Source: Mailhella massiliensis
GTDB lineage: Bacteria > Desulfobacterota > Desulfovibrionia > Desulfovibrionales > Desulfovibrionaceae
Assembly: GCF_900155525.1 (NCBI RefSeq)
Contig: NZ_LT706952.1
Span: 523,834-568,279, forward strand
Reading direction: 5' to 3'
DNA length: 44,446 nucleotides
Shown: in pieces, positions 1 through 44,446 of the stretch
Numbering within the stretch: position 1 is the first letter of the stretch
Layout of the letters: each line of letters begins with the position of its first letter
Position numbers and translations under genes: made by a program
Notes under the pieces: generated by a model
The model's input: the letters and a program-made list of their open reading frames with translations, nothing else
What the model was told of the DNA's origin: nothing
The model's database searches: none

Positions 1-379
1 GTATATATTTCCTGATCGTTGCTTCGTTCAAACCTACTGTGCTGACGTAATATCCCACGCTCCAGAATCTCCGATTGCCATACCGGTATTTCAGCTGGGA
101 AAATTTATCAAAAATCATCAGTGAACTTTTACCCTTTATATACCCCATAACCGACGATATCGCATACTTTGGCGGTATCATGACAAGCATATGCACATGG
201 TCTATCATCATATGTCCCTCAATAATTTCGATTCCCTTGTAATTACAAAGCTGTCGTATTATTTTTCCTATTTCTTCACGGTATTGCCCGTAAATCACTT
301 TTCTCCTATACTTCGGAGTGAAGACAATATGGTACCTACACAGCCATTTCGTATGTGCCAGATTTTGTTCTTTCGCCAT
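1..379 (-). CDS. tnpA: IS200/IS605-family Y1 transposase TnpA (3' end beyond window)
   Basis: Translating the minus strand from the ATG at 377-379 gives MAKEQNLAHTKWLCRYHIVF followed by a typical IS200-type TnpA sequence. It contains the HUH motif (DHVHML), the KGKSSLMIF block and the start of the helix carrying the catalytic tyrosine (RKYI) at the window edge. These small (about 140-150 residue) enzymes excise and insert single-stranded DNA through a 5'-phosphotyrosine link. The gene runs off the left edge, so its last 20 or so residues are not visible. The shifted plus-strand reading frames across it are shadows. It is related to, but distinct from, the copy at 33103-33561. Confidence 0.9.
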   Translation of the reverse strand, partial: MAKEQNLAHTKWLCRYHIVFTPKYRRKVIYGQYREEIGKIIRQLCNYKGIEIIEGHMMIDHVHMLVMIPPKYAISSVMGYIKGKSSLMIFDKFSQLKYRYGNRRFWSVGYYVSTVGLNEATIRKYI

Positions 380-380
380 A

Positions 381-446
381 AAAAAACACCTTTTCGATGT
401 GGACGGGAGCCTGAACAACTCCGTCTTATCGAAAAGGTGTTTTTTT
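381..446. promoter_or_regulatory. Long hairpin in the tnpA leader (translation block / bidirectional terminator)
   Basis: The 18-base arms at 381-398 and 428-445 are perfect complements, flanked by A and T runs, with an inner stem between them. Read in the tnpA direction, the second arm ends only a few bases before the tnpA ATG and contains its AAGGTG ribosome-binding site. IS200 elements are known to use such leader structures to block read-through transcription and TnpA translation. The same structure, with paired base changes, occurs at the relic at 26.4 kb. Confidence 0.75.
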
Positions 447-466
447 AGGTATAACCATTTTGTGGT

Positions 467-485
467 CCACCCGCTAAGCGGGTGG
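467..485. repeat. IS200-type end hairpin
   Basis: Perfect 8-bp stem CCACCCGC/GCGGGTGG with a 3-base loop, located upstream of tnpA where the left-end recognition hairpin of an IS200/IS605 element is expected. A decayed relative of this segment is present at about 26.37 kb. The exact tip of the element cannot be placed from sequence alone. Confidence 0.65.
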
Positions 486-532
486 TTTTCTGTTTCGGTC
501 GCTTCCGCTCCCTCAACTGCCTGAAGGCCTTA

Positions 533-570
533 ACAAAAAACGCGCCGAATCTCTTCGGCGCGTTTTTTGT
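533..570. terminator. Rho-independent terminator of the antiporter operon
   Basis: 9-bp perfect stem CGCGCCGAA/TTCGGCGCG (541-549 and 554-562) with an A run on the left and a T run on the right, so it can act in both directions. It lies about 20 bp past the stop codon of the NhaC-like gene. Confidence 0.85.
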
Positions 571-591
571 TTTCATGGGCAAGTTCGGAGC

Positions 592-2010
592 TTACGAGGT
601 CTTCTTCGGGGCCTGGCGCACGGGCGTGCCGTCCAGCTTCCAGATGCCGAAGCCGGTGGCGGCGCAGAGCAGGGAGAAGATGGGCACGAACCAGTTGAGC
701 AGGGCGTAGGGCACGAATTCATAGGCGCTCACGCCGAGCACGCCCGCAATGTAGAAGGCGTGCACGCTCCACGGTACGAGCGGGCAGCCGATGGTGCCTG
801 CGTCTTCGCAGGTACGGGAAAGCACCAGGGGACTGATGTCGGCCTTCTTGAAGGATTCGAGGAAGGCGCGGCCGGGCACGATGACGGCCAGCATCTGGCT
901 GCCGGTGCCGAAGTTGATGAGGTAGGCGGCGGCCAGGGCGGAAGCCACGAGGCGCAGGGCGGACTTTGCGCCCTTCAGGATGGCTTCGAGCAGCACTTCG
1001 AGCACGCGGGAGCGTTCCAGAATACCGCCGAAGGCCATGCCGGAGCAGAGCAGCAGCACGGTGGGCATGATGCTCATGAGCCCGCCGCGGGAAAGCAGCG
1101 GATCGAGCTGGGTGATGCCCGTCTTGGAAACGTAGCCCGAGGTGAGCATGGTGGCGAGCCTGTTGAAGGGCACGCCCTCGATCACGGCGATGATCATGGC
1201 CGAGAGCAGGCAGATGAGCATGACCGGAAGCACGGGATAACGGCGATAGGCCAGCACTATCATGAGCACCGGAGGAATGAAGGCCACGGGGCCGAGGCTG
1301 AAGTTGGCCTCAAGACCGGAGAGAATGGCGCTCAGGCTTTCGAGGGAAGCTCCCTGCTGGGCCGCCACGGAGCTGCCGAGCACGGTATAGACCACGCCCG
1401 CCACGATGAAGGCCGGGATGGTGGTCCAGAGCATGGACATGACGTGGGAGAAGAGCGGCACTTCACACACCGAAGCGGTGATGTTGGTGGAGTCCGACAC
1501 GGGGGACATCTTGTCGCCCAGGTACGCGCCGGAAACAATGGCGCCCACGGTCATGTATGCGGGGTATCCGAGAGCCTGGCCCACGCCGAGAAGCGCCACA
1601 CCTATGGTGCCCATGGTACCGAACGACGTGCCCGTGGCCACGGACGCCACGGAGCAGAGCACCATGGCCGAGAGCAGGAAGTGTTCGGGAGCGATGAGTT
1701 TGAGCCCCCAGTAAATGATGGCCGGAATGGTGCCCGAAGCAAGCCATGCGGCAATGATCATGCCCACCATGGCAAGAATGGCGATGGCTATCTGGATGCG
1801 CCCCAGAGCCTCGAACATGCCGTCCTGCAGATCCTCCCAGCTGTAGCCCGTTTTCAGGGCCATGACGGAGGCCAGAGCCACCGCGCCGAGCAAAGGCAGC
1901 ACGGGGGGCCTCACGCCCACTACCAGCGTGCCGTACAGAATCATGGCTACAGGCAGCACCAGCGAAAGTGTCGCCCACAAAAGCGATGGTTTCTTTCCTT
2001 GCGTCTCCAT
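592..2010 (-). CDS. nhaC: NhaC-family Na+/H+ (or Na+-lactate/malate) antiporter
   Basis: Hydrophobic protein of about 472 residues with 11-12 predicted membrane segments. It carries NhaC/MleN signatures such as GTSFGTMGTIGVALLG, GAYLGDKMSPVSDSTN and a late CEDAGTIGCPLVPW segment. The family exchanges Na+ for H+ or for 2-hydroxy acids at the cytoplasmic membrane. The start at 2010 (METQGKK) is chosen because AAGGA lies 6 bases upstream; an in-frame start at 2061 would add a polar 17-residue leader with poorly spaced ribosome-binding sequence. It is last in a three-gene minus-strand operon. The preceding gene is a D-2-hydroxyacid dehydrogenase, which hints at lactate or malate handling (MleN-like) rather than pure Na+ export; this is inference. 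Confidence 0.85.
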   Translation of the reverse strand: METQGKKPSLLWATLSLVLPVAMILYGTLVVGVRPPVLPLLGAVALASVMALKTGYSWEDLQDGMFEALGRIQIAIAILAMVGMIIAAWLASGTIPAIIYWGLKLIAPEHFLLSAMVLCSVASVATGTSFGTMGTIGVALLGVGQALGYPAYMTVGAIVSGAYLGDKMSPVSDSTNITASVCEVPLFSHVMSMLWTTIPAFIVAGVVYTVLGSSVAAQQGASLESLSAILSGLEANFSLGPVAFIPPVLMIVLAYRRYPVLPVMLICLLSAMIIAVIEGVPFNRLATMLTSGYVSKTGITQLDPLLSRGGLMSIMPTVLLLCSGMAFGGILERSRVLEVLLEAILKGAKSALRLVASALAAAYLINFGTGSQMLAVIVPGRAFLESFKKADISPLVLSRTCEDAGTIGCPLVPWSVHAFYIAGVLGVSAYEFVPYALLNWFVPIFSLLCAATGFGIWKLDGTPVRQAPKKTS

Positions 2011-2094
2011 CTGCGTTCCTTGTGGTAAAGGTTGTTCCATACCCGCCCCTTTCCGGGGCATTCCTCTATCCCGGGGCGAAGCGCGCTTCGCCGT

Positions 2095-3081
2095 TTATGC
2101 GGAAACTTCCAGCTTCGTGGGCCTGCCCGCCTTCATGTCCAGCAGGCTTTCTATGCCGCAGTCCACCATGCTGATGATGGATTCCTCCGTATAGAAGGCC
2201 ATGTGCTGGGTGAGCACCACGTTGGGGAACTGGCGCAGGTAGACCATGTCCTTGTTTCTCAGGATGTCGGTCTTTCTGTCGGCATGATAGATGCCCTGCT
2301 CGTTCTCGAACACGTCCATGGCAAGGGAACCGATCTTCTCCGTTTCGATGCCCTCGGTCACGGCGTCGATATCCATAAGCTCGCCCCGGGCGGTGTTGAT
2401 GAGAATGACGCCGTCCTTCATGCGGGAAAGGCTTTCGCGGTTCACCATGCGCCGCGTTTCAGGCGTGGCGGGCACATGGAAGGTAATGATGTCGCTTTCC
2501 CGGTACAGGGTATCGAGGTCCACGAAGGTGGCATAGGGGCGCAGTTCCTCGCATTCCACAAGATTGTAGGCCAGAATGCGGCAGCCGAATCCGGCAAGGG
2601 AACGTATCACGGCGGCGCCGATGCTGCCCGTGCCCACCACGCCCACGGTCTGACGGCGCAGGCTGCGGCCCATGAGTCCGAAAAGGGAATAGTCGTTCAC
2701 CTGCTGACGCCACATGGCGGGCTTGTAACGGCGCAGCACCATGAGAATGAGCATGAGGGTGAAGTCGGCCACGGCATCGGGCGGATAGGAGGCATGGCTT
2801 ACGCGAATGCCGTTTTCCTTCGCGGCGGCAAGATCGATATGGTCCACGCCTATGGTGCGGGTGGAGGCATAGCGTATGCCCATGCCCTTGAGCGCGCCGA
2901 GAACCTCGCGGTTGAGGCGGCTGCGGCCCAGCGTGGACACGGCCTCGCAGCCTTCGGCAGAAGAAAGGGTATCCATGGAAAGGTTGCCTTCCACCAGACG
3001 GAGGTTCACGTCGAGCGTGCGGGCAAGACGGTCGAGTTCCGCCCTTTCGTCGTTACTGACTTCAAACACGGCGATATTCAT
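2095..3081 (-). CDS. D-isomer-specific 2-hydroxyacid dehydrogenase, D-lactate dehydrogenase (LdhA/VanH) type
   Basis: 328 residues. It has the two-domain fold of NAD-dependent D-2-hydroxyacid dehydrogenases: a GVVGTGSIGAAV nucleotide-binding motif near residue 150, the catalytic Arg in NTARGELMD, the acidic residue in DVFENEQG, and the catalytic His in VLTQHMAFYTEESI. The C-terminal features (FENEQGIYHAD, QHMAFYT) match the LdhA/VanH D-lactate dehydrogenase branch better than glycerate or phosphoglycerate dehydrogenases. The expected reaction is pyruvate + NADH to D-lactate. It sits 33 bp after the DUF554 gene and 84 bp before the chosen antiporter start, so co-transcription is likely. The exact substrate is not proven. 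Confidence 0.85.
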   Translation of the reverse strand: MNIAVFEVSNDERAELDRLARTLDVNLRLVEGNLSMDTLSSAEGCEAVSTLGRSRLNREVLGALKGMGIRYASTRTIGVDHIDLAAAKENGIRVSHASYPPDAVADFTLMLILMVLRRYKPAMWRQQVNDYSLFGLMGRSLRRQTVGVVGTGSIGAAVIRSLAGFGCRILAYNLVECEELRPYATFVDLDTLYRESDIITFHVPATPETRRMVNRESLSRMKDGVILINTARGELMDIDAVTEGIETEKIGSLAMDVFENEQGIYHADRKTDILRNKDMVYLRQFPNVVLTQHMAFYTEESIISMVDCGIESLLDMKAGRPTKLEVSA

Positions 3082-3114
3082 GGCAAGTGCTCCCTTAGGG
3101 TAAAAGAACGCGGC

Positions 3115-3795
3115 CTACAGGAAGGTGACCGCAAGGCCGTAGAAAACCACGCTGACGAACAGCGAGGGCAGCATGTTCAGCGTCTTGCAGTCCTTGATGC
3201 GGAGCATGGAGACGCCGGAAACAAGTATGAGTATGCCCCCCACGATGGACACTTCCGTAAGAAGCGCGCGGGGAACGAAGGAACCGAGCCACAGCCCGAG
3301 AAGGTACAGCCCCCCCTGCCAGCAGAAGAGCACGGGCGCGGCAAAGGCTATGCCCAGCCCGTAGGTGGATGCCAGCACCATGGAGGTGACGAAATCCAGC
3401 GTGGCGTTGGTGAAGAGGAAGGTGTGGTTGTTGTGCACCGCGCTTTCGATGGGGCCGAGAATGGAGAGCGTGCCTATGCAGAAAAGCAGTATGGCCGTGG
3501 CAAGCCCGCGCCCCAGATCGGAACTGCCCATGCGGCGGGCAAAATTCTGAAACTTGCCGTCCCAGTCCCACACGGCGCCGAGGAAGCTCCCCAGAGCCAT
3601 GCTCAGAATGAAAAGGACGGGGTACTCGCTGTTGGGCATGTTGGCTACCACGGCATTCACGCCTATGGCCACGGCGGAAAAGCCCATGGCATCGAAAAGC
3701 GCGGTCTGATATTTTTCCTTGATGCCCTTGCGGAGCACGCTTCCGAGCACGCTTCCGCAAAGTATGGCCGCAGTGTTGACTATGGTACCTGTCAT
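3115..3795 (-). CDS. DUF554 family membrane protein (YdfK/YqgA-like)
   Basis: 226 residues from MTGTIVNTAAIL, a hallmark N-terminus of DUF554 proteins, with about six hydrophobic segments. The start at 3795 is preceded by a strong GGGGAGGAAGC ribosome-binding site; an in-frame start at 3828 has none. DUF554 proteins are inner-membrane proteins without an established biochemical role. First gene of the minus-strand operon with the hydroxyacid dehydrogenase and the NhaC-like antiporter. Confidence 0.85.
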   Translation of the reverse strand: MTGTIVNTAAILCGSVLGSVLRKGIKEKYQTALFDAMGFSAVAIGVNAVVANMPNSEYPVLFILSMALGSFLGAVWDWDGKFQNFARRMGSSDLGRGLATAILLFCIGTLSILGPIESAVHNNHTFLFTNATLDFVTSMVLASTYGLGIAFAAPVLFCWQGGLYLLGLWLGSFVPRALLTEVSIVGGILILVSGVSMLRIKDCKTLNMLPSLFVSVVFYGLAVTFL

Positions 3796-4051
3796 GCTTC
3801 CTCCCCTCGGGTTCGTTCTGCATAGCATAAAACATGCCGGGACGTAAGTCCTCCCCTCCTGTGCGGCGCGGAAGACGGCATTGCCAAGGCTCGAAGCTTC
3901 CTATACAAGGAAAGCGCATCGTCCCCGATTCTTTTTTCCGGGAAAAAGACGTTGACAGAAGACGGAGGCGATGAAATTCTTTTCCGTCGCGCCTTTTCCG
4001 GCGTCCTGCGCCGGGCCGGAGGATGCGGCGTTCGGAAACAGGAGACACGCT

Positions 4052-4630
4052 ATGCGCAAACTTCTCATATCCTGCCTGGTGCTCGCGGCCGCTCTCGTAC
4101 TCGGTCCCGCCTGCCAGGCCCAAGCTGGAGGAAAAACCATGGTCACGCTTCAGACCACCAAGGGCGACATCGTTCTGGAACTCGATGCCGAAAAGGCTCC
4201 CAACACCACGAAGAACTTTCTGGAATATGTGAAGTCCGGCTTCTACGACGGCACCATCTTCCACCGCGTCATTCCCGGCTTCATGATTCAGGGCGGCGGC
4301 TTCGACAAGAACATGGTGCAGAAGAGCACCCGCGACCCCATTGAAAACGAAGCCAACAACGGCCTGAAGAACAACACCTACACCATCGCCATGGCCCGCA
4401 CCCAGGCTCCCCACTCCGCCACGGCGCAGTTCTTCATCAACGTGGCCGACAACAACTTCCTCAACTTCACCGCTCCCACCATGCAGGGCTGGGGTTATGC
4501 CGTGTTCGGCAAGGTGGTGAAGGGTCAGGACGTGGTGGATGCCATTGCAGGCGTACCCACCACCAGCCACTACCCCCATCAGGATGTGCCGGTGGAACCC
4601 GTCATCATCAAAAAGGCCGTCATCGACTAA
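4052..4630 (+). CDS. ppiB: Peptidyl-prolyl cis-trans isomerase, cyclophilin type, exported
   Basis: 192 residues. The mature part starts [21 protein letters not shown] and closely tracks PpiB-type cyclophilins: [15 protein letters not shown] with the catalytic Arg, [28 protein letters not shown], and [11 protein letters not shown]. Residues 1-25 ([25 protein letters not shown]) form a Sec signal peptide, so the enzyme probably acts in the periplasm. Start at 4052 with AGGAG 7 bases upstream. An internal ATG at 4139 begins exactly where cytosolic PpiB proteins begin, so a second cytosolic form is possible but has no obvious ribosome-binding site. The Cys in GPAC does not fit a lipobox well. 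Confidence 0.93.
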
Positions 4631-4647
4631 GCGCGCCTGACGCATTT

Positions 4648-4682
4648 CCGCCCCGGAACATCCCGTTCCGGGGCTTTTTTTG
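4648..4682 (+). terminator. Terminator of the cyclophilin gene
   Basis: 9-bp stem CCCCGGAAC/GTTCCGGGG (4651-4659, 4665-4673) followed by a T run, 20 bp after the stop codon. Confidence 0.9.
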
Positions 4683-5014
4683 CGCCTTTTTCAGGAAAAG
4701 ATGGGGAGCAGGCGCGCCGGAAAATGCGCCGTGGAGCACTCCCCTTTTCAGCCGCAGAAAAATACAGACAAAGCTCCAGAAGCTGCGGCGCAGCCCAGGC
4801 CGGGCGCAGGCCATGCCTTTGCGGCAAAAAGCCTTCGAGGCATCCCGCGCAGACTGCGCCCCGGGGCAGAGAAAAACGCAGCCCTTCGAGCTGAACGCTC
4901 CGGCCCTGCATGAAGAGCCGCCTGAAAAGCCTGTTCCCGGAAAAGCGCGGAACCTTCCGGACCTGACGGCTCCCGCATTTGATGCCAAAGACACGCTCTC
5001 TCAGTGAAAACGGC
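4683..5014. other. Intergenic stretch, no gene recognised
   Basis: About 330 bp between two terminators. Several overlapping open frames exist on both strands, but they are Arg/Ala/Pro-rich, lack ribosome-binding sites and show no domain, so I see no supported gene. High GC like its surroundings. Confidence 0.6.
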
Positions 5015-5045
5015 AAAGGCCCTCCCGCCGTGCGGAAGGGCCTTT
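5015..5045. terminator. Terminator of the P-type ATPase operon
   Basis: Inverted repeat AAAGGCCCT...AGGGCCTTT with an additional inner stem (CCGC/GCGG) around a short loop. It lies 34 bp beyond the stop of the last gene of the minus-strand operon. Confidence 0.7.
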
Positions 5046-5078
5046 CTTCTTATGGTGAACAGCAGGCAACGCGCCTCT

Positions 5079-5375
5079 TCACGCCTTATCCTCCCCGGAA
5101 GGGGAGGAATTTTCCTCGTCGCCTTTTCTTCCGCCCGAGGGCGGGGCAAGGAGCGTATCGGCAAAGGCCCGCAGCGCTTCCGCCGCCTGTACGGCGTACC
5201 ATTTCAGCGGCTTCGGGAGCAGAAACACGGCGCAGAGCACGCCGAGCGCAAGCACCGCAAGGGCCTGTACGAGCACGGCAAAAGCCATGCACAAAAGCGC
5301 AAGCGCAAGAGCGGCGCAGAGAACAAGCCCCAGAGGCCGGCCGAGACGGGCCGAAAATGCACGCAGGCTTTCCAT
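5079..5375 (-). CDS. Small hydrophobic membrane protein, last gene of ATPase operon
   Basis: 98 residues, not recognised. Residues about 15-52 are almost entirely hydrophobic (LGLVLCAALALALLCMAFAVLVQALAVLALGVLCAVFLL), compatible with two close membrane-spanning helices or one hairpin, followed by a polar, charged tail (SGGRKGDEENSSPSGEDKA). It begins 3 bp after the HMA-like gene ends, so it is translated with the ATPase operon. Ferrosome loci also contain small hydrophobic proteins, which makes a structural or membrane-shaping role conceivable; this is speculation. Confidence 0.7.
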   Translation of the reverse strand: MESLRAFSARLGRPLGLVLCAALALALLCMAFAVLVQALAVLALGVLCAVFLLPKPLKWYAVQAAEALRAFADTLLAPPSGGRKGDEENSSPSGEDKA

Positions 5376-5378
5376 ATT

Positions 5379-5846
5379 TTACCAGAGCGTTTTTCTGTGC
5401 GCGGCCATGTGCTGAAGGCTTGCCAGCGTAAAGGCCGCGCCGGTGACGCGATGCAGGTTCCCCATGCCGGCAAAGGCTCCGGCAAGGGAAAGCAACAGGG
5501 AAACAAGCATGGCACGGTTGGCAAGGCGCGTGGCGCTGCGGGAAAGAATCGTATCGAGCAGGCCGGTACAGACATCCGCCCTCCTGCTCCGCCCCTTTTC
5601 CTCCTCCGGCAACAGAGCCGCGCCCTGCTCTGCCAGTTCCAGAAGCTGCTGCCGGCTCAGCTTTTCCGTATCGTAGAAAATAAGCAGGGAACCGGTGACG
5701 GGGTTGGCCTGCACGCTTTCCACGCCTTCCACGCCGCCCACCACGGCACAGACCGTTTCGGCCACGGAAGCATCCTTCAGCGCAAAGTGGCGAAGACGTA
5801 CGCGGCCGTCGATGAAACTTGTGATGCAGTCGGTGATGGAAGCCAT
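5379..5846 (-). CDS. HMA-like domain protein with C-terminal membrane segment (FezC-like?)
   Basis: 155 residues. The N-terminal 75 residues (RVRLRHFALKD, VEGVESVQANPVTGSLLIFYD) have the beta-alpha-beta pattern of a degenerate heavy-metal-associated (HMA) domain but lack the CxxC metal site. A helical region with a hydrophobic stretch follows (RAMLVSLLLSLAGAFAGMG). The same HMA-like module forms the N-terminus of the neighbouring ATPase (VRVNPRTGSVLLLY). The gene ends 3 bp before the small membrane gene and its start is 1 bp from the ATPase stop, so the three are tightly coupled. Ferrosome FezC proteins are described as HMA-domain proteins adjacent to the ATPase; the match here is by architecture and context. 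Confidence 0.75.
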   Translation of the reverse strand: MASITDCITSFIDGRVRLRHFALKDASVAETVCAVVGGVEGVESVQANPVTGSLLIFYDTEKLSRQQLLELAEQGAALLPEEEKGRSRRADVCTGLLDTILSRSATRLANRAMLVSLLLSLAGAFAGMGNLHRVTGAAFTLASLQHMAAHRKTLW

Positions 5847-5847
5847 A

Positions 5848-7920
5848 TCATTCCCCCCTGGGCAGGGCCGGGCGCATGGCGTTGAGCGACACGCCCAGCG
5901 TGGTGAGATTGTGAAGTACCGCCGAAATTCCGGGCTGGAGCAGACCGGTAAGGCCGCCGAACAGGAAGGCGGAATTCAGAGCCATGGTGGCGGCAAAATT
6001 GAAATGAATGCGCCGCATGGCTCCGCGGCCGAGTTCCAGCGCCGTGACGAGTTCCTTCAGGGAACCGCCCATGAGCACCACATCGGCCACTTCGCGGGCC
6101 AGGTCGGCCCCGTCGCGCAACGTCACGCCCACATCCGCGGAGGAAAGCGCCGGAGAATCGTTGATGCCGTCGCCGAGCATGAGCACCGTACGCCCCTCTT
6201 CCCTGAGTTCGCGCACCACGCGGGCCTTGTCTTCCGGCAGAACCTGAGCGCGGAACTCCGTGATGCCGAGTTTTTCCGCCACGACGGAGGCGGTGCGCAC
6301 ATCGTCGCCGGTGAGCATGAGCACATGGGAAACGCCCATCTCACGCAGACGACGGATGAGCGCCGGGCTTTCCGGCCGGAGCGGATCTTCCATGGCGATG
6401 ATGCCCGCGATGCTGCCGTCCACGGCGAGATAAAGCAGCGAATACCCCTCGCGGGAAAGGGCGGCGATATGCTCTTCCATGGGGGAAAGATCCACATGCT
6501 CATCCTGCGAAAGATAGTGGCGGCTGCCCAGAAGCACGCGCTTGCCCTTCCAGTGGGAGGCTATGCCGTGGGCCACCACATATTCCACTTCGGTATGTTC
6601 CTCGGCATGGCGCAGGTTGCGCTCTTCCGCACCGTGCACCACGGCGCGCGCCACGGGATGGGGGAAGTGTTCCTCCAGACAGGCGGAAAGACGGAGCACC
6701 TCGTTTTCATCAAAACCCGCGGCAGGCACGACGCGGGCCACTTCCGGCCGCGACTGGGTGAGCGTGCCCGTTTTGTCGAAGACCACGGTATCCACGGAGG
6801 CGAGCGCTTCCAGAAAACGCCCGCCCTTGACCATGACCTTGTGCTTCACGCCTTCGTTCATGGCGGCAAGAATGGCCAGCGGGGTGGCAAGGCGCAGCGC
6901 GCAGGAATAGTCCACCAGCAGCACGGAAGCCGCACGGGTAAGGTTGCGCGTGAACAGCCAGACCAGCCCTGCCAGACCGAAGGTGAAGGGCACGGCCCTG
7001 TCGGCCAGCTTTTCAAAACGGCCCTGTATGCCCGCCTTCATCTGTTCGGTGTTTTCGATGAAGCGCACGATCTGCTGCATGCGCGTATCCCTGCCTATGC
7101 TGGTGGGGCGTACATGGATTTCCCCGTCCTCCACCACGGTGCCCGCATATACCGAAGCCCCCGCAGCGCGCATGACGCCCATGGGTTCCCCGGTCATGGA
7201 GGATTCGTTCACCGAGGCCGTACCCCGTGCGACCACGCCGTCCACCGGAATGGCGGAACCGGCGCGCACGATGACAAGGTCGCTTTCCTCCAGCGCGGAA
7301 AAGGGAATGAGCATTTCTTCCCCGTGGCGCAGCACCCACACCCTGTCCACCTGAAGCGCCAGATGGGAGGCCAGATTTTCCAGCGACTTCTTCTGCGTGT
7401 AGCGTTCCAGCGCGTCACCGAAACCGAGAAGAAGCGTGAGCAGCCCCACGGTGCCGAAATCGCGCCGGAGCAGGGAAATGGCTATGGCCGTGCCGTCCAG
7501 CGCGTCCACATCCAGCCTCCCGTGCATAAGAGAGGAGACGCAGCGGCGAAGATACGGCAGCGCGCCGGAAAACGCGGTCACCATGTTCACCGCCAGAGGC
7601 AGCAGCGGGCGCAGAAAAAGATAGCGGAAAAAAGGAAAGAGACTCGGCCGCCCTTCCGCAGCAGCGGCCGGCACACGCGCAGGCACGGGCTTTTGTTCCG
7701 TGCACTCCGCGCCGTTCAAAAAAAGACAGGCACGCGCCAGCGCGTCTTCTTCGCTGTAAAGAAGCAGCACGCTCCCGGTACGCGGATTGACGCGCACACC
7801 CTCCATACCGGCAACGGCATCCAGCCCGTCGGCCAGAGCCTCGGCCGTGCGTACCCCGAAGCGTTTTTCTCCGCGCAGGCGGGCGCGGCCCGGAATACGA
7901 TGGACCAACACAAACTTCAT
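5848..7920 (-). CDS. P1B-type metal-transporting P-type ATPase, non-CPC subgroup (FezB / P1B-6-like)
   Basis: 690 residues. It has all the P-type landmarks: TGEP at 243-246, the phosphorylation motif DKTGTLT at 382-388, the P1B marker HP at 421-422, TGDD at about 537 and GDGINDSP at 583-590. The N-terminus (1-75) is a degenerate HMA domain without CxxC, then a hydrophobic region, the actuator domain and C-terminal helices. The membrane motif that is CPC in Cu/Zn/Cd pumps reads YSCALRLATPLA (Ser339-Cys340-Ala341). P1B pumps lacking CPC include the P1B-6 group, to which the ferrosome ATPase FezB belongs. An iron-related substrate is therefore plausible and agrees with the Fur-like box upstream of the operon, but the metal is not proven. 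It is preceded by a DUF6110-like gene and followed directly by the HMA-like gene. Confidence 0.88.
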   Translation of the reverse strand: MKFVLVHRIPGRARLRGEKRFGVRTAEALADGLDAVAGMEGVRVNPRTGSVLLLYSEEDALARACLFLNGAECTEQKPVPARVPAAAAEGRPSLFPFFRYLFLRPLLPLAVNMVTAFSGALPYLRRCVSSLMHGRLDVDALDGTAIAISLLRRDFGTVGLLTLLLGFGDALERYTQKKSLENLASHLALQVDRVWVLRHGEEMLIPFSALEESDLVIVRAGSAIPVDGVVARGTASVNESSMTGEPMGVMRAAGASVYAGTVVEDGEIHVRPTSIGRDTRMQQIVRFIENTEQMKAGIQGRFEKLADRAVPFTFGLAGLVWLFTRNLTRAASVLLVDYSCALRLATPLAILAAMNEGVKHKVMVKGGRFLEALASVDTVVFDKTGTLTQSRPEVARVVPAAGFDENEVLRLSACLEEHFPHPVARAVVHGAEERNLRHAEEHTEVEYVVAHGIASHWKGKRVLLGSRHYLSQDEHVDLSPMEEHIAALSREGYSLLYLAVDGSIAGIIAMEDPLRPESPALIRRLREMGVSHVLMLTGDDVRTASVVAEKLGITEFRAQVLPEDKARVVRELREEGRTVLMLGDGINDSPALSSADVGVTLRDGADLAREVADVVLMGGSLKELVTALELGRGAMRRIHFNFAATMALNSAFLFGGLTGLLQPGISAVLHNLTTLGVSLNAMRPALPRGE

Positions 7921-8109
7921 GCATATCTCCCGGACAGGCCGGACATGCCCTCCGGCCGCAGGCCCCGCACGCCCGAAAACGGCGGAGACGGAAAAGGCGT
8001 TTTTTCACCAGAAAAACCGGCCCCGCCGCCGGGACCGCAAAAACATGCCCGGCCCGGAAAAGTGCCCCTCTGCGGGCCCGGGCCGGGCAACGCTCCGTGT
8101 TCCGGGAAA

Positions 8110-8358
8110 CTACGCTTCCTCGGCCTTCGCCCTGCGCTGTTCGGAAACGGCGTGGGCTTCGGCCACCATGTCTTCCATGTCTTCGCGCACGGCTTCGGCC
8201 CGGGCGAGAAGCGCATCCTTCACGTCCAGCCCGCGGCTCATGAGCTCGGTGGCAAAGGGCTTGATATCGAGCTTGCCGCGGCTCACCGCCACAGCGCCCA
8301 CCGCGCCGAGAGCGACGCCGCCAAGAAAGAACAGGCCGTACTTGAGATTCTCGTTCAT
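8110..8358 (-). CDS. Small GxxxG membrane protein resembling DUF6110/DUF1490 (PacL-like) ATPase partner
   Basis: 82 residues. One N-terminal membrane helix rich in small residues (YGLFFLGGVALGAVGAVAVSRG) is followed by an amphipathic acidic helix (LDVKDALLARAEAVREDMEDMVAEAHAVSEQRRAKAEEA). This layout, with a conserved basic residue after the helix and an E/D-rich tail, is that of small proteins encoded next to P-type ATPases (DUF6110 in Firmicutes, DUF1490/PacL in mycobacteria). First gene of the minus-strand ATPase operon, about 100 bp downstream of a Fur-like operator; 189 bp separate it from the ATPase. Family assignment is from memory of the pattern only. Confidence 0.7.
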   Translation of the reverse strand: MNENLKYGLFFLGGVALGAVGAVAVSRGKLDIKPFATELMSRGLDVKDALLARAEAVREDMEDMVAEAHAVSEQRRAKAEEA

Positions 8359-8457
8359 CCTCTATCTCCTCTTCGGGGTCATGCCCCTCTATCGGTTGCA
8401 GGCCGCCCCTTGTGTGGACGGCTTTTTTCCGATGCCTTGCGGCATCGGAAAAGCAAT

Positions 8458-8486
8458 ATATTGAAACAGAATTTCATTGTCAATTA
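8458..8486 (-). promoter_or_regulatory. Fur-like operator of the ATPase operon
   Basis: Imperfect palindrome whose right half reads TTCATTGTCAAT. Over 27 bp it matches the site at 11630-11658 at 25 positions. It lies in an AT-rich patch about 100 bp upstream of the first gene of the P-type ATPase operon. The TGA(a/c)AATGA / TTCATTnTCA pattern is that of Fur-family boxes; which family member (Fur, Zur or other) binds cannot be told. Confidence 0.7.
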
Positions 8487-8508
8487 TAATACTGCATTTT
8501 CCCCGCAC

Positions 8509-8994
8509 TCACAGCATCGGGCCTTCACTTCCCCGGCGGGCCATGCGCAGAAAACGATCGGCCAGTATGCCGGGAGCCACCAGCGTGCGGGATGCGCTGC
8601 TGGAAGAAAGGCTGCCCTCCTCCTTCATGGGTTCACTTGCGCAGGCCTCGGCCAGAAGGTTTTCAAAAGCTTCGCGCAGGGCGGCAAAGGAGGCTTCCAC
8701 CTCAGGGTAGGCGTTGTCGGCCCGCCAGGGCAGGCGCAGCGACTGCGGCCAGCTTCTGCCCCGGTGCGAAGGGGTTTCCAGATCGTAAAACGCGGCTGTT
8801 TGCGCCCCTTCCGCTCTTTCCAGTTCGCCGGGATAGCAGTATTCCCGCCACGCCTGTTCCGGTTCGGGAATGGAGGAACGCACGCGAAGGGGCGGCAGGG
8901 CCAGCGCCTTTTCATGCTCTTCCAGCGTGACGCTGTAGGTAAGCAGGGGACGGATATTGCCTCGTTGCTTGGTGATGTTCCATTCTATATGCAT
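8509..8994 (-). CDS. Hypothetical protein downstream of the MoxR/VWA pair
   Basis: 161 residues, soluble, not recognised. It starts MHIEWNITKQRGNIRP, has a mixed-charge body with several Trp and Tyr, a helical segment (ASFAALREAFENLLAEACA) and a Ser-rich linker (EEGSLSSSSASRTLVAPG) before a basic C-terminus. There are no Cys clusters, signal peptide or membrane segments. It is 105 bp downstream of the metallopeptidase/VWA gene on the same strand with a GGGAGAG ribosome-binding site, so it may be the last gene of that operon. Confidence 0.6.
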   Translation of the reverse strand: MHIEWNITKQRGNIRPLLTYSVTLEEHEKALALPPLRVRSSIPEPEQAWREYCYPGELERAEGAQTAAFYDLETPSHRGRSWPQSLRLPWRADNAYPEVEASFAALREAFENLLAEACASEPMKEEGSLSSSSASRTLVAPGILADRFLRMARRGSEGPML

Positions 8995-9099
8995 ATTCTC
9001 TCCCGAAGAGGATGATGAGTTGCCGGAGCCTCAGAATCCGGGCCATGAAAAAAATGTCTTCTCCGTACCGCACCTTCCCGCTCCTGCGAAACTCTCCGG

Positions 9100-10467
9100 T
9101 CATGCCGGAGGCTCTGCAGAAGGCATGACCACCAGCTCGCCGAAGGGCGGGAGCACCTTCGGCCTTGCCGGTACTATCCAGAGCACCGGGTACGGAGGTT
9201 CCTCGGGGAAGCGATCGCACTCCAGATCGGTGAACCACAGAAGGCAGGAAGGAACCAGCCCCCTGGTCTCCACATCTTCCGTCACGGGACGGTAATCGGT
9301 GCCGCCTCCGCCTGCGGGCACGGGGGTAAAGGGCATGTCCGCCCTGGTGTACTCGGCACGGGAGCTTACCCTTACATCGTGATACAGCACGAAAAGCGTG
9401 GTATCGAAGTCGGAAAGCAGACCGGAAAGTTCCGTGCAGAAGCGCGAAAGAAGGGGCGCATCCACGGAACCGGAGGCATCCACGGCAAGCACCACGGGCG
9501 CAAGGCGCGCCTCTCTGCGCGAGGGCAGGTACAGCCCTTCGTGCACATGCCGCCTGTCGGGCTGCGTCCAGGCATAGTCGTTGTCCGAACACTGTTCCAG
9601 AAAACGCGAAAGCATGTCGCGCCAGGAAAGCGCGGGACGGAGACGCGCCCTGATGAAACGGGTGAGGGAGGCGGGCATATCGCCCATGCGCAAAGCCTCG
9701 CGCGAGGCCTGCACCAGAACCGTGTCGGCCTCCTGCTCGGCCTTTTCCCGCGCTTCATCGCCCATGCCCTCCTTCACGAGCGGGTGATCGCGCACCTCGC
9801 CGGAAAAGGAGCCTTCCGCCTCGCGCTCGCGGCCCCCGGACTTTTTCGAGGCCGTGCCGCCCTTCTCCGCCGGGGCTCCGCGCCCCCTTTCCCCCGCACG
9901 GGGAGATGCGGAAGAGGCGCTGTTCTGCCGCCCCTTTTCGCCGCCGAGGCCCTGACTCCCCTCTGCGGCAAGAGATACCTCGTCCCCTTCCTCCGAACCG
10001 GCCTTCGCCCTGTGGGAAGGACCGTCCTGAAGGCGGGAGAGCCATTCGTAAATTTCATCCGCGCTTCTGTCCGCGTATTCCGGGCGGAAAAGCGCGCCTT
10101 CCGGCAGCGTGAATCCCGCTTCCTGAAGGATGACGTTCACCGCATAGTCGCAGGCCCGGTTCCAGAGCCGTTCGTCCCGCCCCCTGCGCCGCACATGATG
10201 ACCGAGGGCGATGTGCAGCGTTTCATGGGCCAGTGCGGAAAGCAGCACCTTTTCCGAAGCCGAAACGGCATAGACGGGATTGCAGGCCAGGGTGCGTCCG
10301 TCGGTCCAGAGGTCCGCGCACGTCTCATCGCAGCAGAGGCGCATACGCAGCGCTATGGAACCGAAAAACGGGTGTTCCAGCACCAGTGCGGAGCGGGCCT
10401 TTTCCAGAGCCTTCAGCGCACGCTTTTCCCGCTGCCCGGAAGAAAAAACATCCTTTTCCCCGTTCAC
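9100..10467 (-). CDS. DUF2201-type putative metallopeptidase with C-terminal VWA-like domain
   Basis: 455 residues. The N-terminal part has a zincin-like motif HETLH at 81-85 (LSALAHETLHIALGHH) followed by an RACDYAVNVIL segment, as in the DUF2201 N-terminal family. The middle is a low-complexity, charged linker (about 165-260). The C-terminal third is VWA-like with a MIDAS-type DASGS (PVVLAVDASGSVDAPLLSRF) and a GGGGTDYRP element. The start is set at the GTG at 10465-10467, which overlaps the TGA of the MoxR gene (GTGA); the longer upstream open frame is only the shadow of that gene. MoxR ATPases paired with VWA proteins act as chaperone or remodelling systems for metal cofactor insertion or protein complexes; the substrate here is unknown. 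Confidence 0.82.
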   Translation of the reverse strand: MNGEKDVFSSGQREKRALKALEKARSALVLEHPFFGSIALRMRLCCDETCADLWTDGRTLACNPVYAVSASEKVLLSALAHETLHIALGHHVRRRGRDERLWNRACDYAVNVILQEAGFTLPEGALFRPEYADRSADEIYEWLSRLQDGPSHRAKAGSEEGDEVSLAAEGSQGLGGEKGRQNSASSASPRAGERGRGAPAEKGGTASKKSGGREREAEGSFSGEVRDHPLVKEGMGDEAREKAEQEADTVLVQASREALRMGDMPASLTRFIRARLRPALSWRDMLSRFLEQCSDNDYAWTQPDRRHVHEGLYLPSRREARLAPVVLAVDASGSVDAPLLSRFCTELSGLLSDFDTTLFVLYHDVRVSSRAEYTRADMPFTPVPAGGGGTDYRPVTEDVETRGLVPSCLLWFTDLECDRFPEEPPYPVLWIVPARPKVLPPFGELVVMPSAEPPA

Positions 10468-11456
10468 AGCAAAACATCCGCATGGTTTTGCGCCCAGCGG
10501 GCGAAGGACGGCGTTTCCACCAGCGCAGGTTCCCGGCATACGGCCTGACGCAGGCACAGAACGCCGAATTCCACGGGCAGGCGCTCCAGGTAGACTGCGG
10601 CCTTTTCCATGCCGGCAGGGGTAAGACGCCGTGCAAGAGCTTCGCTCACGGCGTAGAGCGCCGCAGGTTCCGTGGGCACCTTCGCTTCTTGCGGCACGGC
10701 AAGCACCTCGTCCACCGAAGGCAGATCGCGCCATACGGAAAGAAAGCCCATGAATTCCGCCGCCGCACCGTCGCCCACGGCCCCGCGTATCAGGCCGTAT
10801 TCCACGGCGCTGTCGGGCCCGGCCTTCAGAATATCGGAGACAAAGGACCACGAACGCGGCGAGGCAAAGGCCCGCGAGGAAAGCTGCGGATCAAAGTCGT
10901 GCAGCAGCGCGGGACGGAAGCGCAGAAATGCCGTCACTTCCGGCCGTATGCCCGCGCGTTCGGCCCAGACCAGCCAGTCGTCCAGGCTCACGTCGAATTC
11001 CAGATGTACCATGCGGTTGGCAAGCGCGCTCGGCATACGGTGCGTGACGGCCCTGTCCTTTTCGCGGTTGCCTGCGGCCACCACCACCCAGCCTTCGGGC
11101 AGAACGTATTCGCCTATGCGCCGGTCGAGAATGAGCTGATAGCAGGCGGCCTGCACCAGGGGCGGAGCGGCGTTCAGTTCATCAAGAAAAAGTATGCCCT
11201 TCCGGGAGCTTCGCGCATCGGGCAGAAAGGAAGGCGGACACCACTCGGTTCCGCCGGCGGCCGTGATGCGGGGAATGCCCCGCAAATCCACAGGGTCGAG
11301 CAGTACGGCGCGTATGTCGCGCAGCTCATAGCCTAGAGAACGGGCCACTTCCGCCACCACCTCGCTTTTGCCCACCCCGGGAGCGCCCCAGAGGAATACG
11401 GGCCTGCGTATGGAAAGAAGCGTTTTTAAGGAAGAGACGATATGCGAAGGTTTCAT
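10464..11456 (-). CDS. MoxR-family AAA+ ATPase
   Basis: 330 residues. Walker A GAPGVGKSE is at about residue 24-32, Walker B ILFLDELNAAP at about 88-98, sensor 1 in VVAAGN, and an arginine-finger region in ALANRMVHLEF. The NAAPPLVQAACYQLILDRRIGEYVLP segment is typical of the MoxR/CoxD group. It overlaps the following VWA/metallopeptidase gene by four bases, a classic translationally coupled MoxR-VWA pair. A Fur-like palindrome lies about 175 bp upstream, so expression probably responds to iron or another metal. Confidence 0.88.
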   Translation of the reverse strand: MKPSHIVSSLKTLLSIRRPVFLWGAPGVGKSEVVAEVARSLGYELRDIRAVLLDPVDLRGIPRITAAGGTEWCPPSFLPDARSSRKGILFLDELNAAPPLVQAACYQLILDRRIGEYVLPEGWVVVAAGNREKDRAVTHRMPSALANRMVHLEFDVSLDDWLVWAERAGIRPEVTAFLRFRPALLHDFDPQLSSRAFASPRSWSFVSDILKAGPDSAVEYGLIRGAVGDGAAAEFMGFLSVWRDLPSVDEVLAVPQEAKVPTEPAALYAVSEALARRLTPAGMEKAAVYLERLPVEFGVLCLRQAVCREPALVETPSFARWAQNHADVLL

Positions 11457-11629
11457 GGTGCGGAATGGCTCCTCGATGCATGATGTTTTGCCCGAAAAAC
11501 AGTGAACATGCGCTTTCGCTCCGGGTGAGGCAGGAAAGCGCCGCGCCGTGCAGGATACGGCTTTCCGGCAGAAAAGAGGCGCGCCCCTCCCCGGCTGCGG
11601 AAATGTCGGGCGGGCGCTTTTTTGTTTCT

Positions 11630-11658
11630 ATATTGAAAATGAATTTCATTGTCAATAT
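11630..11658 (-). promoter_or_regulatory. Fur-like operator upstream of the MoxR/VWA operon
   Basis: 29-bp palindrome: the 14-base left arm ATATTGAAAATGAA and the 14-base right arm TTCATTGTCAATAT pair at 13 of 14 positions around a central T. Near-identical to the site at 8458-8486. Oriented to serve the MoxR gene on the minus strand. Confidence 0.75.
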
Positions 11659-12269
11659 CAGAACAGACCTTTTTCTCCCCCCTCCTCTTCTCCGGCGCAG
11701 GTACGGCGCACGGCAGAGAGCGTTTTCCCTTTCAAAGGGTAACATGCGAGGCGGCGGCGCCGCGCCGCCCGGCCCAAAGCGAGCGGAAAAAAATACGCTT
11801 TTTCCGTGAAACGACAGGCCGTATGGCTGGAAGGGCGAAACATTTCAAACAACACATGCTCTCAACGAAAAGCGCGCCATGCAGCCCGGCATCATCGCCT
11901 GCGCCCGGAGGCTTTGCGGCACGGAAGGAGCGCTTCCGGGAAAAGCCTTCCCCGGCGCCTTTCTGCGCAATACAAATCATGTTTCTCCCGTGCAGCGAGC
12001 CTGCGATGCTGGTCGCAGCGTCGGCTTTTCGTGCATGGAGCCGCCCCTTTTCTGCGTGGAAAAAAACCACGTCGAAGCATACGACGCCGGGAAAACGCCG
12101 GAGCGTACCCGATCGGCCGTGCCGGAAGATGTTCAATCCCGTCGAACGAAGGCGCAATGTTTTCGACTTTACAGCACATCCGTCTTTTATGATAAAAAGT
12201 CAGGGCTTCCATTTGCGGAAAACATCCGGGAAGCCGGAAACGCCTTCAGAAAAAATGCCGGAGAAAACC
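11659..12269. other. Long intergenic region, no gene recognised
   Basis: About 610 bp between the Fur-like box and the start of the flavin enzyme. Open frames here continue into or out of neighbouring genes in the wrong phase and show no domains or ribosome-binding sites. It could hold the leader and promoter of the downstream gene. I see no RNA gene or repeat. Confidence 0.5.
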
Positions 12270-14207
12270 ATGACGAGAAAATACCCGCACCTCTGCTCCC
12301 CCATACGCCTCGGCCGCGTCACCTTCCGCAACCGCATGTTCGCCGCGCCCACCGGCGCTACGGACATCACCTGGGACTGCTGCGCGGGCCCGGGCAGCCG
12401 CGCCTTCTACGAAAACAGGGCGAAGGGCGGCAGCGCCAACGTCACCGTGAGCGAGCTTGTGGTGCACCCGGAAACCGACGCCTCCCACATGCTGCATCTG
12501 GAGCTTCAGACGCCGGGTTCTCTGGCGAGCTTCACCATGATTGCCGACGCCATACGCCGCCACGGGTCCATTCCCAGCGTGGAACTTTCCCATTCCGGCC
12601 AGTACGCGGGCACCTATCTGGTGGACAAGGAGAAGAAGAACGCCCTTTCCCAGTACGGCCCGTGCGACGGCGTGCGCCCCGACGGAAGGCCGGTGAAGGC
12701 GCTCACCAGGGAGCAGATTGCCGCCATCGTGGCTTCCTACGGCGAAAAGGCCGCGCTTGCCAAACGCGCGGGCTTTGAAATGGTCATGATTCACGCCGGG
12801 CACGGCTGGCTCATCAATCAGTTCCTTTCGCCCTATTTCAACAAGCGCGGGGACGAATACGGCGGCAGCCTCGAAGGACGCGCCCGCCTGCTTCTGGAAG
12901 TGGTCGACGCCGTGCGTACCGCCGTGGGCCCGGGATTCCCCATTGAAGTGCGCATGAGCGGTTCCGAACTTTTCGAAGGCGGCTATACTCTGGAAGAAGG
13001 CATTGAAATAGCAAAGCTTCTGGACGGCAGGGTCGACCTTATCCATGTTTCTGCCGGTTCCTACCAGTTCGGCTTCTTCGACACGCATCCGCCCATGTTC
13101 TCCGACCACGGCTGCAACGTGTACCTTGCCGCCGAAATCAAGAAGCATGTTTCCACGCCCGTGGCCACGGTGGGTGCGCTCAACGATCCGGCGCAGATGG
13201 AAGAAATCATCGCCTCCGGCAAGGCCGACGTGGTGGAGATGGCCCGCGCCCTCATTGCCGACCCGGAACTGCCCGGCAAGGTCATGGAAGGACGCGACGA
13301 TGAAATCGTGCGCTGCCTGCGCTGCTTCGTGTGCATGGCCGAACGCCCCACCACGGGCACGCGCCGCTGCACGGTGAACCCGCAGATCGGCCGCGAACAG
13401 GACCTGCCTCCCCTTCCCGCCCGCCGCGCGAAAAAGGTCATCGTGGCAGGCGGCGGCTGCGGCGGCATGAAGGCCGCCATTACGGCGGCGCAGCGCGGGC
13501 ACCATGTGATTCTGTGCGAAAAGGACGGGGAGCTCGGCGGCATACTCAGGAGCGAACAGGCCATTCCCTTCAAGCGGGAAATGTATCAGCTCGGCCTCAC
13601 GCTGGCCCGTCAGATGGAAATCGAAGGCGTGGAAGTGCGCCTGAACACCCCCGTCACCGCCGAATATGTGGAGAAGGAAGGCGCGGACGCGCTCATCATC
13701 GCCACCGGTTCCGAACCCATCGTGCCGCCGCTTCCGGGCATGGACGGCAAGAACGTCATCATCGTGAACGACTACTACAAAAGAAGCGCGGAATGTGCGG
13801 ATACCGTGGTGGTTCTCGGCGGCGGCCTTGCCGGGTGCGAATGCGCCATTCACCTTGCCCAGGACGGCAAAAAGGTCACGCTTGTGGAAATGCGCCCCGA
13901 AGTTGCGCCCGACGCCAACATACGCCACCGCCCCATCCTTCTGCGCAAGCTGAAGGAACTTGTCACCGTGCACACTTCCTGCACGGGCCTTGCCGTGACG
14001 GAGGAAGGCCTTCTCGTGCGCGACGCGGAAGGCAGGGAAACGCTTCTTGCCGCGGGCACGGTGATCTGCGCCGTGGGCCAGCGTTCCCGCAACCATGACG
14101 CGCTCATCGACGCCGCGCCCTTCGTGCGCGTCATCGGCGACGCGGTACGCCCCTCCACCATCACCACCGCCGTGTATCAGGGCTACCACGCCGGACTTGA
14201 CGTGTAA
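12270..14207 (+). CDS. NADH:flavin oxidoreductase / 2,4-dienoyl-CoA reductase-like (Old Yellow Enzyme + FAD/NAD domain)
   Basis: 645 residues in the FadH/BaiCD/trimethylamine-dehydrogenase architecture. An N-terminal FMN TIM barrel (about 1-350) carries PTGATDITWD and the HAGHGWLINQFLSPYFNKRGDEYGGSLEGR signature. A [4Fe-4S] cluster site (CLRCFVCMAERPTTGTRRCTVNP) follows, then an FAD-binding GAGG-type motif (VIVAGGGCGGMKAAITAA) and a second nucleotide-binding motif (VVLGGGLAGCECAIHLA). Such enzymes reduce conjugated C=C bonds of enoates or enoyl-CoAs using NAD(P)H. The start at 12270 has GGAG upstream and begins the domain correctly; the open frame extends much further upstream without coding character. 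A single-gene unit with its own terminator. The substrate is unknown; gut relatives act on bile acids or dienoyl-CoAs. Confidence 0.88.
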   Translation: MTRKYPHLCSPIRLGRVTFRNRMFAAPTGATDITWDCCAGPGSRAFYENRAKGGSANVTVSELVVHPETDASHMLHLELQTPGSLASFTMIADAIRRHGSIPSVELSHSGQYAGTYLVDKEKKNALSQYGPCDGVRPDGRPVKALTREQIAAIVASYGEKAALAKRAGFEMVMIHAGHGWLINQFLSPYFNKRGDEYGGSLEGRARLLLEVVDAVRTAVGPGFPIEVRMSGSELFEGGYTLEEGIEIAKLLDGRVDLIHVSAGSYQFGFFDTHPPMFSDHGCNVYLAAEIKKHVSTPVATVGALNDPAQMEEIIASGKADVVEMARALIADPELPGKVMEGRDDEIVRCLRCFVCMAERPTTGTRRCTVNPQIGREQDLPPLPARRAKKVIVAGGGCGGMKAAITAAQRGHHVILCEKDGELGGILRSEQAIPFKREMYQLGLTLARQMEIEGVEVRLNTPVTAEYVEKEGADALIIATGSEPIVPPLPGMDGKNVIIVNDYYKRSAECADTVVVLGGGLAGCECAIHLAQDGKKVTLVEMRPEVAPDANIRHRPILLRKLKELVTVHTSCTGLAVTEEGLLVRDAEGRETLLAAGTVICAVGQRSRNHDALIDAAPFVRVIGDAVRPSTITTAVYQGYHAGLDV

Positions 14208-14233
14208 CGCCCCCGCCCGCGCATCATAAGAGC

Positions 14234-14266
14234 AAAAAAGGCCGCCCTAAAGCGGCCTTTTCTTTT
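14234..14266. terminator. Bidirectional terminator
   Basis: 10-bp stem AAAAGGCCGC/GCGGCCTTTT between the convergent flavin enzyme and SSS transporter genes. Confidence 0.85.
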
Positions 14267-14279
14267 GAGAAAACACTCT

Positions 14280-15693
14280 TCAGCGTACGGCGGGGCAGGA
14301 ATCGTGCCCCGCCCCTGCAAAGCGCCCGGCCAGCATGAGAGCCACGGAAGCAGCCATGCCCGCATAGGCGAAGGCATCCTGCCCGCAAAGCGCGCAGGCA
14401 AGGCCCTGTCTCTTATTCACATCCATATGTGTATAAAAGACCGGAGCGTTCTCGCGCGTCACCGAAACCGAGAAGAAGCGGGAGCAGGCCCCCAGATCCG
14501 GAGAGCGTCGTGGAGGGGAAGAGCGGAGAGCGGCGCACCGCGCCCCGGCGCATGAGCATGGCCGCGAACACCGGCACCGCCACGCCGCAGACATAGATGT
14601 CGTTGGCCATGAGCAGAAGGTCGAGAATGCCGTGCCCCCGGGTGGAGAGCACAAGGCCCCCTGCGCCGAAAAGCAACGTGACCGCACGGCAGAGCCTGAC
14701 GCTGCGTGCGCCGAGAAGATCGTTGCAGAGCACGGTGGACGCGGTGACGAGGCAGGAATCGGCCGAGGAAAGCACGGCGGAAAGAAGCGCCACAAGAAGG
14801 AGCATCCCCGCCCACGACGGCATGAGCGTCATGGCTGTGGAAAGCACGTCGTCCGGGGCGACGGTATCGGGCACCAGCCCCCGGCACAGCACCCCCACCG
14901 CCACGATGGCGGCGGCGGAAACGGAAAGTCCGACCACGGCGAACCAGCATCCGCGCACCGCGCTCCGGGTATCGCGTGCGCTCAGAATACGGCCGAAGAG
15001 CATGGGGCAGACAAGGTAGCTGCCGCCCATGATGAGTATGAAGGAGGAAAAACGTTCCGGCCCGAACTGCCCGTTGACGATTTCCAGCGGCAGATGCTCC
15101 AGCGGCGCGGCATCGCGCCCCAGAAGCCAGGCCAGAATGACCAGTATGCCCGCAAGAAGCAGCAGGCACTGGGGAAGATCGCTGCGAATGACGGAGGCCT
15201 GCCCGCCGAGGCAGGAATAGGCCGTGATGACCGCCGCCCCGGCAAGAAGCGCCCATTCCGGCGGCAGACCGGTGAGCGCCGCGCTCAGCTTGCCCATGGC
15301 CGTGAACTGCGCCGCAAGTATGGCCAGCCATGCGGGCATGATGATGAGGGAAACCAGCGTGCGCGCCCCCGGCCCCAGCCATGCGGCCACGATTTCCGGC
15401 ATGGTGTAGGCCCCGGTGGCGCGTACCTTTTTCGCGAGAAAAAGGGTGAGCAGCGCAAGGCCGCACGCGCCGGAACCGAGCCACCAGAAGGCGGGCGCGC
15501 CTACCTGCCATGCCAGCCCGGCCATGCCCATGGTGGCGGAACCGCCTATGCAGGAGGCGATGAGGGAAAAGCCCGTATGCCATGCGCCGGAGGAACGGCC
15601 GTTCACGAAAAAGGCGGACTCGCCCCTGGAGCGCCGGGCGTCGAGCACGCCGAGGCAAAGGAGCAGAAAGGCGTAAAGGCAGAAGATCAGCAT
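14280..15693 (-). CDS. SSS-family sodium:solute symporter in the biotin operon (interrupted by an artefact)
   Basis: The protein begins MLIFCLYAFLLLCLGVLDARRS and has about 11-12 membrane segments. The SSS sodium-site signature LLSAVLSSADSCLVTASTVLCNDLL is present. Its ATG overlaps the end of the bioDA gene by 7 bases, so it belongs to the BirA-controlled biotin operon. The SSS family includes pantothenate permease PanF and the mammalian biotin/pantothenate carrier SMVT, so a role in importing biotin or a precursor is a reasonable inference. As given, the frame runs into a stop at 14413 within an inserted 121-bp adapter segment (14406-14526). Removing that segment joins ...MLMRRGAVRRS directly to GLACALCGQDAFAYAGMAAS..., a further hydrophobic segment, giving an unbroken 430-residue protein ending at 14280. 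Confidence 0.82.
14406..14526. other. Sequencing-library artefact: two adapters flanking a stray insert
   Basis: 14406-14443 matches the 38-base double mosaic-end (Nextera junction) sequence at 33 of 38 positions. 14494-14526 matches the Illumina TruSeq universal adapter complement at 27 of 33 positions. Between them, 14445-14493 matches 7401-7449 of the P-type ATPase gene at 44 of 49 positions. Translations show the familiar adapter peptides in slightly altered form (LFPSTTLSGS, CYTHLDVYKRQ-like YTHMDVNKRQ, SLIHIHMCIKDR). The block starts and ends so that its removal restores the transporter frame. It is not biology. Confidence 0.93.
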
Positions 15694-17762
15694 GAATGTT
15701 TCTCCACAACGGGCACGCCGTGAAGCGCCGCGGACTGCGCCGCCTCACACAGAGCGCGGGTAAGCGCGTCCACATCGTCTTCCGAGGCGTTGAAGGGCGG
15801 CATGACATAGACGGTGCGGCCGAAGGGCCGTATCCACACGCCCCTTGCCGTGAAGAAATCCTGCCAGACGGCGACGTTCACCGCCTCTTCCCTTTCCATC
15901 ACGCCGATGGCGCCGAGTACGCGCACATCGGCAACGCCGGGCAGGGAACGGCACGGTTCAAGCCCGCGCGCAAGGCGCTTTTCCAGGGTCGAAACGCGCG
16001 CCTGCCAGGGCGAGGCGCACAGTTCGTCGAGGCTCGCGCAGGCCACGGCGCAGGCCAGAGGATTGCCCATGAAGGTAGGCCCGTGCATGAACACGCCCCC
16101 GCCGCGCACCGGGTCCGCCCCGGAAATCACCTGCGCCACGCGGGCCGTGGCCGCCACGGCCGAAAGGGTCATCATGCCGCCGGTGAGCGCCTTGCCCACG
16201 CAGATGATGTCGGGCGATATGCCCGCCCATTCGCAGGCGAACATTTTTCCCGTACGGCCGAAACCCGTGGCTATTTCGTCCGCAATGAGAAGGATGCCGA
16301 GCTCGTTGCACAGGGCGCGCAGGTCGCGCAGATAGGAGGGGTGGTAGAACCACATGCCTCCGGCTCCCTGCACCACCGGTTCCACCACCACGGCGGCCAG
16401 TTCTCCCGCATGGGAACGGAGAGCGCGCTCCATGGGGTCGAAGGCGCGGGGATCATACGGTGCGTCGAACCGGCAGGAGGGGCGTTCCACGAAAAGCTGT
16501 TTCGGCAGTATGCCGGAAAAGAGCGAATGCATACCCGTGACCGGATCACAGAGCGACATGGCTCCCAGCGTGTCGCCGTGATAGGCCCCGCGCAGGGCCG
16601 CAAAGCGGAACCTTCCCTCGCTGCCTGCGGCCTTATGGAACTGCACGGCCATTTTCATGGCCACTTCCACGGCCACGGAACCGGAATCGGCCAGAAAGAT
16701 GTGTTCCATGCCCGGCGGAAGAAGGCGGAGCAGGCGGCGGCCCAGCTCCACCGCCAGTTCATGGGTAAGACCCCCGAACATGACGTGGGAAAGCCGCGCG
16801 GCCTGCCGCTGAATCGCCCGCACGAGGCGCATGTTGCCGTAGCCGTGCACACGGCACCACCAGGAGGACATGCCGTCCACAAGTTCCCTGTCGTCGGCAA
16901 GAACAAGCCGTGCGCCGGAAGCACCCTTCACCTCCAGCGCAGGCAGGGGACGCACGGCCGAGGTATAGGGATGCCAGAGATGCCCCCTGTCGAAATCCAG
17001 AAGCGCCGCACGGGCTGCGGCCTCCTCCTTGTCTTCCGCCAGAAGGCGCGCCGCGTCTTCCAGCGTGGCGGCAAGCGTGTCCACGGCCCGGGTATCGGCA
17101 AGGGAAAAGGATTCCATGTAGGGAATATCGGCCAGAAGGGGCACGCCGCGCTTTTTCCCCTCCTCGGCAAGGCGTACGGCGTTGTCGCCGAGAATAAGCT
17201 CCTCCGCATCCTGCGACGTGCCCGCATCCGCATGGGCGGGAGGCGTGGTGCGGCAGAGCACCATGCCCGCCACATCGAGCCCCGCATGATCCAGCGCGTC
17301 CAGCGAAAGAAGCGCATGGTTCAGGCAGCCCAGGCGGTTGGCCACCACCAGCAGCACGGGCAGGCGGAGCTTCCGCATGAGGTCGAGCATGTACTCTTCC
17401 CCGTTCAGGGGAACGTAAAGCCCGCCCGCTCCCTCGAAAAGCGTCACCCTGCCCGGCAGAATATGCGCGCGGCAGGCCTCCGCCACGGCGGAGGCATCGA
17501 GCCTTTTCTTCTCAAGGCTCGCAGCAAGGTGCGGAGAACAGGGCACGCGGAAGGAAAACAGGGCCTCGCCCTCCCCTCCGGCGCTGCGCCAGGAGGCCAC
17601 GTCCGGCGCGACGGAAACGCCGTTTTCCTCCGTGCAGCCCGTCTGTACGGGCTTGACGGCAAAGGCCTTCACTCCCAGGCGGGCAAAGGCGGCCAGAAGG
17701 CCCGCCGTCACCGCCGTCTTGCCGGCGTCGGTATCCGTGCCGGTAAGGAAAAAGGCGCGCAT
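15687..17762 (-). CDS. bioDA: Fused dethiobiotin synthetase - DAPA aminotransferase (BioD-BioA)
   Basis: 691 residues. Residues 1-235 are BioD: P-loop GTDTDAGKT, VKPVQTGC and EGAGGLYVPL. Residues about 250-691 are BioA: the WWCRVHGYGN substrate segment, LADSGSVAVEVAMKMA, AYHGDTLGAMS, the PLP-binding DEIATGFGRTGKMFACEW and the Schiff-base Lys in CVGKALTGGMM, plus HGPTFMGNPLACA. BioA converts KAPA to DAPA using S-adenosylmethionine; BioD carboxylates DAPA to dethiobiotin with ATP. One chain would do both consecutive steps. The ATG shares one base with the bioB stop, and the downstream transporter overlaps by 7 bases, so translation is coupled. Earlier pathway genes (bioF, bioC) are not in the window. 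Confidence 0.95.
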   Translation of the reverse strand: MRAFFLTGTDTDAGKTAVTAGLLAAFARLGVKAFAVKPVQTGCTEENGVSVAPDVASWRSAGGEGEALFSFRVPCSPHLAASLEKKRLDASAVAEACRAHILPGRVTLFEGAGGLYVPLNGEEYMLDLMRKLRLPVLLVVANRLGCLNHALLSLDALDHAGLDVAGMVLCRTTPPAHADAGTSQDAEELILGDNAVRLAEEGKKRGVPLLADIPYMESFSLADTRAVDTLAATLEDAARLLAEDKEEAAARAALLDFDRGHLWHPYTSAVRPLPALEVKGASGARLVLADDRELVDGMSSWWCRVHGYGNMRLVRAIQRQAARLSHVMFGGLTHELAVELGRRLLRLLPPGMEHIFLADSGSVAVEVAMKMAVQFHKAAGSEGRFRFAALRGAYHGDTLGAMSLCDPVTGMHSLFSGILPKQLFVERPSCRFDAPYDPRAFDPMERALRSHAGELAAVVVEPVVQGAGGMWFYHPSYLRDLRALCNELGILLIADEIATGFGRTGKMFACEWAGISPDIICVGKALTGGMMTLSAVAATARVAQVISGADPVRGGGVFMHGPTFMGNPLACAVACASLDELCASPWQARVSTLEKRLARGLEPCRSLPGVADVRVLGAIGVMEREEAVNVAVWQDFFTARGVWIRPFGRTVYVMPPFNASEDDVDALTRALCEAAQSAALHGVPVVEKHSC

Positions 17763-18736
17763 CAGGCCACTCCCAGGGTGCGCATCATGGCAAGATCGGC
17801 TTCAAAGGACGCGCCCGGCGTGGTGAGGTAGTCGCCCGTCATCATGCCGTTGGCCCCGGCCGCGTACAGCCAGCTCTGCCATTCGCCGAGCACATGGGCA
17901 CGGCCGCCCGCAATGAGAATATCCTTTGCAGGATGCATGATACGGAAAAGCGCGATGCTCCGCAGGGCCTCTTCCGGCGAGAGACGGGGCATGTTTTCAA
18001 GCCGCGTGCCTTTGATGGCGTTCAGAAAGTTGATGGGAATGGAATCCACGTCCAGTTCCGCCAGAGTGCAGGCCAGTTCCACGCGCTGCGCCCGGCTTTC
18101 TCCAAGGCCCATGATGCCGCCGGAACATACCTCCATACCCGCTCCGCGTGCGGCCGCAAGGCTCGATACATCCTCGTCGTACTCGTGCGTGGTGCAGATA
18201 TGGGGGAAAAAGCTCCGCGCCGTTTCCAGATTGTGATGGTAGCGGGTCATGCCCGCTTCGCGGTACATGCGGGCGCGTTCCGGCGTGAGCAGCCCCAGCG
18301 AACCGCATACCGCCATGCCCGTTTCCCTGATGATGCTCTCCACCGCCCGACACAGAGGTTCCACGTCGGCTTCGCCCAGCATGGTGCCGCTTACCACGAT
18401 GCTGAAGCGCTTCGTGCCGTGGGATGCGGCTTCGGCCGCCCTTTGCAGCAGCGTTTCCTGTCCCACAAAAGGATAGACAGCGGAACCGGTTTCATGATGT
18501 GCTGACTGGGCGCAGAAGGCGCAGTTCTCCGGGCAGCGGCCCGACTTGGCGTTGACGATGCCGCAGTTGAAGAAGTCCGGCGCGCACATGGCGCGCACCG
18601 CCCCGGCCACGGCCAGCATGTCCGCCGTGGAGGAAGAAGGAAGGGAAACGAAGGCCTCGGCCTCGCTGCGGGAAAGCAGCGGAGCCTTGCCCGCGCCGGG
18701 AAGACGACGGAGTATGGTTTCAAGCAGACTGTCCAT
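17762..18736 (-). CDS. bioB: Biotin synthase
   Basis: 324 residues, radical SAM enzyme converting dethiobiotin to biotin. The CxxxCxxC motif is in GRCPENCAFCAQSAHH, with the upstream NAKSG typical of BioB. Family elements YHHNLETA, GGIMGLGES and FLNAIKGTRLEN are present, and the C-terminal Arg-rich cluster is replaced by AGGRAHVLGEWQSWLYAAGANGMMTGDYLTTPG, which is normal for BioB. First gene of the biotin operon, divergent from birA with a BirA operator between the two. Confidence 0.97.
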   Translation of the reverse strand: MDSLLETILRRLPGAGKAPLLSRSEAEAFVSLPSSSTADMLAVAGAVRAMCAPDFFNCGIVNAKSGRCPENCAFCAQSAHHETGSAVYPFVGQETLLQRAAEAASHGTKRFSIVVSGTMLGEADVEPLCRAVESIIRETGMAVCGSLGLLTPERARMYREAGMTRYHHNLETARSFFPHICTTHEYDEDVSSLAAARGAGMEVCSGGIMGLGESRAQRVELACTLAELDVDSIPINFLNAIKGTRLENMPRLSPEEALRSIALFRIMHPAKDILIAGGRAHVLGEWQSWLYAAGANGMMTGDYLTTPGASFEADLAMMRTLGVA

Positions 18737-18793
18737 GATGCCCCTGATGTTTAATGAAAAAGGATGACACAGTCTGTACCGGATGCAAAGAAT

Positions 18794-18829
18794 ATGTCAA
18801 CCTTAAACATTGACATTTGAGGTTGACAT
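18794..18829. promoter_or_regulatory. BirA operator
   Basis: Perfect 10-bp inverted repeat ATGTCAACCT (18794-18803) and AGGTTGACAT (18820-18829) separated by 16 bp. The layout and GTCAACC/GGTTGAC half-sites are those of bacterial BirA sites. It sits between the divergent bioB and birA genes and probably controls both. An extra half-site-like TTGACAT lies in the spacer. Confidence 0.9.
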
Positions 18830-18857
18830 TTAAGAAGAGTCACAGGACGGAGCAGCG

Positions 18858-19709
18858 ATGATGCGAGAGGAAATGCCCATGCGGAACCGCATTCTGGACA
18901 GTCTTGCCCGGGGCGGAGGGGAGGAATGGATATCGGGGGAGGCGCTTTCCCGCGATTTCCGCATCAGCCGGGCGGCGGTGAGCAAGCACGTCAACTCCCT
19001 GCGCGGGGAAGGCAACATCATCGAATCCGTACCGCGCCGGGGCTACCGGCTCATTTCCCGCGCCGACCCCTGGGCCGGGGACGACGTGCGCGAGGGGCTA
19101 CGCACCCGCATACTCGGCAAAAAGGAATGGATATGGCTCAAGGAAACGGGGTCCACCAATCAGGTGGCCGCGCAGCAGGCGCTTGCCGGAGCGGAGGAAG
19201 GCCTTGTGGTGGTGGCACGCCGCCAGAACGAGGGCCGGGGCAGCAAGGGAAGCCGCTGGTTCTGCCTGCCGGGGAGCCTTTCCTTCTCCGTGCTGACGAA
19301 GCCGCATCTGCCGCCGGAAAAGCTGGCGCTTCTGCCCCTTCTCGCCATGGAGGCCTGCGCCCGCGCGGTGGAGAAGGGCTGCGGCATACGCCTGGAACAG
19401 CGCGCGCCCAACGACCTTTTTCTCCATGACCGCAAGGTGGTGGGCATACTGGCGGAAAGCATGTTTCACAATACGGAACTTCAGTGGTCCGTGGTGGGCA
19501 TAGGCGTCAACGTCAACGTGCCCTCTTCCGCCATTCCCCCGGAGCTGGAGGGCATAGCCTCCTCGCTGTATGCGGAAACGAAAACGCCCTTCAGCGTGAC
19601 GAAACTGTTGCGCTGCATTCTCGAAGAGCTAGAAAAGGAACTGGAAAAGGGCGAAACGCCCACGGAATACGCAAAAAAAGCACAGGCCCGCCGGGAGGAC
19701 CTTGTCTGA
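18858..19709 (+). CDS. birA: Biotin operon repressor / biotin-protein ligase BirA (short form)
   Basis: 283 residues. Residues 9-65 form a winged helix (EALSRDFRISRAAVSKHVNSLRGEG, PRRGYRL), then a biotin protein ligase domain with TGSTNQVA, the adenylate loop GRGSKGSRW (usually GRGRxGR.W), PNDLFLHDRKVVGILAE and GIGVNVN. Two oddities are visible. The Lys-Trp of the usual KWPNDL motif is replaced by RA (QRAPNDLF). The chain also ends right after the catalytic domain at KAQARREDLV, lacking the roughly 50-residue SH3-like C-terminal domain, with a terminator only about 45 bp further on. It should biotinylate carboxylase subunits and, with biotinyl-AMP, repress the divergent bio operon. Confidence 0.93.
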   Translation: MMREEMPMRNRILDSLARGGGEEWISGEALSRDFRISRAAVSKHVNSLRGEGNIIESVPRRGYRLISRADPWAGDDVREGLRTRILGKKEWIWLKETGSTNQVAAQQALAGAEEGLVVVARRQNEGRGSKGSRWFCLPGSLSFSVLTKPHLPPEKLALLPLLAMEACARAVEKGCGIRLEQRAPNDLFLHDRKVVGILAESMFHNTELQWSVVGIGVNVNVPSSAIPPELEGIASSLYAETKTPFSVTKLLRCILEELEKELEKGETPTEYAKKAQARREDLV

Positions 19710-19753
19710 ACGAAGGCAAAAACGCAAACGCAGGCAACGGCCAGGCCGCCATG

Positions 19754-19779
19754 AAAAAAGCCCCTTTCGGGGCCTTTTT
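19754..19779. terminator. Bidirectional terminator
   Basis: Stem GCCCC/GGGGC with flanking A and T runs between the convergent birA and flavodoxin genes. Confidence 0.85.
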
Positions 19780-19807
19780 CTGCCTGTGCCGGAAGGCACG
19801 GAGTCGG

Positions 19808-20551
19808 TCAGCAGTAATATTCGTTTTCACGCCGTGCCTTCAGCTTTTCGCTGAAAGCGGAGGCAAAGCCGCGGTAGGCTTCCGTATCCATGTTTTTCGC
19901 GCCCTTGGGGCAGCGGCGTATGCAGCGGAAGCAGGAAAGACAGGTGTCGGCCACGGTTTCGTAGTCGTCCGCAATGGCATGTACGGGGCAGAGCTTCACG
20001 CACAGCCCGCAGTGCACGCACTCTTCCGAGGTGAGCGGACGGAACTTGCCCCCGCCCCCGCCTTCGCGGTAGGGCCGGTTGCCGGGGATATCCTTCACTT
20101 CCCTTGTCAGAGAAAAGGCGCGCGCCGCAAACTCGCCGTCGGCGGCAAGGTCGTCCCCGTCAGGCCGGTCTGCCTGAATTTCGCCGAAGGTATGGCGGCC
20201 CACCAGCGCCGCGGCTCCCACCACCACGAAGCCCTGTTCCCTCGCCATGTCGGCAAGTTCCAGAAGGGCGTCGTCATAATGACGGTTGCCGTAGGTTACC
20301 GTGACGATGCACGGGGTCTGCACCCCGCGGAAACGGGCAAGCCTCTCCCGCGCCACCGTGGGAATGCGGCCGACGTACACGGGAGCGCCGAAGATCACCC
20401 TGTCGTTCTCGCGGAAACGGACGATGTCGGTCGAAGCGTCGGTCGTGACGTCCACGACGTCGGCCTCCGCTCTCAGGCCGCGGGCCATGGCCTTCAGACT
20501 CTTTTCCGTGTTGCCCGTGGGGGAAAAATAAACAAGCGTCACCTTGCTCAT
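19808..20551 (-). CDS. Flavodoxin-like protein with 2[4Fe-4S] ferredoxin domain (EFR1-type)
   Basis: 247 residues. The N-terminal flavodoxin-like fold begins MSKVTLVYFSPTGNTEKSL with the FMN phosphate loop SPTGNTE. The C-terminal part has two [4Fe-4S] motifs, CVHCGLCVKLCPVHAI and CLSCFRCIRRCPKGAK. EFR1-family proteins are common in anaerobes as soluble electron carriers, but their partners are mostly unknown. The start at 20551 is chosen for AGGAGG 6 bases upstream; the frame is open for another 79 codons without coding character. Monocistronic, convergent with birA. Confidence 0.88.
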   Translation of the reverse strand: MSKVTLVYFSPTGNTEKSLKAMARGLRAEADVVDVTTDASTDIVRFRENDRVIFGAPVYVGRIPTVARERLARFRGVQTPCIVTVTYGNRHYDDALLELADMAREQGFVVVGAAALVGRHTFGEIQADRPDGDDLAADGEFAARAFSLTREVKDIPGNRPYREGGGGGKFRPLTSEECVHCGLCVKLCPVHAIADDYETVADTCLSCFRCIRRCPKGAKNMDTEAYRGFASAFSEKLKARRENEYYC

Positions 20552-20789
20552 GCACAGCCTCCTCATACTTTCCTGATAAAGGGCGCGGCAAAACGCCCGC
20601 GCGGCATTTTTCAGAATAACCGACACGCCGCTCCCTTTCAAGAAGACGGCGGGAACCTTCCGCCTTTTCCCCTGCCGGGACCGCGGCGCAACGAAAGGCG
20701 TTCCCCGTGCGGAAAAAACTCTCCCGCCGGAGCAGCCGTCACCCTTCCCGGAAAAATTCCAGGCGGCGCGGTCAGGCCCGCAGGCCAAG

Positions 20790-21863
20790 TCACTCCCCTT
20801 CCCGCCTTACCTTCAGGGGCAGTTCCATGTTCACGGCAAGGCCTCCGCCCTCCCTGTTTTCCGCCCATATTCTGCCGCCGTGGGCATGGGCGGCGCGTTC
20901 CGCGAGGGAAAGCCCCATGCCGGTGCCGCCGCTTTCTCTGCGGCGCGAGGCGTCCACCCGGAAAAAGGGCCGGAATATCCTCTCCAGCGCCTCTTCCGGC
21001 ACGCCCGGTCCCCGGTCTTCCACCACCAGCAGGCAGCGCTGCCTGCGCGAGGTGAGGCGTATGACGATGCGCCCGTCGTCCGGGGTGTAGCGCAGCGCAT
21101 TGCGCAGCACGTTTTCCACGGCATGGCGGAGCATGTCCGCATCGCCCGCAAAGGGCAGTCGCTCGGGAAGAAACTCCTCCACCTCGCAACCGCGCACACT
21201 CCCTTCAAAGCGCACATCCTCCGCCACGTCGCGCACCAGAGCGGCCAGATCAAAGGAGGAAAAGCACAGCCTCGCCTCCATGCGCGAATAGGCGAGCATA
21301 CTTTCGATGAGCGCATCCATGCGCTCCGTTTCCAGGCAGAGCCTGTCCAGCAGACGGGGGGAAACGTTCTCCCTCCGCAGAAGCTCCACCGTAACGGAAA
21401 GGCGCGTGAGCGGCGAACGCAGTTCGTGGGACACATCGGCAATGAGCGCCTTCTCCCTCACCCTTTCCTTTTCCCGCTGTTCGGCCATGCTGTTGAAGGC
21501 CCGGGCCAGAAGCCCGAGTTCATCCTTTCTGTTCGCCATGTCCGGCGAAACGCGCGCCGAAAGGTCTCCCCCGGAAAGCCGGTGTATCACCGAGGTGAAG
21601 TGCCCCATGATGTTCTTGAGCACGCTGATGAGCACATAGGCTTCCAGCGCGGCCACAATGAAGGTAAAAACGACCCAGAGGCAGATTTCCTGCGCGGAGG
21701 AGAAGGAGTTTCCGCCGCTTTGCAGCAGATCGCTTGCCGCGTATTCCCCGAATTCGCCGAGTATGGCGAAGGAACCGATGAACAGGATGCCGCAGATGTA
21801 TATCTTGCGGAACAGCGGCAGAGAATCCCAGAATGCGGCCAGCCTTCCCCACGCCTTTTTCAT
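20790..21863 (-). CDS. Sensor histidine kinase of the OmpR/CpxR two-component system
   Basis: 357 residues. Two membrane segments (about 20-40 and 58-80) enclose a very short periplasmic loop. HAMP (NIMGHFTSVIHRLSGGDLSARV), a dimerisation/phosphoacceptor box with His in DVSHELRSPLTRL, then N (ENVLRNALRYTPDD), G1 (EDRGPGVPEEALERIF) and G2 (GGTGMGLSLAE) boxes follow. The start at 21863 overlaps the response-regulator stop (ATGA) and has GGAGG upstream. The small sensory loop and EnvZ/CpxA-like build suggest an envelope-stress sensor; its signal is unknown. Confidence 0.92.
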   Translation of the reverse strand: MKKAWGRLAAFWDSLPLFRKIYICGILFIGSFAILGEFGEYAASDLLQSGGNSFSSAQEICLWVVFTFIVAALEAYVLISVLKNIMGHFTSVIHRLSGGDLSARVSPDMANRKDELGLLARAFNSMAEQREKERVREKALIADVSHELRSPLTRLSVTVELLRRENVSPRLLDRLCLETERMDALIESMLAYSRMEARLCFSSFDLAALVRDVAEDVRFEGSVRGCEVEEFLPERLPFAGDADMLRHAVENVLRNALRYTPDDGRIVIRLTSRRQRCLLVVEDRGPGVPEEALERIFRPFFRVDASRRRESGGTGMGLSLAERAAHAHGGRIWAENREGGGLAVNMELPLKVRREGE

Positions 21864-22552
21864 GAATGTTCCTCCCCCCGGATGGCGTACATGTACCCCA
21901 CGCCGCGTATGCTGCGTATGCGTTCCGAACCGTCGGGATACGGCCCCAGCTTGCGGCGCACGCGGCTTATCTGCATGTCGAGCCCCCGCTCCATGGGCAC
22001 GGCTTCGCGGCCGAATACCGCAAGGCTCAGCGCATCGCGGGAAATCACCCTGCCCGGCGAGGAAAGCAGCGCGCGCAGCACGCGGTATTCCTGACCGCTC
22101 AGGGAAATCTCCTCCTCGCCCTTCCACGCCTTCATGGCGCCTTCATCCAGCCGTATGTCGCCCCCGGCCTCCCCGGCGGAAGGCTGGGCGCGCCGCATCA
22201 CCGCCCGCACGCGGGAAAGCAGCTCCCGGGGATTGAAGGGCTTGGGCAGATAGTCGTCCGCCCCGGCGTCCAGCCCGCGCACTCTGTCGGAAAAATCGCC
22301 GCGCGCCGTAAGCATGATCACGGGAAGCCGCGAGAGCCGGGCGTCCCTGCGGACGGCGCGGAGCACTTCAAAGCCGTTCTTTTCCGGCAGCATGACGTCG
22401 AGAATGACCATGTCCGGTTTTTCCTCAAGAATGGCGGCAAGACCGCTCTGCCCGTCGTGGGCGAAGCGGCAGGCGATGTGCTCCGGCCGGAAATAATCCT
22501 CCAGAAGCTGGCACAGCTCCTTGTCGTCGTCGATAATCAGCATCTGAAACAT
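21860..22552 (-). CDS. OmpR/CpxR-family response regulator
   Basis: 230 residues. A receiver domain with acidic pocket (IIDDD), the phosphoacceptor Asp in VILDVMLPEKNG, Thr in MLTARG and Lys in LPKPFNPREL is joined to a winged-helix DNA-binding domain (SLSGQEYRVLRALLSSPGRVISRDAL, ERGLDMQISRVRRKLG, IRGVGYMYA). First gene of the pair with the overlapping kinase. Direct repeats GTTAC-N5-GTTAC upstream have the geometry of CpxR boxes (GTAAA-N5-GTAAA) and probably mark its binding sites. Confidence 0.93.
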   Translation of the reverse strand: MFQMLIIDDDKELCQLLEDYFRPEHIACRFAHDGQSGLAAILEEKPDMVILDVMLPEKNGFEVLRAVRRDARLSRLPVIMLTARGDFSDRVRGLDAGADDYLPKPFNPRELLSRVRAVMRRAQPSAGEAGGDIRLDEGAMKAWKGEEEISLSGQEYRVLRALLSSPGRVISRDALSLAVFGREAVPMERGLDMQISRVRRKLGPYPDGSERIRSIRGVGYMYAIRGEEHS

Positions 22553-22719
22553 GACGCATCCTTATATAAAATAAAGAGAAGGAGGCGTTCCCCCGGAAAA
22601 GGTTCCGCAGCAAAACGGCAGACGCGCACGGCGGCGCACACGCCTTCCTTCAACACGAAATACTCTTTCCCTTTCCTGTAACACCCGGAAACGGCGGCGG
22701 CAACGCGGCCGGAGGCGCT

Positions 22720-22734
22720 GTTACGCTTCGTTAC
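22720..22734. promoter_or_regulatory. Putative response-regulator box 1 (GTTAC-N5-GTTAC)
   Basis: GTTACGCTTCGTTAC: two GTTAC words 10 bp apart, the spacing of one helical turn used by OmpR-family dimers. First of three such sites in the divergent region between the response regulator and the phosphotransferase gene. Confidence 0.7.
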
Positions 22735-22797
22735 ATATTATACAAAAATTCCCTGTATAACTTTTATCACAAAACTCACATAAAACGCATAAAATCA

Positions 22798-22812
22798 GTT
22801 ACACTACGTTAC
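22798..22812. promoter_or_regulatory. Putative response-regulator box 2
   Basis: GTTACACTACGTTAC, same repeat geometry as the sites at 22720 and 22908, in an AT-rich promoter region. Confidence 0.7.
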
Positions 22813-22907
22813 CTTTGCTTTATATTCTTCCTTATTTTCATGAAAAACGGAATATCCATTCCCTTCACTCGTACCATTTTCTGAACGAGAAGGTGTGTTT
22901 TTTTGCC

Positions 22908-22922
22908 GTTACGCTTTGTTAC
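22908..22922. promoter_or_regulatory. Putative response-regulator box 3
   Basis: GTTACGCTTTGTTAC, 72 bp upstream of the phosphotransferase start, well placed to control that gene. Confidence 0.7.
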
Positions 22923-22993
22923 ACCGGCAGTTATCCCCTTTTTCATGCACCGATTCTATACTTTTCCCATATTGCAACCCGCAGGAGATTTTC

Positions 22994-24913
22994 ATGTTTT
23001 CCCGCATACGATTTTTCCGTCCCCTCGGCATGAGCGTACGGGGCCGCTATCTCGGTTCGCTGCTGCTTCTCTGGCTGCTCGTCAACGCCGCGGTGAGAAC
23101 CGCGCTTATTTTCATGGCGCACCGCACTCTCGACGCATCCTTCCCCCTTGGGACGCTGGTCATGCTGTACCTGAAGGGCGCCTTCAACGACATCTTCCCC
23201 TATGTGCTGCTCACCATGCCCCTCATGGCGCTCGTGCTGCTGAAGAAAAATCTCTTCACCGGCAGGGCGGGCCGCGCTGCCGCCGCGTTCGTCTTCTGGC
23301 TGTACGCCTGCGCCTTTCTTTTCGGCGCGGTGGCCGAAACGCTGTTCTGGGAGGAATTTTCCAGCCGCTTCAACTTCATCGCCGTGGATTACCTCATCTA
23401 CACCACGGAGGTGCTGAAGAACATCAAAGAATCCTACCCCGTGATTCCTCTGCTCTCCGCCGTGGCCGCCTGCGGCGCGATGTTTGCCGTATGGGCCATG
23501 CGCGGAACGGCAAAGAAGGCGCACCTCTCCGCCCCCCGGCCCGCATGGCTTGCCGCGGCATACCTTGCCCTGGTATGCGCGGCCTTCTTCCACACGCCCG
23601 CTTCCTCCCCCGACAGAGTGCAGCGGGAACTTGCCGCCAACGGCGTGTGGTCGCTCTTTTCCGCCTACCGGCACAACAGCCTCGATTACCGCGAATTCTA
23701 CCCCGTGCTGGATGAGGGCAGGGCCGCCCGGCTGGTGCGCGAAGAAACCGCAGAACCCGGCGCGCGCTTCATTGACGATGCCGGTACGGTACGGCGCGAC
23801 ATTTCCTCTTCCCGCCCGGCATGGAAGCCCAACGTCGTGCAGATAGTGGTGGAAAGCCTCGGCAGCGACCTTCTGGGAGAAAACACGCCCAACCTGAACC
23901 GCCTGGTGGAGGAAAGCCTCTTTTTCTCCAACCTCCGGGCCACGGGCACGCGCACGGTGCGCGGCATCGAGGCGCTCACCCTTTCCCTGCCGCCCACGCC
24001 CGGTTCCTCCATCGTGCGGAGGCCGGGCTGCGAAGGGCTTTTTTCCACAGGTTCCGTCTTTCGCGCGCAGGGCTACGACACCGCCTTTCTCTACGGAGGC
24101 TTCGGCTACTTCGACAACATGAACGCCTTCTTCTCGGGCAACGGCTTCCGCATCGTGGACCGCGCCTCCATGAAAAATGAAGACATCACCTTCACCAACG
24201 CCTGGGGCGTGTGCGACGAAGACCTTTTCCGCGCCTGCCTGCGCGAGGCCGACGAAAGCTTCCGCACGGGGCGCCCCTTTCATCAGTTCGTGCTCACCAC
24301 CTCCAACCACCGCCCCTTCACCTACCCGGAAGGCAGGGTATCCATTCCTTCCGGCACGGGCAGGGCGGGAGCCGTGGCCTATACCGACTACGCCATCGGG
24401 GCCTTTTTCCGGGAAGCCTCGAAACGGCCCTGGTTCAGCAACACGGTGTTCGTCATCTCGGGCGACCACACCTCCGGCGCAGCGGGACATACCGACCTTC
24501 CGCCGGAGCGCTACCTCATTCCGGCCATGATCTACGCCCCCGGCCGCATCGCTCCCCGGAAGGTGAACACCCTGTGCAGCCAGGCGGATATTGCCCCCAC
24601 GCTGTTCGACCTGCTGGGCTGGAGCTACCGTTCGGGCTTTTTCGGCAGAAGCATTCTTTCCCTGCGTCCCGGAGAAGGCCGCGCCTGGATAAGCACCTAT
24701 CAGATACTCGGCAGACTTGAGGAAGGCGGACTCGTCACCCTTGAACCCGTGCGCGAAAGTTCCGTCCTGGCATGGAGCAGCGCCGAAGGTCTGGGCGGAC
24801 CTCTCGACGAGGAGGAAAAACGCGCCCGGCTCGAACGGACCGTGGCCGACTATCAGCTTGCCGGAGACCTTTTCGCCCGGGGCGGACTGAAGGAAGAGGA
24901 AGTGCTCCGCTGA
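22994..24913 (+). CDS. LtaS/MdoB-like membrane phosphotransferase (sulfatase superfamily)
   Basis: 639 residues. About five N-terminal membrane helices (to about residue 190) precede a periplasmic alkaline-phosphatase-superfamily domain with QIVVESLGSDLLGENTPNLNRL (metal-binding Glu), ATGTRTVRGIEAL (catalytic Thr region), TTSNHRPF, and SGDHTSG (metal-binding Asp-His). The layout matches LtaS and MdoB/OpgB enzymes, which move glycerol-phosphate or phosphoethanolamine groups from lipids onto envelope glycans. Start at 22994 with AGGAG 6 bases upstream. It is divergent from the two-component system, with three shared GTTAC repeats, suggesting that envelope stress induces modification of the cell surface. 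Confidence 0.88.
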   Translation: MFSRIRFFRPLGMSVRGRYLGSLLLLWLLVNAAVRTALIFMAHRTLDASFPLGTLVMLYLKGAFNDIFPYVLLTMPLMALVLLKKNLFTGRAGRAAAAFVFWLYACAFLFGAVAETLFWEEFSSRFNFIAVDYLIYTTEVLKNIKESYPVIPLLSAVAACGAMFAVWAMRGTAKKAHLSAPRPAWLAAAYLALVCAAFFHTPASSPDRVQRELAANGVWSLFSAYRHNSLDYREFYPVLDEGRAARLVREETAEPGARFIDDAGTVRRDISSSRPAWKPNVVQIVVESLGSDLLGENTPNLNRLVEESLFFSNLRATGTRTVRGIEALTLSLPPTPGSSIVRRPGCEGLFSTGSVFRAQGYDTAFLYGGFGYFDNMNAFFSGNGFRIVDRASMKNEDITFTNAWGVCDEDLFRACLREADESFRTGRPFHQFVLTTSNHRPFTYPEGRVSIPSGTGRAGAVAYTDYAIGAFFREASKRPWFSNTVFVISGDHTSGAAGHTDLPPERYLIPAMIYAPGRIAPRKVNTLCSQADIAPTLFDLLGWSYRSGFFGRSILSLRPGEGRAWISTYQILGRLEEGGLVTLEPVRESSVLAWSSAEGLGGPLDEEEKRARLERTVADYQLAGDLFARGGLKEEEVLR

Positions 24914-25213
24914 CGCACGGCACCGGAGATATTTCCCCGGCGGGACAAAGCTGTTGACAGAACGGCCGCCCGGCGCAAGGGTTGCCGCAGTGTTTCCCAC
25001 TCTTTCCCGGCCCTGCCCCAAAAAGCAGAGCCGGGGCAAAACGCTTCGGGACATTTTCATGAAAAAGGAAAATTTATTATTCTAAGGATAATATTTTATG
25101 TAATTATATCAAGATGTTATTTTTAATAGTAAGAATTCTTTTTCTTTCATGTCCGCACCTTTGTCCGCACAATGTAAATAGAAAGATAACGACAAAACAT
25201 GAACAGCCTCAGG
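24914..25213. other. AT-rich intergenic junction
   Basis: No gene seen. Composition drops sharply from GC-rich to AT-rich after about 25060, marking the change from core to IS-laden accessory DNA. Confidence 0.6.
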
Positions 25214-25800
25214 CTACTCAGACCATCTTTTTATAGCCTGACCATCAAGGATTGGCAAGTTGAAAGCATAGCCTGTCTTCAGACAGATTTCGTCCGTCAG
25301 GCTGAGACGATAGGTAGAGTTTTCGGGAGGCTGCAATAGACTTACCGAGAGCATCCACCACCGCATGAATTTTGGAGGTAAAACCGCCACGACTTCGGCC
25401 GAGAGCATGATTGTGTCCAGCGGTATGTCGAGCTCCGGCACTATGTCTATGAGCATGAACGTATGTCCCATCAATCATGATGTAGTTCATATCAGCCTGT
25501 AAGGTAAGAAGCTCAAGGATAGCAGTCAGATATCCTCTTTTTTCCATGAACCATATTTCTTTGACAAAGCTCGCCATGGAGATCCGGTTCACAGCATCCA
25601 ATGTACAGCATTGAGAAAGTTTCTGACGTCACCAGTCGGTCGTCCTCCACGAGGAGAACCTTCTGTCGGCAGTATAGGCTCAAGTCTGAGCCAGAGGTCT
25701 TCAGGGATGTCATAGTAGCACATTTCCCTGTCGTAACACGATGAAAACCTTACCTAACCTGGATTCCCTATTTTCACGAAGATGGTTTGCAGACACACCC
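25214..25800 (-). mobile_element. Degenerate IS5-family insertion sequence (5' half, with terminal end at 25784-25800)
   Basis: Minus-strand reading from 25720 gives pieces of an IS5-family DDE transposase in several frames: IPEDLWLRLEPILPTEGSPRGGRP, NFLNAVHWML followed by a stop, then a shifted frame with MNYIMIDGTYVHAHRHSAGA (first catalytic Asp region) and SRGGFTSKIHAVVDALG. Stops and frameshifts make it inactive, and the C-terminal DDE part is missing. The 17 bases at 25784-25800 are an IS terminal end, repeated (one mismatch) at 42144-42160. Its tip points into the 25.8-42.1 kb segment. Confidence 0.8.
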
Positions 25801-25801
25801 A

Positions 25802-26263
25802 GCTTTTTCCACTCTGATCGGCGGTCCCATTCTTGACTACCTGTTCAAGAAAGGTACCCCTTATGCTCTTCGGGTGCAGGCACTTACTCTGCTCCTCGGC
25901 TTCGGCATGACGGCTCTGGCGTTCGGTATGATCGTCCCCGGAAGTGCCGGTCAGATTGCCCTGCTTGCATTCCATACATTGTTCACTGCCTCTGTCATCA
26001 CCCTCGGCTATGCTCTGGTTCTTAACCTGTCGCAGCCTCAGCAGAGGGCAACTGCTACCAGCCTGATTGTGCTGGTTCAGAATGCACTTGGTAATGGTTT
26101 CGGTGCTCTTCTCACCGGAGTGCTTTCCGACATGTTCTCTCTTGAGACCAGCATGCTGTTTATCACTGGAAGCTACATGATTTCTGCTCTGGCGTTCTTC
26201 CTGTCAAGCTTCACGTATGAAAAGGATCTCGCAAAAGTAAAGCCCGTAACCGTGTCTTTTTAA
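25802..26263 (+). pseudogene. C-terminal fragment of an MFS transporter
   Basis: About 154 residues with four hydrophobic segments (LTLLLGFGMTALAFGMIV, LLAFHTLFTASVITLGYALVLNL, LIVLVQNALGNGFGALLTGVLSD, MLFITGSYMISALAFFLSSFTY), resembling the last third of Bcr/CflA-type drug-efflux MFS proteins. There is no start or N-terminal half: the coding sequence begins immediately at the IS tip at 25800. The IS most likely mediated the deletion. Confidence 0.75.
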
Positions 26264-26309
26264 TAGCCCAGAAAAACGTCTTGGACGCTTTCGCGCTCAT
26301 GTCGTTTTA

Positions 26310-26515
26310 ATGCCTTCAGGCGGCTGATGGAGTAATGGCTACCGAAGCAGAAACTCTCCCGCTTGGTGGCTGAACCACAAAAAAGTTACCTGAAAAACAC
26401 CTTTTCGATAAGACAGAGCGTTTCAAGCTCTCGTCTACTTCGAAAAGGTGTTTTTTATGGCCAAAGAACGACATCTAGCCTATACGAAATGACTATGTAA
26501 GTGTCGCATAAATTC
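26310..26515 (+). mobile_element. Relic left end of an IS200-type element with decapitated tnpA
   Basis: ATG at 26457 starts MAKERHLAYTK, then TGA (26490-26492) where the intact copy has Trp, then LCKCRI; homology is lost after about 18 codons. Upstream lies the same hairpin as at 381-446, and further upstream a decayed version of the end hairpin and flanking sequence (CCTTCAGGC, CCGAAGCAG). It is therefore a remnant of the same element as the one at the left window edge. Confidence 0.8.
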
Positions 26516-26611
26516 ACGATGTGCAGGATAAAAGTGATTTATAATCAATATAATAAAGAAATGTGCGGGACTATCCTGGCGTTCCGCCTTGCCGCAATGT
26601 TGCCGGAAAAG

Positions 26612-28174
26612 TCAGTCCTTGGTGTCGGACAAAGAAAAGTTCATTTTTCTCATACGTGATTTCAAGGTGTTGTACTGAATTTTCAAAATATCCGTTGCGC
26701 CGCCCGCGCCGGAAAGCTTGCCATTGCAGTGCCGTATCACATCGGCGATATAGTCGTCTTCATGTTCCCGAAGTGAAGGCCAGTCCGCTTTTTCGACCTG
26801 CGACGACTGTCCTGCGGTCTGCATTTTCGGAGACAACGTACGAGCCGTCCACGGGGCAAGGTCGAAGTGAAGCGTTTTCTTTCGCTGCGCCCTGCTTATG
26901 AGCAGGGCTCTCTCCACAACGTTTTCCAGTTCCCTCACGTTGCCGGGCCAGTCGTAGCGACACAGGGCGTTCAATTCCCCCTCGTCCGCCTCGGGCACGA
27001 AAGCCAGACCGAGTTTCTTGCTTTTTTTCATGAGAATGTAGTTTAAAAGCACGGGAATGTCGCTGAGTCTCCTGCGCAGCGGCGGCACGATGATGGGATA
27101 GGCGGAAAGTCGATACCACAGATCGCGCCGGAAACGCCCTGTATCCAGCTTGTCCATGAGATTTTCCTGCGTAGCCGCAATGATGCGCACGTTTACCGGA
27201 AAAGCGCGCGTACCGCCCACGCGGCGTATGGTTCCGTCCGTCAGCACTCTGAGCAGGCGTACCTGAGCAGACTTCGGCATCTCGCCTATTTCGTCGAGAA
27301 AAAGCGTGCCGCCCCCGGCCATTTCAAAGTACCCCGCACGAGAGGTCAGAGCTCCGGTGAAGGAGCCTTTTTCATGGCCGAAAAGCTCGCTGTCCACAAG
27401 GCTCGGAGGAATAGCTCCACAGTTCACCTTAATGAAGGGGCCGTCTTTTCTCTGCGACAGTTCATGAATCATGTCGGCCACGGCTTCTTTGCCGACACCC
27501 GTCTCGCCGAGAATGAGCACGGTGGTATCCACATCAGCCACGGCTTCTACCCGCAGCTTGACGTTATGCAGTCCCGGACACTGCGTTACTTTTTCCCTGC
27601 CGCTTTCTTCCACACGTTTCTGCGCCTTCCGGTCGTCGAGATCTATGCCGGAGAGGTTTATTTTCAGCTCTTCGGCAAGAGGAGAGAGAAGCTGGCGAAT
27701 GCCTTCAAGATCGTCCGGCCCGAACGCATTGTTTTCCTTGGACCACAGACACATGAGAAACACGGACGAGGTCGACTGAAAAATGGGAATGCGCAACATG
27801 GAGTTATGGAAAAGATAAGGCATGTCGTACTCGAATGTCGGGTCTATTTTTTCATCTTTCGATATGACGGACTTGATGTCGCCCAGAAGAATATCTTCGG
27901 TGATGCGTTCCCGCAGAATGAGTGGCGGTAGATGACCGGCCACAGCAAATTTATTGGAGACGTTGATTTTGTTCGTATCCGACATGGTGACTATGACGTC
28001 GGCATTTATGGTGCAGTAAAGTGCGTTTATGCGCGCCACGGGCAGATACTGCTGCAGCAGGTCCAGAAGAAACAGCAGCAGGTTGCGCAGACCGCTGGTT
28101 CTGTACATGGCTACGCACGATTCTGCGGCAACGGTTGATTCGAACAGATGCTTTTTGTCCATGATGTCCCGCAT
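26612..28174 (-). CDS. Sigma-54-dependent transcriptional activator (GAF-AAA+-Fis)
   Basis: About 520 residues. The N-terminal region (1-190) resembles a GAF-type sensor. The central AAA+ domain has Walker A GETGVGKE, the sigma-54 contact loop GSFTGA, Walker [13 protein letters not shown] and the R-finger region [11 protein letters not shown]. The C-terminal Fis-type helix-turn-helix is [24 protein letters not shown]. Start is uncertain: ATGs at 28174 and 28162 both lack strong ribosome-binding sites, and the frame is open to a TTG at 28264. It is divergent from the ferredoxin operon, which has a canonical -24/-12 promoter, so it is the likely activator, with the GAF domain sensing the aromatic or organic-acid substrate. 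Confidence 0.9.
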
Positions 28175-28371
28175 GTTTTTGAAAGTCGTTCCGCTCGTAT
28201 GCCGACGATGCGCTTCATTCGTTCCGTCGTTGTTTTTTTTGTTCGGCTGTGCGGAAAATGTCAATTTTTACTATTAATTTTTAATGACAATACTTGAATA
28301 TTTTTAACGCGACAAGATTAGTCAAACGGATAAAAAACAATAATATATTGAAATTGCAAATAAAAAAAATT

Positions 28372-28387
28372 TGGCATACTTTTTGCT
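28372..28387 (+). promoter_or_regulatory. Sigma-54 (-24/-12) promoter
   Basis: TGGCATACTTTTTGCT matches the consensus TGGCAC-N5-TTGCW with the invariant GG and GC at the required 10-bp spacing. It is 64 bp before the ferredoxin start in an AT-rich region, next to the gene of a sigma-54 activator. Confidence 0.85.
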
Positions 28388-28450
28388 CTTTAAAGCGCAA
28401 GTAACGCGGCCACAAGGCACGCATTCAACAAGCAGCATCAGGAGAAACGT

Positions 28451-28681
28451 ATGCCTCCCATCATCAACGCGGAACAGTGTTCTCACTGTGGCATGTGCGC
28501 AAGCATATGTCCCTTGAATATTTTTACCTATTCCAAAGGACAAACTCCCATCGTGGCCTATCCTGAGGAGTGCTGGCACTGCAATGCTTGTGTTCTTGAC
28601 TGTCCTCAAAAAGCCATAGAGCTGAGGCTTCCCATCAATTACATGATGCTTCATATCGATGCAGACAGTCTTCACAGATAA
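28451..28681 (+). CDS. 2[4Fe-4S] ferredoxin, AprB-like
   Basis: 76 residues. Two clusters are evident: CSHCGMCASICPLNIF and CWHCNACVLDCPQKAIELRLP. The spacing and the C-terminal ELRLPINYMMLH resemble the N-terminal part of adenylylsulfate reductase beta subunits (AprB), but without AprB's long C-terminal tail. First gene after the sigma-54 promoter, with AGGAG upstream; it is followed by an AprA-like flavoprotein 118 bp downstream, so the two are likely subunits or redox partners of one enzyme. Confidence 0.88.
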   Translation: MPPIINAEQCSHCGMCASICPLNIFTYSKGQTPIVAYPEECWHCNACVLDCPQKAIELRLPINYMMLHIDADSLHR

Positions 28682-28798
28682 TCTGCATTATGAAGAATAA
28701 CATGGCGTCATGATATGTGGAAATATTGATCGACATTCATGTGGTGACGCTTTTTGCAGAGACCATACTTTCATAAAGTTAGGACTCAGGAGAAAGTT

Positions 28799-30484
28799 AT
28801 GATAGGTTTTAAAGATACGATAACGACGGATGTGCTCATCGTTGGCGGCGGCATAGGCGGTCTTTGCGCGGCCATAGCTTCGGCCCGCTTCGGAGCGGAT
28901 ACGCTGGTGGCGGAAAAGTCCGACTCCAGACGTTCCGGCTCTGGCGCCACGGGCAACGATCACTTCCTCTGCTATTATCCCAAGGCTCACGGCAACGACA
29001 TCATGCCCATTCTGCAGGAAACCTTTCAGAGTCAGATAGGTGGTTTTCACGATCCCAAGCTGACGCTTCGTTTTCTGCAGGAATCCATAGCCATGGCCGA
29101 CAGGTGGCTGGAGTGGGGCATAAACATGCGTCCCTTCGGGCCGGATTATGAATTCATGGGACACGCCTTCCCGGGCCGCCCTAGGATATGGTTGAAATAC
29201 GACGGTCACAATCAGAAGCAGATTCTTACGGCGCAGGCCAAAAAGGCGGGCGCGAAGATTCTCAATCACACTCCCGTGGTGGAACTCATTACCGCAGACG
29301 GAGAAATAGCCGGCGCGCTGGCGCTCGATGTCAGCAGTGAGGAACCCGCATTCCGCCTGATCCGCGCCAAAAAGGTCATTCTGGCCACGGGCACGGCAAA
29401 CAGACTGTATCCCGCAGCCGGCACTCCGGGCAGTCCGTTCAACACGGCGTTCTGTCCGGCCTGCACGGGGGCGGCTCAGGCGCAGGCGTGGCGCGTGGGC
29501 GCAAAGATGGTCAACATGGAAATGCCCAACAGGCATGCCGGACCCAAGTTTTTTGCCCGCGCAGGCAAGTCCACCTGGATAGGCGTGTACCGCTATCCCG
29601 ACGGCAGACTGCTCGGCCCCTTTGTGGAACAGGCCACCCGCTACATAGGCGACATTACCTGCGACGTGTGGAACACGGCCTATACCGACGTGTTGCGCAA
29701 CGGCACCGGCCCCGCCTACATCGACTGCACGGGCATAAGCCAGGACGATCTGGACTTCATGAAGCAGGGCATGATCAGCGAAGGCCTGACCACCGTTGTG
29801 GACTACATGAAGCGTTCCGGCCTCGACGTGACGAAGCACGCGTTTGAATTCATGCAGTACGAACCGCATCTCATCGGCCGCGGACTCGAGGTGGACATCA
29901 ACGGTGAAACTTCCATTCCCGGTCTCTACGGCACGGGCGACATGGTGGGCAACTTCCGTTCGGATATTTCCGGCGCCGCCGTTTACGGCTGGATCTGCGG
30001 CAATCACGCCGCCTCCACGGTGCAGCAGGGCAGTTTCCGGGAAGTGGAGCACTCGGCCTGGGTGCAGGAACGGGCGGAGCTTTACAGCAGCCTTATGGAA
30101 AGAAAGAACGGCGGCACCTGGAAGGAAGCCAATCTCGGTCTTCAGCAGATCATGGCCTCCTATGCCGCTGCCGGTCCCTACAACGTGCGTTCGGAAAATC
30201 TGCTCAAGGCCGGTCTGAAGTATCTGGGCGATCTGCGCAAGGAATCCATAGCCTCCGTAAGCGTCCGCAACGCGCATGAGCTCATACGCGCCGTAGAGGC
30301 GCTCGACCTCATGGACAACGGCGAGATCATCATGCACGCGGCGCGGGAACGCAAGGAAAGCCGCGGAATGCATCTGCGCTCGGACTACACGTTCACCAAT
30401 CCGCTTCTGAGCAACAAGTTCCTGCAGGTCTGGCAGGAAAACGGCACCGTGCATACGAACTGGCGCGAGCGCTGGGGGCTGTGA
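28799..30484 (+). CDS. FAD-dependent oxidoreductase, fumarate reductase/AprA-like flavoprotein
   Basis: 561 residues. N-terminal FAD motif VLIVGGGIGGLCAAIASARFGADTLVAEK, a second FAD site in VILATGTANRLYP, and IPGLYGTGDMVGNFRSDISGAAVYGWICGNHAA near the end of the FAD domain, then the helical C-terminal domain of the succinate dehydrogenase/fumarate reductase/APS reductase alpha family. Together with the preceding ferredoxin it mirrors AprAB, but the surrounding decarboxylase and carboxylate transporter argue against sulfate reduction. A reductase or dehydrogenase of an unsaturated or aromatic acid-derived intermediate is more likely. Start at 28799 with AGGAG. The reaction is unassigned. Confidence 0.85.
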   Translation: MIGFKDTITTDVLIVGGGIGGLCAAIASARFGADTLVAEKSDSRRSGSGATGNDHFLCYYPKAHGNDIMPILQETFQSQIGGFHDPKLTLRFLQESIAMADRWLEWGINMRPFGPDYEFMGHAFPGRPRIWLKYDGHNQKQILTAQAKKAGAKILNHTPVVELITADGEIAGALALDVSSEEPAFRLIRAKKVILATGTANRLYPAAGTPGSPFNTAFCPACTGAAQAQAWRVGAKMVNMEMPNRHAGPKFFARAGKSTWIGVYRYPDGRLLGPFVEQATRYIGDITCDVWNTAYTDVLRNGTGPAYIDCTGISQDDLDFMKQGMISEGLTTVVDYMKRSGLDVTKHAFEFMQYEPHLIGRGLEVDINGETSIPGLYGTGDMVGNFRSDISGAAVYGWICGNHAASTVQQGSFREVEHSAWVQERAELYSSLMERKNGGTWKEANLGLQQIMASYAAAGPYNVRSENLLKAGLKYLGDLRKESIASVSVRNAHELIRAVEALDLMDNGEIIMHAARERKESRGMHLRSDYTFTNPLLSNKFLQVWQENGTVHTNWRERWGL

Positions 30485-30543
30485 GCCTTCCGCCGCCAGG
30501 ATGAACGCTTTTTCCAACTGAACATTTCATGGGGAGGACTGCC

Positions 30544-31506
30544 ATGCTGGGCAAGATAGGTCTGGAAGAACACTTTGCCGTTGAGGAAACGGTGGGACAC
30601 ATTCCCGCGGGTCTGAAGAACGCCGAAGAGAGAAAGAAGAAGCTGCTCGATATTTTAAACATGCGCGTGGCCGAAATGGACAAGTACGGGATGGATCTCA
30701 TGATTCTGTCCCTGAATTCTCCGGCCATACAGGAAACCTACAACGCCCGGGAAGCCGTGGATCTGGCCCGGCGCTGCAACGATCATCTGGCGGAATGCAT
30801 AGCCCGGCGCCCCGACCGTTTCCGCGGCTTTGCGGCCCTGCCCATGCAGGATCCCGACGCTGCCATTGATGAGATGGAACGCTGCGTCAAGGATTACGGA
30901 TTCAAGGGTACTCTCGTCAACGGCTACTCCCAGATCGGTTCTCCGGATACGGCCGTGTATCTTGATGACAAGCGTTACCGGCCCTTCTGGGCCAAAATGC
31001 AGGAACTGGACGTGCCCTTTTATCTGCATCCGAGAAATCCCATGAATGATCAACGGAAAATCTATGACGGGCATCCCTGGCTCATGGCTGCCGCCTGGGC
31101 CTTTACCGTGGAAACGGCCACGCACATGCTGCGTCTGCTCTGTTCGGGCATTTTCGACGAGTATCCGAAGCTCAAGCTCATCGTGGGACATCTTGGCGAA
31201 TGCGTTCCCTTCCATTCCTGGCGCACCCAGAACAGGCTGAACCGCGACCCGCGGCCGCGCCCCTTCAAGCTCACGATTCAGGAATATCTGAAAAGAAACG
31301 TGTACGTAACCACCAGCGGTTTCTGCAGCACGCCCGCGCTCATCAATACCATTGCCGAAATGGGTGTGGAGCGCGTCATGTTTTCCACCGACTATCCTTT
31401 TGAAACCGTGGAAGATGCCTCCACATGGTTCGACAACGCGGAAATTCCCGAGGACGTTCGTGTGAAGATAGGCCGCGACAACGCCAGAGCGCTGTTCAAT
31501 CTGTAG
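30544..31506 (+). CDS. Amidohydrolase-family non-oxidative decarboxylase, gamma-resorcylate / 2,3-dihydroxybenzoate type
   Basis: 320 residues. The sequence follows gamma-resorcylate decarboxylase closely from the start: GLEEHFAVEET (metal Glu and His), MILSLNSPAIQ, RPDRFRGFAALPMQDPDAAIDEMERCV, VPFYLHPRNPMNDQRKIYDGHPWLM (metal His), LIVGHLGECVPF (metal His), and MFSTDYPFE (metal Asp). This family of the amidohydrolase superfamily removes CO2 from hydroxybenzoates reversibly without oxygen. It has GGGAGG 6 bases before the ATG. Third gene of the sigma-54 operon. Substrate inferred as a dihydroxybenzoate; a related carboxylate (for example other phenolic acids) is possible. Confidence 0.85.
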   Translation: MLGKIGLEEHFAVEETVGHIPAGLKNAEERKKKLLDILNMRVAEMDKYGMDLMILSLNSPAIQETYNAREAVDLARRCNDHLAECIARRPDRFRGFAALPMQDPDAAIDEMERCVKDYGFKGTLVNGYSQIGSPDTAVYLDDKRYRPFWAKMQELDVPFYLHPRNPMNDQRKIYDGHPWLMAAAWAFTVETATHMLRLLCSGIFDEYPKLKLIVGHLGECVPFHSWRTQNRLNRDPRPRPFKLTIQEYLKRNVYVTTSGFCSTPALINTIAEMGVERVMFSTDYPFETVEDASTWFDNAEIPEDVRVKIGRDNARALFNL

Positions 31507-31526
31507 TTCTTCCGAGGAGATACGTC

Positions 31527-32921
31527 ATGTCGCAGAATACGAAAAAATGGTTGTGCATCCTGGGGATTATCTGCCTTTATCTGGTGCTGTCCAACATTCC
31601 CGTGGGGGATGAACTCAAACCCACGGCGCAGAAGGCCATGGCCCTCATGGTGTGCGCCGTGCTCACGTGGAGTCTGGATCTGCTTCCGCTGGCCTTGGCT
31701 TCCGTGCTCTTCACGGTACTCACCGTTCCTCTTGGACTGGTCAAACTGCCCAAGGTCATGGCCAACTTCGCCGATCCGTCGATTTTCTTCGTGTTTGCCA
31801 TGTTCTGCAATGCCATTGCTTTTCAGAACTCCGGTCTGTGCCAGCGCATCGTACTCTGGACCACGATGAAGTCGAAGGGCAATCCCCGCAAGCTTTCCTT
31901 TTATCTTATGCTTGTTACAACCATCATATCCATGGTGCTTGCCGATATTCCGGCCATCGCCATGATGTATCCCGTAGGACTGATGCTGCTTGAGAAGAAC
32001 GGATGCGTTCCCGGTGAAAGCAATTTCGGCCGTACGCTCATGCTCGGTCTGCCTCTGGCAAGCCTCATAGGCGGCATAGGCACCCCTTCCGGCTCCTCCA
32101 TGAACGTGATGACGCTCACGCTTCTGCAGTCCACGGCAAACATTTCCGTTTCCTTCTTTCACTGGTCCGTCATAGGCATACCCATGGCCCTCGTTCTCAT
32201 CGTAGCTACATGGTTCATCCTACAGAAAACTTATCCGTCGGAACTTACGGAGCTCAAGGGCATAGAAGCCATATGCAACGACTACGAGTGCCTCGGTCCC
32301 ATTACGAGAAAGGAATGGAACTACATCATCGTGTTCTTCATCAACTTCACGCTCTGGGCGACCGATTCCATCCACCACACGCCTCTGCCGGTCATAGCCG
32401 TCATAGCCGCCACGCTGTTCTGCCTTCCCAACATGGGCCTCATTGAATGGAAGAAGGACAGAAACAGAGTGGGCTGGGACATTCTTATGCTCATAGGCGC
32501 CTCCACCGCCATAGGCAAGATAATCTGGCAGGAAGGCGGCAGTCTTTGGCTGGCCGAAACCTGCCTCGGCAACATCACTATGCTGCCCGTGGCAGGCATC
32601 ATTGCAGCCGTATGCGTGTTCACCATTGCCGTTCATCTCCTCATTCCGGTCAACACTGCCATTGTGGCCGTGCTGCTGCCCACGCTGGTCAGCCTGGCTT
32701 CGATGAAGGGCATCAATCCGGCACTGCTGGCCATCCCTCTGGGGTTCAGCGTTTCCGCATCGCTGCTGCTTCCCCTGGGACCGGTCCCCCTCGTCACGTT
32801 CCCTGCCGGATACTACAAGATGTACGACCTCTTCAAGCCCGGCTGCATCATCTCTCTGGTGTGGGTTGGAGTCATGGTGGTCGCCATGCTCGGCATCGCA
32901 GTGCCCATCGGTCTGCTTTAG
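31527..32921 (+). CDS. DASS/SLC13-type anion (carboxylate) transporter
   Basis: 464 residues, about 11-12 membrane segments. Features of the divalent-anion:Na+ symporter family are present: FADPSIFFVFAMFCNAIAFQNSGLCQRI, GLPLASLIGGIGTPSGSSMNVM (the SNT-like substrate/sodium motif), and the second repeat with LIGASTAIGKI...LLIPVNTAIVAVLLP. It starts 21 bp after the decarboxylase stop with GAGGAG, and is followed by a terminator, so it is the last gene of the sigma-54 operon. It probably imports the organic acid handled by the decarboxylase and flavoprotein. Confidence 0.87.
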   Translation: MSQNTKKWLCILGIICLYLVLSNIPVGDELKPTAQKAMALMVCAVLTWSLDLLPLALASVLFTVLTVPLGLVKLPKVMANFADPSIFFVFAMFCNAIAFQNSGLCQRIVLWTTMKSKGNPRKLSFYLMLVTTIISMVLADIPAIAMMYPVGLMLLEKNGCVPGESNFGRTLMLGLPLASLIGGIGTPSGSSMNVMTLTLLQSTANISVSFFHWSVIGIPMALVLIVATWFILQKTYPSELTELKGIEAICNDYECLGPITRKEWNYIIVFFINFTLWATDSIHHTPLPVIAVIAATLFCLPNMGLIEWKKDRNRVGWDILMLIGASTAIGKIIWQEGGSLWLAETCLGNITMLPVAGIIAAVCVFTIAVHLLIPVNTAIVAVLLPTLVSLASMKGINPALLAIPLGFSVSASLLLPLGPVPLVTFPAGYYKMYDLFKPGCIISLVWVGVMVVAMLGIAVPIGLL

Positions 32922-32933
32922 AAGACAGTCAGG

Positions 32934-32956
32934 ACCGCCCCTTCAAGGGGCGGTTT
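32934..32956 (+). terminator. Terminator of the sigma-54 operon
   Basis: Stem ACCGCCCC/GGGGCGGT with a 5-base loop, 13 bp after the transporter stop. Confidence 0.85.
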
Positions 32957-33030
32957 GATTGGTTAAAAAGAAAACCCCCAGCTAGGCTGGGGGTTCCCGA
33001 AAACTTATAGTTATGCGTAAGTGATAACCA

Positions 33031-33096
33031 CTCCTTTTGATTTGCTAAGAAGGAGGTGCGGTCTGGCAACTGCGCCCACAAGCAAATCAAAAGGAG
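33031..33096 (+). promoter_or_regulatory. Leader stem that hides the tnpA ribosome-binding site
   Basis: Perfect 16-bp inverted repeat: CTCCTTTTGATTTGCT (33031-33046) and AGCAAATCAAAAGGAG (33081-33096). The second arm contains the AAGGAG of the ribosome-binding site AAGGAGG before the ATG at 33103, as in the known translational repression of IS200 transposase. Confidence 0.85.
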
Positions 33097-33102
33097 GTCA
33101 CA

Positions 33103-33561
33103 ATGGGTGACACAAAGAAGTTGGCGCATACGCAATGGAACTGCAAATATCACATAGTCTTTGCACCAAAATATCGCCGACAGGTTTTCTATGGAGAGAA
33201 GAAAAGGGCCATAGGAGAAATATTGCGAAAATTATGTGAGTGGAAGGGAGTGAGCATAGTAGAAGCAGAATGTTGTCCCGACCATATCCATATGTTGCTA
33301 GAGATACCGCCCAAGATGAGTGTATCGGCGTTTGTCGGATATTTGGAAGGAAAGAGCAGCCTGATGATATATGAGCAGTTCGGTGAGCTGAAGTTCAAAT
33401 ATCGTAATCGGGAGTTCTGGTGCCGAGGTTACTATGGTGATACGGTGGGCAAGAATAAGGCAAAGATAGCCGAGTACATCAGGCATCAGCTGGCTGAGGA
33501 TACATTCGGAGAACAGTTGGGCATCCCGTATGGCGGAAGCCCGTTTACGGGCCGCCGGTAA
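33103..33561 (+). CDS. tnpA: IS200/IS605-family transposase TnpA, complete
   Basis: 152 residues. MGDTKKLAHTQWNCKYHIVFAPKYRRQVF start, HUH motif in PDHIHMLLEIPP, LEGKSSLMIYEQF block, FWCRGYYGDTVG, and the catalytic Tyr helix AKIAEYIRHQ. Length and motifs are those of an active single-strand transposase. No tnpB accompanies it. Confidence 0.93.
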   Translation: MGDTKKLAHTQWNCKYHIVFAPKYRRQVFYGEKKRAIGEILRKLCEWKGVSIVEAECCPDHIHMLLEIPPKMSVSAFVGYLEGKSSLMIYEQFGELKFKYRNREFWCRGYYGDTVGKNKAKIAEYIRHQLAEDTFGEQLGIPYGGSPFTGRR

Positions 33562-33710
33562 CAGAAATGCAGATGTCAGATCGTACATGCGCCTGTTAGG
33601 GCGCGGCTGGTAAGAGAGCCTTACAGGCGCATAAGAGGAACCACCGGCTATGCCGGTGGGCCCCCATTTTGTACGTATGTAGTGACAGGTCCGACTTGCT
33701 CGATCCATGC

Positions 33711-34709
33711 CTACTTCTGGATGCGTGCAAGAATCTTTTCGTACAGCGCATCAGGCAGTTCCAGATCCTGTCCACGTCTGGATTCACGCAAGGCGAAGCG
33801 GCGGGAACCGGGCAGGCGGGTGCCGGACTGGGAAAGAATATGCGCCACCAGGCGTTCCAGCGTAGCGGGGAACTGGGGATTCATCTTTTCAGGATCAATA
33901 ATGATAAAGCTCTGGCCGATGCCCGGAGCGGGCCCTTCGGCTTCGAAGAAAGAGCTGGCTTCAAAGGCATGGTTGGAGCCGGTGAGGGAGGCGGAAAGAA
34001 TTTCCACCATGAGGGCCAGCGCGGCTCCTTTGGCATCACCCAAGGGTACCATGGTACCCTTGAGGGCTGCTTCAGGAGAGGTGGTGGGCTGACCGGTTTC
34101 ATCCAAGGCCCAGCCTTCGGGAATGGTGGTTTCACCCTTCTGCTTGGCATTCATGATCTTACCGCGGGCCACTTTGCTCAAGGACATATCCACCACGATG
34201 GGATCTTCGCCGCTTCTGGGGCAACCGAAGGCCAGAGGATTGGTTCCGTAGCTGGGAAGCTTTCCTCCCCAAGGAGCCATAGCGGAAGGAGTGTTGGAAA
34301 AGGCAAGACAGATGAGGCCTTCCCGGGCTATGCGTTCAACATAGTGACCGAGCATGCCACAGTGATGCGAACGGCGAACGCCAACCATGGAAATGCCGAA
34401 CTCTCTGACCAGAGGAATGGCCGCCTTCAATCCTTCGTTGATGGCGGGAAAGGCATAGCCGTTGCAAGCGTCCACGCAGACGACGGCGGGAGTAGGATTG
34501 AAAACCACGGGACGGGCGTCGGCCTTCACCTTGCCGGTTTTGGCCTGATCCACATAAAAGGGAATACGGGAAAATCCGTGGGAGGGCATGCCGTCCAGTT
34601 CGGCGAGAAGAAGGGCGTCGGTGACGCACGAAGCCGTGTCGTCGGGAACACCGGCAGAGAGGAATGCCTTTATACCGAGCTCGCGCATGGCATTGTAGGA
34701 AAGTTTCAT
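33711..34709 (-). CDS. comC: (R)-sulfolactate dehydrogenase, malate/L-lactate dehydrogenase (Ldh2) family
   Basis: 332 residues, NAD(P)-dependent Ldh2-type fold distinct from Rossmann LDH: LDGMPSHGFSRIPFY (catalytic His region), GVRRSHHCGMLGHYVERIA, FSNTPSAMAPWGGKLPSYGTNPLAFG, IVVDMSLSKVARGKI. In known sulfolactate clusters the Ldh2 member ComC oxidises or reduces (R)-sulfolactate against sulfopyruvate. It is 43 bp downstream of slcC on the same strand with GAGGA upstream. Together the two act as a sulfolactate racemase. The IS200 right end lies only about 50 bp beyond the stop, without disrupting the gene. Confidence 0.85.
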   Translation of the reverse strand: MKLSYNAMRELGIKAFLSAGVPDDTASCVTDALLLAELDGMPSHGFSRIPFYVDQAKTGKVKADARPVVFNPTPAVVCVDACNGYAFPAINEGLKAAIPLVREFGISMVGVRRSHHCGMLGHYVERIAREGLICLAFSNTPSAMAPWGGKLPSYGTNPLAFGCPRSGEDPIVVDMSLSKVARGKIMNAKQKGETTIPEGWALDETGQPTTSPEAALKGTMVPLGDAKGAALALMVEILSASLTGSNHAFEASSFFEAEGPAPGIGQSFIIIDPEKMNPQFPATLERLVAHILSQSGTRLPGSRRFALRESRRGQDLELPDALYEKILARIQK

Positions 34710-34752
34710 GAAAAGTTCCTCAAAGTCCGGTATGTACCGGAGCTGCAGATTT

Positions 34753-35679
34753 TTATTTCAGCGCGGAAGCCACTTTTTCGGCGATCATGGAGCTGACACG
34801 CGTATTGGATTCGCGCGTGACCCCAGCAATGTGGGGGGTAAGCAGACAATGAGGAGCCACGGCGAGCGGAGAGTTCGCGGGCAGGGGTTCCTTCCCGAAA
34901 ACGTCGATCATGGCACCGCCGAGTCTTCCATCAATAAGGGCCTGCGCCAGCGCCGCTTCATCCACGATACCGCCGCGGGCCGTATTGACGAGGAAGGCTC
35001 CCTTCCTCATGGCGGCCAGACGCTGTTCGTTGAACATGTTTCTGGTACTGTCGGTCAGCGGAACATGCAAGCTTATGGCATCGGATTCTGCAAGAAGTTC
35101 ATCCATGGAAACAGGCGTCACATCGTGTTCCTTCCACACCGGAGCATCGGCAGCTATGAAAGGATCATAGGCGATCACATTCATGCCGAAGGCTTTAGCA
35201 CGGCTCGCCACGTCGCGGGCAATACCGCCGAATCCGAGCAGGCCGAGCGTCTTGCCGAAGATTTCTCCGCCGGAGGACATGCGTTCGCGCGGCCATTTGC
35301 CGTCGGCCACTTCATTGAGACTCTGATAGCAGCCTCGGGCCAGCATGAGCAGACCGGCCATAACATATTCTGCAACAGAAACGTTATTGGCTCCGGTTGC
35401 AGGAATAACAGTGATATTTCTACTCTTACATGCCTCTACATCTATATTATCAAGTCCTACACCAAGCCTTCCTACAACACGAAGTTCCTTTGCAGCGTCA
35501 AGCAGTGCTTCGCGCACCTGAGTCTTATTTCTTACAATAATGGCACTGCACGTGGTGATATGTTTTATAAGTTCATCAGGTCTATCAACAAGAGTCTTAT
35601 CATAGATAACGTTAAATTCTTTTTTTAAAGATTCAACAGCATTGGAATCCATGAACTCAGTGATGACTATGGTGTCCAT
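34753..35679 (-). CDS. slcC: (S)-sulfolactate dehydrogenase, D-2-hydroxyacid dehydrogenase family
   Basis: 308 residues. MDTIVITEFMDSNAVESLKKEF start, GLLGFGGIARDVA nucleotide-binding motif, catalytic Arg in NTARGGIVDEAAL, acidic residue in DVFGKEPLP, and His in LLTPHIAGVT. The VITEFMD N-terminus and the partners SuyAB/ComC identify it as SlcC, which oxidises (S)-sulfolactate to sulfopyruvate with NAD+. The start at 35679 is chosen for GGGAGATAAGT upstream; the in-frame start at 35712 has no ribosome-binding site. Divergent from the GntR regulator. Confidence 0.87.
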   Translation of the reverse strand: MDTIVITEFMDSNAVESLKKEFNVIYDKTLVDRPDELIKHITTCSAIIVRNKTQVREALLDAAKELRVVGRLGVGLDNIDVEACKSRNITVIPATGANNVSVAEYVMAGLLMLARGCYQSLNEVADGKWPRERMSSGGEIFGKTLGLLGFGGIARDVASRAKAFGMNVIAYDPFIAADAPVWKEHDVTPVSMDELLAESDAISLHVPLTDSTRNMFNEQRLAAMRKGAFLVNTARGGIVDEAALAQALIDGRLGGAMIDVFGKEPLPANSPLAVAPHCLLTPHIAGVTRESNTRVSSMIAEKVASALK

Positions 35680-35721
35680 ACTTATCTCCCGTGTAAAATT
35701 ATGGGATGGCAATGAAAAATA

Positions 35722-35753
35722 ATGCTTGACAAAATATCAAGATGCATTAAAAT
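35722..35753 (+). promoter_or_regulatory. Promoter and imperfect palindrome before the GntR gene
   Basis: TTGACA (35726-35731) and TAAAAT (35748-35753) with 16-bp spacing make a good sigma-70-type promoter reading toward the regulator. The -35 box is overlapped by an inverted repeat CTTGA-N7-TCAAG (35725-35741), a candidate autoregulatory site. Confidence 0.55.
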
Positions 35754-35788
35754 TATAAAACAATTCAACCTAAAATGGTATCAAATTC

Positions 35789-36505
35789 ATGACAAAAGTA
35801 ACGTCCATTCCTCTGTACGCGCAGATAAAATCTTCCATCCTCAGCCGGATAGTTGCGAAGGAGTGGGGACCTGGGAGTTTTTTGCCCAGTGAGACGGCGC
35901 TGGCGGCCGAGTACGGAGTCAGCCAAGGAACACTACGCAAGGCCTTGAACGAACTCGCTCTGGAAAAAAAACTCGTCCGCTTTCAGGGCAAGGGAACGGC
36001 CGTCGCCGTTCTCGACTCTGACGGGGCTTTATTTCCTTTTTTCAGGCTTTACGATGATGACGGAAAGAGAGTGTATCCTCTTTCACAGATGACTTCCACC
36101 CAATATGATATGGCAAAAAAGGAAGAAGCAATAGCGCTGGGCATCGAAGATGGCGATGCCATTATACGTATTCATCGCATCCGAGTGCTGGACGAGCAGC
36201 CGGTAATCAATGAGTTCATACTTCTCCCTTCCAAGCGCTTCCCCGGCTTTCCTTGTGATCTCAATAAGCTGCCGAATACTCTTTACGAGTATTACTTTCA
36301 GCAGTTCGATATTCTCATCGCCAAAGCGACGGAAAGTCTCCAAGCGGTGATGTCGGATCCGTTGGATATGAAAAGTCTACGTCTTTCTGAAGTCTGCCCT
36401 TTGCTGGAAATCCGAAGAAAAGCGTTTGATATTGATGGGAAGGTGGTTGAGATCCGTCGCAGTCGCGTTCTCACGATCCATCATTGTTACCATACTGACT
36501 TGTAA
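35789..36505 (+). CDS. suyR: GntR-family (HutC-type) regulator of the sulfolactate cluster
   Basis: 238 residues. N-terminal winged helix (IPLYAQIKSSILSRIVAKEWGPGSFLPSETALAAEYGVSQGTLRKALNELALEKKLVRFQGKGTAV) and a UTRA effector domain with ...DAIIRIHRIRVLDEQPVINEFILLP and CPLLEIRRKAFDIDGKVVEIRRS. HutC-type GntR proteins bind small organic acids and palindromic DNA. It is divergent from slcC and between the two halves of the cluster, so its ligand is probably sulfolactate or sulfopyruvate. Name by analogy to SuyR. Confidence 0.82.
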   Translation: MTKVTSIPLYAQIKSSILSRIVAKEWGPGSFLPSETALAAEYGVSQGTLRKALNELALEKKLVRFQGKGTAVAVLDSDGALFPFFRLYDDDGKRVYPLSQMTSTQYDMAKKEEAIALGIEDGDAIIRIHRIRVLDEQPVINEFILLPSKRFPGFPCDLNKLPNTLYEYYFQQFDILIAKATESLQAVMSDPLDMKSLRLSEVCPLLEIRRKAFDIDGKVVEIRRSRVLTIHHCYHTDL

Positions 36506-36552
36506 CACCTATCCTTTATCGAAGATACGGCTGTCAACTCCGTGTATCCTTG

Positions 36553-36590
36553 ACGGCGAAGCTTCCCAAATGGAAAGCTTCGCCGTTTTT
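36553..36590. terminator. Bidirectional terminator between suyR and suyB
   Basis: 12-bp perfect stem ACGGCGAAGCTT/AAGCTTCGCCGT followed by a T run, between convergent genes. Confidence 0.9.
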
Positions 36591-36621
36591 CTTCCAAAAA
36601 TGAGGAAGGAGAGAAGGAATA

Positions 36622-37791
36622 TTAGGCGCTGCGATACAACTTGGTCATAACGATTTCGCGATGCCCCAGAGCCTCGGCGCTGGTAAAGCGACCGTTGGAG
36701 GTGCGGACCATCATCTCGAGGAGCAGATCGCCAGCTTCGTCAAGGTTCATTTCACGGCGCATGAGCGGATTGACGTTCACGTCGATATGTTCGCTCATGG
36801 TACGAACCGTGCGGGGGTTGGCGGAAATTTTAATGACCGGCAGGATGGGATTGCCGATGACGTTGCCCTGACCAGTGGGGAAGAAGTGAACCACGGCTCC
36901 GGCGGCAGCCACAAGGGTGACCATTTCGGCAGCGGCGGAAGAGGAGTTCATGAACCACAGTCCGGGATGAGTGGGGGCTTCCGCGTAGTCGAGGCAGCCG
37001 TCGACCATGCACTTCTTACCGATCTTCTGAATGTTACCCAGAGCCTTTTCTTCGATAGTGGTCAGACCGCCGAGAATGTTGCCCTTGGTAGGCTGGGAAT
37101 CGGAGAGGTCGTTGGTCTTGTTGGCAATGATGAAATCATTGTATTCAGTCCACATATCCATGAACTGCTTGGCGATTTCAGGAGTGCGGCAGCGCTGGGC
37201 GACCAGGTGTTCGCCGCCGGTGATTTCGGAAGTTTCACCGAAGAACAGGGTGTTGCCGTTTTCGTACAGCTTGTCGAAGGCATTGCCTACGGTGGGGTTG
37301 GCTGCGATGCCGGAGGTGGTGTCGGATTCACCACACTTGCAGGAGACCCACAGCTCGTCGATGGAGCATTCCTCACGCTGCAGCTCGGTAGCGTACTGCA
37401 CGAGTTCCTTGGCCTTGCGGGAAGCTTCACAGATGGTGTTGTGGTCGCCGTGCTGTTCGATGGAGAAGCCGAACACAGGCTTGCCGGTCTTGGCAATGCC
37501 GTCGGTGATGACCTTGGTCCATTCAGGTTCGATGCCGATGACGATCACGGCAGCCACGTTGGGGTTGCTGCCCAGACCGATGAGAGTGCGGAAATGCAGT
37601 TCAAGGTCGGCGCCGAACTGGAGACGTCCGTAATGATGAGGCAGGGCCATGGTTCCCTTGACGGCGGCTTCAACGGCCAGGCACGCGGCGTTGGAAAGAT
37701 CATCGAGAGGCAGAATGATGACGTGATTGCGTACGCCGACTCTGCCGTTCTCGCGGCGATAGGCCATGACTTTCGTATTCTTGAGATCCAT
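36622..37791 (-). CDS. suyB: (2R)-sulfolactate sulfo-lyase, beta (catalytic) subunit
   Basis: 389 residues, UxaA/altronate-dehydratase C-terminal family. It begins [35 protein letters not shown], with the family motif NGRVGVRNH, and contains [27 protein letters not shown] and [26 protein letters not shown]. SuyAB splits (R)-sulfolactate into pyruvate and sulfite. Start at 37791 with GAGGTGG upstream, 2 bp after the suyA stop; an in-frame GTG at 37800 is less likely. In a sulfite-respiring organism the released sulfite would go to dissimilatory sulfite reductase. Confidence 0.9.
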
Positions 37792-37793
37792 GA

Positions 37794-38078
37794 TTACCAC
37801 CTCTTGGTCTTGACGTTATGGACATGAAGATGTTCGCCCTTCTTGATGGGAGCGACGACCTTGCCGATATCCACACCATATTTGATGACGGTGTCGCCCA
37901 CGTTCAGGTCCTTGAGGGCAACCTTATGGCCGATCGGAATATCATCGAGCACGGTGAATTTGATGAGGTAGTCTTCCTTCATGACCCAGCCTTCCAGTTC
38001 CTGACCGGCCTTGACCCCCTCTACCGTAATGACGCCGACGCTGTCGCCGTCCTGATGGACCAAAAACTGTACGGACAT
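37794..38078 (-). CDS. suyA: (2R)-sulfolactate sulfo-lyase, alpha subunit (SAF domain)
   Basis: 94 residues, a complete SAF-domain protein: [68 protein letters not shown]. Its HKVALKD and GDTVIKYG(V)DIG elements are typical of the small subunit of UxaA-type lyases. A strong AAGGAGG lies upstream. It is transcribed with suyB; a perfect 20-bp palindrome lies 42 bp upstream of the start. Confidence 0.92.
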
Positions 38079-38119
38079 CTGTGCCTCCTTTGAGGTTGTT
38101 TGGAATATGTGGACTATAA

Positions 38120-38139
38120 CATATCTTATATAAGATATG
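38120..38139 (-). promoter_or_regulatory. Palindromic operator of suyAB
   Basis: Perfect palindrome CATATCTTATATAAGATATG. Its half-site ATATCTTAT also forms the inverted repeat upstream of tctC, so the same regulator (probably SuyR) may bind both. Separates suyAB from the upstream tct genes. Confidence 0.7.
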
Positions 38140-38234
38140 CAAGTATAAAATTGATATGGAAAAGGCATTCCCGGAATGTTCCGAGCGATGCGGTTTTCAC
38201 TCCCCACATATTGAATGGTGTAGACCTACCGTTT

Positions 38235-39746
38235 CTAGTCGTCGCTCTCACAGGCTTCTTCCAGCGAATTGCACTTGTACTGACGCCACAGGCCGCGGAT
38301 GATGGCAGCTATGCCCAGCACCATAAAGAAGGCGGAAATGGGACGGCTGAAAAAAATGTTCAGACTTCCGTCAGACAGCATCAGCGACTGGGAGAGCGAG
38401 GTTTCCATCATCTGCGCGAGCACGACGGCCAAGATGAGCGGAGCCATGGGGAAACGGAACTTGCGCATGAAGTAACCGATGACGCCAAAAACGAGGGTCA
38501 TCCACACATCGAACAGTTGGAAACGGACGCTGTAGGCTCCGATCACCGAGAAGATCAGAATTAGCGGACCTAGCACAGGGAAGGGAATGATGGCGATTCT
38601 GGCCCAGAGTCCGATGAGGGGAAGGTTCAGCATAAGGCACATGAGATTACCGATGTACATGCTGGCGATGATGGCCCATACGAAATCGGGGTTTTCCTGG
38701 AACAGCATGGGGCCGGGAGTCAGGCCGTACATCATGAAGCCGCCGAGCAGAACGGCCATGGCGGATCCGGTGGGAAGACCGAAGGCAAAAAGCGGTACGA
38801 AGCCCGCGCTGGAGGTGGCGTTGTTGGCACCTTCCACGGCGGCCACACCATCAATGGCACCGTGGCCGAACTTTTCAGGATGTTTTGAGAATCTTTTTTC
38901 AATATCGTAGGCGATGAACGTCGTCACCGCAGGCGCGCATCCGGGCAGCAGTCCGAGGAAAAAGCCGACGACAGCGGACCGTATCATGGCGAAGCGGCAG
39001 TAAAGCACTTCGGCCCACTTCGGCTTCCAGTCCACTTTGGTATTTTCCAACATATAACGGGTATTCTTTTCCACGTTGACGAACACTTCGCTGATGGCAA
39101 AGAGCCCGATGATGATGCTGATGAAGTCGATACCCCCCATCAGATCCAGGCTGCCAAAGGTCAGGCGGCTGGTACCGGTCAACGGATTCTGGCCTATATA
39201 AGAGATAAGCAGGCCGAAACTGGCGGCCGTAAGGCCTTTGAGCAGAGCGTTGCCAGCGAGACTGATAATGAGGGCCAAGGCCATGAACATCAGGGAAAAA
39301 TATTCCGGGGGACCAAATTTGAGGGCGAGATTTGCCAGAGGCGGAGCGAAGAAGCTCAGACCTATGACGCCCAACGTACCGGCCACACAGGAGGAAATGG
39401 CGCAGATGGCCAGAGTGGGGCCGCCGCGTCCCTGCTTCGCCAGCTGGAAACCGTCGATGGCGGTGCATACGGAGGAAGCTTCACCGGGAATGTTCACCAT
39501 GATGGCCGTGGTGGACCCCCCGTACATGGCACCGTAATAAATGGCTGCCAGCATGATGATGGAGCCGGTGGGGTCGCCGAGCTGCGCGGTCAGGGGCAAC
39601 AGGATGGCTATGCCGCTGGTGGGACCTATGCCGGGCAGAACACCGACCAAGGTTCCGAACAAACAGCCGACCATCGCCAAGAGGATATTGAGGGGCGACA
39701 GGGCTGCTAGAAATCCATTAAAAAGATAGGCGAAGGAAAAATCCAT
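38235..39746 (-). CDS. tctA: Tripartite tricarboxylate transporter, large membrane subunit TctA
   Basis: 503 residues, about 12 membrane segments. TctA signatures are LVGVLPGIGPTSGIAILLPLTAQL, AIYYGAMYGGSTTAIMVNIPGEASSVCTAIDGFQLAKQGRGG and FLLGLLPGCAPAVTTFIAYDIEKR, plus AAVEGANNATSSAGFVPLFAFGLPTGSAMAVLLGGFMMYG. Such transporters take up carboxylates delivered by a binding protein. Known sulfolactate clusters carry the same transporter class (SlcHFG). Last gene of the tct unit. Confidence 0.92.
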   Translation of the reverse strand: MDFSFAYLFNGFLAALSPLNILLAMVGCLFGTLVGVLPGIGPTSGIAILLPLTAQLGDPTGSIIMLAAIYYGAMYGGSTTAIMVNIPGEASSVCTAIDGFQLAKQGRGGPTLAICAISSCVAGTLGVIGLSFFAPPLANLALKFGPPEYFSLMFMALALIISLAGNALLKGLTAASFGLLISYIGQNPLTGTSRLTFGSLDLMGGIDFISIIIGLFAISEVFVNVEKNTRYMLENTKVDWKPKWAEVLYCRFAMIRSAVVGFFLGLLPGCAPAVTTFIAYDIEKRFSKHPEKFGHGAIDGVAAVEGANNATSSAGFVPLFAFGLPTGSAMAVLLGGFMMYGLTPGPMLFQENPDFVWAIIASMYIGNLMCLMLNLPLIGLWARIAIIPFPVLGPLILIFSVIGAYSVRFQLFDVWMTLVFGVIGYFMRKFRFPMAPLILAVVLAQMMETSLSQSLMLSDGSLNIFFSRPISAFFMVLGIAAIIRGLWRQYKCNSLEEACESDD

Positions 39747-39814
39747 ATCATGTGGCCTCTTGAAGTTTGCTCACGGAATGGAAATTATTGGTCAATAGAC
39801 AAACTATGATATGA

Positions 39815-40276
39815 TCAATTCAAAATTCCCAAGGGATAGGGCATCTGGAGAACTTTGATGAATACATAATAAAAAAGTAGACTTACACCGAGGCCGACAG
39901 GAATGGCGAAGTGAGGTCTGCGGTCGTAGAACCAGATGAGGCCGGCGGTGAATATAAAGCCGGACACGGGTAATCCCAGAGTCGGAAGTGTGGTGTAGAA
40001 GAAGACCAAGGCCACTATTGTGACCAGAATATTTATCCAGCCACTCAGTTCGGGCCAGACGACTTCGACGCGCGCACCTTTATAACGCCATGCCCTGATG
40101 GCCAGTGCCACTCCGAGAACCATGAGAATGATGGAGAGACTTAGTGGAAGAGTCCCTGGATGCAGCGGTTCATCGAGAATGTTTTGGATTTTCAGGGCCT
40201 GACTCATCATGGCACCACCAAATCCAAAACAAAAAAGACCACTAATGATATCAGCTGTACGGAGACTTGTGGACAT
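39815..40276 (-). CDS. tctB: Tripartite tricarboxylate transporter, small membrane subunit TctB
   Basis: 153 residues, four hydrophobic segments: FGGAMMSQALKI, TLPLSLSIILMVLGVALAIRAW, LVTIVALVFFYTTLPTLGLPVSGFIFTAGLIWFYD, FAIPVGLGVSLLFYYVFIKVLQMPYP. It is typical of TctB in length and topology. Ribosome-binding site GGGAG. It lies between tctC and tctA; a strong hairpin separates it from tctC. Confidence 0.9.
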   Translation of the reverse strand: MSTSLRTADIISGLFCFGFGGAMMSQALKIQNILDEPLHPGTLPLSLSIILMVLGVALAIRAWRYKGARVEVVWPELSGWINILVTIVALVFFYTTLPTLGLPVSGFIFTAGLIWFYDRRPHFAIPVGLGVSLLFYYVFIKVLQMPYPLGILN

Positions 40277-40290
40277 GGTACTCCCTCGGA

Positions 40291-40319
40291 CGATAGGCCC
40301 GCACGAAGCGGGCCTATCG
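40291..40319 (-). terminator. Intercistronic hairpin after tctC
   Basis: Perfect 12-bp stem CGATAGGCCCGC / GCGGGCCTATCG with a 5-base loop and no long T run. It probably stabilises the upstream tctC message or partly terminates, giving more binding protein than membrane subunits. Confidence 0.75.
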
Positions 40320-40344
40320 ACGGTTTATTTAGGAAATGGCGAGA

Positions 40345-41322
40345 TTACTTTCCGCGGGTATTCTTAAGAATGTCACCGTAGAACTTTGTCATTTCCTTGA
40401 TGTAGGAGACGCATTCGTCATGCCCCATGGCGACGGGAGTGAAGCCTTCACGAGTCTGCGCTTCTATCACTTCGGGGCGATTGGCGATGTCGATGAACGC
40501 CTTTTCAAGAGTACGCACCACGTTGTCGGGAGTGCCGGGAGGCAGCGCTACGCCGCGGTCAATGGAGAGCACGATATCAAGGTTCTTTTCCTTGAAAGTG
40601 GGAACGTCGGGGAAGAGCTTCAGTCTTTCGGCACTGGTGACGGCAAGGATACGGGCCTTGTCGCGGAAGCGGACCAAGTCGTCGGAGTTGGCGATAATGG
40701 CGTCATAGTGACCGCCGAGGAAGCCGGTCATCTGCGTGGCCGAGCCGGTTTCGGGAATGTACGTTATACGTACGCCAGCCTGCTTCTGGAGGGAGAGAAG
40801 CGCGATATGGTGCCCTGACAGAGAGCCGGAACCGCAGAGCTTCATCTTGCCGGGGGCCTTCTTGGCGGCAGCTATGAACTCTTCATAGGTCTTGTAGGGA
40901 GAATCCAGCGGCACGGCGAGTCCGAGGTAGGTGCGCTGGAAGATGCATACGGGGACAAGCTGATCGGTCTTGTATCCAACATCCTGCAACATGGGCTGCA
41001 GAATGGTGTGAGGAATGTTGAAGCCCGCGAACGTATAGCCGTCGGGCTCGCTTGTCACAAGTTCCTTCCAGCCCAGAGCACCGCCTCCGCCGACTTTATA
41101 ATCGATGATGACATTCTGCCCGAGGAGTTCCTTCAGCAAGGGTTCCTGACGCCGGGCTTCACGATCGGACTGACCTCCGGGGTTGAAGGTGATCATGTAG
41201 GTCATGGGTCGGGTCGGAAAGTCGTCGGCCGCCTGTGCATGGCCGGGAAGGGCCGTAGCCGCCACCATAAGACACATGGACGCTGAAAGCATGTTTCTGA
41301 CGAGTTTTGTGAATTTCATCAT
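40345..41322 (-). CDS. tctC: Tripartite tricarboxylate transporter substrate-binding protein TctC
   Basis: 325 residues. Signal peptide MMKFTKLVRNMLSASMCLMVAATALPGHAQA precedes a TctC-family periplasmic binding protein: ITFNPGGQSDREARR (the phosphate-like carboxylate-binding loop), VGGGGALGWKEL, AFIDIANRPEVIEA and other family blocks. It should bind sulfolactate (or a related C3 acid) in the periplasm and hand it to TctAB. First gene of the tct unit with AGGAGGAG upstream; an ATATCTTATA inverted repeat lies just upstream. Confidence 0.9.
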   Translation of the reverse strand: MMKFTKLVRNMLSASMCLMVAATALPGHAQAADDFPTRPMTYMITFNPGGQSDREARRQEPLLKELLGQNVIIDYKVGGGGALGWKELVTSEPDGYTFAGFNIPHTILQPMLQDVGYKTDQLVPVCIFQRTYLGLAVPLDSPYKTYEEFIAAAKKAPGKMKLCGSGSLSGHHIALLSLQKQAGVRITYIPETGSATQMTGFLGGHYDAIIANSDDLVRFRDKARILAVTSAERLKLFPDVPTFKEKNLDIVLSIDRGVALPPGTPDNVVRTLEKAFIDIANRPEVIEAQTREGFTPVAMGHDECVSYIKEMTKFYGDILKNTRGK

Positions 41323-41372
41323 AGACTCCTCCTGTTGGTGGTGGTGAATGTGAACGGTTCTTCCAATTGCCT

Positions 41373-41397
41373 ATATCTTATATTTTTTATAAGATAT
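41373..41397 (-). promoter_or_regulatory. Inverted-repeat operator of the tct operon
   Basis: ATATCTTATA (41373-41382), 5-bp T spacer, TATAAGATAT (41388-41397). Same half-sites as the suyA palindrome, with the arms half a turn further apart. It lies about 50 bp upstream of tctC. Confidence 0.7.
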
Positions 41398-41597
41398 TTT
41401 GGAACAAATAAGCAACACGTTTTTGGCGAAAAAAAATATTTTTTTATATAATATATTTGAATTATTACTAAAAATATTCACGGGGCGGCATTTCTCCTGC
41501 TCTCGCAGCACCCTGTACACGGTCATCCCAACGTGTGGAACTCCCTCGCCAGGGGCAAAACTCATTGCCTGTTCTTTTTTTATCTTTCTTCCTCTCA

Positions 41598-42135
41598 AAT
41601 GAACGCCATTCACCCTTTCTTTTCTCGCTCGAGGGGACGCTCAAGAGTTGATGATCAAAGATCTCTCAACGGGGACATCTATGTGCTCAAGTTCGGCCTG
41701 CAATGGAAACATGCTCTAAAAGAACACGCCCATAAAACTTTCTATAACCGATTCGTCAGATGGAGCAAACGGGTATCTTTGAAAACATTTTTAATACCCT
41801 TGCTGAAAATGCTCAGGACACCTCCCTTCTGATGATCGATGCTGTATACCTGAAAGCTCATGGAAGTGCCGCAATCCTGAGAAAAAAATTCTCCCCGATG
41901 TATCGGGCGAACAAAAGGAGGATTGAACTCCAAGTTACACGCAATCCGGATGCCGTCGGGTGTCTGATTCGAGTATTGCCGACGACTGGTTCTGTCGGTG
42001 ACTATGCATATCTGCTGCCGACCTTGCCGCTGACCCTGAGCTTTTCGGGTACGTTGTCCCGGGATATGCGTTTGTTTTTTCCCTGTCCTCTTGACAAGAG
42101 ACAGCACACATTTGGCGGAGTAATTTTTCAAGGCT
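41598..42135 (+). pseudogene. Degenerate IS5-family transposase
   Basis: Plus-strand fragments in two frames, FFSRSRGRSRVDDQRSLNGDIYVLKFGLQWKHALKEHAHKTFYNRFVRWS then NIFNTLAENAQDTSLLMIDAVYLKAHGSAA, are clearly homologous to the intact transposase at 42999-43774 (PRSHGIPRVDDRRVVSGIIYVIKHGLQWKDAPHEYGPYKTLYNRFIRWS). Frameshifts and loss of the C-terminal DDE half make it dead; 41960-42135 keeps only vague similarity. Confidence 0.75.
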
Positions 42136-42143
42136 CTTGACTA

Positions 42144-42330
42144 GGGCGTGTCTGCAAACCTCTTATCGAAGCCAGATAAGTGAAGCAGCCAGACATACAA
42201 AGGCCGCAAAAACTTCTGTCAGTTTGTCATAGTAAGTTGCAATTTTACGATATTCTCTGATCTTGTTGAAAAACATCTCTATAAGATGGCGTTCCTTGTA
42301 GAGATGTCTGTCGATGGTACGGGGATGATG
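42144..42330 (-). mobile_element. 3' fragment of an IS5-family element with terminal end
   Basis: Minus-strand translation gives the C-terminus DRHLYKERHLIEMFFNKIREYRKIATYYDKLTEVFAAFVCLAASLIWLR followed by a stop, typical of IS5/IS427-type transposases. The 17 bases at 42144-42160 are its terminal end, matching 25784-25800 with one mismatch. Its tip faces left into the 16-kb catabolic segment. The rest of the IS is missing. Confidence 0.8.
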
Positions 42331-42345
42331 ATTTATCCTTCTGAC

Positions 42346-42982
42346 TTAAGAGTCCTCGAGCATACCGTAGTCCTTCATTTTTCTAAAAAGAGTGACCCTC
42401 GTGATACCAAGTTCTTTCGCAGTGCGTTGTCTATTCCAGTGAAATTGTTCGAGTGCTTTCAGGATGATTTCTTTTTCGACCAGAGCGACATTTTGTTTTA
42501 GGTTGAAATTTTTATTTTTTATGACGGTGCGAGCTGCTTCCTGTGCCTTACCGATGGAGGGGGAGAAAAAATCCAGACTTCCTTCCACCGTGAGCCGTAT
42601 GATGACATTTTCGAGTTCGCGGATGTTTCCGGGCCAGTCATACCTAGACAGCATTTTCAGCATGGACGACTGGATGTTGAAGGTGACGTTGTTCTTCCTT
42701 AATATGTTGCTGATGATGAAAGGAAGGTCTTCCTTCCTTTCTTTCAATGGAGGTAGCGTTATTTCGAACACATTGATGCGGTAGAACAGGTCCTCACGGA
42801 ACTGCCCCATTTCCACCATATCGCGAAGATCGCGATTCGTCGCGACGATCAGTCTGAAGTCGCTGAAAAGTTCCTTCGTGCTTCCAACCGGCGTGTAACT
42901 TTTATTGTTGAGCGCCTGCAGAAGCTTTGCCTGCGACTTCAGGGAAAGTTCCGCGATTTCATCCAAGAAGAGCGTGCCATTG
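42346..42982 (-). pseudogene. Truncated sigma-54-dependent activator
   Basis: Only the part from Walker B onward remains: [25 protein letters not shown], the sensor region LIVATNRDL, FREDLFYRINVFEITLPPLKER, and a Fis-type helix-turn-helix NVALVEKEIILKALEQFHWNRQRTAKELGITRVTLFRKMKDYGM. The sensor domain, Walker A and the sigma-54-contact GAFTGA loop are lost at the insertion point of the IS5-family element at 42983; no N-terminal half is found on the other side. An out-of-IS open frame would add only a non-native leader. It cannot act as an activator. Confidence 0.85.
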
Positions 42983-43819
42983 TTAGGTTCAGGACTCATT
43001 AAATATAAAAGATGACAATGGCAGCGAGACAAATGGCCGAAAAGAACGTGTGAGCACAACGGTCATAACGCATGGCTATTCTGCGCCAATCCTTGAGTCG
43101 GCCGAACATGATTTCTATCTTGTGCCGCTGCTTATAAACCTCCTTGTCATAGACCACCGGAGTTTTTCGGCTGTGTCTGCCAGGAATACACGGCGTGATT
43201 CCTTTACGGGACAAGGCATGACGAAACCAGTCGGCATCATAGCCTCTATCCGCCAGAAGCTCCCTGGCCTGCGGCAGAGTATCAAGCAGGACAGCAGCGC
43301 CTTTGTAGTCGCTCACCTGACCGCCGGACAGATGGAAGGCCAACGGTTGACCGAAGGCATTGCAGACAGCGTGGAGTTTTGAATTCAGGCCGCCTTTTGT
43401 GCGTCCGATACATCGGGAAAGGCCCCTTTTTTCAGCAAACTTGCTGCTGTCCTGTATGCCTTGAGATGTGTGGCATCAATCATCAAGCGTGTTGTGGAGC
43501 CGTTTTGCTCAACAAGCTCCGCAAAAATCCTGTTAAAGACACCCAATCGGCTCCAGCGGATAAAACGATTGTAGAGAGTTTTGTATGGTCCATACTCGTG
43601 CGGGGCATCTTTCCATTGCAGGCCGTGCTTGATGACATAGATAATGCCGCTGACGACACGCCTGTCATCGACTCTCGGAATGCCATGGGAACGAGGAAAG
43701 TAGCGTTTGATACGAGCAATCTGTTCATGAGAAAGATAAAAAATTCCTTCATGGCATTCTCCGTATGCCGGCAATAAGAACTTTTTACCCTTTTGGCAAT
43801 TAATGAGTCTGGAGCCTAA
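42983..43819 (-). mobile_element. IS5-family insertion sequence, apparently complete (837 bp)
   Basis: Terminal inverted repeats TTAGGTTCAGGACTCATTAA (42983-43002) and, read from the other end, TTAGGCTCCAGACTCATTAA (43800-43819), 17 of 20 identical. The length and one two-frame transposase fit the IS1031/IS427-like groups of IS5. No clear target duplication is visible, consistent with a later deletion on the right flank. Confidence 0.85.
42999..43774 (-). CDS. IS5-family transposase, two frames joined by -1 frameshift
   Basis: Frame A (43385-43774, 129 residues) begins MPAYGECHEGIFYLSHEQIARIKRYFPRSHG and includes the first catalytic Asp in TTRLMIDATHLKAYRTA. Frame B (from within frame A to 42999) continues GRTKGGLNSKLHAVCNAFGQPLAFHLSGG, then ADRGYDADWFRHAL with the second Asp and EVYKQRHKIEIMFGRLKDWRRIAMRYD with the catalytic Glu. 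The switch lies at an A6G4 run near residue 115 of frame A; reading B requires a -1 shift, a known mode of IS5-group expression. Both frames are otherwise free of stops, so the enzyme is probably functional. Confidence 0.85.
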
Positions 43820-43837
43820 GCAAAGGGCCTCTTAGAG

Positions 43838-44041
43838 CTACCCACGATCCGAGCCCGGTTCCACAACGCAACTCTCAAGAAAGCTCTGCAGGTCGGAAAT
43901 CCGATAACGAATCAGTCTGCCTACCTTCAGAAAAGTCGGCGGCAGCCTGAGATACCTTCGGTTCTGCAACGTCTTGACGGAAAAGCCCGTTATGCGGGCA
44001 GCTTCTTTCTCGTTCACAGTCATCAAATCATTCTGAATCAT
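43838..44041 (-). CDS. Small helix-turn-helix (AlpA/excisionase-like) protein
   Basis: 67 residues: EKEAARITGFSVKTLQNRRYLRLPPTFLKVGRLIRYRISDLQSFLESCVV is a MerR-like HTH_17 domain as found in AlpA and excisionase proteins of integrative elements and prophages. Start at 44041 with AGGGAG upstream, overlapping the preceding gene by 14 bases. Belongs to the mobile element extending off the right edge. Confidence 0.82.
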   Translation of the reverse strand: MIQNDLMTVNEKEAARITGFSVKTLQNRRYLRLPPTFLKVGRLIRYRISDLQSFLESCVVEPGSDRG

Positions 44042-44231
44042 GGTTATTCTCCCTGCGGACCACCTTCTTCGGGCGTCCGCACAGTTCCGTTATCCTTGCG
44101 ATGGTATCCTGACACTCTGTATAGAACCGGAAACGCTCCGCCGCTTCAGCCCGCCTTTCCGCAGTTCTGAGCCCGTGCTTGAGGGCGAAGGTATTGCCCG
44201 GCGGAGCTCCCCGGTGTTTACGCATGTTCAC
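44028..44231 (-). CDS. Small mobile-element protein with PPGNTFALKHGLRT motif
   Basis: 67 residues: GAPPGNTFALKHGLRTAERRAEAAERFRFYTECQDTIARI. The GxPxGNxxALKHGxxTAE motif is common in small proteins of unknown function on prophages and integrative elements. It overlaps its neighbours by a few bases on each side, so the three genes are one transcription unit. Confidence 0.7.
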   Translation of the reverse strand: MNMRKHRGAPPGNTFALKHGLRTAERRAEAAERFRFYTECQDTIARITELCGRPKKVVRRENNHDSE

Positions 44232-44446
44232 TCCGTACCTCCCGCCGTGACCACGTTGCCGACAATGGCCTTGTCCGCGTGCACTACGGTGATGGTCTGC
44301 TGTCCGGAATTTCTGTACTTACGCAATGCCTCAAGCTGTCTGGCATAGAGGTACATGAAGCGCCGGGCTATTTTAGAGCAGGATATCTTGTCTTCAAGCA
44401 GTGTTGCAGTTGAGCTTTGCGAAAGAGCCGTCATGCCGCGATGCGC
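44228..44446 (-). CDS. Mobile-element protein, 5' end beyond window
   Basis: Frame open to the window edge; visible part includes ARRFMYLYARQLEALRKYRNSGQQTITVVHADKAIVGNVVTAGGTE. The helical segment followed by a QQT(I/V)xVxH...AIVGNV tail recurs in small proteins encoded next to the ALKHG-type gene above, so this looks like a conserved pair. An ATG at 44434 may be internal. Function unknown. Confidence 0.65.
   Translation of the reverse strand, partial: AHRGMTALSQSSTATLLEDKISCSKIARRFMYLYARQLEALRKYRNSGQQTITVVHADKAIVGNVVTAGGTE

Follow-up and report, generated by a model that had tools for sequence, protein, structure and literature searches.

A candidate sigma-54-controlled operon for the import, decarboxylation and ferredoxin-dependent reduction of ortho-hydroxybenzoates in Mailhella massiliensis

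Plant phenolic acids reach the gut, and for part of the ring reduction carried out by anaerobes the activity has been described but the genes have not. In the 44,446-nucleotide stretch of Mailhella massiliensis DNA analyzed here (the window), genes for a ferredoxin (Fd), a flavoprotein (FP), a decarboxylase (DEC) and a DASS transporter follow one another behind a sigma-54 promoter, and the question is what pathway, if any, they share. No described system of this kind was found in the literature searched. Our reading, which we hold with slightly less than even confidence, is of an inducible operon that would import an ortho-hydroxybenzoate, decarboxylate it non-oxidatively and carry out an Fd-dependent reduction, and that probably works as an electron sink.

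Results

Layout and Control of the Operon

The initial annotation had placed an activator, a -24/-12 site, Fd, FP, DEC and the DASS gene at this locus, and all of them were found there (Table 1). The gaps Fd/FP, FP/DEC and DEC/DASS measure 117, 59 and 20 nt; the genes were called with a simple ORF picker, which small genes can escape. The start of FP was set at an ATG behind a ribosome-binding-site-like stretch, with a TTG lying further upstream. The strong hairpin following DASS is a probable terminator, and it is absent from the list of the consensus terminator scan.

Table 1. Features of the locus, in window coordinates
Feature	Position	Strand	Details
Sigma-54-dependent activator	26612..28174	-	~516-520 aa; start 28174 or 28162
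-24/-12 (sigma-54) promoter	28372..28387	+	TGGCATACTTTTTGCT; strict motif match
2[4Fe-4S] ferredoxin (Fd), AprB N-terminus-like	28451..28681	+	76 aa; Pfam Fer4_7 1.1e-11
FAD flavoprotein (FP), predicted AprA/FrdA fold	28799..30484	+	561 aa; Pfam FAD_binding_2 and Succ_DH_flav_C
Predicted gamma-resorcylate-type decarboxylase (DEC), PF04909	30544..31506	+	320 aa; 2dvt E 4.6e-110
DASS anion transporter	31527..32921	+	464 aa; TIGR00785 206.6 bits
Hairpin 3' of DASS, probable terminator	32926..32961	+	-25.7 kcal/mol, z -5.3

The promoter (TGGCAT-N5-TTGCT) is the only strict -24/-12 match in the window, against 0.14 expected. It had been described as perfect, and although the strict match stands, one base is T where the consensus has C. 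The activator carries the Sigma54_activat domain (E 3.9e-65) and the AAA lid in Pfam, and is 50% identical to the activator of a paralogous locus (L012). Its N-terminal ~195 residues gave no Pfam match, GAF included, with the threshold relaxed to E 0.1, so the earlier label "GAF-type" is unsupported and was dropped. Across relatives, we scored the 600-bp stretch around the 5' end of 19 related activator genes in 18 loci, taking in minus-strand activators of at least 300 bits and leaving out six weaker or plus-strand matches. A strict site was present at 13 of the 19, against 0.017 expected per stretch, and the pairing of activator and promoter is thus beyond chance, in agreement with the control initially proposed.

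Relatives of the Four Proteins

Fd, which had been called AprB-like, resembles the N terminus of AprB and scores 37 bits against TIGR02060 (aprB; cut-off 135.65). The top PDB chain for FP, by both sequence and fold, is the alpha subunit of PAPS reductase (8a8o; 24% identity, TMq 0.81). The predicted model (pLDDT 84.5, pTM 0.90) gave Foldseek matches to 8a8o (1.3e-35), 1kf6 (1.4e-31) and 1jnr (3.9e-30), and in this model the fold of FP is that common to fumarate reductases and APS/PAPS reductases, the latter also pairing their flavoprotein with a 2[4Fe-4S] protein. The description "APS-reductase-like" holds for the fold. Against the curated families, FP reaches 77.6 bits for TIGR02061 (AprA; cut-off 641.75) and 103.5 bits for TIGR01812 (succinate dehydrogenase/fumarate reductase flavoprotein; cut-off 567.3), and we rejected its assignment to either enzyme proper. 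The short Fd and the linkage to importers further distinguish the pair from those enzymes.

DEC scores 150 bits against PF04909 (cut-off 26.4). Its top match among solved decarboxylases is gamma-resorcylate (2,6-dihydroxybenzoate) decarboxylase, gamma-RSD (2dvt; 370.9 bits), and it is closer to this enzyme than to 2,3-DHBD (371 versus 270 bits). Identity is 52.8% to 2dvt and 52.5% to 3s4t. The metal ligands E8, H10, H164, H218 and D287 are all retained, as are N128 and R229; H10 is absent from the 2,3-DHBD structure 7wjr. The alignment thus agrees with the original assignment, at the level of class, to the gamma-resorcylate type. DEC differs from the solved enzymes in having Y for W288, in being four residues shorter near residue 18, and in coming from an anaerobe, where it adjoins Fd-FP.

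The transporter exceeds the cut-off of TIGR00785 (206.6 versus 198.6 bits), as expected of the DASS carrier first named, and its relatives are of the VcINDY type (92.5 bits to 9n5n). DASS dicarboxylate carriers have two SNT motifs; here the aligned positions read ADI for the first and VNT for the second, an apparent change to the usual dicarboxylate site.

Conservation of the Unit

The initial annotation had treated the four genes as one unit to be sought in other genomes. The block does recur, in one second genome (L105), between different flanks. DEC was present in 2 of the 19 genomes of the genus, and DEC cassettes are known from these two genomes only; among 395 sampled genomes of the phylum, a search at 1e-75 found DEC in M. 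massiliensis alone. Beside the nearest FP orthologues (L018-L023; 75-88%), no decarboxylase was seen on contigs long enough to show one, those of L018, L020 and L023 stopping within 2.2 kb after FP, and TRAP importers are found at L019, L021, L022 and L023. Of 16 stretches of the class with DEC-like genes, only L105 has Fd-FP; Fd-FP, Fd and DASS kin were absent from the stretch examined at each of the 15 others, at one of which (L117) the gene caller had overlooked the DEC-like gene itself as well. At L107, the DEC relative adjoins UbiD/UbiX. The distribution of DEC and the DEC-less FP orthologues rule out a widely conserved four-gene unit. Fd was detected at 66 of 71 FP loci, and three copies of Fd-FP occur in the M. 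massiliensis genome (Fd paralogues 50 and 61% identical). The conserved unit is Fd-FP with an importer, and DEC is accessory.

Phenolic-Acid Genes at Distant Loci

Elsewhere, unrelated bacteria have Fd-FP in the vicinity of UbiD, tannase, pyrogallol hydroxytransferase and PF04909 enzymes, in keeping with the hydroxybenzoate theme first suggested. In the Lachnoclostridium An14 genome, a single tannase exceeds the cut-off of 300 bits; it is of subtype B, scores 557.7 bits and begins 21 nt behind Fd. The locus also has a DASS gene, and UbiD/UbiX lie 7.6 kb upstream. The tannase-bearing FPs form one clade, a fourth member of which (L132) has no tannase in the stretch examined. At the HGW-Deltaproteobacteria-15 locus, Fd-FP is accompanied by TRAP importers, a LigW-like decarboxylase and pyrogallol hydroxytransferase, whose large and small subunits score 1082.6 and 274.9 bits. 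At some FP loci, MmgE/PrpD- and arylmalonate-decarboxylase-like genes, matched weakly and short of curated cut-offs, suggest that other substrates are used.

Of 10 FP loci from 8 genomes, 5 had a PF04909 gene no more than 10 kb from FP, against 0.38 expected (P 1.4e-5 for random placement); the loci were not chosen for PF04909, and the genomes, all of one class, are not independent. We left out L034, L048, L069, L071, L073 and L086 because they had been noticed through their PF04909 genes, and the base was accordingly 22 matches in 11 genomes minus 12 in G359, G363 and G364, the genomes of L034, L073 and L086. Short contigs lower both observed and expected counts, and a G1004 locus with an N-masked PF04909-like stretch was scored as a miss among the 10. 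In the three left-out genomes, 2 of 7 loci not noticed for PF04909 had such a gene within 10 kb (G359:C100 and C12). The seven PF04909 enzymes near distant FPs that were compared with DEC are 22.5-34.3% like it. The M. massiliensis genome itself has 22 PF04909 matches, and one beside a single FP module out of three is thus, taken alone, not very unlikely.

Discussion

In the proposed operon, the divergent activator would sense an effector and turn on the -24/-12 promoter, as motif and arrangement suggest, and the DASS carrier would import an aromatic acid. DEC would then catalyse a non-redox decarboxylation, such as that of 2,6- or 2,4-dihydroxybenzoate to resorcinol. Given its fold and pairing, Fd-FP could use two [4Fe-4S] clusters and FAD to deliver electrons of low potential, the acceptor being either the phenol as an enone-like tautomer or the acid itself; resorcinol, for example, would give 1,3-cyclohexanedione. 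TRAP importers usually carry acids and not neutral phenols; that the nearest FP orthologues lack DEC and most have TRAP importers weakens the resorcinol-specific form of this reading. The direction of the Fd-FP step and the order of the steps are those we infer. PF04199 cyclases gave no match in the M. massiliensis genome and none in the four congeners searched, which leans toward an electron sink over ring cleavage; cleavage by a DPGC-type cyclase was rejected for this genome. The reduced product is probably excreted, and the operon would therefore serve as an electron sink.

The closest alternative, somewhat unlikely in our judgment, makes FP a reductase of an unsaturated or aromatic carboxylate that acts ahead of DEC or alongside it; the acid taken up would be the electron acceptor, and DEC a late side branch for detoxification or a second substrate. 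It would account for orthologous FPs with TRAP or DASS importers and no DEC, for the rarity of DEC in the genus and for the weak MmgE/PrpD-like neighbours at L078 and L134, but DEC sits between FP and DASS in one operon with gaps of 59 and 20 nt, and the block has been retained in the second genome with different flanks. That same retention, with the operon spacing and the PF04909 enrichment near FP in other genomes, makes it highly improbable that DEC was merely inserted by chance into an Fd-FP-DASS unit with no common pathway, even though the many PF04909 genes of M. massiliensis and the 15 DEC-like loci devoid of Fd-FP are what such an insertion would leave.

Two further readings draw on the neighbouring genes at 33711-41322, which look to be of sulfolactate type. 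APS-reductase-like pairs are reversible, and FP could be a dehydrogenase sending electrons from the imported acid through ferredoxin to sulfite respiration, for which sulfolactate catabolism next door would yield the sulfite; this is distinctly unlikely, as we would expect a decarboxylated o-hydroxy aromatic to offer no easy two-electron oxidation to ferredoxin, and an NAD- or quinone-linked partner is absent among the four genes. The bacterium's apparent handling of sulfonates, together with the PAPS reductase match, could also point to APS/PAPS-reductase-like sulfur chemistry on a sulfo- or sulfonated compound imported by DASS. We consider this very unlikely: AprA and AprB scores are far below their cut-offs, the catalytic E141 of AprA faces P125 of FP in a low-identity alignment, and several FP neighbourhoods elsewhere are of phenolic-acid type.

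The decarboxylation-reduction reading has precedents in known pathways. Anaerobic gallate/phloroglucinol degradation likewise decarboxylates and then reduces the ring, and AthL/AthS occur in an Fd-FP locus (L034/L174), whereas the M. massiliensis genome has no AthL match at 1e-100 and lacks the cyclase. The portion of PMC10470551 consulted treats an Fd-dependent resorcinol reductase as an activity and names no gene for it; its reduction of a meta-dihydroxybenzene resembles the chemistry proposed for Fd-FP. The title of a 1990 study by Kluge cited there suggests that this reduction follows resorcylate decarboxylation. The literature searched yielded no gene for resorcinol reductase. The benzene flavoprotein of PMC13416013, in the part consulted, is of VAO/PCMH type and falls outside the FP family.

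A bolder version, which we regard as unlikely, is that Fd-FP is the Fd-dependent resorcinol reductase or a meta-dihydroxybenzene-reducing relative, within a large undescribed family of importer-linked ferredoxin:aromatic-acid/phenol oxidoreductases (Thermodesulfobacteriota, Pseudomonadota, Bacillota, Actinomycetota, Acidobacteriota), with plant phenolics as electron sinks for gut sulfite respirers.

The operon may hold the gene for a ring-reducing enzyme so far known as an activity. If the proposed pathway is correct, Fd-dependent ring reduction would gain a candidate that can be cloned and induced, Fd-FP with its importer would mark a family for such chemistry in gut and sediment bacteria, and plant phenolics would be tied to the redox balance of H2S-forming gut bacteria.

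Cassette Layout and Sigma-54 Control

The cassette (see the table) lies on contig C28 of the 3.47-Mb M. massiliensis genome, with 117, 59, and 20 nt separating the genes for the ferredoxin (Fd), flavoprotein (FP), decarboxylase (DEC), and DASS transporter. RNA folding predicts a strong hairpin 3' of the DASS gene that is absent from the list of the consensus terminator scan. The gene-by-gene description of the initial annotation was right in all but two respects: no Pfam model matched the first ~195 residues of the activator even at E 0.1, leaving the claimed GAF domain without a match, and the supposedly "perfect" promoter is better called a strict match.

Features of the cassette and its surroundings
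Feature	Position (nt)	Strand	Remark
Cassette region	26.6-32.96 kb		divergent sigma-54 activator and four plus-strand genes
Strict -24/-12 site	28372-28387		motif scan of the window
Ferredoxin (Fd)	28451-28681	+	
Flavoprotein (FP)	28799-30484	+	
Decarboxylase (DEC)	30544-31506	+	
DASS transporter	31527-32921	+	
IS200-like transposase (Y1_Tnp)	33103-33561		separates cassette from sulfolactate-type genes
Sulfolactate-catabolism-like genes	33711-41322	-	adjoin cassette
Regulator	35789-36505	+	in sulfolactate-type region
Sigma-54 activator reading frame	42346-43343		abuts DDE transposase

The strict motif occurs once in the window (0.14 expected). Among 19 minus-strand activator genes scoring at least 300 bits at 18 loci, the window included, it was present in the 600-bp stretch around the activator 5' end in 13 (expectation per stretch, 0.017); the count excludes six hits that were weaker or on the plus strand, and its binomial tail ignores kinship. 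Because of this excess, sigma-54 control of the operon family is well supported.

The sulfolactate-type region encodes an Ldh_2-type dehydrogenase (210 bits against the L-sulfolactate dehydrogenase model, under the cut-off of 500), a 2-hydroxyacid dehydrogenase, a TctABC importer, a GntR regulator, and a GD_AH_C protein with a weak SAF-domain partner, the former of which we take to be SuyB-like. The DDE transposase element is present at several genome sites, as its 114-aa frame recurs in L011 (near 8429 and 10869) and L016 (near 16631).

The Conserved Unit Is a Ferredoxin-Flavoprotein Module

Two further Fd-FP modules were found in the same genome (FP identity 53-54%), one with activator and DASS genes (L012) and one with DASS (L011), both without DEC. 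A scan of GTDB genomes gave FP-like matches at 71 loci, 66 of them with a ferredoxin gene (at L069, 3.8 kb from FP); the exceptions were L045, L054, L081, L085, and L087, the last a 23% match. Importers anywhere in 73 locus stretches (the window, L011, L012, and L017-L086) were DASS kin (34), TRAP DctM (19), and TTT TctA (7, including that of the window's sulfolactate genes). At E 1e-100, 34 of the 348 class genomes and 16 of the 19 genus genomes had FP; four candidates were scored per genome, so numbers per genome are "at least" values.

DEC was found at E 1e-40 in 16/348 class genomes and in two of the 19 genus genomes, and at 1e-75 in none of 395 sampled phylum genomes beyond its own. The four-gene unit that the initial annotation proposed to seek elsewhere does recur in full, but among these class genomes only in one other, G246; the other 15 DEC-like stretches examined contained neither Fd-FP nor DASS kin. 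Since the flanks in G246 differ (ABC-transporter genes upstream and, by eye, an FMN-reductase-like gene downstream), the block has held together. In the tree, the window FP groups with those of L017-L023 (local support 99). L017, a Mailhella MAG, has an FP 98% identical; in L018 (FP 88%) a second activator follows and then the contig end. A TRAP importer is present in L019, L021, L022, and L023; the first three also carry a second Fd-FP, the contig of L023 ends after FP, and L020 is a 3.2-kb contig. Given this tree and the conservation of Fd-FP, often with an importer, elsewhere without DEC, DEC would most simply be an addition to a pre-existing module.

Other units recur around these loci. 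One, at L011:808-7452 and L015:1791-6479 with parts in L013 and L014 (by eye), combines a TAXI/TRAP importer, an FAD flavoprotein distantly related to FP, and a Fer4_20/Pyr_redox protein, identified by Pfam in L011 and by eye elsewhere. At five loci (L011:17771-19309, L042, L044, L046, and L058), the Fd-FP-DASS module is accompanied by a type B carboxylesterase gene (Pfam match in L011) 3-5 kb behind FP, with a seryl-tRNA-synthetase-like gene (by eye) in between at four.

Redox Pair and Decarboxylase

The ferredoxin resembles the N-terminus of AprB. The scores of FP fall far short of the curated thresholds for AprA, FrdA/SdhA, and the other listed families; by sequence, its best solved relative is the alpha subunit of PAPS reductase (8a8o, 126.6 bits), which was also the best Foldseek match (1.3e-35, 24% identity) of its AlphaFold model (pLDDT 84.5, 18 alignment rows), followed by fumarate reductases, complex II subunits, and APS reductase. 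FP is thus predicted to share this superfamily fold while standing outside the named families.

Among solved decarboxylases, DEC matched gamma-resorcylate decarboxylase (gamma-RSD) best (2dvt, E 4.6e-110), with 371 bits vs. 270 for 2,3-dihydroxybenzoate decarboxylase. Identity was 52.8 and 52.5% to two gamma-RSDs, 42.8% to the 2,3-dihydroxybenzoate enzyme 7wjr, and, over aligned parts, 36.9 and 34.2% to two 5-carboxyvanillate decarboxylases. The alignment retains E8, H10, H164, H218, D287, N128, and R229; H10 distinguishes DEC from 7wjr, which has A, whereas gamma-RSD W288 is Y in DEC. According to PMC10176493, enzymes of this class work at the position ortho to a phenolic OH, and few of them have a known native substrate, for which reason the substrate of DEC is one that we infer. 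In a different genome from the bacterial family of M. massiliensis, a DEC relative (46%) adjoins UbiD and UbiX (L107:5561-9226).

Phenolic-Acid Neighborhoods of FP

A role in phenolic-acid metabolism is supported by three neighborhoods. In Lachnoclostridium An14, UbiD/UbiX and ABC importer genes precede FP, Fd, and a subtype B tannase (557.7 bits, cut-off 300; the only one over cut-off in the genome) starting 21 nt after Fd, with DASS after one more gene. UbiD scored 184 bits with Pfam and 458 as VdcC-like, under the cut-off of 650, and UbiX 144 bits (phmmer). Each of two Hungatella genomes has two tannases over cut-off, and one of the two lies on the opposite strand to FP at a distance of 7.4 kb. 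These FPs form a single clade with An14 (support 100), so the tannase neighborhoods count as one lineage; the examined stretch of the fourth member, L132, has no tannase. Over the 11 FP-bearing genomes searched, four had a tannase over cut-off.

In HGW-Deltaproteobacteria-15, genes for a LigW-like decarboxylase and for TAXI and TRAP importers precede FP, Fd, and a second FP; after a regulator (by eye) come both subunits of pyrogallol hydroxytransferase, the large one scoring 1082.6 and the small one 274.9 bits against 4v4c. In a Desulfatiglandales MAG, two FP-Fd pairs lie amid four genes of the amidohydrolase family of DEC (PF04909); the one protein compared with solved structures was closest to 5-carboxyvanillate decarboxylase. 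The genome of Moorella sulfitireducens has four matches resembling pyrogallol hydroxytransferase, and one of its loci contains two Fd-FP pairs.

As the An14, HGW-Deltaproteobacteria-15, and Desulfatiglandales neighborhoods were noticed after looking, we took a separate sample of 10 FP loci from eight other genomes of the class of HGW-Deltaproteobacteria-15. PF04909 genes lay within 10 kb of FP at five loci (G1059, G1003:C215, G1049, G1060, and G1068; 0.38 expected from PF04909 counts in the same genomes) and within 300 bp at three (0.04 expected). Seven compared PF04909 proteins near distant FPs were 22.5-34.3% identical to DEC, so what FP is linked to is the PF04909 family rather than gamma-RSD. 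Taken alone, the PF04909 gene beside one of the three M. massiliensis FP modules would mean little, as the genome has 22 such matches, some of them short fragments and many more than one pathway needs.

Proposed Role and Alternatives

In the favored order, DASS would take up the acid, DEC would decarboxylate it nonoxidatively, and a meta-dihydroxybenzene, as its enone-like tautomer, would then receive hydride from FAD reduced via the ferredoxin, the reduced product being exported as an electron sink. Resorcinol reductase is described in extracts of PMC10470551, the sole full-text match to its name in 5.39 million open papers, as ferredoxin-dependent, with a keto tautomer explaining the ease of the reaction; those extracts name no gene. 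No PF04199 cyclase was found in this genome and four congeners, and no match to AthL, the large subunit of pyrogallol hydroxytransferase, in this genome; the known phloroglucinol route is therefore an unlikely means of ring cleavage here, and export as an electron sink seems the better guess.

A serious rival is the opposite order, in which FP acts on the acid and DEC forms a side branch: DEC is absent beside the nearest FP orthologs, as far as their contigs show. The FP family, moreover, probably serves more than phenolics, since genes near FP, all under curated cut-offs, resemble MmgE/PrpD (L078 and L134), arylmalonate decarboxylase (L078), and serine dehydratase (L133).

Our literature searches found no description of the Fd-FP-importer module; the individual components are known, whereas their combination and putative reaction would be new. 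The initial reading, in which a hydroxybenzoate is imported, decarboxylated, and its product reduced or oxidized by an APS-reductase-like enzyme, is partly supported and can be made more precise: a widespread Fd-FP-importer module forms the core, here accompanied by a gamma-RSD-type decarboxylase.
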